DNA from: Rhodocyclales bacterium | Lineage (GTDB): Bacteria; Pseudomonadota; Gammaproteobacteria; Burkholderiales; Rhodocyclaceae | Direction: 5' to 3' | Assembly: GCA_026399435.1 (NCBI GenBank) | Contig: JAPLQX010000039.1 | Span: 1-64,000, forward strand | Length of the DNA: 64,000 bases | Shown: positions 1 to 64,000 of the stretch, piece by piece | Layout of the letters: each line of letters begins with the position of its first letter | Numbering within the stretch: the stretch's first letter is position 1 | Translations under genes and position numbers: made by a program | Notes under the pieces: generated by a model | The model's database searches: none | The model's input: the letters and a program-made list of their open reading frames with translations, nothing else | Told to the model about the DNA's origin: nothing

Positions 1-1905
1 GATCATGTCGATGTCGGAGGCGCGGGCGGCGATGCCGTCCTCAAGGATGCGCGCGCCTTCGTTCACCAGGGCGTAGATGCAGCGCGCGACGATTTCGGCA
101 TCACTGATCTTGCGCGGCGTGATGCCCAGTTCCTTGCGATACTCTTCCAGCATCCTTTCGACTTCAGGATCGGGAATCGCGAGGCGAGAGCCGGCCTGGT
201 AGAGGTACCAGCCCTTGCCGGTCTTCTGGCCGTAGCGGCCCTGTTCGCAGAGGCGGTCGGCGAACTTGGCGTAGCGGATCGAAGGCTTCTCTACATAGCG
301 GCGCTTGCGGATCGCCCAGCCGATGTCGTTGCCGGCGAGGTCGCCCATGCGGAACGGGCCCATGGCCATGCCCCATTTTTCGAGTGCCTTGTCCACCTGC
401 GCCGGCGTCGCGCCTTCTTCGAGCAGGAAGCCGGCGACGCGGCCGTAGTGTTCGATCATGCGGTTGCCGATGAAGCCGTCGCAGACGCCGGAGACCACGG
501 CAGTCTTCTTGATCTTCTTGGCCACCTGCATCACGGTGGCCATCACGTCCTTGGCCGTTGCCGCGCCGCGCACCACTTCGAGCAGCTTCATGACATTGGC
601 CGGGCTGAAGAAGTGCATGCCGACCACATCCTGTGGGCGCTTGGTGAAATTGGCGATCTTGTTCACGTCGAGCGTCGAGGTGTTGGAGGCGAGGATCGCG
701 CCGGGCTTGGCGATCTCGTCGAGCTTCTTGAACACGGCCTCCTTGACGCCGATTTCCTCGAACACCGCCTCGATGATCATGTCGGCGTCCTTGAAATCGT
801 CATAGGAGAGAGTGCCGGTCAGCATGCCCATGCGCTGGTCCAGTTTCTCCTGGGTCAGCTTGCCCTTCTTCATGCTGTTTTCGTAGTTCTTGCGGATCGT
901 GGCGATGCCCTTGTCCAGCGCTTCCTGCTTCATTTCGAGCATGGTGACGGGGATGCCGGCATTGAGGAAGTTCATCGTGATGCCGCCGCCCATGGTGCCG
1001 GCACCGATCACGCCGACCCTGGCGATCTTGCGCGCCGGGGTGTCGTCGGGCACATCGGGAATCTTCGATGCGGCGCGCTCGCCGGTGAAGGCGTGGCGCA
1101 GGGCCCGCGACTCGGGCGTGCCCATGAGTTCGAGGAAGTAGCTGCGCTCTATCTTCATGCCCTCGTCGAAGGGCTTGGTCACCGCGGCCTGCACGGCATC
1201 GATGCACTTGAAGGGCGCGGGGAAGGGACCGGCGACACCCTTGACCATGTTGCGCGAGAACTGGAAGAAGGCTTCCTGGGTCGGGTAGTCGATCTTGATG
1301 TCGCGCACGCGCTTCAGCGGACGCTTTTCGGCGACGACCTTGTCGGCGAAGGCCAGCGCGCCCTTGAGCAGGTCGCCTTCGATGAACTCGTCGAACAGCG
1401 GGGTGCCCTTGAACTTTTCGGAAGGCACGGGATTGCCGGACAGGATCAGGTTCAGCGCGGCTTCGACGCCGATGATGCGCGGCATGCGCTGGGTGCCGCC
1501 GGCGCCGGGCAGCAGGCCCAGCTTGATTTCCGGCAGGGCGATCGAGGCGCCGGCCACCGCGACGCGGAAGTGGGCGCCGAGAGTGAGTTCGAGCCCGCCG
1601 CCCATGCAGACACCGCCGATCGCGGCGACGACAGGCTTCGGGCAGGCTTCGACGACGCGGATCACGGTCAGCAGGTTGGGCTCGGCATAGGACTTCGGCG
1701 AGCCGAATTCGCGGATGTCGGCGCCACCCGAGAAGGCGCGGTCGGAGCCGATCAGCACGACGGCCTTGACGGCGGGGTCGGCAGTCGCCTTGTCGATGCC
1801 GGCGACGATACCGCAGCGCAGGTCGTAGCCGAGTCCATTGACCGGCGGATTGTCGAGGGTGATGACGGCGGTGCTGCCATTCAATTCATACCTGGCGCTG
1901 CTCAT
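1..1905 (-). CDS. Bifunctional enoyl-CoA hydratase / 3-hydroxyacyl-CoA dehydrogenase (FadB/FadJ type), 3' end outside window
   Basis: The minus-strand frame is open from an ATG at 1905 to the window edge (635 codons), so the C-terminus is missing. The N-terminal third is a crotonase fold: NPPVNGL near residue 20, GADIREFG, then [11 protein letters not shown] forming the oxyanion hole and catalytic Glu region. After about residue 295 comes an NAD-binding Rossmann motif, [12 protein letters not shown], followed by [15 protein letters not shown] of 3-hydroxyacyl-CoA dehydrogenase. Hydratase-then-dehydrogenase order is that of the FadB/FadJ alpha chain, which performs two successive beta-oxidation steps on acyl-CoA in the cytoplasm. 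It starts 28 bases after livF and probably belongs to the same transcript, suggesting the transporter feeds an acyl-CoA route (inference). Substrate chain or ring type cannot be told. Confidence 0.93.
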
Positions 1906-1933
1906 GCTGACTCCTTGCTGAAATTATCGGGTT

Positions 1934-2653
1934 TCATACTTCCAGCCATTCCTTGCGGATGGCTTCGTTGTTCTTGAGGTCGGCCGGCGTGCCTTCGAAA
2001 ACGATGCGGCCGTGGCCCATGAGATAGAGCCGTTCGGAAATGTCGAGCGCAATCGCCAGCTTCTGTTCGATCAGCAGGATCGAGATGCCGCGCTTCCTGA
2101 TTTCCTGGAGAAAAGTCCCGACCTGTTCGACGATCTTGGGCGCGAGGCCCTCGGTCGGTTCGTCGATCATGATCAGGTCCGGGTCGCCCATCAGCGTGCG
2201 GCACAAGGTCAGCATCTGCTGCTCGCCGCCGGAGAGTACGCCGCCGGGCGTGTTGTCGCGTTCCTTGAGGCGCGGGAACAGGGCGTACATGTCGTCGATG
2301 TTCCAGCGCCCGCATCTGCTGGTGTCCTTGACACCCAGCATGAGGTTCTGCCGTACCGTCAGATCGGGAAAGATCGAGCGGTCTTCGGGCACGTAGCCGA
2401 TGCCGTAGCGGGCGATTTCGAAGGCCTTCATGCCGAGGATGTCGCGTCCCTTGAAGCGGATGCCGCCGCGCGCCACGACCTGGCCCATCACCGCCTTGGC
2501 CGTGGTCGAGCGGCCGACGCCGTTGCGTCCCAGCAGGCAGACGATTTCGCCGGCATTGACGTGGAGATTGACGCCATGGAGGACATGGCTCTTGCCGTAG
2601 TAGGCATGGAGATCGGCGACTTGCAGCATGGGCTTGGACAATGCGTCAGTCAT
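1934..2653 (-). CDS. livF: Branched-chain amino acid-type ABC transporter ATPase LivF
   Basis: A 239-aa ABC ATPase of LivF length. The start chosen is ATG 2653 (MTDALSKPMLQV), overlapping the livG stop by 8 bases; an upstream in-frame start at 2707 would run 62 bases into livG. LSGGEQQ signature, Walker B LIMIDEPTEGLAP and the H-loop region LLIEQ are intact. The Walker A is odd: it reads GRNGVGRST, so the usual lysine is arginine (codon CGC). Some LivF/UrtE relatives vary here, but the lysine normally holds the beta-gamma phosphates. LivG in the same transporter keeps a normal lysine. Role: cytoplasmic motor subunit for uptake of hydrophobic amino acids or, as often in betaproteobacteria, organic acids. 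Confidence 0.93.
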   Translation of the reverse strand: MTDALSKPMLQVADLHAYYGKSHVLHGVNLHVNAGEIVCLLGRNGVGRSTTAKAVMGQVVARGGIRFKGRDILGMKAFEIARYGIGYVPEDRSIFPDLTVRQNLMLGVKDTSRCGRWNIDDMYALFPRLKERDNTPGGVLSGGEQQMLTLCRTLMGDPDLIMIDEPTEGLAPKIVEQVGTFLQEIRKRGISILLIEQKLAIALDISERLYLMGHGRIVFEGTPADLKNNEAIRKEWLEV

Positions 2654-3416
2654 GCTGATTCCCCGAATGCGTGCTGGTCCCAAGATAGGCTTCCTGTACC
2701 GCAGCATTGCAACGGATCGCGGCCGGCGCGTCGGTGGCGATGATCTGGCCGTAGACCAGCACCGAGATGCGGTCGGCGAGCCCGAACACCACGCCCATGT
2801 CGTGTTCGACCATGACCAGGGTCTTGCCTTCGGTGACGCGGCGGATCAGGGCGACGGCGTCGTCGGTTTCGGAGCGGCTCATGCCGGCGGTGGGCTCGTC
2901 GAGCAGGATCACGTCGGCGCCGCTGGCGATGGTGATGCCGATTTCCAGGGCGCGTTGTTCGGCGTAGGACAGGATGCCGGCGGGGGTATCGCGGCGGTCC
3001 GCCAGGCCGATGTCTTCCATCACGGCTTCCGCACGCAGGCGCGCATCCGCGAGGCCGGCCAGCCGGTGCCAGAACGAATAGCGGTAGCCCAGCGACCACA
3101 GCACCGCGCAGCGCAGGTTCTCGAACACCGACAGGTTGTGGAAGATGTTGGTGATCTGGAAACTGCGCGACAGACCCTTGCGATTGATCTCGAAGGGCTT
3201 CAGGCCGATGACGTTCTCGCCCTTGAGTTCGATGACGCCTGAAGTCACCGGCAGGCGCGCGCTGATCAGGTGGAACAGCGTGGACTTGCCCGCGCCGTTG
3301 GGCCCGATGATGGCATGGCGCTCGCCGCGATGGATGTCGAGATCGACGCCGCGAATGATTTCGCTGGCGCCGAAGTTCTTTTTGAGACCGGTGATGCGGA
3401 TCGCGGGCGCGGTCAT
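2646..3416 (-). CDS. livG: Branched-chain amino acid-type ABC transporter ATPase LivG
   Basis: A 256-aa ATPase starting at ATG 3416 (MTAPAIRITGLKK); longer in-frame starts would lie within livM and are less likely. Walker A GPNGAGKST is normal; the signature region is LSYAEQRALEIG, as in LivG rather than LSGGQ; Walker B is VILLDEPTAGMS. It pairs with LivF as the heterodimeric motor of the transporter. It is separated from livM by 94 bases holding a 9-bp hairpin and overlaps livF by 8 bases, so livG and livF are translationally coupled. Confidence 0.94.
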   Translation of the reverse strand: MTAPAIRITGLKKNFGASEIIRGVDLDIHRGERHAIIGPNGAGKSTLFHLISARLPVTSGVIELKGENVIGLKPFEINRKGLSRSFQITNIFHNLSVFENLRCAVLWSLGYRYSFWHRLAGLADARLRAEAVMEDIGLADRRDTPAGILSYAEQRALEIGITIASGADVILLDEPTAGMSRSETDDAVALIRRVTEGKTLVMVEHDMGVVFGLADRISVLVYGQIIATDAPAAIRCNAAVQEAYLGTSTHSGNQHD

Positions 3417-3460
3417 GCAGCCTCCGCCGGGCCGCCCCAAGGGGGCTGCAGTGTATTGAC

Positions 3461-3484
3461 CGGAAGCCTGTGCAAAGGCTTCCG
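3461..3484. other. Perfect 9-bp stem-loop between livM and livG
   Basis: CGGAAGCCT (3461-3469) pairs with AGGCTTCCG (3476-3484) around a 6-base loop. No T-run follows on either strand, so this is more likely an mRNA-processing or stability element inside the liv transcript than a terminator. Confidence 0.5.
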
Positions 3485-3510
3485 TGGGGCAAGGGCCGGG
3501 GGGGTGGCCG

Positions 3511-4797
3511 TCATGTCCTGTCTCCGTGCAGGGTCGACAGCGTCGCATTCCACGCGGCGCGGGTGCGGCCGCCGATCCAGCGCGTCAGCGCCATGCCGAC
3601 CGCCGTGGTGGCCAGCGCAATGGCCCAGGGGGCGGGCGAATTGAGCTGCATCTGCATGCCCATCACTTGCGTCGCCGTGTCGCCGGCGCCGACTCCTTCA
3701 CCGGCGAGCAGGGCATAACTCATTTCGATCAGGCCGACCAGGCCGGCCGTCAGCACCAGCATCGGCAGGGCGACGGCGAGGTAGTGCGGCACCATGCGGC
3801 CGAACAGCCCGGCCTGCCACAGGTTGCGCTGCATCGAAATGACGCTGGCGATGCCGCCCGGCGCCATCAGCACCATGAACAGGAAGAACAGCCCGAAATA
3901 CAGCAGCCACGCCTGGGTCATGCCGCCGATCACGATCTGCATCACGGTGACGAGTATGGCGCCGATGATCGGTCCGTAAAAGAAGCCGATGCCGCCGACG
4001 AAGGTCATCAGCAGCACCACGCCCGAGGTGTGGGCATTGAGGGTTTCCGCGGTGACGATTTCGTAGTTGAGTGCCGTGAGGCCACCGGCGACGCCGGCAA
4101 AGAAGCCGGAAAGGATCAGCATCAGGTAGCGCACCCGTTGCGTGTCGTAGCCGACGAACTCGGCGCGCTCCGGGTTGTCGCGCACCGCATTGGCCATGCG
4201 CCCCAATGGCGTCTGCGTCAGGGCGAACATGGCGACGGTGGCGAGAAAGGCCCAAGCCACGATCAGGCCGTACATCTCGACTTGCGGTCCCCAGGTGAAG
4301 CCCAGCAGGTTGCCCTTGCCGATCACGCGATTGCCCGAGACGCCGCCTTCGCCGCCGAAGAAGCCGGGGAACATCAGCGCACAGGCGGCGACCAGTTCGC
4401 CGATGCCGAGCGAGATCATGGCGAAGGTGGTGCCGGCCTTTTTCGTCGTAACGTAGCCGAGCACGACGCCGGCAAGCAGCCCGGCGAGGCCACCGACCAG
4501 CGGCAACAGGGCGACCAGCAGCGGGCCGCCGTCCTTGCCGATGATGTTGAGTGCATGCATGGAGATGAAGGCGCCCATGCCGAAGTACACGGCATGGCCG
4601 AAGGAGAGCAGGCCGGTCTGGCCCAGCAGCATGTTGTAGGAGAGCGCGAATACCACCATGACGCCCATCTGGCACAGCAGCGAGAGCATGAAGCCGCTCT
4701 TGAATACCAGCGGCAGCGCTATCGCGACGGCGAGGCAGGCGCCCCAGAGCAGGAGACGGCCGCGGCGGAACACGGCTTCGGAGACGTGACTGTTCAC
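3511..4797 (-). CDS. livM: Branched-chain amino acid-type ABC transporter permease LivM
   Basis: A 428-aa integral membrane protein beginning MNSHVSEAVFRRG. The conserved LivM/BPD_transp_2 core includes NMLLGQTGLLSFGHAVYFG, the EAA-like segment around PLGRMANAVRDNPERAEF, and GGIGFFYGPIIGA. It is about 70-100 residues longer than many LivM proteins: after the core, residues about 330-428 form a C-terminal extension with two further hydrophobic stretches (about 335-365 and 385-405). ATG at 4797 overlaps the livH stop by 4 bases. It forms the channel with LivH in the inner membrane. Confidence 0.94.
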   Translation of the reverse strand: MNSHVSEAVFRRGRLLLWGACLAVAIALPLVFKSGFMLSLLCQMGVMVVFALSYNMLLGQTGLLSFGHAVYFGMGAFISMHALNIIGKDGGPLLVALLPLVGGLAGLLAGVVLGYVTTKKAGTTFAMISLGIGELVAACALMFPGFFGGEGGVSGNRVIGKGNLLGFTWGPQVEMYGLIVAWAFLATVAMFALTQTPLGRMANAVRDNPERAEFVGYDTQRVRYLMLILSGFFAGVAGGLTALNYEIVTAETLNAHTSGVVLLMTFVGGIGFFYGPIIGAILVTVMQIVIGGMTQAWLLYFGLFFLFMVLMAPGGIASVISMQRNLWQAGLFGRMVPHYLAVALPMLVLTAGLVGLIEMSYALLAGEGVGAGDTATQVMGMQMQLNSPAPWAIALATTAVGMALTRWIGGRTRAAWNATLSTLHGDRT

Positions 4798-5732
4798 GAT
4801 TCGCGCGCCCCCATCAGGCCGCGCGGGCGGAAGATCAGGATGGCGACCATCAGCATGTAGGGCAGTATCGGCGCCAGTTGGGTAATGGTCAGGCGCGCGA
4901 GCTGCGACCCTTCGGGCAGATCGACTCCGATCAGGGCGAAAACATCGGTGACCGAGATCGACAGGGCCACCGAGAAGGTCTGGATGCAGCCGATCAGCAG
5001 CGAGGCGACGAATGCGCCGCCCAGCGAGCCGAGTCCGCCGACCACGACGACGACGAAGACGATGCTGCCGACAGCCGCCGCCATGCCCGGTTCGGTGACG
5101 AAGGCATTGCCGCCGATGACGCCGGCGAGTCCCGCCAGGGCCGTGCCGCCGCCGAAGACCAGCATGAAGATGCGTGGCACGTTGTGGCCCAGCGCTTCGA
5201 CCATGTCGGGCTTGGTCAATGCAGCCTGGATGATGAGGCCGATGCGGGTGCGGGTCAGCAGCGCATAGAGTGCGATCAGCATGCCGACCGAGACCAGCAT
5301 CATGAAGCCCTTGTAGATCGGAAAATCGGTATCGAACAGCGAGAACAGCGTGCCGTCGAGTTCGACGGGAATCCGGTAATCCACGGCCACCTTGCCCCAG
5401 ATCAGGTGCACGATTTCCTCGACGAGGAAGGCCAGGCCGAAGGTAAACAACAGTTCGGCGACATGGCCGAACCTGTGCGCGCGGCGCAGGCCGTAGCGCT
5501 CTACAGCCGCGCCGACGGCGCCGACCAGCAGCGGCGCGACCAGCAGACCGGGCCAGAAGCCGATCCAGGTGCTGATCTGGTAGGCGAAGTAGGCGCCCAG
5601 CATGTAGAAGCTGGCGTGGGCGAAATTGAGGATGCCCATCATGCTGAAGATCAGCGTCAGCCCGCTGGAAAGCATGAACAGCAGCAAGCCGTAGGTGATG
5701 CCGTTCAGCAGCGACATGACGACGAACTCCAC
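4794..5732 (-). CDS. livH: Branched-chain amino acid-type ABC transporter permease LivH
   Basis: A 312-aa polytopic inner-membrane protein, normal LivH length. It starts MEFVVMSLLNGITYGLLLFM and has the typical GLTLIFSMMGILNFAHAS block after the first membrane segment and GGLGSLGGAFVASLLIG near the C-terminus. The start is preceded by a GGAGG-type site (minus strand of 5733-5742). It follows livK across a 105-base gap holding a strong hairpin, and its stop overlaps the livM start (ATGA). Confidence 0.95.
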   Translation of the reverse strand: MEFVVMSLLNGITYGLLLFMLSSGLTLIFSMMGILNFAHASFYMLGAYFAYQISTWIGFWPGLLVAPLLVGAVGAAVERYGLRRAHRFGHVAELLFTFGLAFLVEEIVHLIWGKVAVDYRIPVELDGTLFSLFDTDFPIYKGFMMLVSVGMLIALYALLTRTRIGLIIQAALTKPDMVEALGHNVPRIFMLVFGGGTALAGLAGVIGGNAFVTEPGMAAAVGSIVFVVVVVGGLGSLGGAFVASLLIGCIQTFSVALSISVTDVFALIGVDLPEGSQLARLTITQLAPILPYMLMVAILIFRPRGLMGARES

Positions 5733-5786
5733 TGGACCTCCTTGTGCTATGCGTTTGTGATGCGGCCGGCCGGCGGCATCGGGGGT

Positions 5787-5810
5787 GGAGGCAGGGCGTG
5801 CCCTGCCTCC
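5787..5810 (-). other. Perfect 11-bp stem-loop between livK and livH
   Basis: GGAGGCAGGGC (5787-5797) and GCCCTGCCTCC (5800-5810) form a perfect stem with a 2-base loop. It lies 28 bases after the livK stop. No U-run follows in the minus-strand transcript, so full termination is unlikely. In ABC operons with the binding protein first, such hairpins commonly stabilise the upstream mRNA and give excess binding protein over permeases; that role is inferred. Confidence 0.6.
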
Positions 5811-5837
5811 GGGTGTTGCCTCAAGCGGAGGCCGTGC

Positions 5838-7076
5838 TTACGGGCGCTCCATGATGCAGGCCGTCGGCAATTGCGAATCGCGTTGCGATATCGATGCCAG
5901 GGTCTTCCAGCCGTAACCCGTGCCTTCGGAATCATGCTTGACCGTCTTGCCATCCGCCTTGCTGAAGATCGAGATGTAAAGCGGCTGCATCATCTGGTGG
6001 TCGCTCTTGCGCATCCAGACTTCGCCGTTCTCGGCCGGGAAGCGCATGTCTTCCAGCGCCAGGGCCACGGCCTTGGGATCGGTCGACTTGGCGGTGTTCA
6101 TCGCCTTCGCCACCATTTCGACCATGGTATTGACGCGCAGGTAGTAGAAATAGATGCCCGGGTGCTTCTTGTTGAAGTCGAGGGCGAACTTCTCGGTCGA
6201 CTTGGTCGGCACGTTCATGTGCCATTCGGTGAGCTGGAGTACCTTGCCCTCGCCCGAGGCGCCCATGGCTTGAGGCGTGCCCAGACCGCCGGCATAGTAG
6301 GTGTAGAACTTGGCCTTGAGGCCGGCATCCTTGGCCGCCTTGACCAGCAGCGAGAGGTCATTGCCCCAGTTGCCGGTGATCACGGTATCGGCGCCGGAAG
6401 CCTTGATCTTGGCGATGTAGGGAGCGAAGTCCTTGACGCGACCGATCGGGTGCAAATCCTCGCCGACGATCTTGATGTCCTTGCGTTTCTTCGCCAGCAT
6501 TTCCTTCGCCGCCTTGGCCACCTGGTGGCCGTGGGCGTAGTCCTGACCGATGATGAAGACCTTCTTGATCTTCTTGTCCTTCTCCATGAAGCTGGTGATC
6601 GCCTCCATCTTCATTTCGGTGTTGGCGTCAAAGCGGAAATGCCAGAAGCTGCACTTCTCGCCGGTCAACGTCGGATCGACCGCCGCGTAGTTGAAGAACA
6701 GCACGGTCTTGTCCGGGTTCCGCGCATTCCATTTGTTGACCGCGTCGATCAGCGAATGGGCGGCGCCGGAGCCATTGCCCAGCGTGACGAAACGGAAGCC
6801 CTGGTCGATCGCGGCCTTGAGCTGAAGCTGGGTTTCCTGCGGGCTGCCCTTGTTGTCGAAACCGGTGAACTCGAGCTTCTGACCCATGATGCCGCCCTTC
6901 TGGTTGACCAGGATTTCGGCGGCTTCCTTGAAGCCCTTGAGGCCGGCATCGCCGACATTGGCGAAGGGCCCCGACAGCGGGTCGATGTAGGCGATCTTCA
7001 CCTGGGCGAAGGCGCTGCCGCCGATCAATAAGGTGCTCGCGGCGAGCGCGAGGCGTTTGACAAACGTGTTCTTCAT
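5838..7076 (-). CDS. livK: ABC transporter periplasmic substrate-binding protein, LivK/Peripla_BP_6 family
   Basis: A 412-aa exported protein. Start ATG 7076 is preceded by GGAGGAG with good spacing; a longer frame to 7172 lacks that support. Residues 1-24 are a Sec signal peptide (basic start, LALAASTLLIGG, cut after AFA). The mature part begins QVKIAYIDPLSGPFANVGDAGLKG, the hallmark of Leu/Ile/Val-type receptors. Several such proteins in betaproteobacteria bind aromatic or organic acids rather than amino acids, and the neighbouring acyl-CoA enzyme fits that, but the ligand cannot be read from sequence. First gene of the liv operon. Confidence 0.94.
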   Translation of the reverse strand: MKNTFVKRLALAASTLLIGGSAFAQVKIAYIDPLSGPFANVGDAGLKGFKEAAEILVNQKGGIMGQKLEFTGFDNKGSPQETQLQLKAAIDQGFRFVTLGNGSGAAHSLIDAVNKWNARNPDKTVLFFNYAAVDPTLTGEKCSFWHFRFDANTEMKMEAITSFMEKDKKIKKVFIIGQDYAHGHQVAKAAKEMLAKKRKDIKIVGEDLHPIGRVKDFAPYIAKIKASGADTVITGNWGNDLSLLVKAAKDAGLKAKFYTYYAGGLGTPQAMGASGEGKVLQLTEWHMNVPTKSTEKFALDFNKKHPGIYFYYLRVNTMVEMVAKAMNTAKSTDPKAVALALEDMRFPAENGEVWMRKSDHQMMQPLYISIFSKADGKTVKHDSEGTGYGWKTLASISQRDSQLPTACIMERP

Positions 7077-7450
7077 GGGTGTCTCCTCCTGTAGGTAAAC
7101 CGGTCTTGGCAATAACGGGCGGCTGATTTTTGGAGTTCTGCTTAGCGGAACATAGTTCTGTAATACACGCAAGATGATACTGATTGTGTCGTGGGCTGTA
7201 AACGACTTTCTTGCGCGCCAAATCGCCCCTGTCGGCAGTCAGGCCACCCTCAAGCCGGCACTGAGACGGTGCAGACAGGAACTGCCGGCGATTGCCTCGT
7301 CCGGAGCGATGCCGGCTGAAATGCTGCACTGCGGAATGCGGGTGTCTTGCCTGGTTTGCCCGCAGCGCCCGTCGGCCCCTGGGCTTCTTCGGGGTCCGGG
7401 GCCGGGCCCACCTCAGCATGCGGCGGCCAAGCCCGCGTGCGACGTGCTGC
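7077..7450. other. Intergenic gap: leader of liv operon and tail of ylqF
   Basis: This 374-base gap holds the livK ribosome site (about 7083-7092, minus strand) and a comparatively AT-rich stretch at 7100-7200 where the livK promoter should lie. I could not pick a convincing -35/-10 pair. The part from 7210 to 7450 is GC-rich and shows no gene, terminator or repeat that I can support. Confidence 0.4.
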
Positions 7451-8389
7451 CTATTCGGTAGCCGGGGGCTCGGCTGCCTCGTCCCGCGTGCCGGGGACTC
7501 CGCTTCGCGCGCCGGCGTCAGCGGTCGCCAGCATGGCGGCGCGGCTCGCCGGGGTTTCCAGGCTGACGCGGCCGAGCTTGCCGCCGCGATAATCGGTGAG
7601 CAGGATCATCGCCGCTTTTTCGAGGTCGAGTTCGCCGGCGCCGCGGCGGCCCTTGAGGATGCAGCCGCGCTTCCTCGCCACGGCCTCGACGATGCCGACG
7701 GCATCGATGCCCTCGACGGCGATGCCGTAGCGCTCTGCCAGCGCCGCCGGGTAGCGCTGCAGCAGCAGCCCGGCGAGGAAAATCGCCACTTCCGAATCGA
7801 TCACGGCATTGCGGCCGATGGCATGGCTCGCAGCCAGCATGAAGCCGTCGCTGTCGTGCCTGATTTTCGGCCACATCAGGCCCGGCGTGTCGGTGATGCT
7901 CATGGTCGGGCCGAGGTCGATGCACATCTGCGACTTGGTCACCGCCGGCTCGTCGCCGACCGCGGCGACGCGGCGCTTGAGCAGCGCATTCATCAGCGTC
8001 GACTTGCCGACGTTGGGAATGCCCATGATCAGCATCCGCAGCGGCTTGACGCCGTCATTACGGTGCGGCGCCAGACCCTTGCACAGACTGGGCACGCGCG
8101 CGGCTTCGGCCGGATTCTTGCTGGAGATGGCCACCGCCTTGACGCCGGGCTGGCTGTTGTAATAGTCGATCCAGGCCTGGGTCACCACCGGGTCGGCGAG
8201 GTCGGACTTGTTCAGCAGCTTGAGGCAGGGGCGCTGGCGGTGCAGGCGCAGCTCGCGGATCATCGGGTTGCTGCTCGCCTCGGGCAGGCGCGCGTCGCAG
8301 ACCTCTATCACCACGTCGGTCAGCGCCATGGTCTCGGCCGCCTTCTTGCGGGCCGAGGTCATGTGGCCGGGGAACCACTGTATGGTCAT
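7451..8389 (-). CDS. ylqF: Ribosome biogenesis GTPase YlqF/RbgA
   Basis: A 312-aa circularly permuted GTPase. The G4 motif NKSD (residues 60-63) comes before G1 GIPNVGKS (123-130) and G3 DTPG (167-170), the order that defines the YlqF/YawG group. The N-terminus WFPGHMTSARKK is also family-specific. In Bacillus the protein helps late 50S subunit maturation; the role in betaproteobacteria is assumed by homology. It starts at ATG 8389 and stands alone, followed at its 5' side by a block of GC-rich palindromic repeats. Confidence 0.95.
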   Translation of the reverse strand: MTIQWFPGHMTSARKKAAETMALTDVVIEVCDARLPEASSNPMIRELRLHRQRPCLKLLNKSDLADPVVTQAWIDYYNSQPGVKAVAISSKNPAEAARVPSLCKGLAPHRNDGVKPLRMLIMGIPNVGKSTLMNALLKRRVAAVGDEPAVTKSQMCIDLGPTMSITDTPGLMWPKIRHDSDGFMLAASHAIGRNAVIDSEVAIFLAGLLLQRYPAALAERYGIAVEGIDAVGIVEAVARKRGCILKGRRGAGELDLEKAAMILLTDYRGGKLGRVSLETPASRAAMLATADAGARSGVPGTRDEAAEPPATE

Positions 8390-8424
8390 GGGGACACCTG
8401 ATTAGTCACAATGTTCAGCAGGCC

Positions 8425-8610
8425 CCATTCTCCCTCCCCTTCAATGGGAGGGTCGGGGAGGAACTCCGCGAAGACGTGCGGTGGGTTCGCACATTCTCCC
8501 TCCCCTTCAAGGGGAGGGCCGGGGAGGGGATGGGGTGGCGTGAGCGCAAGAGCGGCTTGCCGACACCCCCATCCCCCCTCCATCTCCCCCCTTGACGGGG
8601 GGAGGGCAAG
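8425..8610. repeat. Three copies of a GC-rich palindromic intergenic repeat
   Basis: Copies lie at about 8425-8461, 8491-8538 and, inverted, 8561-8610. The core is CCCTCCCCTT-C-AAGGGGAGGG, a 10-bp arm palindrome with a single central base, followed by a tail like GGGGAGGGGATGGGG. Copy 1 has one arm mismatch. Copies 2 and 3 face each other and could fold into a long cruciform. The same family recurs at 21176-21300 and, more distantly, 53586-53619, always between genes. This is REP/BIME-like behaviour. Confidence 0.75.
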
Positions 8611-8682
8611 CTCGGTTGATGCTTCGGCTGGACAGCTGGATTTCATGGTTGATCAAGTGGCGGCATTGCTGCAAAAGGAGAA

Positions 8683-8913
8683 TCAGCCAGCGACATCGGC
8701 CGCGACGATATGGATTTCTTCATCCGCAATGCGCACGACCTGGGCCGGTCGCAGCTTGCGGCGGGTGCGGGTTTCGGTTTGGCCGTCCACCGTCACGGCG
8801 CCGGCGGCGATCAGCGCCTTGGCGGCGCCACCTGAAGGCGCCAGGCCCAGCAGCTTGAGGAGGACGTTCAGTTCGATGAACTCGCCCTGAAGTTGAAAGC
8901 GGTGAATGGTCAA
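8683..8913 (-). CDS. S4-domain RNA-binding protein (YbcJ-like)
   Basis: A 76-aa protein that is essentially one S4 domain: EFIELNVLLKLLGLAPSGG, AKALIAAGAVTVDG and ETRTRRKLRPAQVV. This size and pattern match the YbcJ family of small cytoplasmic RNA-binding proteins of unknown exact target. The start appears to be TTG 8913, because GGAGGA lies a few bases upstream in the transcript and no ATG fits. It is monocistronic as far as can be seen, with the repeat block downstream. Confidence 0.85.
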   Translation of the reverse strand: MTIHRFQLQGEFIELNVLLKLLGLAPSGGAAKALIAAGAVTVDGQTETRTRRKLRPAQVVRIADEEIHIVAADVAG

Positions 8914-9084
8914 GAAATCCTCCGGAACCCCGAATTATAGCCGCGCCAGCCTTGCTGCCGTCCTGACTTGAAGAGTCGGCGCTGGCGCTACGGCGTCGTT
9001 ATCGCATCAGAGCTTGCGAAGAAATCGTAGCGAGCACCGCCCAAGCCCCGATCCGGCACGCGCAGTAGATTTATTCACAAGCTC

Positions 9085-9540
9085 TCAGACGGGCTTGCGG
9101 CGCCTGGCAATGAAGCGGTCGAGCTGATTGGCGAAGCTCTGCCGGTCGGCATGGCTGAAGGCTGGCGGCCCGCCGGTGTCGACGCCGCTGCTGCGCAGGG
9201 TGTCCATGAAGTTGCGCATGTCGAGCAACTGACGGATGTTCTCCGCGCTGTAGAGCTCGCCGCGCGGATTGAGGGCGTAGGCCTGCTTCCCGATCACCAG
9301 TGCTGCCAGCGGGATGTCGGCGGTGATCACCAGGTCTCCCGCCGCCGCCTGTTCGACGATGTGGCTGTCGGCTACGTCGAAACCCTGCGCCACCTGCACC
9401 ACCCGAATGAAGGGCGAGGGCGGCACGCGCAGCCACTGGTTGGCGACCAGGATCAGCGGCAGGGCGTGCCGCGTGGCGGCGCGGTAGAGAATTTCCTTGA
9501 TGACACCGGGGCAGGCATCGGCATCGACCCAGATCTGCAT
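9085..9540 (-). CDS. YaiI/YqxD family (UPF0178) protein
   Basis: A 151-aa protein starting [18 protein letters not shown], the invariant opening of this family (an acidic DADACP motif resembling PIN/NYN-type nuclease sites). Also present are the [12 protein letters not shown] motif and the NPRGELYS segment. Biochemical role is not established in the literature I know; nuclease activity is a fold-based guess. ATG 9540 is the natural start and length is typical. The 171-base gap before the S4 gene holds no gene I can support. Confidence 0.9.
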
Positions 9541-9571
9541 AATGTCATTCTTGACTGACAGGATTCCAATT

Positions 9572-9676
9572 ATGAACGAAGCCGTTTCCCTGCCGCGCGA
9601 AACCTTCGAGCCGATGCTGGCGCAGGCGAATCAGGTGGTCATCGCCTGGCAGCGCTCGCGGCGCACGATGCATTAG
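9572..9676 (+). CDS. Possible 34-aa small protein
   Basis: ATG 9572 opens a 34-codon frame ending TAG 9676, with AGGA about 8 bases upstream. The product starts [15 protein letters not shown] and ends in a basic WQRSRRTMH. It fills the space between two genes, divergent from the YaiI gene and convergent with the ornithine cyclodeaminase homologue. No family recognised; it could be a remnant of a longer gene. Codon use looks host-like. Confidence 0.35.
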
Positions 9677-9688
9677 CCTGCCGGCGGC

Positions 9689-10630
9689 CTATTGCGCGGC
9701 GGTGACTGCGGCATACACCAGTTGCGCCGCGACCGCATCCTCGACAGCCTGGCCGAGTGCCTTGAAGATGACGGTGACGCCGGCCGGAACCTTCACCTTG
9801 CCGGTCAGCACCTCGCCGATTTCGCACTGCACGCGTGCGCCGGAAAGAATCACATCGCCCGATTCGGTCTCGGCCGCGACGCGGTTGTCGGCAATCAGGT
9901 AATTGGCCATGGCCTCGTCGTCGAGCTCGCGCCATCCGGGGCGCGGCGCGCCGATCGCATGCACCAGTGCACCGGGTTTGAGCCAGCGGCCCATCAGCAC
10001 CGGCGTGCTGGCGTTGGTCACGGTCACCACCAGGTCGGCATCGCGCACGGCGTGTTCCGCATTGGGGCTGGCGCTGCCGTCGATGTCGGCGGCGCAGCGT
10101 TCGGCATTGGCGCGGGTGGGGCTCCAGACGCGGATGTCGCGCAGCGGCACGACGGCGCGCAGGGCCAGCGCGTGGCTGCGCGCCAGGGCTCCCGAACCGA
10201 GTATTGCCAGGCGCTTGGGCCGGTCGTCACGCAGCGCGCGGGTGGCCACGGCCGAGACGGCGGCGGTGCGCAGTTCGGTCAGCCAGGTCGCGTCCATCAC
10301 CGCCAGCGGGGTGCCGGTCAGCGGATCGAGCAGCAGCACGGTGGCGATCATGGTCGGCAATCCGCGCGCGGCGTTGTCCGGCACCTGGGTGATCAGCTTG
10401 GTCGCCAGCGCCTTGCCGGCCAGCGCCGGCTTGACGAAGAGCAGGCTGCCGGGGCTTGGCAGTTCCAGCACCGTGCGCAACGGCTGCACCACGCGGCCGG
10501 CGGAAAGATCGATCAGCGCCTGCTCGATGGCGGGCAGCAGGGCATCGAGCGAGAGATGCCGGCGCACGGCGGCATCGTCGAGCAGCAGGGGAAGGTCGCA
10601 TGCGACGTTTGCGATTGGGGGCTGGATCAT
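9689..10630 (-). CDS. Ornithine cyclodeaminase / mu-crystallin family protein
   Basis: A 313-aa NAD(P)-dependent enzyme of the OCD/mu-crystallin family. Visible features are FVKPALAGKALATKLITQVPDN near residues 64-86, the conserved PLAVMDATWLTELRTAAVSA segment, the Rossmann motif LAILGSGALARSH (about 140-152) and GALVHAIGAPRPGWRELD. Family members include ornithine cyclodeaminase, alanine dehydrogenase and delta-1-pyrroline/piperideine-2-carboxylate reductases; I cannot assign the substrate. ATG 10630 is used. Not obviously part of an operon. Confidence 0.88.
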   Translation of the reverse strand: MIQPPIANVACDLPLLLDDAAVRRHLSLDALLPAIEQALIDLSAGRVVQPLRTVLELPSPGSLLFVKPALAGKALATKLITQVPDNAARGLPTMIATVLLLDPLTGTPLAVMDATWLTELRTAAVSAVATRALRDDRPKRLAILGSGALARSHALALRAVVPLRDIRVWSPTRANAERCAADIDGSASPNAEHAVRDADLVVTVTNASTPVLMGRWLKPGALVHAIGAPRPGWRELDDEAMANYLIADNRVAAETESGDVILSGARVQCEIGEVLTGKVKVPAGVTVIFKALGQAVEDAVAAQLVYAAVTAAQ

Positions 10631-10735
10631 GGCGCGAACGGGGTGGAATTAGGTGGCTTCGAGGCTTGCCATCCTACCCCGTCGCGGCCGGATGCATTAG
10701 GATGCGTGTCTGGAAACCTGAACACGGAGAACCCG

Positions 10736-10987
10736 ATGAAAAAACTGTCGCTTGAACTGCATGCCGAGCTGGAAATTCCGGACGATTGGGAACTGGTGGA
10801 GCATTCTTCCGGCATCTTCGTGCTCAAGGTCGGCGACCGCTTCGTCGATTTCGACATCACGCCGCTGGTCACCGCATCCACCGCGCCCGATGCCACATGG
10901 AGCGACGAGGACGAGCAGTTCACCGAGGATATCCTCGACATGGTGACCGGCCTCGACTCGGAAATGGAAATCACCTACCTCCAGTAG
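10736..10987 (+). CDS. Small acidic conserved-type protein, unknown function
   Basis: An 83-aa protein, MKKLSLELHAELEIPDDWEL, rich in Asp/Glu (for example WSDEDEQFTEDILDMV). Start ATG 10736 has GGAGA 5 bases upstream. There is no signal peptide or membrane segment. It lies 32 bases ahead of a c-type cytochrome gene and may be co-transcribed with it. No domain recognised. Confidence 0.7.
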   Translation: MKKLSLELHAELEIPDDWELVEHSSGIFVLKVGDRFVDFDITPLVTASTAPDATWSDEDEQFTEDILDMVTGLDSEMEITYLQ

Positions 10988-11019
10988 TTGCCGCAGCAAC
11001 TTATCCCGGGAGAAATGCC

Positions 11020-11313
11020 ATGCGTATCCTGCTGCCCTTGTTGTGCTTGCTGCTTTCCCTGCCGGCCCAGGCCGCGGGCGACCCGAAACTGGGCAAGCCG
11101 CTGCACGAAAAGCAATGCGTCGCCTGCCACGTCAAGCTGCTGGGCGGCGACGGTTCCGCCATGTACACGCGCAAGCCGCGCCTGATCAACAATGCCGCAG
11201 CGCTCGGCCAGCGCGTCGCCGCCTGCAGCGCGCAGACCAATGCGAAGTGGTTTCCCGAAGAGGAAGCCCACGTCACTGCCTGGTTGAACCAGACCTACTA
11301 CAAGTTCAAGTAG
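11020..11313 (+). CDS. Periplasmic mono-haem c-type cytochrome
   Basis: A 97-aa protein with a signal peptide (MRILLPLLCLLLSLPAQAA). One haem-binding site CVACH lies about residues 36-40 (KQCVACHVKLLGGDGSAMYTRK). The C-terminus WFPEEEAHVTAWLNQTYYKFK is typical of a small single-haem family in betaproteobacteria. The small size suggests a soluble periplasmic electron carrier. The ATG at 11020 is used because a nearby ATG at 11015 is out of frame. Redox partner unknown; the convergent SCO1 gene may be functionally linked to respiration. Confidence 0.85.
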   Translation: MRILLPLLCLLLSLPAQAAGDPKLGKPLHEKQCVACHVKLLGGDGSAMYTRKPRLINNAAALGQRVAACSAQTNAKWFPEEEAHVTAWLNQTYYKFK

Positions 11314-11333
11314 TCACTTCCAGTTCAAGGATA

Positions 11334-11993
11334 TCAGCGCAAGGGCGCGTTGCCGCGCCGACTCGATGGCGGCCGCGAGTGATCGGCGTCCATCAGCTTG
11401 CGGATGCGCGCGGCGACATCCTTCGCCGGCGCGTTGCTGGCGAACTTGACGACGAAGCGCCCATCGGGATCCAGCAGGTACATTCCGGTCGAGTGGTCCA
11501 TGGTGTAGATATCCGGTGCGGCGCCGGGTTCGCGCACCTTCTGGTACGTCACCCTGAAGGTGTCCGCCGCGCGCCGGATGAGTTCCGGGCTGCCGGTCAG
11601 GCCGATGATGCGCGGGTCGAAGGCGGCGGTGTATTCCTTCAGCATCGACGCGGTATCGCGTTCCGGGTCGACCGTGATGAAAATCGGCTGCAGGCGCCCG
11701 GCCTTGTTGCCCATGGCCTGGAGAATGTTCTTGAAGTTGAGCAGGGTGGTCGGGCAGACATCCGGGCAGGAGGTGAAGCCGAAGATGATGAGCTGGAAGC
11801 GGTCGGGGAAATCTTCTTGCGTCACCGCCCGGCCGCGATGATCCTGCAACAGGTAGCGCGGGGCCAGGTCCGCGGCTCCCGCCGGCTCGTCGCTATGCTT
11901 CGGCGCGGCCACGGTCTGGCCGCCGGCCGACACAGCCCAACCCAGCGTCCAGCAAAGCGCCAGGCAGAAGGCTGATGCGCGCAACGGCCTCAT
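11334..11993 (-). CDS. SCO1/SenC/PrrC family copper chaperone
   Basis: A 219-aa exported protein with an N-terminal signal segment (residues about 5-25). Thioredoxin fold with the copper-binding pair C76-PDV-C80 in FGFTSCPDVCPTT and the matching His at about residue 167 (YTMDHSTG). SCO proteins deliver copper to the CuA site of cytochrome oxidase or act as periplasmic thiol reductases. It follows the 118-aa exported protein by 10 bases and is probably co-transcribed. Confidence 0.92.
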   Translation of the reverse strand: MRPLRASAFCLALCWTLGWAVSAGGQTVAAPKHSDEPAGAADLAPRYLLQDHRGRAVTQEDFPDRFQLIIFGFTSCPDVCPTTLLNFKNILQAMGNKAGRLQPIFITVDPERDTASMLKEYTAAFDPRIIGLTGSPELIRRAADTFRVTYQKVREPGAAPDIYTMDHSTGMYLLDPDGRFVVKFASNAPAKDVAARIRKLMDADHSRPPSSRRGNAPLR

Positions 11994-12003
11994 GGCTGCG
12001 CGC

Positions 12004-12360
12004 CTATTTCGCTGCCGGTGGTTCGATTGGCAATGTCGCCTGCAGGCTTTGCGTCACTTCGTCCAGCTTGCCGGCGAGGGCCTTGGCATCGGGGCAGGTG
12101 CCGGACGCCTTGGTCTGGGCGAGAAAGGCTTCCTGCGTGGCTTCTTCGTAGGCCGCGCCGAAGCGCGCGGTCTTTGGCGCATGGGCCAGCATCAGCACTT
12201 TGGCGCGGGCGGCGGCGTCTTTCTCGGCGCAGGCCAGCGCCTGTCCGTTCAGGGTGCCGAGTTGCCTGATGGCGGCAACACCGGCATCGACATTCTGGGC
12301 CATGGCGGGTAGGGGAGCGGCAAGGCTCAGCAGGATCATCAAACGTGTCAGGTGTTTCAA
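12004..12360 (-). CDS. Exported small protein of unknown function
   Basis: A 118-aa protein with a clear Sec signal peptide (MKHLTRLMILLSLAAPLPAMA, cut before QNVD). The mature part is helical, with two cysteines (ALACAEKD and SGTCPDAK) that could form a disulfide. It lies just upstream of the SCO1 gene in the same direction. I do not recognise the family; a periplasmic role near copper or cytochrome assembly is only suggested by position. Confidence 0.75.
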   Translation of the reverse strand: MKHLTRLMILLSLAAPLPAMAQNVDAGVAAIRQLGTLNGQALACAEKDAAARAKVLMLAHAPKTARFGAAYEEATQEAFLAQTKASGTCPDAKALAGKLDEVTQSLQATLPIEPPAAK

Positions 12361-12514
12361 GGTTTTTCCTCTCTTGCGCAGCGGATTTCAGACAGGCGCA
12401 ATTTTAGGACGCGGCGGGGGATAAAGCCATCGCTTGTCGCTGCTCTTCCCCGGGCATGATTCGGAAGCAAATTGGCTCTACTATTGGCGCCATGGATATC
12501 GTGACTCACCCCTG

Positions 12515-13492
12515 ATGCTCGCCTACATCATCCGCCGCCTGTTGTATGCGATACCGATCCTGATCGGCGTGAATCTGTTGACCTTCGCCCTGTTCTTCGT
12601 GGTGAATACGCCGGACGACATGGCGCGCATGCAGCTCGGCGTCAAGCGTGTGACGCCGGAGGCGATCCAGAAGTGGAAGGCCGAACGTGGCTACGACAAG
12701 CCGCTGGTGTGGAACGCGGCGGCGGCGGGAACCGGGGCGCTGACCGACACGATCTTCTTCAGCAAGTCGGTGCGCATGTTCGCCGGCGATTTCGGCCGCG
12801 CCGACGACGGCCGCGACATCGCGCGCGAGATCGGCCAGCGCATGGGGCCGAGCCTCGCGATCGCCGTGCCGACCTTCGTCCTCGGCCTCTTCGTGGCGAT
12901 TTCCTTTGCGCTGCTGCTGGTGTTCTTCCGCGCCACGACGCTCGACTTCGCCGGCGTCGTGCTGTGCGTGGCGATGATGTCGATCTCGGGCCTGTTCTAC
13001 ATCATCGGCGGGCAATGGCTGGTATCCAAGGTCTGGCACCTGGTGCCGATCTCGGGCTACAGCGGCGGCCTCGATGCGGCGAAGTTCCTCATGCTGCCGG
13101 TGATCATCGGCGTGATTGGCGGCATCGGCAGTTCGACGCGCTGGTATCGCACCATCTTCCTCGAAGAGATTACCCGCGACTACGTGCGCACCGCACGCGC
13201 CAAGGGCCTGCCCGAGCGCGTCGTGCTGTTCCGTCATGTGCTGAGGAACGCGCTGATTCCGATCCTCACCGGCGTCGTCGTGGTGATCCCGACGCTGTTC
13301 ATGGGCAGCCTGCTGACCGAATCCTTCTTCGGCGTGCCGGGGCTGGGCAGCTACACCATCGACGCGATCAACGCGCAGGATTTCGCCGTGGTGCGCTCGA
13401 TGGTGTTCATCGGCTCGGTGCTCTACATCCTCGGCCTGCTGGCGACCGACTTGTCCTATACGCTGGCCGATCCGCGGGTGCGTTTCCAGTGA
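12515..13492 (+). CDS. ABC transporter permease, dipeptide/oligopeptide type (DppB/YejB-like)
   Basis: A 325-aa inner-membrane permease starting MLAYIIRRLLYAIPILIGVNLLTF, the standard DppB/YejB opening. The EAA loop is DYVRTARAKGLPERVVLFRHVLRNALIP at about residues 220-247. A longer frame from TTG 12434 has no convincing signal. A 7-codon frame (ATG 12492) ends on TGATG overlapping this start, so coupling to a leader peptide is possible. First gene of a three-gene transporter operon; the next gene overlaps by 4 bases. Confidence 0.9.
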   Translation: MLAYIIRRLLYAIPILIGVNLLTFALFFVVNTPDDMARMQLGVKRVTPEAIQKWKAERGYDKPLVWNAAAAGTGALTDTIFFSKSVRMFAGDFGRADDGRDIAREIGQRMGPSLAIAVPTFVLGLFVAISFALLLVFFRATTLDFAGVVLCVAMMSISGLFYIIGGQWLVSKVWHLVPISGYSGGLDAAKFLMLPVIIGVIGGIGSSTRWYRTIFLEEITRDYVRTARAKGLPERVVLFRHVLRNALIPILTGVVVVIPTLFMGSLLTESFFGVPGLGSYTIDAINAQDFAVVRSMVFIGSVLYILGLLATDLSYTLADPRVRFQ

Positions 13493-14874
13493 CGGCATTC
13501 GCGATTCAGTCCGTGTTGTTGTGGTCGGACGCGCTGCTGTTCGTGCTGATCGGCGTGATCGTCGGCTTGAGCCTCTGGGCCAGCCGGCAGGACGCCCTGC
13601 GCGCGGCCTGGGCGCGCGTGGCGAAGGACGGCGTGGCGATGGCGGCGGCGACTGTGCTCGCCGTCTTCGTCCTGATCGGCCTGCTCGATTCGCTGCATTA
13701 CCGGGCGCGGCTGGAGCCTCAGCCGGGCGCGCCGGCGAGGTATGCCGTGGAAGTGAATTCGGCGCTCGACGCGCTGCTGTCCGACCTGCGCCAGCGCGCA
13801 GAGAAAACCTATTCGGCGCCGCTGGCGACGCATCTGTACGCCAAAGAGGCGCTGGCGGATTCGACGCAGCGCGAGTTTCCGCGGCTCAAATTCGGCGGCG
13901 CGCACCTCGGCGACAACCTCGACAACCACGAGTTCGACGTCGCCCTGCGCGCCTCGCGCGGCCTCGCCGGCGGGCTGGTGGTCTGGCTGCTGCTGGTGGC
14001 ACTGGTGCGCCGGGTCAACGGTCTGGATTTGAAGGCAGTCATGGAAGTCGGCGCCGGTGGTACGGCGACGGGCGCGATATTCATCACCCTGCTGCCGATA
14101 TTTCTGCTGCTCGGTCTCGCGATTTCGCTGGGCGGCGGCTACCACGTCTTCGGCACCGACAAGGTCGGCCAGGACGTGCTCTACCTGTCGCTCAAGAGCA
14201 TCCGTACCGGCCTGCTTATCGGCACCCTGACCACGCTGGTGATGCTGCCGGTGGCGGTGCTGCTGGGCATCCTCGCCGGCTATGTCGGCGGCTGGGTCGA
14301 TGACCTGATCCAGTATCTCTACACCACGCTCTCCTCGATTCCCGGCGTGCTGCTGATCGCCGCGGCGGTGCTGATGATGCAGGTCGTCATCGACACCCAT
14401 CCGGACTGGTTCGCCACCTCGGCCGAGCGCGCCGATGCGCGCCTGCTGGCGTTGTGCCTGATCCTCGGCATGACCAGCTGGACCGGCGTCGCCCGCCTGT
14501 TGCGCGGCGAGACGCTGAAGCTGCGCGAGCTGGAATTCGTCCAGGCCGCGCAGGCCTTCGGCGTCGGCCGCTTCGCCATCATGCGCCGCCACATCCTGCC
14601 CAACCTGATGCACATCGTGCTGATCTCGCTGGTGATGGATTTCTCCGGTCTGGTGCTGGCCGAAGCCGTGCTGTCCTATGTCGGCGTCGGCGTCGATCCG
14701 AGCACGATTTCCTTCGGCACCATGATCAACACGGCACGCATGGAACTGGCGCGCGAGCCCATGGTCTGGTGGTCGCTGGTGGCCGCCTTCGGCTTCATGT
14801 TCGCGCTGGTGCTGGCGGCCAACCTGTTCGCCGACGCGGTGCGCGACGCCTTCGATCCGAGGTCGTCGGCATGA
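13489..14874 (+). CDS. ABC transporter permease, DppC/YejE-like with extended N-terminus
   Basis: GTG 13489 overlaps the upstream stop (GTGA), giving a 461-aa permease. The C-terminal half is DppC-like: GTDKVGQDVLYLSLKSIRTGL, then the EAA loop EFVQAAQAFGVGRFAIMRRHILPN. DppC proteins are usually near 300 residues, so about 160 extra residues lie in front. The front part has membrane segments (about 8-28, 45-65, 160-180) around a hydrophilic, probably periplasmic, section. YejE-type proteins also carry an insert here, though shorter. No substrate-binding protein is encoded in the operon. Confidence 0.88.
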   Translation: MTAFAIQSVLLWSDALLFVLIGVIVGLSLWASRQDALRAAWARVAKDGVAMAAATVLAVFVLIGLLDSLHYRARLEPQPGAPARYAVEVNSALDALLSDLRQRAEKTYSAPLATHLYAKEALADSTQREFPRLKFGGAHLGDNLDNHEFDVALRASRGLAGGLVVWLLLVALVRRVNGLDLKAVMEVGAGGTATGAIFITLLPIFLLLGLAISLGGGYHVFGTDKVGQDVLYLSLKSIRTGLLIGTLTTLVMLPVAVLLGILAGYVGGWVDDLIQYLYTTLSSIPGVLLIAAAVLMMQVVIDTHPDWFATSAERADARLLALCLILGMTSWTGVARLLRGETLKLRELEFVQAAQAFGVGRFAIMRRHILPNLMHIVLISLVMDFSGLVLAEAVLSYVGVGVDPSTISFGTMINTARMELAREPMVWWSLVAAFGFMFALVLAANLFADAVRDAFDPRSSA

Positions 14875-14968
14875 GGTTTAACGCTCATGGCGCCGAGCGC
14901 GGGCCGCTGAAGATTAAACACGCGAAAGGCGAATTGGTCGCCCGCCTCCCTTCCGCTGCGCGGCCCAC

Positions 14969-15019
14969 GGCTGGCTTTGCACAGCCAGCCGGCTGCGGCG
15001 GCGCGACGCATGCGTCGCG
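14969..15019. repeat. Two palindromes in the gap before the fused ATPase gene
   Basis: GGCTGGC (14969-14975) and GCCAGCC (14984-14990) form a 7-bp stem. At 15002-15019 is a perfect 18-base palindrome, CGCGACGCATGCGTCGCG. The whole 229-base gap 14875-15103 interrupts an otherwise tightly packed operon and has no gene I can support. It looks like an inserted intergenic repeat unit. Confidence 0.5.
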
Positions 15020-15103
15020 AATTCCCGCCTCGCCCCTCGCGGGGGGTTACTGTTTGGCGCGCTGCGCGCGAATTGTTTGCGTCGCTGTGGTGGGATCCTT
15101 GCT

Positions 15104-17068
15104 ATGAGCATTCTTTCGGTGAAGGACCTGGCCATTCAAATCGGCGCCGCGCGGCCGGTCGATGGCGTCAGCTTAGACATCGCGGCGGGCGAATGCTACG
15201 CGCTGCTCGGCGAATCGGGCTGCGGCAAGTCGATGACGGCGCTGGGCATCATGCGCCTGCTGCCGGCCGCCGCGCAGGTGGCGGGCGGCACGGTCGAGTT
15301 CGAGGGCGGCGACCTGCTGGCGCTGCCCGAGTCCGGCATGCGCGACATTCGCGGCGGCGGGATCGGCATGATCTTCCAGGAACCGGCGACCAGCCTCAAT
15401 CCGGTGCTGACCGTCGGCCGCCAGATCAGCGAGGCGCTGGACCTGCATACGACCCTGCGCGGCGCCGCTGCCCGCGCGCGCGCCGCCGAACTGCTCGACC
15501 AGGTCGGCATTCCCGATCCGCTGCGGCGGCTCGACGAATATCCGTTCCAGCTCTCCGGCGGCCTGCGCCAGCGCGTGATGATCGCCATCGCACTGGCCGG
15601 CGAGCCGCGCCTCCTGATTGCCGACGAGCCGACCACGGCGCTGGACGTGACGATCCAGGCCCAGGTGCTCGACCTGCTCGACGATCTGCGGCGCAAGCGG
15701 GGCATGGCGCTGTTCCTCATCACGCACGACCTCGGCGTCGTCGCGCGCATGGCCGATCGCGTCGGCGTCATGTATGCCGGACAACTGGTGGAGGAGGCGC
15801 CGCGTGAAGCTTTCTTCGATCAGCCGGCGCACCCCTATTCGGTGCGCCTGTTTGCCGCGCTGCCCGATGCCGAAAGGCGCGGCGGACGGCTGGCGACGAT
15901 ACCCGGCAGCGTGCCGGCAGCGGACGTGCGGCACCCGGGTTGCCGCTTCGTCGAACGCTGCAGCGAAGTCATGGCGGAGTGCCGCAGCGCGCCACCGCCC
16001 TGGCGCGATGTCGAATCGGGTCAACGCGTTCGCTGCTTCCTGCCCGGCGCCGCGCCGGCCGTCGCCGCAGGAGTCGGCGCCGGCGACACGGCGATCGCGT
16101 TCGGGTCGACGCCGCTGCTGGAGGTGAAGGACCTGCAGGTGCACTTCCCGATCCGGCGCGGCATCCTGCAGCGCGCCGTCGGCGCCGTGCGCGCGGTCGA
16201 CGGCATGTCGCTGCGCCTGATGCCGGGGCGCACGCTGGCCCTGGTCGGCGAATCGGGTTGCGGCAAGACCACAGCGGGCAAGGCCATGCTGCAATTGCTG
16301 CGGCCGACGGCCGGCAGCGTGCAGCTCGACGGCGTGGAACTCACCACGCGTTCGCCCGGCCAATTGCGGCCGCTGCGCGCGAAAATGCAGATGGTATTCC
16401 AGGACCCGTTCGCCTCGCTCAACCCGCGCCTGCGCATCGGCGAGATCATCGCCGAAGGCATGCAGGCGCTGGGAACGGGTGCCGGCGCCAACAGGGCGGC
16501 GGAGGTCGGCACGCTGCTGGAACAGGTGGGCCTGCGCGCCGACATGGTGACCCGCTATCCGCACGAGTTCTCCGGCGGGCAGCGCCAGCGCATCGCCATT
16601 GCCCGCGCCTTGGCGGTGAATCCGCAATTGCTGATCTGCGACGAGCCGACTTCGGCGCTCGACGTTTCGGTGCAGGCGCAGATCCTCAACCTGCTGTCCG
16701 ACCTGCAGCGCGACCTGAAGCTGGCCTACCTGTTCATCACGCACAACATCGCCGTGGTGGATTACCTGGCCCACGACGTGGCGGTGATGTACCTCGGCCG
16801 CGTGGTCGAGCGCGGCATGGCGGAGGAGGTGCTGGGCCGGCCGCGGCATCCCTACACCAAGGCGCTCCTGGCGGCGGTGCCGCGCGTCGATGGCATGCGG
16901 AGCGAGGTGCCGAAGCTCGCCGGCGACATGCCGTCGCCGGCCAATCCTCCATCCGGTTGTCATTTCCATCCGCGCTGCCCGCTGGCCGATGAAAGCTGCC
17001 GTCGCGCCTATCCGGCAGAGATGCTGTTCGGCGCAACCCACGCCGTGCGCTGCATCAAGGCGGTTTGA
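15104..17068 (+). CDS. Fused double ATPase of a peptide/nickel-type ABC transporter (DppD-DppF / YejF type)
   Basis: A 654-aa protein with two complete ATPase domains. Domain 1: Walker A GESGCGKS (36-43), signature LSGGLRQRV, Walker B LLIADEPTTALD. Domain 2: Walker A GESGCGKT (382-389), signature FSGGQRQRI, Walker B LLICDEPTSALD. Each ends with an oligopeptide-type C-terminal segment with clustered Cys (CRFVERCSEVMAECR and HFHPRCPLADESCRR), known in DppD/OppD-like proteins to bind an Fe-S cluster or structure the domain. It powers the two upstream permeases. Start MSILSVKDLAIQIG at 15104. Confidence 0.92.
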   Translation: MSILSVKDLAIQIGAARPVDGVSLDIAAGECYALLGESGCGKSMTALGIMRLLPAAAQVAGGTVEFEGGDLLALPESGMRDIRGGGIGMIFQEPATSLNPVLTVGRQISEALDLHTTLRGAAARARAAELLDQVGIPDPLRRLDEYPFQLSGGLRQRVMIAIALAGEPRLLIADEPTTALDVTIQAQVLDLLDDLRRKRGMALFLITHDLGVVARMADRVGVMYAGQLVEEAPREAFFDQPAHPYSVRLFAALPDAERRGGRLATIPGSVPAADVRHPGCRFVERCSEVMAECRSAPPPWRDVESGQRVRCFLPGAAPAVAAGVGAGDTAIAFGSTPLLEVKDLQVHFPIRRGILQRAVGAVRAVDGMSLRLMPGRTLALVGESGCGKTTAGKAMLQLLRPTAGSVQLDGVELTTRSPGQLRPLRAKMQMVFQDPFASLNPRLRIGEIIAEGMQALGTGAGANRAAEVGTLLEQVGLRADMVTRYPHEFSGGQRQRIAIARALAVNPQLLICDEPTSALDVSVQAQILNLLSDLQRDLKLAYLFITHNIAVVDYLAHDVAVMYLGRVVERGMAEEVLGRPRHPYTKALLAAVPRVDGMRSEVPKLAGDMPSPANPPSGCHFHPRCPLADESCRRAYPAEMLFGATHAVRCIKAV

Positions 17069-17173
17069 CTCCAAGGTCAGGACCGGACACTGCCGGAGTT
17101 TCTCCAAAGCAGGCAGCCGGGTGAGTATGATATATGTCAGTAAGTTGGGCTCTAATTCAAGTATTCGTCGCCA

Positions 17174-18025
17174 TTGAAGATCAATATTGAAAACTTGTTA
17201 GTTGTACTTTGCTTAGGTCTGATTCATGGGACCTATGCATGCGCGCAGGCACATGACGGGGGGACGCAGATATGGATTCCAGCCAGAATAGGTTCCCCCG
17301 AAAGTAACGATAAAGTCGTAAAGCTTGAGGCGACTCTCTACACGCCTAAAGCTCCAGGGGTGCATCCGGTGTTTGTATTTAACCACGGCCTGGTAAGCGG
17401 ATTTTCAAGAGTCAAGTACGATGAGCTTGCCGAGATGATGGTGTCGCGCGGCATCGTGGTGATCATGCCGATGCGGCGTGGGTTGGCTGGATCGGAGGGA
17501 TCACGAAATCAGCCGCACACCTGCGAGACGCGCATTAACCAAGCCGGAGTTGAACATGCGATTGAGGATATCGACGCGGTGTTTGCCTATGTGCGAGCCA
17601 ATCCCGCATTAGATGCCAATCGTATATTGGTGGGTGGGAATTCGCGCGGAGGCATTCTGTCGCTTATCTATGCAGCAAGGCGCAAGCCCGTCGGGCTACA
17701 GGGAGTTATCAACTTTGCGGGCACCTGGAACAATGATCGAGACTGTCGATTCGATGACATCAACGATACCCTGTTCAAAGAGGCCGGGTTCGGTTCGGTT
17801 ATTCCGACACTTTGGCTCTATGGAGAAGACGATGGATATAACTCGAATAACTCCGTTAAAGGCTATGCCGAGACATTCCGACGCGCAGGGGGCAACGTAA
17901 CCTTCCGTCTCTATGCCCACGACTTCTGGAACGGTCACAAGCTTTTGGAAAAGGGAAGTAAATTTTGGCTTCCGGATCTCAATCAGTTTCTGGACCGGCT
18001 CAATTTCCGAGACATCCTTAGATGA
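17174..18025 (+). CDS. Exported alpha/beta hydrolase (dienelactone hydrolase-like)
   Basis: A 283-aa protein from a TTG start at 17174; an in-frame stop sits at 17153 and no ATG or GTG lies between. The N-terminus (NLLVVLCLGLIHGTYACAQA) is a signal peptide. Alpha/beta hydrolase features: oxyanion segment FVFNHGLVSG, nucleophile elbow GGNSRGG with Ser157, an acidic candidate in WLYGEDDGYN, and a C-terminal His in YAHDFWNGH. The gene is clearly AT-richer than its neighbours and marks the start of a probable transferred island. Substrate unknown; peptidase or esterase are possible. Confidence 0.8.
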   Translation: MKINIENLLVVLCLGLIHGTYACAQAHDGGTQIWIPARIGSPESNDKVVKLEATLYTPKAPGVHPVFVFNHGLVSGFSRVKYDELAEMMVSRGIVVIMPMRRGLAGSEGSRNQPHTCETRINQAGVEHAIEDIDAVFAYVRANPALDANRILVGGNSRGGILSLIYAARRKPVGLQGVINFAGTWNNDRDCRFDDINDTLFKEAGFGSVIPTLWLYGEDDGYNSNNSVKGYAETFRRAGGNVTFRLYAHDFWNGHKLLEKGSKFWLPDLNQFLDRLNFRDILR

Positions 18026-18264
18026 AAGATCACCTAGTGAGTGGCTATTTATGGCAGCGGAATCGCCTCTCGCGCGACGGTTGGTACCGTGCTATCACGT
18101 GTCGTATGCCGACATCGAAACCCCATTTTTGCCTTTGGCCTAGGTTAAGTTTCGCGATTGACTCCGTGGCGCATGGTCAGTTGTCATTTGCGATGATTTC
18201 TTCATCGGACAGGTAACGGTTGGGGCCTGCCAACAGTACCTTCTCATCCTTATATGGAGACACT

Positions 18265-19005
18265 GTGATTCCAATTCTTGGGAGGTTGTTTTGCGCTGCG
18301 TTAGGATTGTTTTTGTTCCAGCTACCTAATTCGATTGCGCAGGGACATTCGTCGAACTCGGGCATCAGTGTCGTTTATTGGGGGTCTGCTGACTGTACTT
18401 GGTGCACCTATTGGGAAGGATCATTGTCAGGAATGGAGTCGGATTTTCGTGCTAGCGACGTATTTCAAAAACTCAGGTACATCGCAGTAAAGAACGCTTA
18501 TCTAAGGTCCCAATATGTCGAGAGCGATTTTCAGAAGGATGGGCGGTGGCTGTGGAAGTTAGTGGTCGATGGCACCTTTCACACTCCTCGTATTCGCCCA
18601 GCATGGTCTATTTTCGTAGGGCAAAGACATGTCAGTAGTTACTTTGGTACAAAGGCTTGGAAGGAGACCGCATTTCCGAACATCTCTAAGTTGGTAAATG
18701 CAAGTAGTGAATCTTTAGAAAAGCAGACTCAAGTGGTTAACGAGCTAGCTCCGGTGCCAATTGCGGGAAAGACACAAATTGCAGATGCGGATCTTGTGCC
18801 TTACCTTGATCGCGCCGGAAAGGAAGCGTATCGGGAATGGGTAAAGCGGTCACCACCTAAGGCATTTGCAGTTGCGATCGACGGAGCTTGGGGTAGGGGA
18901 AAAAGCGCGAGTGACGCGCTGATCTACTGCGAACGATATTCTTCGGAAAAGTGTGAGGTCTATGCAGTGGATCAGGACGTAGTCTGGAATAGTGCCTCTA
19001 GGTAA
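18265..19005 (+). CDS. Exported thioredoxin-like protein with C-terminal DUF4189-like part
   Basis: The GTG at 18265 is preceded by GGAG at good spacing and gives a 246-aa product with a signal peptide (LFCAALGLFLFQLPNSIAQG). A TTG at 18220 would spoil the signal peptide. Residues about 34-50, SVVYWGSADCTWCTYW, look like a thioredoxin-fold strand followed by a CxxC pair (C44, C47). The C-terminal 60 residues (KAFAVAIDGAWGRG, ALIYCERYSSEKCEVYAVD) resemble DUF4189-like repeats where an aromatic or small residue pair precedes a Cys. AT-rich, unlike the host genes. Function unknown; periplasmic thiol chemistry is a guess. Confidence 0.65.
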   Translation: MIPILGRLFCAALGLFLFQLPNSIAQGHSSNSGISVVYWGSADCTWCTYWEGSLSGMESDFRASDVFQKLRYIAVKNAYLRSQYVESDFQKDGRWLWKLVVDGTFHTPRIRPAWSIFVGQRHVSSYFGTKAWKETAFPNISKLVNASSESLEKQTQVVNELAPVPIAGKTQIADADLVPYLDRAGKEAYREWVKRSPPKAFAVAIDGAWGRGKSASDALIYCERYSSEKCEVYAVDQDVVWNSASR

Positions 19006-19130
19006 TTTCTCGAGCTAGTGTGCGGTTTTGTTGCCAACATTCAATGGGCAGACTCGATTTGAAAAACGGCGAAGATGCCGAGTCGCGATCAGCCAGTTTT
19101 CGTCGGCATTTGCGATTGCGAAGGGATGAA

Positions 19131-19162
19131 GGGCAGAAGGAGCCAAGGGCAGAAGGAGCCAG
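19131..19162 (+). repeat. 16-bp tandem duplication upstream of the toxin gene
   Basis: Two head-to-tail copies of GGGCAGAAGGAGCCA(A/G) at 19131-19146 and 19147-19162, differing in the last base. It lies 30 bases before the BrnT-type start and could affect the promoter or operator of the toxin-antitoxin operon. Confidence 0.7.
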
Positions 19163-19191
19163 GCTCGATATAGTTTATAGGAGGACAGCTA

Positions 19192-19464
19192 TTGAATTTT
19201 GAATGGGATGAAGCCAAGGCTGTTTCAAATTCGCGCAAGCACGGCGTTTCGTTCGAGGAAGCCACGACGGTTTTCGCGAACGATCTGTCGTTGACGGGCC
19301 GCGATCCAGATCATTCCCAGGGCGAGCGCCGCTTTGTTACCTTTGGTCTTTCTGCCGATGGTCGCGTTCTCGCCGTGTCGCATACCGAGAGGCATGGCAC
19401 AATCCGCATCATCAGCGCTCGCCCGGCGACACGGGCCGAAAGGAAATTCTATGAAGAAGGCTAA
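19192..19464 (+). CDS. brnT: BrnT family toxin (type II toxin-antitoxin)
   Basis: A 90-aa protein, MNFEWDEAKAVSNSRKHGVSFEEA, the hallmark opening of the BrnT/DUF497 family of RelE-fold ribonucleases. Also seen are the RFVTFGLSADGRVLAVSH strand pair and the C-terminal IRIISARPATRAERKFYEE. The start is TTG 19192, with GGAGG at good spacing. It precedes and overlaps its partner by 14 bases. It sits at the right edge of the AT-rich island. Confidence 0.9.
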   Translation: MNFEWDEAKAVSNSRKHGVSFEEATTVFANDLSLTGRDPDHSQGERRFVTFGLSADGRVLAVSHTERHGTIRIISARPATRAERKFYEEG

Positions 19465-19696
19465 AGCCGTCAACGAGCCGGACGAAATGCGCGCCGAATA
19501 CCGGCGTGAGGATTTTGGTGCGATGGCTCGCGGCAAGTATGCGAAGGCCTGTCGCGAGGCCTCCAACGTCGTGGTGATTGCGCCGGAAGTGCAAAAGGCG
19601 TTTCCTAACGCGCAAGCAGTGAACGATGCATTGCGCGGCTTGCTTGAACTGGCCCGGCGTGCGCCGCGCGCGCGGCGGAAAACTGCGGCGGGCTAG
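19451..19696 (+). CDS. Putative antitoxin partner of BrnT (not the classical BrnA type)
   Basis: An 81-aa protein, MKKAKAVNEPDEMRAEYRRE, with the segment ARGKYAKACREASNVVVIAPEVQKAFPNAQAVNDALRGLLELA. This MR-EY ... RGKYA ... PDV-FP-S-VN-ALR pattern occurs in small proteins commonly encoded beside BrnT or DUF4258 toxins. It lacks the typical BrnA/DUF4415 pattern. It overlaps the toxin gene by 14 bases and its stop overlaps mltD (opposite strand) by 4 bases. Antitoxin role is inferred from position and pattern. Confidence 0.75.
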   Translation: MKKAKAVNEPDEMRAEYRREDFGAMARGKYAKACREASNVVVIAPEVQKAFPNAQAVNDALRGLLELARRAPRARRKTAAG

Positions 19697-21081
19697 CGCT
19701 TCTTCGGCTTGACCGCCGGCTTGGCCGCCGGGGCTTTTCTGATCTTGACGATGACGCCCTTGTTCTTGGGGTGGAACTTGCCCGCCTTGCCCTTCTTCGG
19801 CTTCGCGGCGCGCGGCGGGCTGGCCGGGGTTTGCGGCAGGCGGGCGGCGATGGACTCGTAGCCGATCGCGTCCTTGCCCGGCACTAGCAGCGCGAAGCCC
19901 GGCGCAATCTTCGTTCGCACGTTGATGCCGTTCAACTGCTTCAGCCGGGCCGTGCTGATGTGGTAGCGGCTGGCTACGCTGTCGAGCTTCTCGCCCTTTT
20001 TCAGGTTGTAGGTGAGCCAGGCGGACAGCGGCTTGTCCTGCGCTTCGTGGCTCTGCAAATTGTCGAGGAAGGTCTGCACTTTCTCGGCCGGCAGCACCAG
20101 CGGGCTGTTGGCCGCGGTCGGCATCACCGGCCGGCTGTAGGCGGGGTTGAGCGCGATGAATTCTTCCACCGGAATTTCCGCGAGCCGCGCCGCGAGTGCG
20201 ATGTCCATGTTGCCGCTGCGCTCCACCGTGCCGAAATACGGCCGGTTGGGAATCGGATCGAGGCTGATGCCGAACAGTTGCGGTTGCGCGATGATGTTCT
20301 TGATCGCCTGCAGCTTGGGCACGTAGTAGCTGGTTTCCAGCGGCATCTTGAGGTGCTGGTAATCGGTCGGCAGTCCCTTGGCGCGGTTCTTGGCGACGGC
20401 GCGCCCGACCGCGTTTTCGCCCCAGTTGTAGGAGGCCAGCGCGAGGTGCCAGTCGCCGTGCATTTCGTAGATGGTCTGCAGGTAATCGAGTGCCGCGCTG
20501 GTCGAGGCGACGATGTCGCGGCGCTGGTCGAACCAGGCATTCTGCTGCAGCTTATAGGTCTTGCCGGTGGCGGGAATGAACTGCCACATGCCGAGGGCGC
20601 GGGCCGAGGAGTAGGCCAGCGGGTTGTAGGAGCTTTCGACGATCGGCAGCAGGGCCAGTTCGGTCGGCATGCCGCGCTTTTCCAGTTCCGCTACGATGTG
20701 GTGCAGGTAGCGCCGGCTGCGTTCGAAGATGCGCTTCAGCAGGTCGGGCCGGTTCAGGTACCAGGCCTGGCGGTCCGCCACCAGCGGGCTGTCGAGGTCG
20801 GGCATGGAAAAGCCGTTGCGCATGCGCTGCCACAGGTCGTCGGGCGGCGTGGTGAGGTCGATGGTGGGGATCGGCGGCAGGTCGTCCTTCACTTCCTGCG
20901 ACGGGTCGGGCAGCCGGGGAATCACGGGTGGCGGCGCCGCGTTGAAGCTCAGCGTGGTCGGCGACGCAAGCTCTGCCGACATCTGCAATGCCTGTTCGGC
21001 ATGTGCGAAGCCGGTCAGGATGAGCAGCAGGGACGGAATGAGGCAGCGGAGCAGGGACATTGGACGGGGCAAGGGCGTCAT
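19693..21081 (-). CDS. mltD: Membrane-bound lytic murein transglycosylase D with LysM domain
   Basis: A 462-aa exported protein. Signal segment at residues about 8-28 (LLRCLIPSLLLILTGFAHA). The SLT domain at about 125-260 has catalytic Glu149 in LLPIVESSYNPLAYSSARALGMWQF and the ALASYNWGENAV block. One LysM-like domain around residues 360-410 (YNLKKGEKLDSVASRYHIS ... LKQLNGI). The C-terminus after 420 is a very basic Lys/Pro/Ala tail. MltD cleaves peptidoglycan glycan strands. ATG 21081 is given; ATG 21060 is an equally possible start. E. coli MltD has two LysM repeats, here one is clear. Confidence 0.93.
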   Translation of the reverse strand: MTPLPRPMSLLRCLIPSLLLILTGFAHAEQALQMSAELASPTTLSFNAAPPPVIPRLPDPSQEVKDDLPPIPTIDLTTPPDDLWQRMRNGFSMPDLDSPLVADRQAWYLNRPDLLKRIFERSRRYLHHIVAELEKRGMPTELALLPIVESSYNPLAYSSARALGMWQFIPATGKTYKLQQNAWFDQRRDIVASTSAALDYLQTIYEMHGDWHLALASYNWGENAVGRAVAKNRAKGLPTDYQHLKMPLETSYYVPKLQAIKNIIAQPQLFGISLDPIPNRPYFGTVERSGNMDIALAARLAEIPVEEFIALNPAYSRPVMPTAANSPLVLPAEKVQTFLDNLQSHEAQDKPLSAWLTYNLKKGEKLDSVASRYHISTARLKQLNGINVRTKIAPGFALLVPGKDAIGYESIAARLPQTPASPPRAAKPKKGKAGKFHPKNKGVIVKIRKAPAAKPAVKPKKR

Positions 21082-21175
21082 CGAAGGCGCGCGTGAAGGC
21101 GGCGCATCTTAGCATCAGTCGCGCGGAGGCCGACGTATATCGGAAGGCAGAGCAGGGCAAATAGTATGGAGGGCG

Positions 21176-21300
21176 CTCCCTCCCCTTCAAGGGGAGGGTT
21201 GGGGTGGGGATGGGACAAAAAAGGCACGGGGTAAGGCCGGCAACTCACGCTGTCGCACTCCATCCCCCTCCCGGCCTCCCCCTTGAAGAGGGAGGAGAAA
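21176..21300. repeat. Pair of inverted GC-rich palindromic repeats
   Basis: A perfect copy of the CCCTCCCCTT-C-AAGGGGAGGG core lies at 21178-21198 with a GGGTTGGGGTGGGGATGGG tail, and an inverted copy at about 21261-21297. They face each other in the gap between mltD and the caspase gene, the same arrangement as at 8491-8610. Confidence 0.75.
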
Positions 21301-21309
21301 ACCCCGGTG

Positions 21310-23667
21310 TCAGTGAGCGAGGCCGGTCGCCTGCTGGCGCATGGCGACCAGTTCCTGTCTTTCGGTTTGGCGAAAGCCCCCCTTCCTGTTGCGGGCGATC
21401 AGTTCGCGCTTGATCGCAAAATTGACTCCCGGCACCAGCCAGAGTTTCAGCTCGAGCCGCGTGCCATGTGTCAGGTTCCAGCCGTCGCCTTCGATCCTGA
21501 AGGTATCGAAGCTTCCCGCCGGGACGCTGATGGTTTCCCTCTTCACGATCTGCATGTCATAGTAGGCGTTCGAGGAATTGTCGCCCTTCATCAGGCGGAA
21601 GGCTGCCGTCCATTTCTTGCCGACCTGGAACTCGGCCGGTGTCCATTGCACCGGGGTGTCGTACTCGGCCGGTCCGACCTTGATCGCGTTGCCCATCAGG
21701 TCGGTGATGATGAGGCCCTTGTTGTATTCGACGCGGTCCTCGTCGTAGTCGACCCGCGTTACACGCGCGCTGCGGGTGCGCTCCTCGATGCCGGTCAGGA
21801 TGTCCGTCACCACGATGGTCGCAGTATCGCCGACCGTAAAGATGCGGTTCAGCGGGTAGCGGCCGGCGGAAAAGGGGTTGGCCGAGGGCACGATCAGCAC
21901 CGGCACGGCAACGCCTGCCCTGATGTCGATCATCGGTGCCGCGGATTGCGGCAAGGTGGCAGCTTGCGCCGATTCCCGTGGCGGACCCGGAACGGGACCC
22001 GGTGCAGCAGCGGGCGGCGTCGGAGTGGGAGGGGCCGCCTGAATCCGAGCTGATTTGGCGAGCGCCAGTTTTTCCTGTTCCAGGCGGCGCCGCTCATCGT
22101 CGGCTCGCTGTCGGTCAGCGGCCAGGCGTTGCTCCTCTTGTTGCTTGCGCTCGGCGGCAAGGCGCTCGGCCTCGACGATGCGCTGGCGCTCTTGCTCCAG
22201 TCGTGCCTGCTCCTGGCGGCGCTTGAGTTCGGCGGCCTGCTGCTCTTCCTTCCGCCGGTGCTGTTCCTGCAGTTGCTGCTCTTCGAGTTGCTTGCGTTCG
22301 GCTGCAAGGCGCTGCGCTTCGGCGACACGAATCCGCTCGAGTTCAATGCGCTTTTGTTCCGCCAACTGTTGCTGCTCGCTTTGTTTTCTGCGCTCTTCCG
22401 CAAGGCGCTCGGCTTCGGCAATCCGCTGGCGCTCTCGATCGAGGCGTTCCTGCTCCTGGCGGCGCTTGGCTTCGATGGCCTTCTGCTCTTCCTCGCGCCG
22501 TCGTTGTTCCTGCGCTTGCTGCTCTTCGAGCTGCTTGCGTTCGGCGGCCAGGCGCTGAGCTGCGGCGACGCGAATCTTCTCTTGCTCGGCGCGCTCCTGT
22601 TCGAGGCGCTTCTGGTCTTCCTGTCTCCGCTGCTCGTCCTGCTGCCGTTTTTCGGCCGCGAGCTTTTCGGCCGTGGCCGCGGCTTCCTGCTGATCTTTTT
22701 CATGGAGCTGCTTTTCGACATCGGCCAATAGGCGGCTCAGGCGCATCTGGGCGATTTCGGCGAAGCGGCCGTTGGGGAAGTTGCGCAGGTAGGCCACCCA
22801 GTCGTCGATCTTCTTTGAAGACTTGATGCGCGCCCATTCGGTCACGTCGGCCTCGACCAGCTTTTCCAGCTCGCTCTCGGAGAGCTTTTTCTGTCCTTCG
22901 TCGAAGATGAAGACGTCGCTTTCCAGCGAAGTAGTCTCCCAGGGAATCTGCTCGCCATGCGAGGCAAGCCGCACATTCAGGCGCACGCGCTTCAGCGCGT
23001 CTTCGATGCGGGTACCGCGCTGGGAAAGCTCGCGCACCAGGTTCTCGGTATAGAGGCCGTTGGCGCCCGAACCGTCGGAGGCCACGTTGCCGGGCGAGGT
23101 GGCGTAGGCGAGCAGGCTGCCGACCGGCGCATCGAACTGCGAGAGGCCCTTCTGCTCGGGTCGGTAGGCGCTGCCGAAGGGATTGTTGCGGCAGGCATCG
23201 AGGATGACGACGAAGGTCTTGTCCTTCGCGGCGCTCAACTGGCCGAGCAGCAGGCCCAGATCGACGCAGCGCTGCTTCATGTCTTCCTGCCGCTGCACCA
23301 CGGCATCGACCGGCAGCAGGTAGTTGCGCCAATCGAGCTGGGCGCCGTGGCCGGCGTAATAGAACACCACCAGTTTGGTCTCCGACCGCTTTGCCGCCGC
23401 GCCGAAGCGCTCGATGGCGGAAATCATGTCGACGCGCGTGGTGTTGAGGCGCGAATCGACGGTGAAGCCGGCCTGGGTGAATAGCCCGGAGACCGCCTTG
23501 GCATCATTGACCGGATTGTCCAGCGGTGCGTCGCGATAGCCGGCATTGCCGATGATCAGCGCCAGCCGCGAGGGATCGGGCGATGGATTCGCCGCCCAGC
23601 TGCGGCGGAAGGACAGGACCGGCGGAATCGCGGCGAGGGTCTTGATGAAGCTGCGGCGTGTCGTCAT
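21310..23667 (-). CDS. Caspase-fold (peptidase C14) protein with long coiled coil, probably Tat-exported
   Basis: A 785-aa protein. The N-terminus MTTRRSFIKTLAAIPPVLSF carries a twin-arginine signal (TRRSFIK). Residues 33-255 are a caspase/metacaspase domain with catalytic His107 in FYYAGHGAQ and Cys159 in ILDACRNNPFG; the ALIIGNAGY opening is also typical. Residues about 315-540 are an almost continuous Glu/Gln/Arg/Lys/Ala coiled coil with an 81-residue tandem duplication, then a Pro-rich linker (545-562) and a C-terminal beta domain (about 580-785, ending near GSFDTFRIEGDGW and WLVPGVNFAIKREL). Such C14 proteins in proteobacteria are poorly characterised; substrate and trigger unknown. Both catalytic residues are intact. 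Confidence 0.88.
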   Translation of the reverse strand: MTTRRSFIKTLAAIPPVLSFRRSWAANPSPDPSRLALIIGNAGYRDAPLDNPVNDAKAVSGLFTQAGFTVDSRLNTTRVDMISAIERFGAAAKRSETKLVVFYYAGHGAQLDWRNYLLPVDAVVQRQEDMKQRCVDLGLLLGQLSAAKDKTFVVILDACRNNPFGSAYRPEQKGLSQFDAPVGSLLAYATSPGNVASDGSGANGLYTENLVRELSQRGTRIEDALKRVRLNVRLASHGEQIPWETTSLESDVFIFDEGQKKLSESELEKLVEADVTEWARIKSSKKIDDWVAYLRNFPNGRFAEIAQMRLSRLLADVEKQLHEKDQQEAAATAEKLAAEKRQQDEQRRQEDQKRLEQERAEQEKIRVAAAQRLAAERKQLEEQQAQEQRRREEEQKAIEAKRRQEQERLDRERQRIAEAERLAEERRKQSEQQQLAEQKRIELERIRVAEAQRLAAERKQLEEQQLQEQHRRKEEQQAAELKRRQEQARLEQERQRIVEAERLAAERKQQEEQRLAADRQRADDERRRLEQEKLALAKSARIQAAPPTPTPPAAAPGPVPGPPRESAQAATLPQSAAPMIDIRAGVAVPVLIVPSANPFSAGRYPLNRIFTVGDTATIVVTDILTGIEERTRSARVTRVDYDEDRVEYNKGLIITDLMGNAIKVGPAEYDTPVQWTPAEFQVGKKWTAAFRLMKGDNSSNAYYDMQIVKRETISVPAGSFDTFRIEGDGWNLTHGTRLELKLWLVPGVNFAIKRELIARNRKGGFRQTERQELVAMRQQATGLAH
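22090..22575 (-). repeat. Tandem duplication (2 x 243 bp) inside the caspase coiled coil
   Basis: Residues 365-445 and 446-526 repeat each other: both contain IRVA-AQRLAAERKQLEEQQ, then EEQ-A-E-KRRQEQ-RL--ERQRI-EAERLA-ER. Period is exactly 81 residues. The copies remain similar at DNA level but not identical, so the duplication is old or diverging, and could change length by recombination. Confidence 0.8.
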
Positions 23668-23696
23668 GGCGGGATTATTTGCCGGTCAGCAAGCGA

Positions 23697-24476
23697 TCAG
23701 AAGCGGTTCTTCCACTCGCGGATGGCGGCGAAGGTCTCCACCGCGTCGGCCGGAGCGCGCCCGAGGCGGTTCGCCGCCGCGGCGCGCACGGCGGGCGCAT
23801 CCCAGCGCAGGAAGGGGTTGGTCTGGAGTTCGGCGTGGATGCTGGTCGGGATCGTCGCGCGGCCGGCGGCGCGGTCCTTGGCGACGTGCTCGCTGCGGCG
23901 CTGTATGGCGATGCTGCCCGGCTCGACGGCAAGGGCGAAACGCATGTTGCTCTGGGTGTATTCATGGGCGCAATAGACAAGAGTCGGCGCCGGCAATGCG
24001 GCGAGTTTCGTCAGGGATTCGAGCATTTGTGCCGGCGTGCCTTCGAACAGCCGCCCGCAACCGGCTCCGAACAGCGTGTCGCCGCAGAAGACCGCGCCGT
24101 GGTCGTGGAGACTTGGGCCATAATAAGCAATGTGGCCGCGGGTATGTCCGGGCACGGAGATGACTTCGAGTTCGAGGGCGATTTCCGGCAGTTCGATGCG
24201 TTCGCCGCCGGCCAGCGGATGGGTGACGCCGGGAATGTTCTCGAGCGCCGGGCCGAACACGGGGACCGGAAAGCGCTGGAGGATTTCCGCCAGGCCGCCG
24301 ACGTGGTCGCCGTGGTGATGGGTGGCGAGGATGGCGCAGAGGCGGTCGCCGCTGCGTTCGAGGTGGTCGAGAACCGGCGCCGCATCGCCCGGATCGACAA
24401 CCACGGCAAAGCCTCCGGCGCGCAGCAGCCAGATGTAGTTGTCTTCGAAAGCGTGCAGGGCGAGTATTTCAGTCAT
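23697..24476 (-). CDS. gloB: Hydroxyacylglutathione hydrolase (glyoxalase II)
   Basis: A 259-aa metallo-beta-lactamase-fold enzyme. The metal motif THHHGDH is at residues 52-58, with further ligands in VPGHTRGHIAYY, FCGDTLFGAGCGRLFEG and YCAHEYT. Length and C-terminal part are those of GloB, which hydrolyses S-lactoylglutathione to lactate and glutathione. ATG 24476 is the start (a TTG codon precedes it). It is divergent from a methyltransferase gene with only 27 bases between starts. Confidence 0.95.
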   Translation of the reverse strand: MTEILALHAFEDNYIWLLRAGGFAVVVDPGDAAPVLDHLERSGDRLCAILATHHHGDHVGGLAEILQRFPVPVFGPALENIPGVTHPLAGGERIELPEIALELEVISVPGHTRGHIAYYGPSLHDHGAVFCGDTLFGAGCGRLFEGTPAQMLESLTKLAALPAPTLVYCAHEYTQSNMRFALAVEPGSIAIQRRSEHVAKDRAAGRATIPTSIHAELQTNPFLRWDAPAVRAAAANRLGRAPADAVETFAAIREWKNRF

Positions 24477-24503
24477 CAAGCAATTTTCTCCAATCGGGGC
24501 GCA

Positions 24504-25226
24504 ATGTCAATTCAGGGATTCGAAAGCTGGCTCAAGACACCGGCCGGTCAGTATGTGCTCAACTGGGAACAGCAGAAGCACGACCAGCTGGTCGCCGACA
24601 TTTTCGGTTTCAATGCAGTCCAGCTCTCGCTGCCCACCCACGACTTCCTGCGCTCCAATCGCATGCCGTTGCGTTTCCGCTGCGACGACGGCCGCTATGA
24701 CGGCTTGTCCGAAGTGCGCTCCGATCTGCATTATCTGCCCTTTGCGGCCAACAGTATTGATCTTGTGGTGATGCCGCATACGCTGGAATTCGACGCCAAC
24801 CCGCATCAGGTGCTGCGTGAAGTGGAGCGCGTGCTGGTGCCCGAGGGCCACGTGATCGTCACCGGCTTCAATCCCTTCAGCCTGTGGGGGGCCAGGCGCA
24901 AGCTGTCGCGGCGGCAGGCCCTGCCGCCTTGGCGCGGCGCCTACCTCAGCGTGCCGCGCCTGAAGGACTGGTTCTCGCTGCTCGGTTTCGAGATGCAGGC
25001 CGGCGCCTTCGGCTGCTACGCTCCCGCCGTGACGCAGGAAAAATGGCTGCGCCGCTTCCAGTTCATGGATGCGGCCGGCGACCGCTGGTGGCCGATTGCC
25101 GGCGCCGTGTATATCGTGCAGGCGATCAAGCGCCAGCATGGCATGCGCCTCATCACCCCGACCTGGAGCGACCGCAAGGCGCGTGCCAAGGCCCTGGTAA
25201 CCGTTACGCAGAGAGTGGATCAATGA
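24504..25226 (+). CDS. SAM-dependent methyltransferase (class I)
   Basis: A 240-aa protein starting [23 protein letters not shown]. The usual glycine-rich SAM motif I is weak, but [24 protein letters not shown] (post-I/motif II) and [24 protein letters not shown] are typical. This gene is regularly found between gloB and rnhA-dnaQ in betaproteobacteria. Substrate unknown. ATG 24504 follows GGGGC; the stop overlaps the rnhA start (ATGA). Confidence 0.85.
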
Positions 25227-25562
25227 TTGACATATTTACCGACGGCGCCTGCAGCGGCAATCCCGGCCCCGGCGGCTGGGGTGCGATCCTGCGCAAGGGT
25301 ACGACCGAAAAGGAACTGTTCGGCGGCGAGCCCCACACCACCAATAATCGAATGGAAATGATGGCCGTGATCGAAGCCTTGCGTGCCTTGAAGGAGCCGG
25401 TGGTGGCGCGCGTGCATACCGATTCGCAGTATGTGCAGAAGGCTGGCGGCGCTGCACTCGATTGAATGGTTTTGGGTCAAGGGCCATGCCGGCCACATCG
25501 AGAACGAGCGCGCCGACGTTCTGGCGCGGCGCGGCGTGGAACTCGCCCGTACAGGAGGATAA
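25223..25562 (+). pseudogene. rnhA: Ribonuclease HI, broken by an internal out-of-frame deletion
   Basis: From ATG 25223 the frame reads [20 protein letters not shown] ... [13 protein letters not shown] ... HTDSQYVQK, a normal RNase HI start with three of the catalytic acids (Asp, Glu, Asp of TDGAC, NRME, TDSQ). It then shifts to AGGAALD and stops at 25465. In another frame, from about 25443 to TAA 25562, the true C-terminus continues: [18 protein letters not shown] then [12 protein letters not shown], with the His and last Asp. About 30 residues between YVQ-G and the helix before WVKGHAG are missing. The 340-base span is not a multiple of 3. The product lacks the fourth catalytic Asp. Either a real pseudogene or an assembly error. 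Confidence 0.88.
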
Positions 25563-26273
25563 ATGCGAAAAATTGTGTTGGACACCGAAACCACCGGGCT
25601 CGATTTCCGCACCGGCGACCGCGTCATCGAAATCGGCTGCGTCGAACTGCGCGGACGCCAGCTTACCGGCCAGCGCTTCCACGCCTACATTAATCCCGAG
25701 CGCGTGATCGATCCCGGCGCCATCGCGATCCACGGCCTGACCAACGAATTTCTCGCCGACAAGCCGAAGTTCGCCGAGATCGCCGCCGACTTCGTGGAGT
25801 TCGTCCGCGGCGCCGAACTGGTGATTCACAACGCCGCCTTCGACGTCGGCTTCCTCAACAACGAACTGGGCCTGCTGCAGCACGAGGGCATCGAGCAGAT
25901 CTGCGGCGAGGTGACCGACACCTTGCGCATGGCGCGCGAGATGCGGCCGGGCAAGAAGAACAACCTCAACGCCCTGTGCTCCGAATTCGGCGTGGACAAT
26001 TCCGGTCGCCAGTTGCACGGCGCGCTGCTCGATGCCGAACTGCTGGCCGAGGTCTATCTGGGCATGACCCGCGGCCAGAACTCGCTGGAAATCGAGTTCG
26101 ACAGCCCCGCCGTCGATTACTCGATGGGCGGCACGCGCCAGCGTCCGCCGCTGGTGGTGCTGTCAGCCAGCGAAGCGGAACTCGCCGACCACGCCCGCGT
26201 GCTGGCTGAAATCGCCAGGGAGAGCAAGGGGCATTGCCTCTGGCGCGATATGGAGAGTGCGCCAGCGGCGTGA
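25563..26273 (+). CDS. dnaQ: DNA polymerase III epsilon subunit (3'-5' proofreading exonuclease)
   Basis: A 236-aa DnaQ of normal length. ExoI DTETTG (residues 7-12), ExoII HNAAFDVGFLNNEL and ExoIII HGALLDAELLAEVYL are all intact, as is the IHGLTNEFLADKP block. It proofreads in the replicase core with DnaE. ATG follows directly after the rnhA remnant stop (TAAATG) and uses a GGAGGA site within it, so its expression may depend on translation of the broken upstream gene. Confidence 0.95.
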   Translation: MRKIVLDTETTGLDFRTGDRVIEIGCVELRGRQLTGQRFHAYINPERVIDPGAIAIHGLTNEFLADKPKFAEIAADFVEFVRGAELVIHNAAFDVGFLNNELGLLQHEGIEQICGEVTDTLRMAREMRPGKKNNLNALCSEFGVDNSGRQLHGALLDAELLAEVYLGMTRGQNSLEIEFDSPAVDYSMGGTRQRPPLVVLSASEAELADHARVLAEIARESKGHCLWRDMESAPAA

Positions 26274-26328
26274 GTCGGGGGCGATCGTCTTGATAGTCAT
26301 GGCCGGCGAACGGGACGGCCGTCCGTGA

Positions 26329-27492
26329 CTACTCGGCGCTCCAGTGTGGCGTGGCGATCCCCGCGCCGAGATCGGCCTCGACCAGGCGGCGGCGTACCTC
26401 GAGCAGCTGCCCGATCAGTGCCGGTTCGGCACGGCCGTAGGCATCGGCATCGGGTGCGCGTTTGACCACCACGCCGAGCAGCTCGGTGATCGCGTTGCCG
26501 ATCGAGTTCTGGCTGATGGTGACGATCAGCTTGCCCTCATCGTTGCGGTAGATCAGCTGCTTGAAGGCGGGCTGCCAGCGGATCGCATTGGCATACCTGG
26601 CGTCGGTGATGCAGCGGTCGCGCACCATCTTCGCCGTCTTGAGGAAATCGTTGTTGAACTGCAGTCTGTTTTCCACCAGATCGGGGAAATGGATGTCGCG
26701 CGGCATGGTCGCGTTGCGGGTCGACACCTGGCTGAAGAAGCTACGGTAGAAATCGATGAAGCCCTTGAGGATGGTGTCGTATTCCTTCCAGAAGCGCACG
26801 TCCCTCAGCGCCGCCGGGCCCCCCGCGATCTCCCAGCTCGGAAGCCCCTGCGGGTAGCCGGTCAGCGCGATGCGGCATGAAGCTTCCTCACATGGACGCA
26901 GGATCCGCAGGTCGAGATCCTCGAAGAAGGCGCGGTAGACGTCGCGCATGTAAGCCTGGAACAGCGAGTGCTGGCCGCCGTCGGTCAGGTTCGGATTGGC
27001 GGCATCGGCCAGCGGCGCGGCACGCAACTCACCCTGGTCGAAGACGATGAAATGATTGTGCAGCATGCGGATGCTCGGTACGCCGGGCGAGGTCAGCGGC
27101 CAGGTGGCGTCGAGGCTCGCCTCGCCGGCCAGCACCAGGTGTCGCGATGGATCGGGATAGCGCTCCAGCATGTAGTCGATGATGATCTGGTTCATGCGGT
27201 TCCAGACGTTCTTCACCGGCTCTGGCACCTGTGTGCGCCGCACCGGGCGGCCGAGCGGATCGAGGATGCTCTGCGAGGTGTTGTAGATGATCGAAGCGTC
27301 GAACTCGTTGCTGTGGCCGAGCGCCTTGCGGTAGAGCAGCAGCCCCTCCGGGTTCTGTAGCAGACCGTTGTTGTGCACCAGGTCGTTGAGGTTCTCGGCG
27401 CTGTTGAAGAACTCGTTTGGCTTCATCCCCTCCGGGACATCGAGCGGTATCGGGCGGAACGGAGTGACTATTTCCCTTGGACCGGATTGCAT
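26329..27492 (-). CDS. Unknown protein, 387 aa
   Basis: A soluble-looking protein starting MQSGPREIVTPFRPIPLDVPEGMKPNEFF. It has no signal peptide or membrane segment. Segments such as SPGVPSIRMLHNHFIVFDQ, PCEEASCRIALTGYPQGLPSWEI and KLIVTISQNSIGNAITELLGV look conserved and structured. The HNHF motif loosely recalls HIT/GalT-like enzymes, but the full motif is absent, so I do not assign a family. Codon use matches the host. It stands between dnaQ (convergent) and the FHA gene. Confidence 0.7.
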   Translation of the reverse strand: MQSGPREIVTPFRPIPLDVPEGMKPNEFFNSAENLNDLVHNNGLLQNPEGLLLYRKALGHSNEFDASIIYNTSQSILDPLGRPVRRTQVPEPVKNVWNRMNQIIIDYMLERYPDPSRHLVLAGEASLDATWPLTSPGVPSIRMLHNHFIVFDQGELRAAPLADAANPNLTDGGQHSLFQAYMRDVYRAFFEDLDLRILRPCEEASCRIALTGYPQGLPSWEIAGGPAALRDVRFWKEYDTILKGFIDFYRSFFSQVSTRNATMPRDIHFPDLVENRLQFNNDFLKTAKMVRDRCITDARYANAIRWQPAFKQLIYRNDEGKLIVTISQNSIGNAITELLGVVVKRAPDADAYGRAEPALIGQLLEVRRRLVEADLGAGIATPHWSAE

Positions 27493-27659
27493 GGGGTCAC
27501 ACCTCGCCCGGCACGATGGAATTGCTGCGGCTTGCGCCGACGTGGCCTGCGGCCATGCTGTGCCTCCTCGTCATGTCGTCTTGTTGTGCGGGCAGGATAG
27601 ACGGGGGCTTGCGGCCTGGCAAATCAGGATTGATTAAGCAGTCATCAAATTCCTTCGTT

Positions 27660-27686
27660 GGCGCCGGTTTTCGGTTGCCCGGCGCC
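27660..27686 (-). terminator. 8-bp stem-loop after the FHA gene
   Basis: GGCGCCGG (27660-27667) pairs with CCGGCGCC (27679-27686), loop 11 bases. It begins 6 bases after the FHA stop on the minus strand. There is no strong U-run, so termination by this hairpin is only a possibility. The rest of the 27493-27692 gap shows nothing I can support. Confidence 0.35.
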
Positions 27687-27692
27687 CGAACG

Positions 27693-28280
27693 TCAATGAA
27701 CGACGAAGCGGAACTGGTCGCCCCCGTGCCCGCCGAAAAAAATCGTATCGTCGGGGCAAAGCACAACCTCGTGCACCAGGGCGCTGAGGTGGGCGTTGAG
27801 AAAGGTGCCATTGGTGGAATCGAGGTCGTGCAGCACCACTTTGCGATCGACGATGTCGAGCCGGGCGTGCTGGTGCGATACCCGGTGATCGGTGAGGACA
27901 ATGGTACTTTGCGGGTCGCGTCCCACCGTAATGCCGGCGTCCGTAACGGGAAAGCTCTGGCCTTTCAGGTGACCGCCAACGCAGACCAGCTTGGCAATGG
28001 CTCCCTTCGGCAGCGGGGCCTCCACGCGTGTCGGTGGCGCAGCGTGTCCGTTGGCCGGAGCCGGTCGAAAATGAATCCGCGTGGCCTCGGGATCGAAGGG
28101 GGCCTCCGTGGGGCTCGCAGCCGGGCGGGCGGCAGGGCCGGTAGCGTGGGCGACCGCAGGCTCCGCTTTCGGTTTTGCGGCACGTGCTCGCCGACGCTGG
28201 CGACGGTTATGGATCAACTGCGCAGCCACACCGACCATGACGAGGGCGAACAAGCCCGAGAAAACGTAATACTTGACCAC
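27693..28280 (-). CDS. Membrane-anchored FHA-domain protein
   Basis: A 195-aa protein. GTG 28280 is preceded by AGGAG at good spacing. Residues 4-22 (YYVFSGLFALVMVGVAAQL) form a membrane anchor, followed by a basic stretch (HNRRQRRRARAAK) and a Pro/Ala-rich linker. The C-terminal 100 residues are an FHA domain: GITVGRDPQSTIVL, RVSHQHARL and DLDSTNGTFLN, containing the phosphothreonine-binding GR, SxxH and NG residues. It should face the cytoplasm and read Ser/Thr phosphorylation, but no Ser/Thr kinase is seen in the window. Confidence 0.88.
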   Translation of the reverse strand: MVKYYVFSGLFALVMVGVAAQLIHNRRQRRRARAAKPKAEPAVAHATGPAARPAASPTEAPFDPEATRIHFRPAPANGHAAPPTRVEAPLPKGAIAKLVCVGGHLKGQSFPVTDAGITVGRDPQSTIVLTDHRVSHQHARLDIVDRKVVLHDLDSTNGTFLNAHLSALVHEVVLCPDDTIFFGGHGGDQFRFVVH

Positions 28281-28506
28281 GCGGAAATCTCCTGATTTCT
28301 GTCTTTTGGGCCGCCATGCGGCCGAACGGGTTAGGAATGTTGCTTTGCCGCTGCCTTGTCACCTCCGCCAATGTGAGGATCTTTTCGGCGACCGATCGAT
28401 TCAATGCCTTGTCCGGGATCCTGGCAATATAGTTCTTTACGATAAAATTGAGATAGGCCGCAATGTGTTCAACGTCATTGGCATCGTCGCTCGAGGGTGT
28501 CTTCAT
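28207..28506 (-). CDS. Possible small protein upstream of the FHA gene
   Basis: ATG 28506 opens a 99-codon frame, MKTPSSDDANDVEHIAAYLN, then FIVKNYIARIPDKALNRSV. Its first 70 codons look like a helical soluble protein. The end overlaps the FHA gene by 74 bases in another frame and becomes Arg-rich, so the true C-terminus may be frameshifted or the gene overlaps by read-through. No family recognised. Confidence 0.4.
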   Translation of the reverse strand: MKTPSSDDANDVEHIAAYLNFIVKNYIARIPDKALNRSVAEKILTLAEVTRQRQSNIPNPFGRMAAQKTEIRRFPRGQVLRFLGLVRPRHGRCGCAVDP

Positions 28507-28812
28507 GGCTCATGTCGACCCTCGGAATCAAGGCTGGCGCGCATTTGAGATCACGGATGGGTCGGAAATGGAGAGCTGGATGCCGGACGCAAATCCTAGG
28601 TGTTTTTCTTGCCGGCAACAATACTTACTTTAGACATATTGCAACGGGCAGTCGCAGCAGTGTCCGGACTTCCTCCGCGTCGCACGTCGCGGTAGCGGCA
28701 AGGATGCAAAAAATGGCGCGGCTCGCGCTGCGCCCTTCCCGCTTTGCATCTTCGCCCGAGCGCCGCCTCTTCGGCGATGCCCTTCCTGATGTAATCGCGC
28801 ACGCGCTCTCCG
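28507..28812. other. Intergenic gap between the FHA pair and the haem-tagged kinase
   Basis: A 306-base gap. It contains a minus-strand frame (ATG 28820, overlapping the kinase stop) with no recognisable protein signature and Arg-rich filler, which I do not call. No terminator with a T-run was found. Confidence 0.4.
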
Positions 28813-31683
28813 TTAATCATCACGCCGACGCAGAGAGCGTACCAAGGTCGCATACAACTCGTCGGGGCTAAAGGGTTTGATCAGGAAATCATTCATTCCC
28901 GCCGCGATGCAACGCGCCTCGTCCTCGGCAAAGACGTTTGCCGTCATGGCAATGATGGGTGTCTCCCGGTAGTCGGGAAGCGCGCGTATCTGCTGCGTTG
29001 CCTCAAGTCCGTTCAGGTTCGGCATCCGCATATCCATGAAGATGACCGCATAGGGGGTTTTTTGCGCCAGGGCGATGGCCTTTTCGCCATCTTCCGCTGT
29101 GTCGACCACTAGACCAATTTCCTCCAGCAGGGTCTGGGCAATTTCCCGGTTCATCGGCTCGTCGTCGGCGACGAGAATGCGGCTGCTGGCATAGTGCTGC
29201 CGGATCAGCGTCCCGGCATCGCCATCCGTTGCAGGCTGCGTTGCATCCGCCTCAGCGCCTTTCTTCAGCTTCACCGTAAACCAGAAGGTGCTACCCACCC
29301 TGGGTGCGCTCTCGGCGCCGGCTTCTCCACCCATCAGTTCCGCCAGTCGCCGTGTTATGGCCAGTCCCAGCCCGGTGCCACCGTACTTGCGGGCCATTGA
29401 ACTGTCAGCCTGCTCAAAGGCGCCGAAGAGCCGGGAGATGACTTCGGGCGAGATGCCGATACCGGTATCTTGTACCTCAAAGCGCACCACGGCCTCCTCG
29501 GTGGTCTCCTTCTGCAGGAGGGTACGCAGGGTCACGATACCCCTTTCGGTAAACTTGATGGCGTTGGTCGCGTAGTTGAGCAAAGCCTGTTGCAGCCGCG
29601 TGGGGTCGCCCATCAGGTTAGGCGGCAAATGGCTGCTTTCGATCAGAATGCGAATGCCCTTGGCCTTGGCACGTTCAGACAGGATCGCGCTGACATTCGC
29701 CAATAGTCTGCCGATGCTGACTGGCGCTTCTTCCAGATCGAACTTTCCGGCTTCGATCTTCGAGATGTCGAGAACGTCGTTGATTATTGCAAGCAGGTGC
29801 TGGGCGGCGGTATCCATGGCGTCCAGGCGTTGTGCCTGTGTGGGCGTGACCCCTTCATGGCGCAGGATGTGCGCCATGCCGATGATGCCGTTCATCGGGC
29901 TGCGGATTTCATGGCTCATGTTCGCCAGGAATACACTCTTGGTGACACTGGCGGCTTCGGCCTGGGACTTGGCCAGGGTAAGTGCCTGGTTCGCCGTTTC
30001 AAGGTCGGCGGTACGGGCGAGGACACGCTGCTCGAGATCGGCGTTGAGCTTTCTGATTTCGGTCTCGTCAATCAACCGTTCCAGTTCCCCTGCCGCGCGT
30101 ACGGCGATCCGCTCCATCGTGGCTTCGGCGTGCGAGCGGTTCTCCAGTGGGCGTCGTCCGATTACCGCTATCAGGCCGATTGGCTGGCCGGTGTGGCTCC
30201 ATAAGGTTACACCGATGTAACTCTCCGCGCGCATGGCCCGGAGCGCCTGATCGTGCGGAAAGAGTTGGCATACGCTGGCCGGAAAGCAACAGACCTTCTG
30301 GCCCACCACGTCTCCGCAGGGGGTGTCCTTAAGGGCATAGGTCACGTTTTTCTCGAAATGACCATCGTGCCAGACGGCCAATGTCCGGGCGGTCAATTCG
30401 TCCCCTTCGAGCCGGTCAATGAACACGTAGTCCATCTGCAGGCTCCGGGCCAAAAATCGGGCCAAGCCGTCAAAGAACGGCTCCTCGGTGGATCTGCTGC
30501 CGGCTACAGACAGGAAGGTATCGACTTCCTCCATCTGCTTGCGCCCGGTGATATCACGAATGATTCCGGTGACGAAGCGCCCCTCGGTGACGTCCCAATG
30601 TGACAGCGAGGCCTCGATTGGGAATTCTCTGCCGTCTTTGTGCAAGCCTGCCAGTTCGACTACCCTGCCGCTGGTGTGCTGCTGGCCTCCTGACATCAGG
30701 TGATTGAATCCGCCGAGGTGTCGGTCGCGATAGCCTTGCGGCATCAGTGCGGTGAGCGGCATCGCCATGACCTCCGCTTCCGTATAGCCGAATATGGTTT
30801 CAGCGCCTCGATTCCAGCCTATGATTTTTCCCGTGCTGTCGGCGGTAATTATGGCGTCATAGGCGGATTGGGCAACTGCGCGGTAGCGTGCTTCGCTCAC
30901 ACGCATCAAAGCCTCCGCCTGGGTCCGCTCGGACAGGTGGTCTTGAATCCGCTGCCCGCCGTAGCGCAGCCCGAGGAAGCCGATCATCCATATCCCGCCA
31001 TATATGGATAGATGAACGAGCAGTTGCTTCCAAAGCGCTTCACGGTAAGGAGTCCACGGGAGAGAAACGCTGATCCCCCCACGAATATCGCCAGCTTCGT
31101 AGCCCTGCTTCTCATGGCACTTCAAACATGGCTGATCCGTGATCAGAGGGCGCATGAAGCGCAAGTAAGTTTCGCTGCCAATTGGCTCAATGGACGCTAT
31201 TTCCTTTTCGCCCCGGGCAAAGGCGTCCAAAGCACGCCGCTCCCAATCATCCGGGGCGTTTTCCGGCCTGATGGGTTTCAGGCTCGTAATATGCCCTTGA
31301 GAGCCAAAGTCCTTTTTTCCCAGCTCATAAACCTGGCGCGTCATGTAGGCCGGATTGATCAATGTCAATGTCCTGCCTGAGGGGGTGCCGATGTCTCTTT
31401 CAGGAATCTGGGACAAATTGGGGTTGGGAGGAGTTTCGGGCGTAATCGGAACATACACACCGCCGTGCATGGCGGCCCAGCGACGATAGGCCAGGTCCTT
31501 GTTGAGACTTTCCCTGGCTGTGGTTCGCGCGCCATCAACCGCTGTGATGTAAGCATCCCATTGGTCCCAGGCAGCAAGTGCCAGGATCATGGCGGACCAC
31601 AAAACAGCCGACCAAAAAAGAATATCCTTGAGTTGGGGGCTGAAGACAACCTGCTTGGTTGAGTTCATGCGAAGATATTCCAT
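28813..31683 (-). CDS. Hybrid histidine kinase with periplasmic Tll0287-like haem-binding domain
   Basis: A 956-aa protein. Membrane segment about 21-40; periplasmic Tll0287-like (DUF3365) domain about 45-215 containing CLKCH at 186-190, a c-type haem attachment motif; second membrane segment about 222-242. Then a PAS domain (about 262-383), a GAF domain (about 395-540), a coiled coil, HisKA with His591 in [15 protein letters not shown], HATPase_c ([12 protein letters not shown]) and a C-terminal receiver (about 832-950, VIFMDMRMPN). Likely senses redox state, gases or ligands through haem and relays phosphate internally. ATG 31683 is given; ATG 31668 is a possible alternative. An output regulator is not adjacent. 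Confidence 0.92.
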   Translation of the reverse strand: MEYLRMNSTKQVVFSPQLKDILFWSAVLWSAMILALAAWDQWDAYITAVDGARTTARESLNKDLAYRRWAAMHGGVYVPITPETPPNPNLSQIPERDIGTPSGRTLTLINPAYMTRQVYELGKKDFGSQGHITSLKPIRPENAPDDWERRALDAFARGEKEIASIEPIGSETYLRFMRPLITDQPCLKCHEKQGYEAGDIRGGISVSLPWTPYREALWKQLLVHLSIYGGIWMIGFLGLRYGGQRIQDHLSERTQAEALMRVSEARYRAVAQSAYDAIITADSTGKIIGWNRGAETIFGYTEAEVMAMPLTALMPQGYRDRHLGGFNHLMSGGQQHTSGRVVELAGLHKDGREFPIEASLSHWDVTEGRFVTGIIRDITGRKQMEEVDTFLSVAGSRSTEEPFFDGLARFLARSLQMDYVFIDRLEGDELTARTLAVWHDGHFEKNVTYALKDTPCGDVVGQKVCCFPASVCQLFPHDQALRAMRAESYIGVTLWSHTGQPIGLIAVIGRRPLENRSHAEATMERIAVRAAGELERLIDETEIRKLNADLEQRVLARTADLETANQALTLAKSQAEAASVTKSVFLANMSHEIRSPMNGIIGMAHILRHEGVTPTQAQRLDAMDTAAQHLLAIINDVLDISKIEAGKFDLEEAPVSIGRLLANVSAILSERAKAKGIRILIESSHLPPNLMGDPTRLQQALLNYATNAIKFTERGIVTLRTLLQKETTEEAVVRFEVQDTGIGISPEVISRLFGAFEQADSSMARKYGGTGLGLAITRRLAELMGGEAGAESAPRVGSTFWFTVKLKKGAEADATQPATDGDAGTLIRQHYASSRILVADDEPMNREIAQTLLEEIGLVVDTAEDGEKAIALAQKTPYAVIFMDMRMPNLNGLEATQQIRALPDYRETPIIAMTANVFAEDEARCIAAGMNDFLIKPFSPDELYATLVRSLRRRDD

Positions 31684-31697
31684 GTGGAAATATTCCA
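31678..31697. promoter_or_regulatory. TTCCA/TGGAA inverted repeat at the kinase start
   Basis: TTCCA (31678-31682), two bases, TGGAA (31685-31689), then a further TTCCA at 31693-31697. It overlaps the first of two possible starts of the kinase gene. A related repeat lies before the HTH-receiver gene at 51302. Operator function is a guess. The rest of the gap up to 31904 shows no gene I can support. Confidence 0.3.
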
Positions 31698-31904
31698 GAA
31701 TACTACTCTGGTCTTTCCGCCTTGGCTGGATTTAGCTTGCTGCGGGCAGTGCCGGCCCAAATTCGCGCAACGGGCGGATGATTCCGTGGCGCAGGTCCAT
31801 GGACTTGCTGTCTGTGGCGAAAATGGCATCGTGATTTCGATCCAGGCGGTTCGTTGCCATCTGCATAGCCTGTGGCTGCTTCCAAACACAAAGTGGCGGC
31901 ATGA

Positions 31905-32990
31905 TCAATACATGTGCGCCTGCGACATCATCGTCGCGCCGTAATACCTGGTGCCAGGGCCTACTCCAACCCCGCTTGACGCAAGCACGGCATGAGCGCG
32001 ATTCTGATCCGGTTTGCCGGTGCTCCATTGGTCCCGGATGGCGACGATTTCCGGCAGGATGCGCGTGAAGTGGCTGATCAGGCGCGGATCGAAATGTGTT
32101 CCTGCACTCTCTGTCAATGTGTCGATTACCCGCTCCAGCGGCCAACCTTCCTTGTAGGAACGGGTCATGCTCAGGGCGTCGAAGACATCTGCAATGGCGA
32201 CGATTCTGGCCATCTCGGGAATGGCTTCGCCAGACACGCCGTTGGGATAGCCGCTGCCATCCCATTTTTCGTGATGATGGAGTGCAATGGTCGCCGCCAT
32301 TTGCAGAATCGGTGCCGTGCTTTCGGACAGTATTTTGTAGCCAATGATCGTGTGCGCCTGCATCACCAAGCGCTCCCCGGTGTCGAGTCTGCCGGGCTTG
32401 TTCAACACGGCATCCGGAATTCCCAGTTTGCCGATGTCGTGCAGGGGGGCGGCCAGCTTCATCTGTTCGCAGGCCGTGGCGTCCCAGCCGCAGGCGCCAG
32501 CCAATGCGCAGCTGTAGCCAGCCATCCGCCAGATGTGACTGCCGGTTTCGGCATCCTTGAACTCGCTGGCCTCACCCAGCATGTAAATCGCATCGTGGTA
32601 GCTTTTCTCCAGTCGCCTGACACTCACCAGCGAAAGATGGGTGCGTACTCGTGCACGCACAGTGGGCGGCGACACGGGCTTGACGATGTAATCGACACCT
32701 CCTGCGGCAAAGCCGGCAGTTTCATCGCCGATCTCGGCCAGGGCGGTGACGAAGATGACCGGGATGTTTTCGGTCTGCGCTTGTGCCTTGAGCTTGCGGC
32801 AAACTGTGTACCCGTCCATATCCGGCATCTGGATATCCAGCAGGACCAATGCCGGGTGATGTTTGGCGGCCGCTGCCAGCGCCTCCTTGCCGCAGCGGGC
32901 ATACACCAGCGTGTAATCCGGTGAAAGGATCTGGCGCAACAATGCCAAGTTGGCGGGTTCGTCGTCGACGATCAGGATGGTGGGAAGCAC
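31905..32990 (-). CDS. Response regulator with HD-GYP domain (c-di-GMP phosphodiesterase)
   Basis: GTG 32990 lies 4 bases after the upstream kinase stop and gives a 361-aa protein starting at LPTILIVDDEPANLALL; ATG 33044, inside the kinase gene, is the alternative. Receiver domain about residues 1-120 with phospho-acceptor Asp52 (LVLLDIQMPDMDG) and the KP pair. The HD-GYP domain has HDIGKLGIPD (HD at 184-185), HHEKWDGSGYP (GYP at 247-249) and the ADVFDALSMTRSYK block. All metal and GYP residues are present, so active hydrolysis of c-di-GMP is expected. Same operon as the large kinase before it. Confidence 0.92.
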   Translation of the reverse strand: MLPTILIVDDEPANLALLRQILSPDYTLVYARCGKEALAAAAKHHPALVLLDIQMPDMDGYTVCRKLKAQAQTENIPVIFVTALAEIGDETAGFAAGGVDYIVKPVSPPTVRARVRTHLSLVSVRRLEKSYHDAIYMLGEASEFKDAETGSHIWRMAGYSCALAGACGWDATACEQMKLAAPLHDIGKLGIPDAVLNKPGRLDTGERLVMQAHTIIGYKILSESTAPILQMAATIALHHHEKWDGSGYPNGVSGEAIPEMARIVAIADVFDALSMTRSYKEGWPLERVIDTLTESAGTHFDPRLISHFTRILPEIVAIRDQWSTGKPDQNRAHAVLASSGVGVGPGTRYYGATMMSQAHMY

Positions 32991-32994
32991 GGTG

Positions 32995-35900
32995 TCAAGT
33001 CCCGAGAGAAATGCCGAGGGTCTCGGCAAGGCGCCGGGTTTCATCTTCGGCACCCCGGAAATCAAAATCATCGAGCAGTACGAGCAGATGCTGTACATGT
33101 TCGGATGGAAGGAACGTTGCCAGTTCATTCAGCAAGGGTTCGGCGCGATCGGGGTTGTCTGCGTCCAGCGCCTGGATCAGGTCTGCCAGCAGGGGCGCGG
33201 TCTGTTTCGCCTGATCCGGGTCAAGTCGCCGTTGTCCGGACTTCTCCTGCTCCATGGGGGGAGCAAATTGGGTAATGGATTGCAGCGCACAGTCCAGCGC
33301 CTGCCGGAATTGGTTCAGCGCTTCGGCAATATCGGCGCCTGTCTTCAGTTTCCGGTCGAGTTCTCCGGCCTGTCGAGCCACTTCGGTCAGCGCCAGATTG
33401 GCGGCGGCGCCCTTTATCCGATGAACCAGGGCGGCCAGGTGGCTCCCCGCCTGAAGCGTAGATGCGTGAGCCATCGAGTGGCCGATCTCGGAGTAATCAG
33501 CCGCGAATTTGCGCAGGAACTTGCGATAGGTTTCAAGGCTGCGCCAGTTGCTCAAGCCGCGCTGAATATCGATGCCCGGCAGCGTCTCTGTCGCGAATGC
33601 GGCGCCGGATGCAGCCCGTGGTGATTCTTCTGAACGGGGGACCGGCGATGCCTGCAGTTCGTCGGTGGAACCGGTGTCCGCCATTTCGAGCCATTTCAGG
33701 ACGGTTCCGTAGAGTACGGCTGGATCCACCGGCTTGGGCACGAAATCCACCATTCCGGCATCAAGGCACGCCCATCGGTCGTCATCGAAAGCATTTGCGG
33801 TCATCGCCAGTATCCGGACATTTTCCCGTCCGGGCAGCGCCTTGATGCAACGAGTGGCTTCAAGGCCGTCCATGAGCGGCATCTGCACATCCATCAGTAT
33901 CAGTTCGAAGTCGGTGGCACGGGCCTTCTCGGCGGCTTCGCGACCATTGTCGGCAAGTTCAATGATCAAGCCGGTCTGTTCCAGCAGCAGTTTGGCCACT
34001 TCGAGGTTGATGGCTACATCGTCCACCACCAGGATTCGCTTGCCGGCATGGAGGCGCAGTCGGTTTTCTGTGTCCTTGGCCGAGGCGGCGAGACGGGTTG
34101 GCTTGACGTAATTGCCGCGTTGCAAACGGGCGGTGAACCAGAATATCGAACCGATCCCCGGCTGGCTTGTAACTCCGGCATCGCCATCCATCAAGCTGGC
34201 CAGCCGCTGGGTGATGGCAAGCCCCAGGCCGGTGCCGCCATATTTCCGCGTGGTGGAGATATCAGCCTGCTGAAACGCCTGAAACAGGCCCTCCTGCTGC
34301 TCAGGCGGAATGCCTATGCCAGTGTCTTCGACTTCGAAGCGGATCGTTACCGCGGCTTCGGATTCCTCAAGCAACAGGGCGCGAATGGTGATGGAGCCGC
34401 TCTCGGTAAATTTCACCGCATTGCCGGCGAAATTCAGCAGCGCCTGTCTCAAACGGGTGGGGTCGCCTTTCAACCAGAGCGAAACAGCTTCAGAGTTGCC
34501 GTGAACGCTGAGCCCCTTGGCGCACGCCTGATCGGTGATCAGCGACTGGACATTGTCAAGCAGCATGCCCAGATGAAAGTCGGTGGCCTCGAGTTCCATC
34601 CGGCCGGCTTCGATTTTCGAAATATCGAGGATGTCGTTGATGATCGACAACAGGTGTCCGGCGGCACTTTCTATCTTGCCCAGCTGCAAATCCTGCTCGG
34701 GGGAAGGTCCGGCCCGGCGCAGCAGGTGAGTCAGGCCGACGACGGCATTCATCGGCGTGCGAATTTCGTGACTCATGTTGGCGAGGAAGGCGCTCTTGGC
34801 GCGGTTTGCCTTTTCGGCAACTTCGCGGGCCTTCGCCAGTTGAGCTGTGCGGCTTTTTACCAGATCCTCCAGGTGGTACCGGTGCCGATCCAGTTCCTGG
34901 CTCAGGCGCTTTTTTTCGGTAATGTCTTCCTTGACCGCCACGTAGTGAGTAATGCGGCCGTCATTCTGGCGAATCGGGCTGACGCGCGCATATTCGATGT
35001 ACTCGGTCCCATCCTTGCGTCTGTTGCAGAACTCGCCGTTCCATGACTTGCCCTCGGAAATTGCGGCCCACAACTCCTGGTAGCTGTCTGCCGGCGTCCG
35101 CCCGCTTTTCAGGATTCGCGGATTCTGACCGATGGCCTCTTCGCGGCTGAATCCGGTGGTGCGCACAAAGGCTTGGTTGACATACTCCATGCGCCCGGCC
35201 AGGTCGGTGATCGCCACGCTGACGGGGCTTTGCTCCACGGCCATGGAAAGCTTGAGGAGCCGGTCTTCCGTCTCCTTGCGTTCGGTAATGTCGCTGGCAT
35301 AGAGCAGAATGCAGGATATCCCGTCCAGTTCGGTGACTTCCGCGGAAATGCTCACCATGCGCGGCTCGCGTCGCTTGGTCATCCAGACCGACTCATGGTC
35401 GATCAGCCGGTCTTGACTGTGCAACTCCTCTGCCCATGGCTCGCGCTCGATACGCGCCGACCAGAGTCCGATCTCGACTGAGGTGAGCCCCTTCAGGTCG
35501 TCATTGGTCCAGCCAAAATCCCGCTCGAAGTTTCTATTGACCTGGATGAAACGCCCCTCGGAGGCCGTTACGATGGCCGCGGCGATCGGGCTCGAATTGA
35601 ATACCGAAGAAAACCGCTTGACCGATTGATGCAACTCGCTTTCGGCCTGTTTGCGCTCACTGATATCGCGAGCATAGGCATTGAAGATGTGTTTGCCATT
35701 GCGCATCATGGTCGAGATCGTCAATTCCATGGGGAACTCGGATCCGTTCGCATGCAGTCCCGAAACCTCGACCCGCTTGCCGATCAAAGTTGAACTCCCG
35801 CTCGCCAGAAAGCGCGCCATTCCGCGGCGATGCGCCTCGCGATGCGAGAGTGGCACGATCAAGTCGGCGATGTCGCGACCGCGGGCTTGCTCGGAAGAAT

Positions 35901-37116
35901 GACCAAAAATATGTTCGGCATGAGCGTTCCAGCCAATGACGCGGCCATCCTGATCAATGCTGATGACGGCATCCAGCGCAGAATCGATCAGCATCTGGGA
36001 GCGTGCCTGGCTCTCCTTCACCGAGTCATCCAGGCGGCTGAGTTCGAGTTCCGCTTTCGCCTGGCTGGCCAGTTGTGACATCTTCTGCGCGCGGCTTCGC
36101 TGGCGCCAGAGCAGCAGCAACGCGCCATACAGAAGCAGAACGGCGAGGAAGCCGATCGAAGCTGCCCACGACACAAGGGTCCGCAACGGGGCGAATACCT
36201 CGTCACGGTCAAGCTTGGCGACGATGTGCCAATCGCTTCCGGCTACCGGGCGATAGGCGCTGAACACGGCAACATTGCGATAGTCGACGCCGGCCACGGT
36301 ACCCGGTGCATCGGTGCCGACCGCCGTGGCCGCGGGCAGACCGGGGGTCGCGACGGATGGCGTCAGCGTCAATGCCGTGCCTTGGCGATGCCGCAGGCTG
36401 TTCATGAAGACCACGGCATTCCCCTCACGGCGCACCAGGAGTATTTCGCCACTGGGACTGGCCGTGGGCCAGGTTTGTATCAATGGATAGAGGAAGGCGT
36501 TTGCGTTGGCGCGCAGGAGCAGGGCAGCCATTGGTCTCCCGCTTGAACCACGCGAGTTGATTATGGGCACTATCCAGTCGAGATAGGCAAGGCCCTTGGC
36601 ATCAAGCTGGAGGGTGCCGCGCTGAACCTTGTCATCGACCGTCCCGGGTATGCTCGCGGCGAAATGCAGGGAACTGTCATCGCGATCCAGGGATGACATC
36701 AATATTTTCCTGTCGGGGCTCAGCAGCACTACGCCTGTATAGCCATACACCGTTCGCAGGCGGTCCAGATAGCTCCTGACTCTTGCTTGATTGCCGGCAT
36801 TCGACGGTTCTTGAAGGGCTTGATCAACCTGCTCGGCAAATGCCTTGTCCCCCATCAGCATGGTGCCGGTGTTCTCTCGCTCGGTCAGCCAGTTTTCGAC
36901 CTGACTGGCTTTCAGGTCGGCAATCGCTTGGAGATTGGCGTAGGTTTCCCGCTCGATCTGCGGGCTGTAGAGGCTGACCAAGGCAAAGCCGAGCAGCGGA
37001 ACAATGAGCGTCAGCGCGGTCAGGAACAGGATCGGCAGGACTTTGACGGACTTGCCGGCAAGCCCGTCGTCAGTGATGGCGGTGGCGCCAACCGGGACGT
37101 TGTACTTGTCTTGCAT
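32995..37116 (-). CDS. Hybrid histidine kinase: dCache-type sensor, three PAS, HisKA, HATPase, REC, HPt
   Basis: A 1373-aa protein. ATG 37116 has GGGAG 5 bases upstream; an ATG at 37146 lacks this. Order: membrane segment (about 25-50), extracytoplasmic Cache-like domain (about 55-315, with [14 protein letters not shown]), second membrane segment (about 320-345), three PAS/PAC units (about 375-495, 500-620, 625-745), coiled coil, HisKA ([15 protein letters not shown]), HATPase_c ([12 protein letters not shown]), receiver ([13 protein letters not shown]), and a C-terminal HPt ([15 protein letters not shown]). The His-Asp-His chain suggests transfer to a separate receiver; the HD-GYP protein 4 bases downstream is the best candidate (inference). 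Confidence 0.92.
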
Positions 37117-37316
37117 CACGACTCCCTTAGACCCATTGGTATCCAAGACCTTCTAACCGATGCAGACGCCGGGCAAAGTCCGCAGGAGGCCGCAGTGCTG
37201 TCTCCCGCGGCTTGTCGGCGATGCGGATCCGGCGACATGACCTCGATCCTGGCGGGATCGGCTTCGCGATGAAGGTGCTCTCGAATCGGGCAATGCCATT
37301 AGCTCTCATGATTGCT

Positions 37317-37346
37317 TTGACTGCCTTTCACTTGACTGCCTTTCAC
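37317..37346 (+). repeat. 15-bp perfect tandem duplication in the divergent promoter gap
   Basis: TTGACTGCCTTTCAC occurs twice head-to-tail at 37317-37331 and 37332-37346. It lies in the 456-base gap 37117-37572 between the large kinase and the Pil-Chp operon, outside the predicted promoters. Confidence 0.75.
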
Positions 37347-37385
37347 TGTAGCGGATCAGCCGAAAGAACCATATCGGGAATAAAC

Positions 37386-37414
37386 AGCATATTACATAAA
37401 TCTACCATTAGCAA
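37386..37414 (-). promoter_or_regulatory. Candidate sigma-70 promoter of the kinase/HD-GYP operon
   Basis: On the minus strand TTGCTA (37409-37414) and TATGCT (37386-37391) are spaced by 17 bases within an AT-rich patch. It would give a leader of about 265 bases before the kinase start. Pattern-based only. Confidence 0.3.
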
Positions 37415-37495
37415 GCCACTCCCTCGCTATAGCGACGAAATGGTGCTTGCTTTGGGAATCTTAAGAGCGGCGGCAAACAGAGTTACAGAAATGTC

Positions 37496-37524
37496 TTGAC
37501 AATTAAAAACAATTCGGGTACTTT
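37496..37524 (+). promoter_or_regulatory. Probable sigma-70 promoter of the Pil-Chp operon
   Basis: TTGACA (37496-37501), a perfect -35, is followed after exactly 17 bases by TACTTT (37519-37524), which keeps the first, second and last bases of the -10 consensus. It lies about 50 bases before the pilG-like start in the only strongly AT-rich stretch nearby. The remaining part of the 37117-37572 gap holds no gene I can support. Confidence 0.6.
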
Positions 37525-37572
37525 CTGCATATCGGTTAAGTAGCGGCGCCGATGACCTATTGGGAGAGCACC

Positions 37573-38394
37573 ATGGCTGCAGTGACTGCAACGAATATGG
37601 GGATGAACATGAGTACAAAGCGTACTTTCCGTGTCGCGATGCTTGGATTGACCGAGACCGAACAGCGCGTCTTGAAAAGCATCGCCCGGATCAGTTCAAG
37701 TCGTGCCAGCAACTATGAGTTCGTTGATCACACGAGCGCATCTCACAACGACGTGGTGATTGTCGACGGCGACAGCCCGCAAGCCCTGCAGTCCTGGCGC
37801 AGTACTCCCCACCAGGAGCCTGCCGTGTTCGTCGGCAGCACCGAGCTCGAGGGAGAGAAGTGCCTGAAGCGGCCAATCATGGGCGCGCGACTGCTTGTCC
37901 TGCTCGACGAAATCACTTCGAAGCAACCCCGTCCGGCAGCCGAAACCAGTCTCCCGCGCGCGCCTGAAATTCCTGCCGACGGGAGGGGTGCTGTGAAAAG
38001 TCTGGCTCTGGTGGTCGACGACAGCCCGACAGTGCGCAAGCACATCGAACAGGGATTGGCACCCTTCGGCCTGAAAGTGCATTTCGCCGAAACCGGCGAA
38101 GAAGCCCTGGATCGCCTCGCCAGCGCAAGCTACGACATCGTTTTTCTCGATGTGGTGCTGCCCGGCATCGATGGTTACGCGGTATGCAAGGCGATCAAGA
38201 AGGACCGCGAGATGAAGGCGACACCCGTGATCATGCTTACCGGAAAGTCGTCCACGTTCGACCGCATCAAGGGATCTCTGGCGGGCTGCGATACCTATCT
38301 GACCAAGCCTGTCGAATATGAGCTGTTTCAGAACGTGGTGAAGAAGTATATCGGGGCATCGCTCGGTGTCATGCCGGCCCTTACAAACGCATGA
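37573..38394 (+). CDS. pilG: PilG-type response regulator with extra N-terminal pseudo-receiver
   Basis: A 273-aa protein from ATG 37573, with GGGAG upstream. Residues 142-262 are a standard receiver: LVVDDSPTVRKHIEQ, phospho-Asp193 in IVFLDVVLPGIDG, Lys245 in TYLTKPV; this is the PilG pattern. Residues about 17-115 resemble a second, degenerate receiver (RVAMLGLTETE, DVVIVDGDS, CLKRPIMGARLL). P. aeruginosa PilG is about 135 residues, so this is a two-domain form. It should pass the ChpA signal to the pilus extension motor. First gene of the chemosensory operon. Confidence 0.85.
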   Translation: MAAVTATNMGMNMSTKRTFRVAMLGLTETEQRVLKSIARISSSRASNYEFVDHTSASHNDVVIVDGDSPQALQSWRSTPHQEPAVFVGSTELEGEKCLKRPIMGARLLVLLDEITSKQPRPAAETSLPRAPEIPADGRGAVKSLALVVDDSPTVRKHIEQGLAPFGLKVHFAETGEEALDRLASASYDIVFLDVVLPGIDGYAVCKAIKKDREMKATPVIMLTGKSSTFDRIKGSLAGCDTYLTKPVEYELFQNVVKKYIGASLGVMPALTNA

Positions 38395-38470
38395 AGCAAA
38401 CACAGGGACGACGGGCGCTGCGCCCGGCGTTCGATTTCGAAGTATCAGAGCAACAACCAAGGAGCAGACC

Positions 38471-38833
38471 ATGAGCAAGAAAGTACTCGTAACAGATGAT
38501 TCCCCGGTGGATCAGGCCAACATCAAGAATGTGCTGACCGATGCAGGATTTCTGGTCATCACTGCCACGAATGGGACGGAGGCGATCGCCAAGGCCAAGA
38601 GCGAGAAGCCCGCGCTGATTTTTCTCGATGTCGTGATGCCGGGCATGGATGGCTACGAGACTTGCCGCACATTGCAGACAGATCCTGAAACCAGGGATAT
38701 TCCGGTCATCTTCGTCACCAGCAAGGGGCAAAAGGCCGACAGAGTCTGGGGCCAGATGCAGGGCGCCAAGGGCCACGTCCAGAAGCCCTTCAGCGCCGAT
38801 GAAGTCATCGACCAGATCAAGGCCGTCGCCTAG
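38471..38833 (+). CDS. pilH: Twitching-motility response regulator PilH
   Basis: A 120-aa single receiver domain. DD at 9-10, phospho-Asp53 in LIFLDVVMPGMDG, and Lys105 in GHVQKPF. The sequence after the switch Thr/Ser, FVTSKGQKADRVWGQMQGAKGH, is diagnostic of PilH. PilH is a CheY-like output, thought to act on pilus retraction or as a phosphate sink. ATG follows GGAG by 7 bases. Confidence 0.92.
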   Translation: MSKKVLVTDDSPVDQANIKNVLTDAGFLVITATNGTEAIAKAKSEKPALIFLDVVMPGMDGYETCRTLQTDPETRDIPVIFVTSKGQKADRVWGQMQGAKGHVQKPFSADEVIDQIKAVA

Positions 38834-38859
38834 GACTTGCTGCGATTCAGGGAGAAGCC

Positions 38860-39405
38860 ATGTCCGTCATCGTCGCATCTGTAGCGGATCCGGTTCGGCG
38901 AACCGCCGTGCTGCCCAGCGAGGCGCTGAATCGCTTCCAGCCGCCGGAGGGATTCGCGCCGGTGGCAACAGGGACCGTGGCGAAAAAACTTCGCTACGGC
39001 TTTCGCGCCGTCGGGCTGTCGATGCTGATTCGCGAGGGAATGCCGAGCGAGGTGCTGCCGATGATGCCCTATGCCGCGATTCCAAACGGGCCTGGCTGGT
39101 TGTTGGGAATGATCAATCTGCATGGCACTCTGGTGCCCGTCTGCGATCTGAGGCGGGTGCTGGAGACCGGTGCCGAAGGGGGATCGGCCAAGCCCATGAT
39201 TCTGGTTCTGGACAAGGGCGACAAGGCAGCCGGTTTCGTCATCGACGGCTATCCCTGCGCGGTCACCGGATTGCGTCCGACCAGCCAGGTGTCCGGCCTT
39301 CCCGATCTGCTGGGCCGCCATGTGACCGCCACGCTTGCCACCGACGACGAAGTCTGGCTGGAGTTCGATCATGCAGGTTTTCTCGATGGGGCGAACCAGC
39401 AATAG
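38860..39405 (+). CDS. pilI: CheW-like adaptor PilI
   Basis: A 181-aa CheW-domain protein. It opens with a longer N-terminus (EALNRFQPPEGFAPV) as in PilI, then GFRAVGLSMLIREGMPSEVL, the CheW core GWLLGMINLHGTLVPVCDLRRVLE and the end LPDLLGRHVTATLA. It couples the PilJ receptor to the ChpA kinase. Start ATG 38860 has GGGAG upstream. Between pilH and pilJ as in other Pil-Chp operons. Confidence 0.9.
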   Translation: MSVIVASVADPVRRTAVLPSEALNRFQPPEGFAPVATGTVAKKLRYGFRAVGLSMLIREGMPSEVLPMMPYAAIPNGPGWLLGMINLHGTLVPVCDLRRVLETGAEGGSAKPMILVLDKGDKAAGFVIDGYPCAVTGLRPTSQVSGLPDLLGRHVTATLATDDEVWLEFDHAGFLDGANQQ

Positions 39406-39486
39406 GTTCGAGCCTGCCGGCATGCGACATAGCGAAGAACAAAGGTTTGTACACAGCTTCTTCTTAAAATTGTTGAAAGGTTAGCC

Positions 39487-41721
39487 ATGAAGCTCAATTC
39501 TGCTCTGCTGTCGGGGCTGAGACTGCCCCAGAAATTCCTGATTCTTGGCGTAATTGCCCTGATTCTGGTAGCCGTACCGTTCTACCAGTTCTTTCAGACA
39601 GCCCAGGACCGCGTGACCCTGGCCGAAAAGGAGCTGGCAGGATTCCAGCCGACCAGGAGTGCACTCAATCTGATCAAGCTGACCCAGGAACACCGCGGCA
39701 TGACAGCGGGCGCCCTGGGCGGCAACCAGAAGCTCGTTGAAGAACTGGTGCCCAAGAAAGCTGCGGTCGTCAATGCTGTCGCAGCACTGGATGCCGATGT
39801 AAAAACCATTGCGGACCCACGGATTCAGGAAAGGTGGCGCAATGCGGCGCAGGAATGGGGCAAACTTGCCACGGATCTGGCGAATCGTTCAGTCGACTTG
39901 CCCACCAGCTTCGCCCGCCACACCAAATTGATCGGCGAGTATCTTGTCCTTCTCGACGGGCTGGTCGACCATTTTGGTCTGTCGCTCGATTCAAAGGCGG
40001 AAAACAACTTCCTGATCAAGGCTGCCTATGGTTCGATCGCGCAGCTGAACGAGTCCTTCGGCCAGCTCCGGGCAACGGGCACCGGCCATCTGGCCGAGGC
40101 CGCACGCCTGCGGGCGACGGGAAAATCGGTCGACGAAAGCATGCCGATCGCGGAGCGGATCAAGGTTGCGACGCTGATAGCGTCGGCCCGCGGCGCCATG
40201 GAACTCAGTATCGACAGTCTGAACAAGGCATTGCAGGCCAGTCCGGCACTACAGACCAAGTTGCAGTCGCAGATGGCATCTGCGGAAGGCGCAGCAAAGC
40301 GAGCCATGGAATTGGGTCGCAAGGAGGTTGCCGAATCACAAACGCTGACGATGGATTCGGCGGAGTACTTTGCGGCAATCACCAAGGGCATGGCTGAACA
40401 ATTTGCCCTCTCGGATATGGCCGTTGCGGCGCTCGGTGAAGAATTGCAGGCCACAGCAAAGAGCCTGCGCCTGAGCCAGATCACCATCTCGGCAATCATT
40501 CTGGTCCTGATCGCACTGGGTATTGTGCTTTCGCTGTTCATCATGCGCACGATCACGAACCCGATGAACCACTTGCGGGGCGTTATGGAAAAGCTGCGCC
40601 TGGGCGACGCCGAAGTACGCGCACGTATCGATAGCCACGACGAGATCGGCGAGCTGGCACGCCAGTTTGACCAGATGGTGGATGAGCGCGAAGCCGTGTC
40701 GGCGCAGATCAAGAAGGAAAACGAGCAACTCAACGAATCGGTGTTGACCCTGCTGCAGGGCGTGGCGCAACTTTCCAGAAAAGACCTGACGGCCAAGGTG
40801 CCGGTGGCCGAAGACGTGACCGGTGCCGTGGCGGACGCTCTCAACATGTTGTCATCCGAAACCGCCAAGGTATTGCAACAGGTGACCAACATTTCGGCAG
40901 ACGTTACGGGTGCTTCGTTGAAGGTCAAGCAGCAATCGGACACTGTGCGCGAAACGGCGGAAGAGGAGCGCCAGCTGGTCATCAAGACCGCGGAAGACCT
41001 GCTACTCGCTGCCGAGGGCATGTCGCGCATCGAACAGCTGGCACAATCGGCGAACATCGCGGCCGACAACGCGATCAAGACCACGCAAGCGGCTCTGGCG
41101 ACAGTGAGCGCGACGGTGGGCGGCATCAACAGCACGCGCGACACCATCCGTGAAACGGAAAAGCGAATCAAGCGCCTGGGCGAGCGTTCCCAGGAAATTT
41201 CCGGCGTGGTCGGCATCATCAACACGATTGCGGAACGTACGCACATCCTCGCGCTCAACGCCTCGATGCACGCCGCTTCAGCCGGCGAGGCAGGTCGCGG
41301 TTTTGCGGTGGTTGCGGAAGAAGTGCAGCGACTGGCGGAAAGCTCGCGTCAGGCGACCGCCCAGATCGCCACGCTGGTCAACAACATTCAGGTCGAAACG
41401 GCGGACACGGTCAATACGATGAATTCGGCCATCACTCAGGTGGTGGATGGTTCCAGATTGGCCGAGCAGGCTGGCGAACAGATGAAGCTGACGCAGGCCA
41501 CGACTGCCGATTTGGTGGCTTCGGTCAGGGAAATTGCTTCCAGTTCGCAGGAGCAGGCGCAAATCTCGGCGGGTCTGCTGACTCGATCCGGCGAAATCCG
41601 CAAGAGTTCGGAAAGGACCAGCCAGGAACTGACTGAGCAGGCCGGACAAACCGAGAATCTGGTGGAGTACGCCAGGGCATTGCTCGGCTCGGTGCGGGTT
41701 TTCAAGCTGCCGGCCACCTGA
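39487..41721 (+). CDS. pilJ: Methyl-accepting chemotaxis receptor PilJ
   Basis: A 744-aa receptor. Membrane segment about 16-36; periplasmic part about 40-335 with a NIT-like helix (LNLIKLTQEHRGMTAG); second membrane segment about 340-360 (ISAIILVLIALGIVLSLFIM); HAMP about 360-412; cytoplasmic MCP signalling hairpin with the tip at about 581-615 (ERTHILALNASMHAASAGEAG). Length and layout match PilJ, the surface- or pilin-sensing receptor. No methyltransferase or methylesterase gene accompanies it here. Confidence 0.93.
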   Translation: MKLNSALLSGLRLPQKFLILGVIALILVAVPFYQFFQTAQDRVTLAEKELAGFQPTRSALNLIKLTQEHRGMTAGALGGNQKLVEELVPKKAAVVNAVAALDADVKTIADPRIQERWRNAAQEWGKLATDLANRSVDLPTSFARHTKLIGEYLVLLDGLVDHFGLSLDSKAENNFLIKAAYGSIAQLNESFGQLRATGTGHLAEAARLRATGKSVDESMPIAERIKVATLIASARGAMELSIDSLNKALQASPALQTKLQSQMASAEGAAKRAMELGRKEVAESQTLTMDSAEYFAAITKGMAEQFALSDMAVAALGEELQATAKSLRLSQITISAIILVLIALGIVLSLFIMRTITNPMNHLRGVMEKLRLGDAEVRARIDSHDEIGELARQFDQMVDEREAVSAQIKKENEQLNESVLTLLQGVAQLSRKDLTAKVPVAEDVTGAVADALNMLSSETAKVLQQVTNISADVTGASLKVKQQSDTVRETAEEERQLVIKTAEDLLLAAEGMSRIEQLAQSANIAADNAIKTTQAALATVSATVGGINSTRDTIRETEKRIKRLGERSQEISGVVGIINTIAERTHILALNASMHAASAGEAGRGFAVVAEEVQRLAESSRQATAQIATLVNNIQVETADTVNTMNSAITQVVDGSRLAEQAGEQMKLTQATTADLVASVREIASSSQEQAQISAGLLTRSGEIRKSSERTSQELTEQAGQTENLVEYARALLGSVRVFKLPAT

Positions 41722-41807
41722 TCCTGATATCCACCCGCACGGTGGAGGGCGCCCCCTGCGCGCCCTCCGACGGTTCGCAACGCAAGTCAAACCCCGATGG
41801 GGGCATT

Positions 41808-44800
41808 ATGGATATGATTGTTGCCCGGGTTCCGGATTCCGGCCCGCCTGAGATGTTCGTCGCAAACCTGGAAGAACAGGTGGTATCCGCCGTCGAGCGG
41901 ATCTGCGCAGCGATGGGTGACGCCGATGGCATCATCGCCGACCGTGCGCAAGCGAAAGCGGCACTGGAACTCTACTGCGACGAACTGCGGGGCATCGCCG
42001 ATGCGGCCGTCCGCGAGGACGCCGAAGGTCTGCGCCAAGTCTGCCACCAGATGATGCGGCAGATCGACGATCTGCGGCAGGGTGAACAGGGGGTGAGCGT
42101 TGCGACGTACGCCCTGCTCATGGAGTGGCCGGACGTTCTTATCGGATTCCTGGCCAATCCGGAAGATTCATCCGGTGCCGAAGCCTTGCTGCGGCATTTG
42201 CAGGATCCGCTGTGGCCCTCGTCAGTGAATTCGCTGCAGGCGACAAACCTTATTGAGTTGCTGCGCTGTCAGAGTTTGCATGCCGCCGGCTCGTTGCCGG
42301 ATTGTATCTGTGGTGAGCATGCCGGGCTGGAGCAGGACTTTCCGGAAAGCGACGGCGAAAGCCAGGAAAGCCGATCTGCATCCGGTATGAGCGTCACCGT
42401 TCAATCCGAGTCGCATGATTCGTCGGCGACTGATGAAGTCGTCGGCAGCGAGAAGGCAATCGCTCAAGTTTCGGAAATTTTCAATCGTGCCGAAGAGGAA
42501 GGCCTGCTCGGCCTGCAGGAGGTCTGCATGCGTGTCATGCAGAACGTCGACCTGGTGGCCGCAGCGGACATTCAGCCGGGAACGCCCTTGGGCGACATGC
42601 TGGAAAGCTTCCCCCTGGTGGCACATGAGTATCTGGCGGCGCGTCACGATCCCGCTGCGGCAGACCTGCTGGCAGACTTCCTCAGCGTGGAATTGTGGCC
42701 GGAGCCGCTCGCGGCAGAAGAGCGCGAAGGTCTCCAATGCATTCTGCGCGCAGACCAGGGCGATCCGCTGGCGTCAGTTTCCGCGCCGGATCAGCTGGCT
42801 GTTGCGGCAGGGGACGCAGCGGCTGATGAACTGGCCGCGGACGACGCGGTGCTGCTCGATGAGCCGATCGATCCGCAGCCGCAAACGATCAATGACGAAT
42901 TGATCGGCATGCTGGCGGAAGAACTGTCCGGCATGAGCAGCGATCTCGGGCAACTGTTGCCGGCTACCGGGGTGTCCGCGCCGGCGAGCGACGCCGGCGT
43001 CGAGGCAGTCGAGGCCTATGCCGATTTGATCCAGCGCCTCGGCGTGGCGGCGGAAGCAGTTGGCCTTGCCGCACTGCGGAGCTTTCTCGGATCGGTGCAC
43101 CGGCGCCTGGTGACCGAGGGGCGAAATGGCTTGACCACCCGGCAATCCAATGCGCTGGCATTGCTGCCGGGATCCATTCTCGCCTATCTGGCCGCGCCGG
43201 CCGATTCCAGCACCGGCGAGGGCTTGCTCGATCTGTTGCGCGGCGACACATGGGCTCAGCCGCCCTCCGCAGCACATGTTGCAACGCTGCTGCTCGCGCT
43301 ATCGATGGTGGAAATATGCAAGGACCGTGTTGACGTCGAGGCGCGGCAGAAAGAGGCGCTAGCGGAGAATGTTTCGCTGGCGCTTCCGACCGACTTGAGC
43401 CAGGAACTGCTGGATGGCCTGTTGCAGGAAATGCCGTTGCAGACAGGCGAATTTTCAGCCTGCATACAGCGCCTGGCTGCCGGCAGCGGCACGATGAAGG
43501 ATGTCGATTCCGCCAAACGTGCGGCGCACACATTGAAGGGAGCCGCCAATACGGTAGGCATCAAGGGCATCGCCAACCTTACTCACCACGTCGAAGATAT
43601 TCTGGTGGCGCTGTCGAAGTACCAGATCCTGCCCGGGAGCAAGATGGCGGCGATGCTGACCAACGCCGGCGATTGCCTTGAGGCGATGGGCGAAGCCGTG
43701 ATGGGCACCGGCCCCGAGCCTGATTACGCCCTGACGGTGCTGCAGGATGTCCTCGATTGGGCCAACCGCATCGATCGCGACGGTGTGCCCGAGGACGATG
43801 CGCCGGCCGACGCGCCGGTACGGGGCGAAACCAGCCCTCGCGCGAACCCGGAAAACGAAGCGGAGCCTGCCGCCGCACAGTTGGCCCAGCCCGGCGAAGC
43901 GATGATCCGGGTTCCGGCCGGTCTGGTGGACGAACTGCTGCGCCTGGTCGGAGAAACCATTATCTCCACCGGGCAGGTGCGTGAGCGATTGCAGCGCCTG
44001 CAGCGTCAGAACATTGCGATTCGCGCACAGAACGGCGTATTCCTGCAACTTGCGACTGAACTCGAGGAACTGGTTGATTTGCGCGGCGCAGCGGCAGGAT
44101 TCGGCGCGGCGCGGGAGGACGATGAATTCGATCCGCTCGAATTCGAGCATTATGGCGAACTGCATACTGTCAGTCGCAGGCTGATCGAGGCCGCCACCGA
44201 CACCGGCGAGTTGTCCGCCGAAGTGCACACTGAACTGGGCAGTCTCGGCGAACTGGTGGACGTGCAGAACCGCCTGCATGAGGAAAGCCAGAACGCCGTG
44301 ATGCGTACGCGCATGGTGCCGGTGACGACGATTGTCTCGCGCCTGCAGCGCAGCGTGCGCCAAGCCAGCCGGCTGCTGGACAAGCAGGTGGCGCTGAATG
44401 TGGTCGGTGCCGACACCATGATCGACAGCAACATTCTCGGCGAACTGGTCGATCCGATGATGCACATGCTGCGCAATTCGGTCGATCACGGCATCGAAAG
44501 TCCCGAGCAGCGCGCTGCGGCCGGCAAGGACCCGGAAGGACATATCGAACTGGTCTTCTCCAGGGAAGGCAACCAGGTTGTGGTTCGTTGCCGGGACGAT
44601 GGATCCGGCCTGGATCTGTCGGCGGTGCGCCGTACCGCGGAAAGCAGAGGCATGCTGGCCAGCGACCAGATCCTGTCCGACGACGAAATGGCGCGGCTGA
44701 TTCTTGCGCCCGGTTTTTCCACCCGTGCCGAATCGACCCAGATGTCCGGTCGCGGGGTCGGCATGGACGTGGTTTACAGCCGCGTGCTGCAACTGAAGGG

Positions 44801-45722
44801 CGGGCTGAATCTCAACTCCGTGCCGGGCCAGGGGCTGGAAATCGAATTGCGCTTGCCGGCCATGCTGATCTCGACGCATGCGCTGCTGGTCCGTTCGCGG
44901 GCGCGCGTATTCGCCGTTTCCAGCTATGGAGTCCAGGATATTCGCTACGTGACACTCGACCAGGTTCAAAAAGTCGGTGGCGAGAGTTTCTTCCGGATCA
45001 ACGAGGAGCTTTTGCCTATCGCCGACCTCGACGATCTGCTGAATCTCAAGGGCGAGAGGCGCGGCGATGAACGCAAGGGCGGGTTCCCCGCCTTGATGGT
45101 GCGTGACGACTCGGGTGCGGTACATGCCGTGCACGTGCAGGAAATCATCGATAGTCGCAGCCTGGTGGTGAAGAACCTGGGACGCTATGTGCCCAAGCCC
45201 CATGGTGTGGTAGGCGCGACGATTCTCGGCGACGGCAGCGTGGCCGCAGTCATCGACATTCCCGAACTGATGCGGAAACCCGCGCGCCGCGAAGCGGCTG
45301 CGGAGCTGGACGAGGTACGCGATGTGCATGGCGACCATGCGGCGGCCGGCAGTTCCAGGCTCACGGCTTTGGTGGTCGACGATTCGCTTTCCGCACGCCG
45401 CGCCACGGCTCAGTTCATGAAGGATGCCGGCTACGAGGTGCGCACCGCCATCGACGGACTGGAAGCCGTTTCCATTCTCGACAAGTGGAGGCCAAGCCTA
45501 TTGCTGGTCGATATGGAAATGCCGCGCATGAATGGCCTGGAATTGACGGCCCACGTTCGCGCCCGGCCGGATACGGCAAAAATTCCGGTGATCATGATCA
45601 CCTCGCGCTCAACGGAAAAGCACCGGCGCCAGGCGGAGTCCGCCGGCGTCAACGTCTACCTGACCAAGCCGTTCGGTGATGACCAACTGCTGCGCAACAT
45701 CAGCGAACTGACCGCCGCATGA
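41808..45722 (+). CDS. chpA: Chemosensory pilus hybrid kinase ChpA/PilL
   Basis: A 1304-aa protein from ATG 41808 (GGGGG upstream). Residues 45-150, 220-315 and 400-500 are three similar helical modules ending in a WP-type motif, with no phospho-His. A canonical HPt follows, His574 in AAHTLKGAANTVG. Then the CheA dimerisation helices (IRVPAGLVDELLRLVGETI), HATPase (HMLRNSVDHGIE, DDGSGLDL, MSGRGVGMDVV), a CheW-like domain and a C-terminal receiver (LLLVDMEMPRMNG, VNVYLTKPF). P. aeruginosa ChpA has many Hpt/Spt/Tpt modules; here only one His module is clear. It phosphorylates PilG and PilH. Confidence 0.93.
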   Translation: MDMIVARVPDSGPPEMFVANLEEQVVSAVERICAAMGDADGIIADRAQAKAALELYCDELRGIADAAVREDAEGLRQVCHQMMRQIDDLRQGEQGVSVATYALLMEWPDVLIGFLANPEDSSGAEALLRHLQDPLWPSSVNSLQATNLIELLRCQSLHAAGSLPDCICGEHAGLEQDFPESDGESQESRSASGMSVTVQSESHDSSATDEVVGSEKAIAQVSEIFNRAEEEGLLGLQEVCMRVMQNVDLVAAADIQPGTPLGDMLESFPLVAHEYLAARHDPAAADLLADFLSVELWPEPLAAEEREGLQCILRADQGDPLASVSAPDQLAVAAGDAAADELAADDAVLLDEPIDPQPQTINDELIGMLAEELSGMSSDLGQLLPATGVSAPASDAGVEAVEAYADLIQRLGVAAEAVGLAALRSFLGSVHRRLVTEGRNGLTTRQSNALALLPGSILAYLAAPADSSTGEGLLDLLRGDTWAQPPSAAHVATLLLALSMVEICKDRVDVEARQKEALAENVSLALPTDLSQELLDGLLQEMPLQTGEFSACIQRLAAGSGTMKDVDSAKRAAHTLKGAANTVGIKGIANLTHHVEDILVALSKYQILPGSKMAAMLTNAGDCLEAMGEAVMGTGPEPDYALTVLQDVLDWANRIDRDGVPEDDAPADAPVRGETSPRANPENEAEPAAAQLAQPGEAMIRVPAGLVDELLRLVGETIISTGQVRERLQRLQRQNIAIRAQNGVFLQLATELEELVDLRGAAAGFGAAREDDEFDPLEFEHYGELHTVSRRLIEAATDTGELSAEVHTELGSLGELVDVQNRLHEESQNAVMRTRMVPVTTIVSRLQRSVRQASRLLDKQVALNVVGADTMIDSNILGELVDPMMHMLRNSVDHGIESPEQRAAAGKDPEGHIELVFSREGNQVVVRCRDDGSGLDLSAVRRTAESRGMLASDQILSDDEMARLILAPGFSTRAESTQMSGRGVGMDVVYSRVLQLKGGLNLNSVPGQGLEIELRLPAMLISTHALLVRSRARVFAVSSYGVQDIRYVTLDQVQKVGGESFFRINEELLPIADLDDLLNLKGERRGDERKGGFPALMVRDDSGAVHAVHVQEIIDSRSLVVKNLGRYVPKPHGVVGATILGDGSVAAVIDIPELMRKPARREAAAELDEVRDVHGDHAAAGSSRLTALVVDDSLSARRATAQFMKDAGYEVRTAIDGLEAVSILDKWRPSLLLVDMEMPRMNGLELTAHVRARPDTAKIPVIMITSRSTEKHRRQAESAGVNVYLTKPFGDDQLLRNISELTAA

Positions 45723-45723
45723 C

Positions 45724-46221
45724 ATGAGCCAGCCAACACAAAAAGACCGCTCGGCGTCCCTGCCTGAATCCGGCTTTGCCTTGCTGCGCGTAGACCAGGC
45801 CAGTCTGGTTGTGCCCCGCGATGACATCCGGATTCTGGAATTGACCATCGATGTCGACCGCAACGAGCCTCCGTCGCGCGGAGTCGGCTGGATAGCGTTC
45901 GGACCGCAACGCTGCCCGGTGTACTGTCCATCCCAGGAACTTGGCTGGATGGATGCTGTTGCCGAGAACCGTCCGGTTTGTGCCGTGGTTGCGTCGGAGC
46001 AGCGGATCTTTGGCCTGCTCTGCAGCGAGGCGGGGCTCATCGCAAACGACGAGATCGTTTTTCAGGAGCTTCCGCCTGCGATGGCGACGCCCGGTTCGCC
46101 GATTCGCCGCCTGGCAACCTACCAGGGGGCGCTGGCCTGCGTATCGTCCGCCGCTGATTTGCTGGCGGATATCCTTTCGGCGCAAGCAAGCGACGACCTG
46201 CTTCTCGAAGAGGCCACCTGA
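45724..46221 (+). CDS. CheW-like protein in the Pil-Chp operon
   Basis: A 165-aa protein, MSQPTQKDRSASLPESGFAL. The segment GFALLRVDQASLVVPRDDIRILEL and the end FGLLCSEAGLI look like a shortened, diverged CheW fold. It starts 2 bases after the chpA stop and overlaps the next gene by one base (TGATG). No exact family known to me; a second adaptor or a scaffold for ChpA is likely. Confidence 0.75.
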   Translation: MSQPTQKDRSASLPESGFALLRVDQASLVVPRDDIRILELTIDVDRNEPPSRGVGWIAFGPQRCPVYCPSQELGWMDAVAENRPVCAVVASEQRIFGLLCSEAGLIANDEIVFQELPPAMATPGSPIRRLATYQGALACVSSAADLLADILSAQASDDLLLEEAT

Positions 46222-46685
46222 TGGAATCGATTGCGTGGCTGTTGAATTTCGGTAATGGTCAGCTTGCGGTGGTGGGAAGGCGTGAACTGCTGCACCTGGT
46301 GCCGCAGCCAGCGTTGTTTGAAGTGCCGAGGGCACCGCGACACTGCTCACGCGTGCTGATCTGGCAGGATCGCATCGTGCCGGTATGGGACATGCTGGCG
46401 TGGCTTGCGCCGAATTCCAGGGCAGTGAATGCCAGCCTGTTGGCCGTGGTCGGCTACCAGTCCGGTCCTCGCCAGGTTCCGCGATTCGGCGCCGTATTGC
46501 TGGCAGAGCCGCCGGCGCGCGTCGTGGTGGCCGACACGCAAGCCTGCGAACTTCCCCAGGATCAGTCCGCCTGGGGCCGGATTGCAAGTTCCAGCTTTTG
46601 CCATGAAGAAAAGCCGATAGGCATACTCGATCTGCCCCTGATGTTTTCCGGGGCCTGTGCCGGAAAACCGGCGGCAAATAATTAG
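46221..46685 (+). CDS. CheW-like protein (ChpC-type) at the end of the Pil-Chp operon
   Basis: A 154-aa protein with CheW features: LVPQPALFEVPRAPRHCSRVLIWQDRIVPVWDMLAWL, FGAVLLAEPPARVVV. ATG overlaps the previous stop. In Pseudomonas, ChpC is an additional CheW-like adaptor coded after chpA; this gene is in the corresponding position, preceded by a second such protein. Last gene of the operon. Confidence 0.8.
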   Translation: MESIAWLLNFGNGQLAVVGRRELLHLVPQPALFEVPRAPRHCSRVLIWQDRIVPVWDMLAWLAPNSRAVNASLLAVVGYQSGPRQVPRFGAVLLAEPPARVVVADTQACELPQDQSAWGRIASSSFCHEEKPIGILDLPLMFSGACAGKPAANN

Positions 46686-46691
46686 TGTCAC

Positions 46692-46710
46692 GCCGCCGGT
46701 AATCGGCGGC
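46692..46710. terminator. 7-bp hairpin between convergent operons
   Basis: GCCGCCG (46692-46698) and CGGCGGC (46704-46710) with a 5-base loop begin 6 bases after the last Pil-Chp gene. The convergent kinase ends at 46830. No T-run, so it may be a weak or Rho-assisted terminator. Confidence 0.4.
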
Positions 46711-46829
46711 AGGCCCTGTCTGGGCGACTTCAACCACTGGCCAAGGCGGCCTTAGCTTTTCCTGCACCGCAACGCAATGCCGGGGCGCCGTAGCGTCAGC
46801 GCCGACTCTTGCCGGGCGGATGACTTGCC

Positions 46830-49800
46830 TCAGCTTGTCGGGTTCTGCCTGTTCTTGGCAGCGAAATCACGGTACGCCATGTCCGACTTGAGAATGTGGT
46901 CCAGCAGCCAGTGTTTCAGGTAGGCATGCACGGCACCGACATCACGGATGCCGACCGAGCCTTTGAGGCTGAAGTCGGTCATTCTCTCCACAAAGCGGTT
47001 GTGTTCCGCCTGGTGCGCGGCGATTCCCGAATAGCCGATCCTTTGCAAATGATTTTCCTCGTCCGTGAAATGCCGCTGGCAGTAATCGACCATGCCGGAC
47101 AGAATTTCCATGTAGCGTTCCGCCCCATCGGGCTTCCGCGTATCGCCGCAGGCTGCGAGTTGATTGATCCGGTTGATCAATTGCCTGTGCTGATCGTCGA
47201 GTTCCGCCACGCCGACGCTGAACTCCTCGCGCCAGGTCAGCTGATCCGTTGCGGTCGGGCTGCCCGTCGGGAAGGGGGCAGCCGGGTGAAGAACGCGCTC
47301 GACTTCCTCGCCCATGGTCGCGATTGCGCTGTCCAGCCGGGCGAACAAGGCCTCGGTCGGATCGCCATTGTGCAGAGCCAACTCCAGAGCTGAAAAGCTG
47401 CCCTGAATCTCTGTCAGGCCCAAGGAGCCGGCACGCCCCTTGAAGTCATGCGCGGTCTTTGCCGCCTCTTCCTTGTGCCCGTTTGACAGTTCGACGCGGA
47501 GTTTGTCGGGAACTGCGCCGATGCTGCGCATGAAGTCCTCGAGCCAGTGCTGGTAGCGATCCGTGCGCCCGCCGAAGCGCGCGACCCCGGCCGCTACATC
47601 GACGCCGCGCAGGCGGTGCAGGCCGTCGGCTGCGGCAGTGGGCGGCGCCGCCGCCTCCGGCGGCGCCGGCTTCTGTTCATTCAGCTTGCCGCCGAGCCAC
47701 CTCGCCAGTGTGCGATAGAAGCTGTTGTTGTCGAAGGGCTTGCTGATGTGGTCGTTCATGCCGGCAGCAGCACTGATCTGCTTTTCGTGCTCCATGGTGT
47801 ACGCAGTCATGGCGACAATCGGCAGCGATGCGTAGCGGGTCTGGGCGCGTATTGCCCGGGTTGCAGCGAGGCCATCCATGACCGGCATCTGGATGTCCAT
47901 CAGGATCAGGTCGAAGGTGCCGGCGGCGCACTCGTTGAGGATCTTCAGCGCTTCCTCGCCGTTTTCGGCCATCCGGGCGCTGATGCCGACGGCGGTCAGC
48001 AGTGCTTCGATAATTTCGCGGTTGAGCGCCTGATCCTCGACGACGAGGACGCGGGCATCCTTGTAGCCACCCATTGGCGCGTCGGACTGACTCGACTCAT
48101 CGACCGGCATGTCGCTTGCACTCCCCAGCCGTAGCCAGATCGTGACCCGAAAGATGGTGCCGCCGCCGTGGCGACTGGTGACCGCTATGTCGCCGTCCAT
48201 CATTTTCGCAAGCCTCCGGCTGATGGCAAGGCCCAGTCCGGTGCCGCCGAATCGGCGCGCCGTCGCCATGTTCGCCTGGGTGAACGGCTCGAACAGGCGC
48301 TCAAGATCGTCGGGGACGATGCCAATGCCGGTATCTTCGACTTCGATTGCCAGGCAGACACGATCGTCAGTGCGGGCATGCTGGCTGACACGGAGCTCGA
48401 CCCGGCCGGCCATGGTGAATTTGATGGCGTTGCTGACAAGATTGAGAACGATCTGCTCGATGCGCAATGGATCGCCGACCAGGATGTCGGGTACTGCCGC
48501 GTCGACCTGCTCGACCAGGGGCAGGCCTTTTTCCTCGGCGCGATGGGCCATCACCGCAAGGCCCTGTCGCACGAGGGCACGCAGACTGAAGGTCAGGTTC
48601 TCCATCTCCATGTGGCCAGCGGCAATCTTGGAAAGGTCGAGCAGGTCGTTGATGATGCGGTTCAGGTGTTTGCCCGAAGTCACGATCTTGTCCAGGTAGT
48701 TGCACTGCTTGGCATCGTGACTGATCGCGCGTGCCAATCCGGCCATGCCGATCACGGCATTGAGCGGGGTGCGCAGTTCGTGACTCATGTTGGCGAGAAA
48801 TGCGTCCTTGGCCTGGTCGCTGCACTTGGCATCTTCCAGCGCCGCCTTGAGTTCGAGCGTTCGCTGTTCGATCAGTTCTTCCAGATGCTCGTTCTGATCT
48901 TGCAACTGGCACTCGATTTGTCTGCGCTCGGTGACGTCGCGGGCCAGAACAATGAAGTGCGCTTCCTGTCCCTCATGCTCGGCCATGCGCGCCACGGACA
49001 ACTCGAACCACCGGTCGCCCTGCATTAGATGGAGGGTGTACTTCCTTCCGGCAGACCAGCCGTTTTGCGCCGCTTCCTGCATCGCGGCGTAATACGTTGG
49101 GGCGGCATCCGTCGGCAGCAAATCGGCAAACCGCATGCCCAGGGTTGCTTGCGCAGGAGCGGCGTGCAAGTCGGTGCGCGGGAAATGATAGCTGAGAATC
49201 CGCTCGTCGGCTCCAAGCTCGAACAGATAGTCGGGAATTGCGTCGAGCGTGGCCTCGAGTCGGGATTTCGTCTCATGGACTTCGGCTTCGGCGTGCTTGC
49301 GTTCGGAAATATCCTGGGTGAACCCGATCTGTCTGCTCGGAACACCTTTCTCATCAAAGACGATATAACCCCACGAGGCGATCCAATGGATTGCGCCGCT
49401 GCCCGGGTGAATGACTCGATATTCAATGGCGGGGAACAAGTCATGCTGCGCAACAGACTCGAAGAAGTGGTCGATGGTGCGTTCGCGATCGTCGGGATGC
49501 AAAAGTTGCTTCCAGCCGGAGAGGTTGCGCTTGAAGCTGCTGTCGATGCCGAACATTTCGTCAAACAGAGGATCATTGGTCCAGGTGGCGGTGGCTATGT
49601 CAACGACATAGTGCCCCAGGCGCGCGGCTTTTTGTGCGGTCCGTAACAAGGCCTGGGTTTCCCGGCTTGCTTCCTCGGCACGCTTGCGTGAGGTGATGTC
49701 AATCACGCTGAAACGCACCAGGCGATTATTGGCGGACGGCAGGTGCGCCAGGCGAAATTCACCGTGGAATCTTTCTCCCCGGGCATTGTGGATGATGCTC

Positions 49801-51107
49801 TCGAAGTAGACCGATTCTCCGGCCAGCGCTCGCTGGATGTTTTCCTGTAGACGTTCAACCGAGCTCATGGAGTCGAACTGGTCGCTCGGACAAAATCTTT
49901 CGGGGCCGGCCCGCAGCAGTTCCTCCCGGCTGCATCCATACAGCCTTTCCGCCTCGGCATTGGCCTCGACGAAACGCTTCAGGTCCGGGTCGTACACCGT
50001 GATCGCGTCGGGCGCCTGTTCCACCAGAACGCGGAAGCGGGCTTCGCTTTGCCGCAACGATCCCGTCATGGCTTTGGCCAGGCGCAGCGCGCGATCCCGC
50101 GTGGTAGCCAACGACCACGCGAGGGTGAACAGCAACACGCTGATGAGCACGCCTCCTGCCAGTACCTGGTTCGAACTGACCACGCTTTCACTCATTTCGA
50201 GTTGCGGCAGGCTGGCATAGGTGAGCGTCCAGGGTCGGCCACCAACAACGAGAGTCTCCCGGTGCGCAAATTTCGCTGCAGGGGCCGGGGACTGATCATT
50301 GCTGCTGAAGAACAGTTTGTCCGGATTGGGTTCGCTGCCGTCGTAGACGTTCAGCGAGACGGCCCGGAGACGCTGCCTGAGGACATTCTCTATCAGGGTG
50401 GGCATGCGAAATGGGCTTAGCACGTAGCCGTAGATGCCGTCGTCCGATTTTCGCTTCACCGCCAGGTACATGATGAAGGCGGTCCGCGGTTTGTCTTGCT
50501 CGTCGATTTTCAGCGTCAGCCGCGCCGTGGTCGCGGGTTCGCCGCTGTCCCGCGCTCGCTGCATGGCATCGCGCCGGTCGGCGTCCTGCCACATGTCATA
50601 GCCAAGGGCCTTGAGGTTGAGGCCGCTACCGGGTTCGGCAAAGACATTGACGACATAGCGCTCGCGGTGACCGGGCGGGCGCACGGCGAAATCGCTGATG
50701 CCGTCCCGGCGTACCTCGCTTATCAGTGCGGGGAGTTCGGCAGCGGTGACGGAACGCGCAAAAGCCACGGCCTGGGCCGCCGGATAGTCTTTTTCCAGGT
50801 TCAGCTTGCTCAAGTAGCTGCGCCATTCTTCCCGGGTGACCTTTTCGCTTGAGGAAAAAAAAGCAGCGGCGGCGCGCATGGCCAAGGTATAGCCGGCAAT
50901 GCTCCTGTTGAGGTCCCCGCGAATTTGACTGACCTCGAAATCGAACCGGAGACGCTGATAGTGCTCCAGGTCCTTCTGGTTCTTGTGCCAAGGGACGATG
51001 GTTAGTATCAGCGAACATGTCAGGGCGATCCAGGCAGGCCACAAACGCGCCTGGAACAGGCGCGAGTACCACGCTGGCGCGGCAGTTGGAGCGGCAGCGG
51101 TGCTCAT
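46830..51107 (-). CDS. Hybrid histidine kinase with CHASE sensor, PAS domains, REC, HPt and C-terminal bacteriohaemerythrin
   Basis: A 1425-aa protein. Membrane segments about 22-40 and 325-345 flank an extracytoplasmic CHASE domain (FARSVTAAELPAL, MYLAVKRKS). Then PAS/PAC units between about 365 and 740, HisKA ([15 protein letters not shown]), HATPase_c ([12 protein letters not shown]), receiver (LILMDIQMPVMDG) and HPt (KTAHDFKGRAGSLG). The last 135 residues are a haemerythrin domain with all seven di-iron ligands: His1307, His1346, Glu1350, His1365, His1369, His1404, Asp1409. This suggests binding of O2 or a related ligand directly by the kinase. It is divergent from the HTH-receiver gene across 219 bases. 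Confidence 0.93.
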   Translation of the reverse strand: MSTAAAPTAAPAWYSRLFQARLWPAWIALTCSLILTIVPWHKNQKDLEHYQRLRFDFEVSQIRGDLNRSIAGYTLAMRAAAAFFSSSEKVTREEWRSYLSKLNLEKDYPAAQAVAFARSVTAAELPALISEVRRDGISDFAVRPPGHRERYVVNVFAEPGSGLNLKALGYDMWQDADRRDAMQRARDSGEPATTARLTLKIDEQDKPRTAFIMYLAVKRKSDDGIYGYVLSPFRMPTLIENVLRQRLRAVSLNVYDGSEPNPDKLFFSSNDQSPAPAAKFAHRETLVVGGRPWTLTYASLPQLEMSESVVSSNQVLAGGVLISVLLFTLAWSLATTRDRALRLAKAMTGSLRQSEARFRVLVEQAPDAITVYDPDLKRFVEANAEAERLYGCSREELLRAGPERFCPSDQFDSMSSVERLQENIQRALAGESVYFESIIHNARGERFHGEFRLAHLPSANNRLVRFSVIDITSRKRAEEASRETQALLRTAQKAARLGHYVVDIATATWTNDPLFDEMFGIDSSFKRNLSGWKQLLHPDDRERTIDHFFESVAQHDLFPAIEYRVIHPGSGAIHWIASWGYIVFDEKGVPSRQIGFTQDISERKHAEAEVHETKSRLEATLDAIPDYLFELGADERILSYHFPRTDLHAAPAQATLGMRFADLLPTDAAPTYYAAMQEAAQNGWSAGRKYTLHLMQGDRWFELSVARMAEHEGQEAHFIVLARDVTERRQIECQLQDQNEHLEELIEQRTLELKAALEDAKCSDQAKDAFLANMSHELRTPLNAVIGMAGLARAISHDAKQCNYLDKIVTSGKHLNRIINDLLDLSKIAAGHMEMENLTFSLRALVRQGLAVMAHRAEEKGLPLVEQVDAAVPDILVGDPLRIEQIVLNLVSNAIKFTMAGRVELRVSQHARTDDRVCLAIEVEDTGIGIVPDDLERLFEPFTQANMATARRFGGTGLGLAISRRLAKMMDGDIAVTSRHGGGTIFRVTIWLRLGSASDMPVDESSQSDAPMGGYKDARVLVVEDQALNREIIEALLTAVGISARMAENGEEALKILNECAAGTFDLILMDIQMPVMDGLAATRAIRAQTRYASLPIVAMTAYTMEHEKQISAAAGMNDHISKPFDNNSFYRTLARWLGGKLNEQKPAPPEAAAPPTAAADGLHRLRGVDVAAGVARFGGRTDRYQHWLEDFMRSIGAVPDKLRVELSNGHKEEAAKTAHDFKGRAGSLGLTEIQGSFSALELALHNGDPTEALFARLDSAIATMGEEVERVLHPAAPFPTGSPTATDQLTWREEFSVGVAELDDQHRQLINRINQLAACGDTRKPDGAERYMEILSGMVDYCQRHFTDEENHLQRIGYSGIAAHQAEHNRFVERMTDFSLKGSVGIRDVGAVHAYLKHWLLDHILKSDMAYRDFAAKNRQNPTS

Positions 51108-51287
51108 CGGTCGCGCCCCGGATCAGGAAAGGCTCGGTGTCTTTTCATTCAATCTGCTCTCGGAAACTTGTCAGTCGATGCTCTTTGCCTGGATATCCGG
51201 GCGTGACATGGGGATTCGCGACCCGCTACCGAATATTTCGGAGTATCTCCCTCGCTGAAACTGATATCATCAAGTTGTTTTTGTGAC

Positions 51288-51326
51288 TATAATAGCCGTA
51301 ATTCCATATCTAATGGAAATGTTTCC
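51288..51326 (+). promoter_or_regulatory. Consensus -10 box and inverted repeats before the HTH-receiver gene
   Basis: A perfect TATAAT lies at 51288-51293; no good -35 is visible at 16-18 bases, so activation may be needed. Downstream are TTCCAT (51302-51307) with ATGGAA (51313-51318), and GGAAA-TG-TTTCC (51315-51326) directly before the GTG start. These overlapping inverted repeats are plausible operator sites for the protein itself. Confidence 0.45.
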
Positions 51327-51944
51327 GTGAATACTAAAGCTGATTTTATTTCGACGCGTGAAGCCGCCCGCCTGCTCGGTGTCGGACTGACGACCGTGCA
51401 GCAATGGGTGGAATCCGGGGCCTTACCGGCATGGAAGACGGCAGGTGGTCATCGCCGGATTCCGCTGGTTGCGGTCGACGTCATACGCCTGCAACAGCAG
51501 GCGGCTCTCGGCACGAACCTCAGGTCGACGCCCGAACCGCGGCTGAAGGTTTTGCTGGTGGAAGACGATCCCATGCAGCGGGAGATCTACGGACACCAAT
51601 TCGCCGACTGGAAACTTCCGGTTCAGTTGTTCACCGCCGAAGACGGCTTTCAGGGATTGATCATGATCGGTCGGCACAGCCCGGACCTGATCATCACCGA
51701 TCTGGCGATGCCGGGCATGGATGGCTTTGAAATGATCCGGCGCATCAAGAGCCGATCTTCGGTGTTCGACGGCTCCATCATCGTGGTGACCGCTCTCGGC
51801 GCAGAACAGATCAAGGCGTTTGGCGGGCTGCCGGAGGGAATCCAGGTTTTTTCCAAGCCGCTCTCCTTTGAATTATTGCGACAATTGGTCGAAGGCATGA
51901 CGAGCACAGCCGCGAGCCAGGACCGCATTCCCGCCCGACCCTGA
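51327..51944 (+). CDS. HTH-receiver protein: MerR/excisionase-type DNA-binding domain fused in front of a receiver
   Basis: A 205-aa protein starting at GTG 51327. Residues 6-56, FISTREAARLLGVGLTTVQQWVESGALPAWKTAGGHRRI, are a helix-turn-helix of the MerR/excisionase type. Residues 73-190 are a receiver: LLVEDDPMQREIYG, phospho-Asp125 in LIITDLAMPGMDG, Lys177 in FSKPLS. Most response regulators have the receiver first; here the order is reversed. It is divergent from the haemerythrin kinase, so it is a natural candidate for that kinase's output (inference). Confidence 0.88.
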   Translation: MNTKADFISTREAARLLGVGLTTVQQWVESGALPAWKTAGGHRRIPLVAVDVIRLQQQAALGTNLRSTPEPRLKVLLVEDDPMQREIYGHQFADWKLPVQLFTAEDGFQGLIMIGRHSPDLIITDLAMPGMDGFEMIRRIKSRSSVFDGSIIVVTALGAEQIKAFGGLPEGIQVFSKPLSFELLRQLVEGMTSTAASQDRIPARP

Positions 51945-52007
51945 AAGTCGACGCTGGCGGGACGCCGGTCAATCCTGTTGGTGGCCGTCCGCGGCACGCC
52001 GGAAATA

Positions 52008-52037
52008 AAAAGGGCGCAGATCGATCTGCGCCCTTTT
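52008..52037. terminator. Bidirectional Rho-independent terminator (perfect 30-base palindrome)
   Basis: AAAAGGGCGCAGATC (52008-52022) is mirrored by its exact complement to 52037, giving A-run/GC stem/T-run in both directions. It serves the HTH-receiver gene (plus) and the aldehyde dehydrogenase gene ending at 52071 (minus). Confidence 0.9.
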
Positions 52038-52070
52038 CCCTGTGCGTCAGCCGCGGCCGCTTATGCCCGC

Positions 52071-53510
<1,440 letters not shown>

Positions 53511-53585
53511 GGTGTTCCTTTAATGTGAAAAGCAATTGATTAGGGAGCGCCCGATGAACATCGAGCGTAGCGAGCCGATCAATAG

Positions 53586-53619
53586 CCCCGCCCTGGGGCG
53601 GGGATGGGGGTGGGGGGCG
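53586..53619. repeat. GC-rich palindromic repeat, divergent copy
   Basis: CCCCGCCC (53586-53593), two bases, GGGCGGGG (53596-53603), followed by an ATGGGGGTGGGG tail as in the elements at 8491 and 21178. It lies in the 110-base gap between the aldehyde dehydrogenase and the oxidoreductase genes. Confidence 0.6.
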
Positions 53620-53620
53620 T

Positions 53621-54610
53621 TTAATTCGCCTTTGCGGTGGGGAGGACGACGATCTTGCCCTTGACCTGACGGTTGGCGATTTTGGCAATCGCTTCTTTTG
53701 CGGCGGCGAGCGGGAAGTGCTCGCTGACCACGGGGCGGATGGCGCCGGCGGCGAACCACTCGTGGAGCTGATGCAGATTGGCGAGATGGCCGGCCGGGTC
53801 GTGCTTGGTTGAATCGCCCCAATACACGCCGACGATCGAGCGCTCCTTGAGCAGCGCGAGGTTGAGCGGAATCTTCGGGATCTCGCCGGCGGCGAAACCG
53901 ATCACCAGCAGGCGTCCGCGCCAGGCCAGTGAGCGCAGCGCCGGCTCGGTGTAGGGCCCGCCGACCGGGTCGTACACGACGTCGGCGCCCTTGCCCCCGG
54001 TGAGTTCGTTGATGCGGTCCTTGAGGTTCTCGGTGCTGTAATTCACCGTGGCGTCAGCGCCGACTTTCTTGCACAAGTCCAGCTTGTCGTCGCTCGATGC
54101 CGCGGCGATCACGCGCGCCCCCATGGCCTTGCCGATCTCGATGGCCGAGATGCCGACGCCGCCGGCGGCGCCCAGCACCACCAGGGTTTCGCCGGCTTTC
54201 AGATGGCCGCAGTCCTTGAGGCCGTGCAGCGAGGTGCAGTAGGTCAGCACCAGCGCCGCGCCGGTTTCGAAATCCATGCCGGCCGGCAGCGGCATCGCCT
54301 TGGCCGCCTCGGCGATGCATTCCTCGGCGAAGCCGCCCTGGCCGACCATGGCGATGATGCGGTCGCCCGCCTTGTAGTGCATCACCTCGGCGCCGACGGC
54401 CTCGACGATGCCGGAAATCTCCGCGCCCGGCGTGAATGGCAGCGGCGGCTTGACCTGATAGAGGCCCTGCACCATCAGCGCATCGGGAAAGTTGACCGCC
54501 GCGGCCTTGACCTTGATCAGCAGCTGTTTCGGGCCGGGCACGGGGGAGGGGATGTCCTTGACGACGAGGGTGTCGATCGGACCGTAGGCTTCGCAGACGA
54601 GAGCTTTCAT
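53621..54610 (-). CDS. NADPH:quinone oxidoreductase-type medium-chain dehydrogenase
   Basis: A 329-aa zinc-free MDR protein. It opens MKALVCEAYGPIDTLVV, has TPGAEISGIVEAVG, the cofactor motif LGAAGGVGISAIEIGKAMGARV and GADVVYDPVGG. No zinc-ligand cysteines of alcohol dehydrogenases are seen. Family members reduce quinones or enoyl compounds, including some enoyl-CoA/enoyl-thioester reductases. Third gene of the TetR-headed arm; 33 bases after the SDR gene. Confidence 0.92.
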   Translation of the reverse strand: MKALVCEAYGPIDTLVVKDIPSPVPGPKQLLIKVKAAAVNFPDALMVQGLYQVKPPLPFTPGAEISGIVEAVGAEVMHYKAGDRIIAMVGQGGFAEECIAEAAKAMPLPAGMDFETGAALVLTYCTSLHGLKDCGHLKAGETLVVLGAAGGVGISAIEIGKAMGARVIAAASSDDKLDLCKKVGADATVNYSTENLKDRINELTGGKGADVVYDPVGGPYTEPALRSLAWRGRLLVIGFAAGEIPKIPLNLALLKERSIVGVYWGDSTKHDPAGHLANLHQLHEWFAAGAIRPVVSEHFPLAAAKEAIAKIANRQVKGKIVVLPTAKAN

Positions 54611-54643
54611 TGGGGGTTCCTTCTGTTGTTTTAGTTTTGTGGT

Positions 54644-55483
54644 TCAGCCGAGCGGCGTCGGATTGCGCAGATTCATGATGTCGTCCATGCGCAGTTGGAT
54701 GGCGTTGTTGATCTTGCGGTGGGGGATCACGTAGAAGCGGTCCTCCATGACGGCGGTGAAGACCTCGTTGGCCATGTCGGTGGCGGTGAGCCGGCCCGAC
54801 TTGACCGCCTGGTCCATACGCTCGTCGTAGGCGGCGGAAAGGCCCGCGGCGGGCTTCGCCTCGCCGAAGCGATCCGGCCGGTTGCGCGCCGATTCGTGGA
54901 TCGCCGTCGGCACCCATGCCGGGCACAGCAGCGAAACGCCGATGTTGGCCTTGGCTGCGCGCAGTTCGCCGTAGAGCGTTTCGGACAGCGTCACCACGCC
55001 ATGCTTGGCGACGTTGTAGGCGGCCATGCCGGGTGTCGACAAGAGGCCGGCGACCGACGAGGTGTTGACCACGTGGCCGCCTTCGGCCTGCTTCAGCATG
55101 CGCGGCACGAAATGCTGGACGCCGTGGATCACGCTCCACAGATCGACGCCGAGCACCCATTCCCAGTCGGCGGTGGAGAGTTCCCAGGTGACGCGCGTCA
55201 GGCCGACGCCGGCGTTGTTGCACAGCAGATGCACGCCGCCGAAACGGGCGAAGGCAGCGTCGGCCAGCGCGGCAACTTGAGACTCCTGACTGACGTCGGT
55301 CCTTTGCAGCAGCAGGCGTTCGGCGGGCAGGCCCAGCGTCGCCGCCGCCGCGTCGAGGCGGGTGGCTTCGATATCGGCCAGGACGAGGTTCATGCCTTCG
55401 GCGGCAGCGCGGCGCGCCAGCTCGAGGCCGATGCCGCTGGCGGCACCGGTGATGACCGCCGTGCGGTCGCGGAATTGCTTCAT
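54644..55483 (-). CDS. Short-chain dehydrogenase/reductase
   Basis: A 279-aa classical SDR. TGAASGIG cofactor motif (about residues 12-20), LLCNNAGVG, active-site Ser in NTSSVAG and YNVAKHG (Tyr-x3-Lys). Substrate unknown. Its ATG overlaps the tetR stop by 4 bases, so tetR, SDR, quinone oxidoreductase and aldehyde dehydrogenase form one operon. Confidence 0.93.
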   Translation of the reverse strand: MKQFRDRTAVITGAASGIGLELARRAAAEGMNLVLADIEATRLDAAAATLGLPAERLLLQRTDVSQESQVAALADAAFARFGGVHLLCNNAGVGLTRVTWELSTADWEWVLGVDLWSVIHGVQHFVPRMLKQAEGGHVVNTSSVAGLLSTPGMAAYNVAKHGVVTLSETLYGELRAAKANIGVSLLCPAWVPTAIHESARNRPDRFGEAKPAAGLSAAYDERMDQAVKSGRLTATDMANEVFTAVMEDRFYVIPHRKINNAIQLRMDDIMNLRNPTPLG

Positions 55484-56178
55484 TTCGGATTCCTCCGTGG
55501 GTGGGTTGGTTTGCGCGTTGCGGTTGTACGGGTCGACACGGGCCGCAGCCCGATCATCTTGCCCAGGGTCGCGGTCAGCCGGGCGACGAGTTCATCGGGC
55601 GGCAGGCGGCCTTCGGGGCGGTACCAGGTGTACATGAAACCCACCGCGCCGCCCATGGCCATTGCAGTGACGGTGGTGTCCTCGAAAGTCAGCTTGCCCT
55701 GGCGCCGCCCTTCTTCCATCAGGGCACCGAGGTCGGCGTAGAAATCGTCGGCGAGCTTGCGCAGTTCGGCGCGGAACTCCGGGCGCAGCGAAGCGGTGAC
55801 GCGGAAGGCCAGCGCGCTGGAGCGAAAATACTTGACGCAGGCCGCCACCCAGCGCTGCAGGCCCTCGGCCAGTTTGAGGTGGGCCGGCCGCATGTCGTCG
55901 GCGGGAAACTTCATGGTGGTCAGGCAGGCGACTGAAGCGCGCCAGGCCAGGGTTTCGACGATTTGGTGCTTGTCGTGAAAATAGTAATAGACGAAGGGCT
56001 TGCTGACGCCGAGTTCGGCGCAGATCATGTCCATCGTGGTGCCGGCAAATCCGTTGCGGTAGAACAGGTCTTCGGCCACCGCCAGGATGCGCTCGCGCTT
56101 GTCGATGCAGGCCTGCGTCTCGGCGGGTCTGGCGGCAGCAGGTGCGGATGCTCGAACGGCGCTGCGGGTGGCGGGCAT
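55480..56178 (-). CDS. TetR/AcrR family transcriptional regulator
   Basis: A 232-aa regulator. The N-terminal HTH spans about residues 27-73 (RERILAVAEDLFYRNGFAGTTMDMICAELGVSKPFVYYYFHDKHQI). The C-terminal helical part is the ligand and dimer region. It begins at ATG 56178 and is divergent from the WS/DGAT gene, so it probably controls both arms through the operator-like repeats at 56219-56255. An acyl-CoA or related lipid effector is a reasonable guess. Confidence 0.92.
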   Translation of the reverse strand: MPATRSAVRASAPAAARPAETQACIDKRERILAVAEDLFYRNGFAGTTMDMICAELGVSKPFVYYYFHDKHQIVETLAWRASVACLTTMKFPADDMRPAHLKLAEGLQRWVAACVKYFRSSALAFRVTASLRPEFRAELRKLADDFYADLGALMEEGRRQGKLTFEDTTVTAMAMGGAVGFMYTWYRPEGRLPPDELVARLTATLGKMIGLRPVSTRTTATRKPTHPRRNPK

Positions 56179-56218
56179 GGGTGGCTGCGGCAGGGAGGCG
56201 GCGGAAGGAAACGAATCA

Positions 56219-56255
56219 TACCGGACGGTACAAAAATATTATACTGGTTGGTATA
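56219..56255. promoter_or_regulatory. Two operator-like inverted repeats between tetR and the WS/DGAT gene
   Basis: TACC-GGAC-GGTA (56219-56230) and TATAC-TGGTTG-GTATA (56240-56255), both with perfect arms, sit in an AT-rich patch in the 130-base divergent gap. They share a TAC...GTA frame, as expected for a dimeric TetR repressor acting on both promoters. Confidence 0.6.
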
Positions 56256-56308
56256 AATTTGTCGGCAGCGCCTGCAGGGTGGAAACTTGCAGCTTTAAAG
56301 GGGAAAGC

Positions 56309-57811
56309 ATGGGCAGGAAAAAGCCGGACGATTCCGGAATCGAAACCCTGAGCGGCGTCGATGGCGCATTCCTCAATCTCGAAACTGCGGCGACGCCGAT
56401 GCATGTCGGTTCGCTGCATTTGTTCGAGAGGCCCCCCGGCTACAAGGGCAACTTCTTCGCCAGCGTCCGCCGCATGATGGAATCGCGCATGGTGCCGGTG
56501 CTGCGTCGCCGCCTGGCGGCCCTGCCGCTGCATCTGGCGAATCCGGTCTGGGTCCAGGACGAGATCGACCTCGATCGGCACATCCGGCGCGTGCGCCTGC
56601 CGAAACCCGGCACCTGGGCGCAGCTCGAGGCGGTGGTGGCCGATCTGCATGCCGAACTGCTCGACCGCTCGCGCCCGCTGTGGATGATGTACGTGTTGGA
56701 GGGCCTGGCCACGGGCGAGAAGGCCTACTACTTCAAGATCCACCACGCCATGCTCGACGGCCAGGCCGGGGTGGCGCTGGCCGGTGCCCTGTTCGATACC
56801 TCGCCGGATGCCTTGCCGGCGCCGAAGCGGAAGGCGCGTCCGGCGTCGGCATCCGGCGCAAAACCGGGTACGCTGGCGCTGGTCGCCGCGGCGTTTCGCC
56901 ACGATGCCGCGCAGTACATCAAGCTGGTGCGCGAACTGCCCGGCGCGGTGCGCACCCTGGCCGCGATTGTGGGCAATTCGGTCAAGAGTTCCGGCGGCAA
57001 GAATCGTGGCGCAGCGGGAACGGAGCATGCGGCGGATTTCGGCGAACTGAAGCGCAGCATCTCCTTCGGTCCGCGCACAGCCTTCAACGTCGCGATAACT
57101 CCCGAACGCGGCTTCGCCACGGCAGCGGTGCCGCGCGCCGAACTGAAGGCCATTGCCGCCGCGAACGACGCGACGGTCAATGACGTCGTGCTGGCGCTAT
57201 GCAGCGGCGCGCTGCGCCGCTACCTGAAGCGCAACGCCGCCATCCCGCGCAAGTCGCTGATCGCCTCGATGCCGATCTCGCTGCGCGAGCAGGGCAACAC
57301 CGAGATGCGCACGCAAGCCACGCTGAGCCTGGTCAGCCTGGCGAGCAATGTCGCCGATCCGCTCAAGCGCTTGCGGGCGATTCGCGATTCGGCGGGCGCC
57401 ACCAAGGCCGTCGCGCGCCAGGCCAAGTCGGTGATACCGACCGATATCCCGCTGATCGGCGTGCCTTGGATACTCGGCGCGCTGGCCTCGCTGTACGGCC
57501 GCCGCGGCGTCGTCGAGACGCTGCCGGTGCTGGCCAACGTGCTGGTTTCCAACGTGCCGGGGCCCCCGGTTCCGCTCTATGTCGACGGCTTGCGCATGAC
57601 CGGCTACTGGCCCTTGTCCATCGTCGAACATGGCGTCGGTCTCAACATCACCCTGATGAGCTATGCTGGTAATTTATGCCTCGGATTTGTTGTCGCCCGC
57701 TGTGCGGTGCCCGATGCGCGCCAGCTGGCGGACGACTTTCTCGATGCCTTTGAGGAGCTGAAGCAGCGCATGCAGAAACCGCCCCGAGCACCCCGCAAAG
57801 CCGCAAAATAG
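56309..57811 (+). CDS. WS/DGAT wax ester synthase / diacylglycerol acyltransferase
   Basis: A 500-aa protein with AAAGGGG before ATG 56309. The catalytic motif HHAMLDG lies at residues 145-151, with the SRPLW segment before it and the NDVVLALCSGALRRYL block in the second half. WS/DGAT enzymes join acyl-CoA with fatty alcohol or diacylglycerol to make wax esters or triacylglycerol at the inner membrane face. First gene of the plus-strand lipid operon opposite tetR. All conserved motifs are present. Confidence 0.93.
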   Translation: MGRKKPDDSGIETLSGVDGAFLNLETAATPMHVGSLHLFERPPGYKGNFFASVRRMMESRMVPVLRRRLAALPLHLANPVWVQDEIDLDRHIRRVRLPKPGTWAQLEAVVADLHAELLDRSRPLWMMYVLEGLATGEKAYYFKIHHAMLDGQAGVALAGALFDTSPDALPAPKRKARPASASGAKPGTLALVAAAFRHDAAQYIKLVRELPGAVRTLAAIVGNSVKSSGGKNRGAAGTEHAADFGELKRSISFGPRTAFNVAITPERGFATAAVPRAELKAIAAANDATVNDVVLALCSGALRRYLKRNAAIPRKSLIASMPISLREQGNTEMRTQATLSLVSLASNVADPLKRLRAIRDSAGATKAVARQAKSVIPTDIPLIGVPWILGALASLYGRRGVVETLPVLANVLVSNVPGPPVPLYVDGLRMTGYWPLSIVEHGVGLNITLMSYAGNLCLGFVVARCAVPDARQLADDFLDAFEELKQRMQKPPRAPRKAAK

Positions 57812-57823
57812 TTGGAAGCCCAC

Positions 57824-58669
57824 ATGCCCACTCGTCGCACCGTTGCCCGCCACGCCCACGTCGGTTCGCCCCACGCACTGCATTCGATGCTGGAGCCGCG
57901 CGCCCTGCTCGAAATGGCGCTGTTGCCCGCATCGCTGCCGCTGCTGATGCAAGCGCCGCGCGGCGACGGCCATCCGGTGCTGCTGCTGCCCGGCTTCATG
58001 GCCGACGAAAAATCGCTGATCGCCCTGAAGCTGTTCCTGCAGCGCAAGGGCTACGAGGTGCACACCTGGGGCCTCGGGCGCAATCTCGGCTTTCGCAGCA
58101 AGCACGCCAGCGCCCTGCCGCAGAAGATCCGCTACCTGCACCACGTCACCGGGCGCAAGGTGAGCCTGGTCGGCTGGAGCCTGGGCGGCGTGTTTTCGCT
58201 CTATGGCGCCGAGAGCACGCTCGAATGCGTGCGCTCGATCATCACACTGGGCAGCCCGGTCAGCGTCGATGCCGCCGGCAGCCAGTCGCCGCCCGCGATC
58301 AAGGCGCTCTACCGGCTGGTGTCGCATCGCCTCGGCGCGGCGGCGCACGTGATGCAGCCGCGCGCCAAGACGCTGCGCGAGCGGCGCCGGCTGGCGATAC
58401 CGACCAGCTGCCTGTATTCGCTGGGCGACGGTGTGGTGCCGCCGCAGGAGGCCACCATCGACGGCGACCCGGCTTTCCACGAGAACATCCAGGTGCCCGG
58501 CAGCCATCTCGGCCTCGGCTTCAACGGCATCGTGCTGGCCATCGTCGCCGACCGCCTGGCGCAGCCCGAAGGCGAGTGGCAGCCGTTCCGTCCGCAGGGC
58601 CTGCTCGGGCGCGTCTGGCGCATGAGCACCGGTGCGGCGCATGATGGCCTGCATGTTCCCGCTGCCTGA
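57824..58669 (+). CDS. Alpha/beta hydrolase (lipase/esterase-like)
   Basis: A 281-aa protein; ATG 57824 with GGAAG upstream. HPVLLLPGFMADEKSLIALK is the oxyanion-hole region, GWSLGGVFSLYGAE the nucleophile elbow (Ser in GWSLG), and SLGDGVVPPQEA plus PGSHLGLGFN the acid and His regions. No signal peptide. It is sandwiched between two WS/DGAT genes, so it may release acyl chains from neutral lipid or transfer them; substrate unknown. Confidence 0.88.
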   Translation: MPTRRTVARHAHVGSPHALHSMLEPRALLEMALLPASLPLLMQAPRGDGHPVLLLPGFMADEKSLIALKLFLQRKGYEVHTWGLGRNLGFRSKHASALPQKIRYLHHVTGRKVSLVGWSLGGVFSLYGAESTLECVRSIITLGSPVSVDAAGSQSPPAIKALYRLVSHRLGAAAHVMQPRAKTLRERRRLAIPTSCLYSLGDGVVPPQEATIDGDPAFHENIQVPGSHLGLGFNGIVLAIVADRLAQPEGEWQPFRPQGLLGRVWRMSTGAAHDGLHVPAA

Positions 58670-58690
58670 AATCCTCACCGGAAGACTCTC

Positions 58691-60220
58691 ATGCGACAAC
58701 TGAGCGAACACGACGCCGCGTACATCTACTCGGACAGCGCCCACGCCAACTCGAACGTCACGCTGCTGCACATCTACGACCAGTCCACCGCGCCCGGCGG
58801 CATCGTCCGCTTCAAGCAGATCCTGGCGCATGTCGAGAGCCGCCTCGGCCAGCTGCCGATCTTCCGCCAGAAGATCCTGCGCGTGCCGCTCGATCTCGAC
58901 TACCCCTACTGGATCGAGGACGAGAGCTTCGACATCGAATACCATGTCCGCCACATCGCGCTGCCCAAGCCCGGCGACTGGCGCCAGTTCTGCATTCAGT
59001 CCTCGCGCATCCACGCCCGCCCGCTCGACCTGCAGCGCCCGTTGTGGGAAATGTATGTGATCGAGGGGCTGGACAGTTTTCTCGATCTGCCGGTGGGCAG
59101 CTTCGCCGTACTGCTGAAGATTCACCATGCCGCGATCGACGTCGCGCATGGCAACGAAATCACCACGCTGTTGCACGACTTCTCGCCCGACTCGGCGCCG
59201 CCTGCGCCGCCCGCGCCGTGGTTTCCCGAGTCGGCCCCGGGCAACCTGGGCCTGCTGGTTCGTGCCGGCGTCAATGTCGCCACTTTTCCGCTGCGCATGG
59301 CGCAACCGCTGGCCCGCAGCTGGACCACGCTGAAGTCCGCCGCGAGCATCTTCGTCGGCGAATTCCTCGGCCGGCCGCACGAATTCCCCATGACGCGCTT
59401 CAACAGCGAAGTCTCGCCGCATCGCGTGTTCGAGACGCGCCGCTTCGCGCTGCAGGATTTCAAGGCGATTCGCACGCTGGCACCCGGTGCCACGGTCAAT
59501 GACGTGGTACTGGCCGTCTGCGCCGGCGGCTTGCGGCGCTACCTCGACATGCAGGGCGAGTTGCCGGACGAGAGTCTGGTCGCCGCGGCGCCGATTGCGA
59601 TCCGCGCCGAGGACGACAGCGACGGCGCGGCGAACTTCTCCTGGGTGCGCGTCGCGCTCGGCACCGACATCGCCGACCCGGTGGAACGCCTGGCCGCGAT
59701 CCAGGCGACCAGCTCGTCCTCGGACGTCATGGCGCAGGCCGTCAGCGCCCACGAACTGACCGATCTGGCACAACGGGCGCCTTCCGCCGCGATCGCCGTC
59801 GCCAGCAAGCTGCTGCGCTCGGCCTCGACTGTGCTCGGCGACTGGGCGCCGCTGGCCAACTGCGCCATCACCAACGTGCCCGGGCCGCAGGTTCCGCTCT
59901 ATCTGCACGGCGCCCGGCTGACTTACCTGTCGGCGATCATGCCGATTGCCGATGGCATGGGGCTGGTGTTCTCGGTGACCAGCTACAGCGACATGATCGT
60001 CGTTTCGATCACCGCCTGCTACGAACAGCTGCCCGATCCCGAAGTCTTCGCCCAGTGCTTGCGCGAGAGCTTCAAGGAATACCTGTCGCTGGTGCGTCCC
60101 GTAACGCGGCGCAGGGCGCGGGTCGCCGCAGTCAAGCCGGCGCCGCGCAAGGCAGTCGCGGCGGTGCCGAAGGTGCCGCGACGCAAGGCAGCTTCCCGCA
60201 TCGCAGCGCATCGGGCATGA
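58691..60220 (+). CDS. Second WS/DGAT-family acyltransferase, variant active-site motif and basic tail
   Basis: A 509-aa protein. The HHxxxD motif is at residues 145-150 (IHHAAIDV), but the following Gly of the usual HHxxxDG is Val. The RPLWEMYVIEG and NDVVLAVCAGGLRRYL segments are intact. After about residue 465 there is a basic Lys/Arg/Pro/Ala tail (RRRARVAAVKPAPRKAV) not found in the first WS/DGAT. It may be an active paralogue with different specificity. Its stop overlaps the next start (ATGA). Confidence 0.9.
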   Translation: MRQLSEHDAAYIYSDSAHANSNVTLLHIYDQSTAPGGIVRFKQILAHVESRLGQLPIFRQKILRVPLDLDYPYWIEDESFDIEYHVRHIALPKPGDWRQFCIQSSRIHARPLDLQRPLWEMYVIEGLDSFLDLPVGSFAVLLKIHHAAIDVAHGNEITTLLHDFSPDSAPPAPPAPWFPESAPGNLGLLVRAGVNVATFPLRMAQPLARSWTTLKSAASIFVGEFLGRPHEFPMTRFNSEVSPHRVFETRRFALQDFKAIRTLAPGATVNDVVLAVCAGGLRRYLDMQGELPDESLVAAAPIAIRAEDDSDGAANFSWVRVALGTDIADPVERLAAIQATSSSSDVMAQAVSAHELTDLAQRAPSAAIAVASKLLRSASTVLGDWAPLANCAITNVPGPQVPLYLHGARLTYLSAIMPIADGMGLVFSVTSYSDMIVVSITACYEQLPDPEVFAQCLRESFKEYLSLVRPVTRRRARVAAVKPAPRKAVAAVPKVPRRKAASRIAAHRA

Positions 60221-61113
60221 GCGGCGCGCCGCTGCACATCGAATACGAGTCCCTCGGCGACCCGTCGCGGCCTGCCATCGTCCTCATCATGGGCCTCGGC
60301 ATGCAGCTGATGGCCTGGCCGGACGACTTCTGCCAGGAACTGGTGGCGCGCGGCTATCGCGTGGTGCGTTTCGACAATCGCGATTGCGGCCTGTCCGGGC
60401 GCGCACCGGGGAAGAAGCGCGCCAACCTGCTGCTGGCCATGGCCGCTTCGGCGCTCGGCCTGCCGGTGCGCACGCCCTACACGCTGGAAGACATGGCCGG
60501 CGACGCCGTCGGCCTGATGGACCGGCTCGGTATAGCGCGCGCCCACATCGTCGGCGCCTCGATGGGCGGCATGATTGCGCAGGTGCTGGCGGCAAAATTT
60601 CCGCAGCGCGTGCTGAGCCTGACGTCGATCATGTCGTCCTCCGGCTACCGCAAAGTCTCGAAGCCTTCCAAGCCGGCGCGTAAGGTGCTGCTGACGCGGC
60701 CCGCCGACCCGAAGGACCCCGAATCGGTGATCGAGCACATGGTCCACATGTTCGGCGTGATCGGCAGCCCCGGTTATCCATCGACGCGCGAGGAACTGCG
60801 CAGCCGCATCGGCCACAGCGTGCGCCGCGCCTACGAGCCGGCCGGCACCGTGCGCCAACTGCTGGCCATCATCGCTTCCGGCGACCGGCGCAAGCTGCTG
60901 CGCACCATCGTCGCGCCGACGCTGGTGATCCACGGCGCCGCCGATCCTCTGGTGCCTCTCGCCGCCGGCCGCGACACCGCGCAGAACATTCCTGGCGCGT
61001 CCCTGCTGGTGATCGAGGGCATGGGCCACGATTTTCCCGCCGCATTGATGCCGCGTCTGGCACAGGCGATTGCGGATCACTGCGACCGCAACGCGGCGAA
61101 GCCGACCGCCTGA
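60217..61113 (+). CDS. Alpha/beta hydrolase
   Basis: A 298-aa protein, MSGAPLHIEYESLGDPSRP. Oxyanion segment IVLIMGLGMQLMAWPDDF, RVVRFDNRDCGLSG, nucleophile elbow IVGASMGGMIAQ, acid in IHGAADPLVP and His in EGMGHDFPAALM. The layout matches soluble esterases or haloperoxidase-like hydrolases. ATG overlaps the WS/DGAT stop by 4 bases. A decayed copy of its 3' end lies at 62423-62482. Confidence 0.9.
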   Translation: MSGAPLHIEYESLGDPSRPAIVLIMGLGMQLMAWPDDFCQELVARGYRVVRFDNRDCGLSGRAPGKKRANLLLAMAASALGLPVRTPYTLEDMAGDAVGLMDRLGIARAHIVGASMGGMIAQVLAAKFPQRVLSLTSIMSSSGYRKVSKPSKPARKVLLTRPADPKDPESVIEHMVHMFGVIGSPGYPSTREELRSRIGHSVRRAYEPAGTVRQLLAIIASGDRRKLLRTIVAPTLVIHGAADPLVPLAAGRDTAQNIPGASLLVIEGMGHDFPAALMPRLAQAIADHCDRNAAKPTA

Positions 61114-61120
61114 TCCGCAA

Positions 61121-62308
61121 ATGACGCGCGTCGGCATCTACTTCGCGGCGGTTCAGTTCCTCTTCGTCACCTGCTGGACGGTGTATGTCATCTTCCTGCC
61201 GCAGCTCGCCGCGCAGGCCGGCATCGAGAAGAAGTGGGTGATCTATATCCTGATGGCCGACCAGGCGATTTTCACGCTCATGGATTTCTCCCTCGGCGTC
61301 GCCGCGGACCGCGTGTCGCGCACCCTGGGCCGGCTCGGAAGGCTGCTGGTGGTGATCACGGCGATTTCCTGCGGCGCCTTCCTGCTGCTGCCCCTGGCCG
61401 CTCCGTCGGGCTCGCCGGCCTTGTTCCTCGCGTTGATCGCGATCTGGGCCATGACGTCCTCGGCCCTGCGCGCGCCGCCCATGATGCTGCTGGGCAAATA
61501 CGTGCCGACGCCGAAACTGCCGTGGGTATCGACGCTGACGCTGCTCGGCATGGGCATCGCCGGCGCGATTGCGCCCTATCTGACGGTGAGCCTGCGCGGC
61601 GTCGATCCGCGGCTGCCCTTCGCGCTCTCCTCGATCGCATTGATCGTTGCCGTCAGCGCCATGCTCTGGGCCGAGAAGCACCTTGCCGGGGCAGCGGCTG
61701 CAACAGCGCCCGAGCCCGTGGTGAAAAAGCCGGTAAGCACCGGCGTCGTCCTCTTCTTTGGCGCCGTGGCCTTGCTCGGGCTGGGCTTCCAGGCGCATTT
61801 CGCGCTCAACTCGGCGCCGCTCTACCTGCGCTTCGCCAAGCCGGCCGAGCTTGATCATCTGATGCCGGTGTTCTGGGTCGGCTTCAATTTGCTGATCTTT
61901 CCGGTCTGCCGCGCCAACGAACGCTTCGGCGGCACCGTCGTGATGGCCGCGGGCGCCGTGCTCGGCGCCCTTGCCTCGGCGCTGGCGGCCGCCGCGCCCT
62001 CGCTGGAGCTGCTGCTGGCGACGCAGTTCCTCGCCGGCGGCGCCTGGGCCGCGGTATTGATGAGCGCAATGACGGCGGCAATCGCCATCGGCCATGTCGG
62101 TCGCGAAGGGGCGGCGACCGGCGGCCTGTTCGCCCTGCTGGCGATCGCCACCTTCACGCGCATGGCGCTGGTGGCCGCCCAGCTGAACAAGGATCCCGCC
62201 GTCAGCGCGATGCTGGTCTGGCTTCCCGGCCTTGCCTGGATGGTCGCCGGCCTGCTGCTGGTGTGGCTGACCCTGCGTTTCCGGGCGCCTGCCCCGAAGT
62301 CTGTCTAA
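61121..62308 (+). CDS. MFS transporter
   Basis: A 395-aa membrane protein starting MTRVGIYFAAVQFLFVTCWT (ATG 61121, 7 bases after the hydrolase stop). About 11-12 hydrophobic segments are visible, with a cytoplasmic loop in the middle near KPVSTGVV and the MFS-like GVAADRVSRTLGR after segment 2. It could carry a lipid precursor, metabolite or drug; substrate unknown. Last gene of the lipid operon. Confidence 0.85.
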   Translation: MTRVGIYFAAVQFLFVTCWTVYVIFLPQLAAQAGIEKKWVIYILMADQAIFTLMDFSLGVAADRVSRTLGRLGRLLVVITAISCGAFLLLPLAAPSGSPALFLALIAIWAMTSSALRAPPMMLLGKYVPTPKLPWVSTLTLLGMGIAGAIAPYLTVSLRGVDPRLPFALSSIALIVAVSAMLWAEKHLAGAAAATAPEPVVKKPVSTGVVLFFGAVALLGLGFQAHFALNSAPLYLRFAKPAELDHLMPVFWVGFNLLIFPVCRANERFGGTVVMAAGAVLGALASALAAAAPSLELLLATQFLAGGAWAAVLMSAMTAAIAIGHVGREGAATGGLFALLAIATFTRMALVAAQLNKDPAVSAMLVWLPGLAWMVAGLLLVWLTLRFRAPAPKSV

Positions 62309-62422
62309 GTGCCTGCCTAAGCGCTTGTCGTTTCGCCCGGCGTCGGATTCTCAAGCCGGCAATCGATGCCGCAGCGTTCCAGTCCCGTGCTGATTTCCGG
62401 GGCGCGGCGCGCCTCGCGTATT

Positions 62423-62482
62423 TTGATGCCGCGCCTGGCGCGGGAGATCGCCGATCACTGCGATCGCCACGCAGTTGTGTGA
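62423..62482 (+). pseudogene. Decayed copy of the 3' end of the upstream hydrolase gene
   Basis: The frame LMPRLAREIADHCDRHAVV followed by a stop matches the end of the hydrolase at 61045-61096 (LMPRLAQAIADHCDRNAA). Over 52 bases 43 agree by my count, about 83%. The upstream part no longer aligns, and there is no start or promoter. It looks like a leftover of a tandem duplication that once held a second hydrolase. Confidence 0.7.
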
Positions 62483-62502
62483 GGCCTGACGGGTATCTTC
62501 AG

Positions 62503-62931
62503 TTAAAACCCAATCGATTCGACGACGGCAACCAGGTCGGCAAAGCTCGCCGATTCGAGTTTCGCCGCCAGTGCGACCTTGTCCAGTCCATCGCAACTGA
62601 ATTTGGTGAATTCCACCTCGATCGGCAGTTCGCGGATTTCCAGCGGCGACATGAAGCCGATGTTGCAGATATGGATGAGGCACAGACGCTCCGGTTCGGT
62701 GAGTTCCAGGCCGTGATACCTCAGCATTTCCAGATAGCGCTCGGCGGTGCGGTTGAGCTTGCCGCTGATCTCCATGGTGTTCTTGTGGCCGTCGGTGAGG
62801 ATCGCGAGCGGCGGGCCGAAGAAGACGGGCGTCTTGCCGACGTTCCGCGTCTTTTCTTCGCGCGTCAGGGCGGGGGCGACCCAAGCGGGATCGCCCCGGA
62901 CCGGATTCGGTTTTTCAGATGAATCCGGCAT
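62503..62931 (-). CDS. Unknown protein linked to a multihaem cytochrome gene
   Basis: A 142-aa protein, MPDSSEKPNPVRGDPAWVAP. The middle contains ISGKLNRTAERYLEMLRYHG and ERLCLIHICNIGFMSPLEIREL, with two Cys near one another. No membrane segment or signal. ATG overlaps the cytochrome stop (TGATG), so they are translated together. I do not recognise the family; an assembly or accessory role for the cytochrome complex is only suggested by position. Confidence 0.75.
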   Translation of the reverse strand: MPDSSEKPNPVRGDPAWVAPALTREEKTRNVGKTPVFFGPPLAILTDGHKNTMEISGKLNRTAERYLEMLRYHGLELTEPERLCLIHICNIGFMSPLEIRELPIEVEFTKFSCDGLDKVALAAKLESASFADLVAVVESIGF

Positions 62932-63767
62932 CAGTGGGCGATGCCATGCACGCGCTCGTACTTGGCGTCCTTCATGCCCTTGGGCAACTGCGGCGGAGCT
63001 TCCGGCGCAAGCTGGACGAAGCCCCGGTTTCTGGCGCCATCCTGGACGTTGTGCGGGTTGTGGCATTCGGTGCAGGTAAACCAGCGCTTCTTGCCCGTGC
63101 TGGCCCATTCGCCGATGCGCTTGCCGTGAATGCCGTCCCGCCAGTCGCGCATCTTGTCGCCGTGGCACTTGCCGCACAGCAGCTGCGGCTGGTCGATGCT
63201 GACCGGGTCGCCGAAGTTGTCCACCAGCATGTTGCGCTTGGTCGTGTGGTGGCAATCGAGACACCAGATGCGGCCGCGACCGTGTTGCAAGTCTTTGGCA
63301 TCGGGCAGCAGGCCCTCCATGGTCGGGATCGCCTTCGGCTTCTTGTCCTTCGGCAGCGTCGGCGGATTGAACGCGGGTCCGACACCGTTATGGCAGGCCG
63401 TGCCGCACATCGGCAGGATGGGCAGATGCTCGGAACGCGGTTTGACGACCGCCTTTCCCGCGGGGATGTTCGCCAGGAGCGGCATGGCGCCCATGGCAAC
63501 GGTGCCGTCGAAGGGATCGCCCCACCAGAGCACCGCACCGGTTTTCGGCGAACACTTGACGTTGGGCCAGCCCGGCTGAAGGTCGCGCTTGGTGACGTCC
63601 GACGCGCCCTTGCGGCTTTCGAAGCAGACCGTTTCCTGTGGTGCTTGCGCCGCGGGCGCTTGTGCCGCCGCTGCCGCCTTCTGCTCCTGCGCAAAGGTTG
63701 GAGTCGTCATGCCGCAGCAGAAGGCGAGGATCATCGTGTGGAATGCAAGTTTTTTCATGATCGTCAT
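62931..63767 (-). CDS. Periplasmic four-haem c-type cytochrome with one CX3CH site
   Basis: A 278-aa exported protein with a signal peptide (about 1-26, ending TPTFA). Haem motifs: CGTACH at 121-126 (CX3CH, one residue longer than usual), CLDCH at 169-173, CGKCH at 198-202, CTECH at 232-236. Two more Cys at about 48 and 72 are not in haem motifs. ATG 63767 is given; ATG 63758 is possible. The gene follows an NrfD-type gene by one base, so the protein is probably the periplasmic electron-transfer subunit of a quinone-linked membrane complex. Confidence 0.9.
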   Translation of the reverse strand: MTIMKKLAFHTMILAFCCGMTTPTFAQEQKAAAAAQAPAAQAPQETVCFESRKGASDVTKRDLQPGWPNVKCSPKTGAVLWWGDPFDGTVAMGAMPLLANIPAGKAVVKPRSEHLPILPMCGTACHNGVGPAFNPPTLPKDKKPKAIPTMEGLLPDAKDLQHGRGRIWCLDCHHTTKRNMLVDNFGDPVSIDQPQLLCGKCHGDKMRDWRDGIHGKRIGEWASTGKKRWFTCTECHNPHNVQDGARNRGFVQLAPEAPPQLPKGMKDAKYERVHGIAH

Positions 63768-63768
63768 C

Positions 63769-64000
63769 TCACTTCGCCGCGACGGCCTGGCCGCCGTACT
63801 TGATATCGCCCTGCAGGATGCCGATGGCGCCCTTGAGCAGGATGGTCAGGATGAAGAAGCCGAACGCCCAGATGCCGAGGGTCATCAGGACCTCGACGAA
63901 GGTCGGGTAGTACTCGGTCACCTCGCCAATGGGGGACGGAATGAAACCGGGAACGATCAGACCCATGCCTTTCTCGATCCAGATGCCTGTGAAAGCCATG
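63769..64000 (-). CDS. NrfD/PsrC-type quinone-interacting membrane subunit, 5' part outside window
   Basis: Only the C-terminal 77 codons are present; the frame is open at the window edge. The sequence GIWIEKGMGLIVPGFIPSP then GEVTEYYPTFVEVLMTLGIWA and a final membrane helix match the C-terminus of NrfD-like membrane subunits. Such proteins oxidise or reduce quinol and pass electrons to periplasmic cytochrome or Fe-S subunits. Together with the cytochrome it forms part of a respiratory complex whose other genes lie beyond the window. Confidence 0.88.
   Translation of the reverse strand, partial: MAFTGIWIEKGMGLIVPGFIPSPIGEVTEYYPTFVEVLMTLGIWAFGFFILTILLKGAIGILQGDIKYGGQAVAAK

What the first reader, a model, noticed from the sequence alone, without database searches (positions are those of the whole stretch)
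46830..51107. Histidine kinase with a complete haemerythrin domain at its C-terminus
CHASE-PAS-HisKA-HATPase-REC-HPt-haemerythrin in one chain, with all seven di-iron ligands identifiable. Haemerythrin after the HPt is rare and suggests that O2 (or NO) binding gates the last step of phosphorelay rather than the autokinase.
Basis: partly seen in the sequence, partly recalled or inferred. Interest (0 to 1): 0.75.

Follow-up and report, generated by a model that had tools for sequence, protein, structure and literature searches.

The report
Histidine kinase with C-terminal hemerythrin tail
A bacterial sensor kinase carries, at the far end of its phosphate relay, a complete iron-binding domain of the oxygen-sensor type; relatives suggest a conserved, movable add-on, so the unusual arrangement is real, but whether and where it acts on the relay is untested.

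Summary
Window 46830-51107, minus strand, is one intact 1425-aa ORF: TM-CHASE-TM-three PAS-HisKA(H776)-HATPase-REC(D1071)-HPt(H1220)-hemerythrin, with all seven di-iron ligands. Seventeen proteins, this one included, share the HisKA-HATPase-REC-HPt-Hr end but differ in N-terminal sensors and neighbouring genes; the phospho-His is kept in 17 of 17 and all seven ligands in 15 of 17 (one Gln substitution, one cut by a contig end). They come from MAGs titled Sulfuritalea, Sterolibacterium, Rhodocyclales or only (beta-)proteobacterium. The Hr is under purifying selection (dN/dS 0.12-0.26 in six pairs, below the HPt in each). Wider samples gave no other genome with the full arrangement (shallow). 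That O2 gates the last phosphotransfer is not established: related Hr tails sit directly on REC in three kinases without HPt, and two kinases of another family have a separate REC-Hr fusion; the HPt-Hr tether varies in length and is a low-confidence stretch in both models. Best reading: a portable O2/redox-sensor tail tuning a CHASE/PAS-driven phosphorelay to a divergent HTH-REC regulator. New variant of a known kind; O2 binding and gating are inferred.

The parts
46830..51107 (-). Whole ORF, 1425 aa hybrid histidine kinase with hemerythrin tail
   Evidence: ORF; Pfam
50307..50843 (-). CHASE domain, residues 89-267, between two hydrophobic stretches (about residues 20-40 and 308-335), so probably periplasmic
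   Evidence: hydropathy; location inferred
49692..50012 (-). PAS domain 1, residues 366-472
49320..49574 (-). PAS domain 2, residues 512-596
48918..49247 (-). PAS domain 3, residues 621-730
48615..48812 (-). HisKA, residues 766-831, phospho-acceptor H776
48132..48476 (-). HATPase_c, residues 878-992
47718..48050 (-). Receiver (REC), residues 1020-1130, phospho-acceptor D1071
47286..47615 (-). HPt domain, residues about 1165-1274, phospho-acceptor H1220
   Evidence: helical and of high confidence in the models
47238..47285 (-). HPt-Hr linker, residues about 1275-1290, little conserved, pLDDT under 50 in part in both models
46872..47237 (-). Hemerythrin domain, residues about 1291-1412; ligands H1307, H1346, E1350, H1365, H1369, H1404, D1409
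51327..51944 (+). Divergently transcribed response regulator, 205 aa, N-terminal excisionase-type HTH_17 plus REC; probable partner of the kinase
   Evidence: kept next to the orthologous kinase in L051
51108..51326 (.). Intergenic region between kinase and regulator; no sigma-70-like, terminator-like or FNR-like match found

Best explanation
A membrane-anchored hybrid kinase takes an outside signal through CHASE and inside signals through three PAS domains, and runs a four-step relay H776 -> D1071 -> H1220 -> Asp of a response regulator, most likely the divergent HTH_17-REC protein at 51327-51944. The C-terminal hemerythrin is an added O2/redox input, flexibly tethered to the phosphotransfer end, that raises or lowers the output of the relay according to the state of its di-iron site (by analogy with characterised Hr sensors, reduced versus oxidised rather than simple O2 binding). 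The switch element is probably the Hr N-terminal loop, which reorders with redox state in DcrH and here joins directly to the tether. Shown: architecture, ligands, conservation, selection, presence of the tail on kinases with and without HPt, low-confidence tethers, synteny with the regulator in one other genome. Inferred: di-iron occupancy, O2/redox response, effect on the relay, partner pairing.
For: All seven ligands in 15 of 17 HPt-Hr proteins and 5 of 5 REC-Hr kinases. Hr dN/dS 0.12-0.26 over six pairs, lower than the HPt (0.32-0.49) in each of the six; kinase core 0.17-0.25 and REC 0.18-0.33 over five pairs (the pairs share members and no significance test was made). Relay residues present, HPt His in 17 of 17. 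Orthologous locus L051 keeps kinase, divergent HTH_17-REC (75% identical) and CheA-type gene in the same order. The HK-REC-HPt-Hr end is constant while N-terminal parts vary: CHASE, Tll0287, HAMP, PAS only, and dCache-like matches below their cut-off. Six of 17 have a neighbouring REC protein that is not a kinase: HTH-REC (window, L051), REC-PAS-PAS-LuxR (L052), REC-EAL (L047), REC-X (L048, L061). [quoted passage not shown]
Against: No biochemistry; di-iron loading and O2 response are by homology only. No FNR-like site was found between the two genes. One Hr (L053, truncated by its contig) has Gln at the H1365 position, and one close relative (L062) ends after the HPt with no Hr found in six frames, so the tail can be lost. 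Eleven of the 17 have no non-kinase REC gene seen beside them (three of these, L054, L057, L059, have a kinase-REC ORF nearby, and L056's two ORFs have only each other; several loci are cut by contig ends). Partner pairing rests on 2 loci; none of 20 chosen loci round more distant relatives of the regulator holds an HPt-Hr kinase.
Confidence: 0.55

Rival explanations
1. One reading: the Hr gates only the HPt step (D1071 -> H1220 or H1220 -> response regulator), leaving autokinase untouched.
For: Hr sits next to the HPt through a tether of 13-43 aa in 17 proteins; HPt His is invariant in them.
Against: Kinases with related Hr and no HPt (L046, L126, L127) and a separate REC-Hr fusion (L128, L129); tether with mean pairwise identity 0.24; pLDDT under 50 within the HPt-Hr linker and pTM 0.65 and 0.49, so no fixed HPt-Hr placement.
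Confidence: 0.2
2. The Hr acts back on the kinase core (autophosphorylation or phosphatase balance), the tail folding against HisKA/HATPase or changing dimer geometry, with the HPt a bystander.
For: REC-Hr kinases without HPt exist; C-terminal Hr tails occur on MCPs too, where the target must lie upstream in the chain, as in DcrH (PMC9388753).
Against: The 691-aa model has low overall confidence in domain placement (pTM 0.49), so no packing on the core is shown; two low-confidence linkers lie between REC and Hr.
Confidence: 0.2
3. The di-iron site senses NO, peroxide or iron status rather than O2/redox in general.
For: The ligand set alone does not tell the ligand apart; for the Hr-like domain of P1B-5 ATPase the review leaves O2/redox or iron sensing open (PMC9388753).
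Against: The canonical 5-His, Glu, Asp set is kept, unlike the HxE variant of P1B-5 ATPase (PMC9388753).
Confidence: 0.15
4. The Hr is not a sensor: a local O2/iron buffer or a neutral gene-fusion remnant.
For: The tail is absent in one close relative, L062; the own genome has 9 Hr matches, five of them in short frames of 160-192 aa.
Against: Purifying selection and ligand retention over divergent paralogues; a related tail on another kinase type.
Confidence: 0.08

Closest known systems
Hemerythrin-domain chemoreceptors (DcrH type, MCP-Hr)
   Same: Hr at the extreme C-terminus of a membrane signalling protein, canonical seven ligands (PMC9388753)
   Different: Here the Hr follows a receiver and HPt of a phosphorelay, not an MCP signalling domain; 5 of the 6 out-of-family Hr-ended frames scanned with Pfam are MCP-Hr
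[quoted passage not shown]
   Same: Fused Hr acting as redox switch for an enzyme (PMC9388753)
   Different: There the Hr is N-terminal to the enzyme; here it is C-terminal to a multi-step relay
Histidine kinase-hemerythrin chimeras counted in 2008
   Same: Four chimeric Hrs with histidine kinase domains are counted in PMC2556348 (passage)
   Different: Their domain order and any HPt are not given in the passage read; no characterised kinase-Hr protein appears in the parts of the 2022 review that I read
Tripartite hybrid kinases with HPt (ArcB/BarA/TorS type)
   Same: HisKA-HATPase-REC-HPt order and residues; best NCBIfam hits are BarA, TorS, ArcB
   Different: Far below the equivalog cut-offs (BarA 394 of 890 bits, ArcB 321 of 838), and those kinases carry no Hr tail (recalled)

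Membership tests
Bacterial hemerythrin-domain sensors (features as listed in PMC9388753) | conserved iron ligands H-HxxxE-HxxxH-HxxxxD | tested here: met
Bacterial hemerythrin-domain sensors (features as listed in PMC9388753) | fusion to a functional signalling domain in one chain | tested here: met
Bacterial hemerythrin-domain sensors (features as listed in PMC9388753) | larger substrate tunnel | not tested
   no model coordinates were at hand
Bacterial hemerythrin-domain sensors (features as listed in PMC9388753) | relatively rapid autooxidation | not testable with these tools
   needs purified protein
[quoted passage not shown]
   needs phosphotransfer assay
Tripartite hybrid histidine kinase with HPt | HisKA phospho-His, HATPase, REC Asp in order | tested here: met
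Tripartite hybrid histidine kinase with HPt | HPt domain with phospho-His | tested here: met
   H1220 present; Pfam Hpt 24.1 bits against cut-off 24.6, so marginal by Pfam alone; His conserved in 17 of 17
BarA / ArcB / TorS equivalogs | NCBIfam score over the equivalog cut-off | tested here: not met
   394 of 890, 321 of 838, 363 of 676.5 bits

The most novel reading that the evidence does not exclude
An O2/redox checkpoint placed downstream of the kinase: a whole paralogous family of hybrid kinases with different inputs and different regulators shares one hemerythrin tail that decides, after the kinase has fired, whether phosphate leaves the relay, giving AND-logic between any signal and oxygen state; the tail is a movable cassette that has been carried to other REC-ended kinases.
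Probability: 0.22. Interest if true: 0.75.

Novelty: new variant of a known kind. Interest (0 to 1): 0.45.

Why it matters
Sensors usually sit upstream of the kinase. Here a conserved di-iron sensor-type domain is fused after the last phosphotransfer domain. If it controls phosphate flow it would be the first hemerythrin-controlled phosphorelay that I could find (searches in the report), and a plug-in way to make a two-component pathway oxygen-dependent. The paralogues with and without HPt or Hr form a natural series for testing it. The carriers are MAGs; one title names groundwater, and others look like lake samples (inferred from names such as LacPavin), settings where oxygen changes over short distances.

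Tried and rejected
Chance or frame artefact: rejected (intact ORF, 17 proteins).

Degenerate Hr: rejected (ligands and dN/dS). The WIN/L051 pair is close to saturation (dS 1.60 for Hr), so it carries little weight; L057, L058, L059 and L049 each occur in more than one pair.

Hr tied to the HPt: rejected as a rule (L046, L126, L127, L128, L129). The Hr tree has only 123 columns, so the placing of L126/L127 beside L048 (99/84) is supportive, not proof.

L135 was labelled HPt-only in the tree, but its frame is cut by the contig end inside the HPt, so its Hr state is unknown. L050 and L053 are truncated and were not in that tree; of the kinases that tree took 42 rows with a core score of at least 200, so L128 and L129 were left out of it.

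Limits of the surveys: both DNA patterns lie in the HPt, so kinases with divergent HPt or with REC-Hr would be missed, and records of the window's own genome may be left out. In some searches some frames matched from inside the HPt region through the Hr (for example 78-290, 79-291, 83-293, 84-292 of 295); those four were not fetched. Four with starts at 98-102 were (L193-L196), and my HPt profile finds nothing in them. My profiles are family-specific, so a divergent HPt or kinase could escape them.

FNR-like site between the genes: none (20 matches in the window at up to 2 mismatches, chance mean 14.0). Promoter/terminator scan of 51050-51400: none.

Partner regulator by wider co-occurrence: of 20 loci round more distant relatives of the regulator, 12 hold a kinase-like ORF, one of them (L185) an HPt-ended kinase, none an HPt-Hr kinase; no control was run for that rate.

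REC-X in the own genome: no match (genome about 81% complete, and the tool warns that an empty answer shows nothing without a positive control).

Fold search of the REC-HPt-Hr model: the 50 rows shown are receiver or response-regulator hits, so it says nothing on the Hr; not pursued. PDB sequence search with the HPt alone: nothing at E 0.01.

Structure models gave pLDDT, pTM and secondary structure only, no inter-domain error matrix or coordinates, so docking could not be examined directly.

Full report
What is there. The ORF at 46830-51107 on the minus strand codes for 1425 aa without interruption. Pfam places CHASE, three PAS domains, HisKA, HATPase_c, a receiver, an HPt and a hemerythrin domain in that order. 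Relay residues are H776, D1071 and H1220; the Hr ligands are H1307, H1346, E1350, H1365, H1369, H1404 and D1409. The Hr aligns to the solved bacteriohemerythrin 4xpx (E 1.9e-16), with the ligand motifs in register in the printed alignment, and to DcrH (E 9e-11).

How common. A search with the HPt-Hr part in 199 family genomes gave matches spanning both domains in 6 genomes: the window's own and five others with 8 places (one of the 8 is cut by its contig end; at most 13 candidates scored per genome; the list is sorted by E-value and cut). With an 8-row alignment (A1) the genus gave 7 of 31 genomes. In 369 class genomes and 349 phylum genomes only the window's own genome had a match over the whole of both domains, with at most 6 candidates scored per genome and a cut list. 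Twenty Hr-ended frames of 520-1158 aa from the list were fetched; none has a kinase core or HPt by my family-specific profiles, and of six scanned with Pfam five are MCP-Hr and one is REC with cNMP-binding, metallo-beta-lactamase and Hr domains. The scan of the species genome collection (one genome for each of 84,980 species) matched 70 stretches and gave 40 loci, 15 of them with HPt and Hr, from 11 assemblies titled Sulfuritalea, Sterolibacterium, Rhodocyclales, Rhodocyclaceae, Betaproteobacteria or uncultured (beta-)proteobacterium. Both patterns of that scan lie in the HPt.

Anatomy of the family. Including the window, 17 ORFs carry HPt and Hr in tandem. The HPt His is present in 17 of 17; the seven ligands are complete in 15 of 17, with a Gln at the fourth ligand in L053 and L056's second ORF cut by the contig end after five ligands. 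The N-terminal parts differ: CHASE (window, L044, L048, L051), Tll0287 (second ORF of L043), HAMP (L040, whose start is cut, and L045), dCache_1 below its cut-off (L041 43.5 and L043 32.9 bits of 45), PAS only or unassigned (L042, L049, L057, L061). The tethers are 26-40 aa (REC to HPt, 16 rows) and 13-43 aa (HPt to Hr, 17 rows): mean pairwise identity 0.24 for the HPt-Hr tether against 0.53 for HPt, 0.54 for Hr, 0.64 for the kinase core and 0.69 for REC.

Selection. In six pairs dN/dS is 0.12-0.26 for Hr and 0.32-0.49 for HPt, Hr being lower in each pair; in the five pairs with a kinase core and REC these give 0.17-0.25 and 0.18-0.33. The pairs share members and one is near saturation; no test of significance was made. 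The Hr does not look like a decaying leftover.

The Hr is a movable tail. On a tree of 42 kinase-REC cores (15 HPt-Hr, 24 HPt-only, 3 Hr-only) the window lies in a supported set of 17 rows (97/96) with 14 HPt-Hr, one Hr-only (L046, which lacks the HPt) and two labelled HPt-only. Of those two, L135 is cut by its contig end and L062 stops after the HPt, with no Hr in six frames of the locus. One more HPt-Hr kinase, L060, falls outside that set with weak support. Two genus members, L126 and L127, have a different kinase core (grouped elsewhere: 100/99 together, 96/92 with two HPt-only kinases), no HPt by Pfam or profile, and a Hr tail that falls among the HPt-Hr tails, next to that of L048 (99/84; only 123 columns). 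Two kinases of another family (L128, L129) end in REC-Hr, with Hrs that group with short-frame Hrs of other families (100/100), so a separate fusion. Thus the Hr can sit on REC as well as on HPt.

Neighbourhood. Divergent from the kinase, 219 bases away, lies a 205-aa regulator with an excisionase-type HTH and a receiver. L051, from a Betaproteobacteria MAG, has the same divergent pair, with a CheA-type gene on the other side, as in the window; the regulator is 75% identical (G201:C160, which agrees with L051 in coordinates). Of the 17 HPt-Hr ORFs six have a non-kinase REC gene beside them: HTH-REC (window, L051), REC-PAS-PAS-LuxR (L052; also an HDOD-REC gene), REC-EAL (L047), and REC-X, a REC protein with an unassigned C-terminal part of about 250 aa (L061, L048; in L048 cut by the contig end). 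Three more have a kinase-REC ORF nearby; for the rest none was seen, several loci being short. REC-X follows an HPt ORF on the same strand within 72 bp in 14 of 21 matches: 8 HPt-only proteins without kinase core, 4 HPt-ended kinases and 2 HPt-Hr kinases (these loci were fetched for their HPt, so closeness is partly by choice). I infer that REC-X is the usual receiver of this HPt type; in the window's genome none was found.

Structure. AlphaFold models of REC-HPt-Hr (416 aa, residues 1010-1425; mean pLDDT 88.5, pTM 0.65) and of kinase core to Hr (691 aa, residues 735-1425; mean pLDDT 83.4, pTM 0.49) show well-formed domains joined by low-confidence stretches: pLDDT under 50 at model residues 271-275 of the first, and at 270-277, 411-425 and 542-551 of the second; in the first the REC-HPt linker has block means of 51-64. 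Their mutual placement is not settled, and no fixed Hr-HPt docking can be claimed.

Mechanism. [quoted passage not shown] In this protein that loop follows the tether directly. I infer that the di-iron state changes the reach or contacts of the tail and so the phosphate flow at the REC/HPt end, but the kinase core cannot be excluded as target.

Known or new. Chimeric Hrs with histidine kinase domains were counted (4) in 2008 (PMC2556348, one passage); 56 Hr architectures were reported in 2016 (PMC4919030, passages; the word Hpt does not occur in its main text; its figure S2 with the architectures was not seen). Bhr-66 of Methylomonas has an N-terminal Hr followed by PAS-like folds (PMC12607906, passages). 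The parts of the 2022 review that I read list characterised MCP, DGC, HD-GYP and P-type ATPase fusions and no kinase. Searches for hemerythrin with 'Hpt domain' (2 papers), 'phosphorelay' (10), 'hybrid histidine kinase' (3), bacteriohemerythrin with 'histidine kinase' (11), haemerythrin with 'histidine kinase' (5), hemerythrin with 'histidine kinase' and 'domain architecture' (13) and with Sulfuritalea (1) showed no title or abstract start on an HPt-Hr kinase; apart from the papers named here and PMC11841059 and PMC11784011 (passages), only listings were seen. The library holds open-licence papers only. I therefore rate it a new variant of a known kind.

Noticed in passing
L061:7049-8173 (+) and 20 further matches: REC-X: a response regulator of about 370-410 aa whose C-terminal ~250 aa has no Pfam family over its cut-off in the five scanned; within 72 bp after an HPt ORF in 14 of 21 matches, seven of these HPt ORFs being free-standing proteins of 151-171 aa.
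   Followed up: partly
L130, L131, L132, L133, L134 and L204: Proteins joining a metallo-beta-lactamase domain, cyclic-nucleotide-binding domains and a C-terminal Hr (Pfam for L130, L132, L204; the other three by Hr profile and tree only); L204 also has an N-terminal receiver.
   Followed up: no
window 37552-46685 (+): Cluster of two receiver proteins, CheW, HAMP-MCP, a CheA-type hybrid with receiver and two further genes, one CheW-like below its cut-off, looking like a Pil-Chp type cluster (label recalled); convergent with the kinase.
   Followed up: partly
window 28816-31683 and 32998-37146 (-): Two more large hybrid kinases: Tll0287-PAS-HK-REC, and a dCache-like (below cut-off)-PAS-HK-REC with about 237 unassigned C-terminal residues.
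   Followed up: no
window 21313-23667 (-): 785-aa protein with a caspase-type Peptidase_C14 domain.
   Followed up: no
L053:3-857: HPt-Hr protein (truncated by the contig) with Gln at the fourth iron ligand, a natural ligand variant.
   Followed up: no
L185 (G127): A 1745-aa kinase-REC-HPt ORF lies just upstream of a relative of the HTH-REC regulator, another hint that such regulators serve HPt-ended kinases.
   Followed up: no
G000 (own genome): Nine Hr matches in a 2.88 Mb, about 81% complete genome, five in short frames of 160-192 aa.
   Followed up: no
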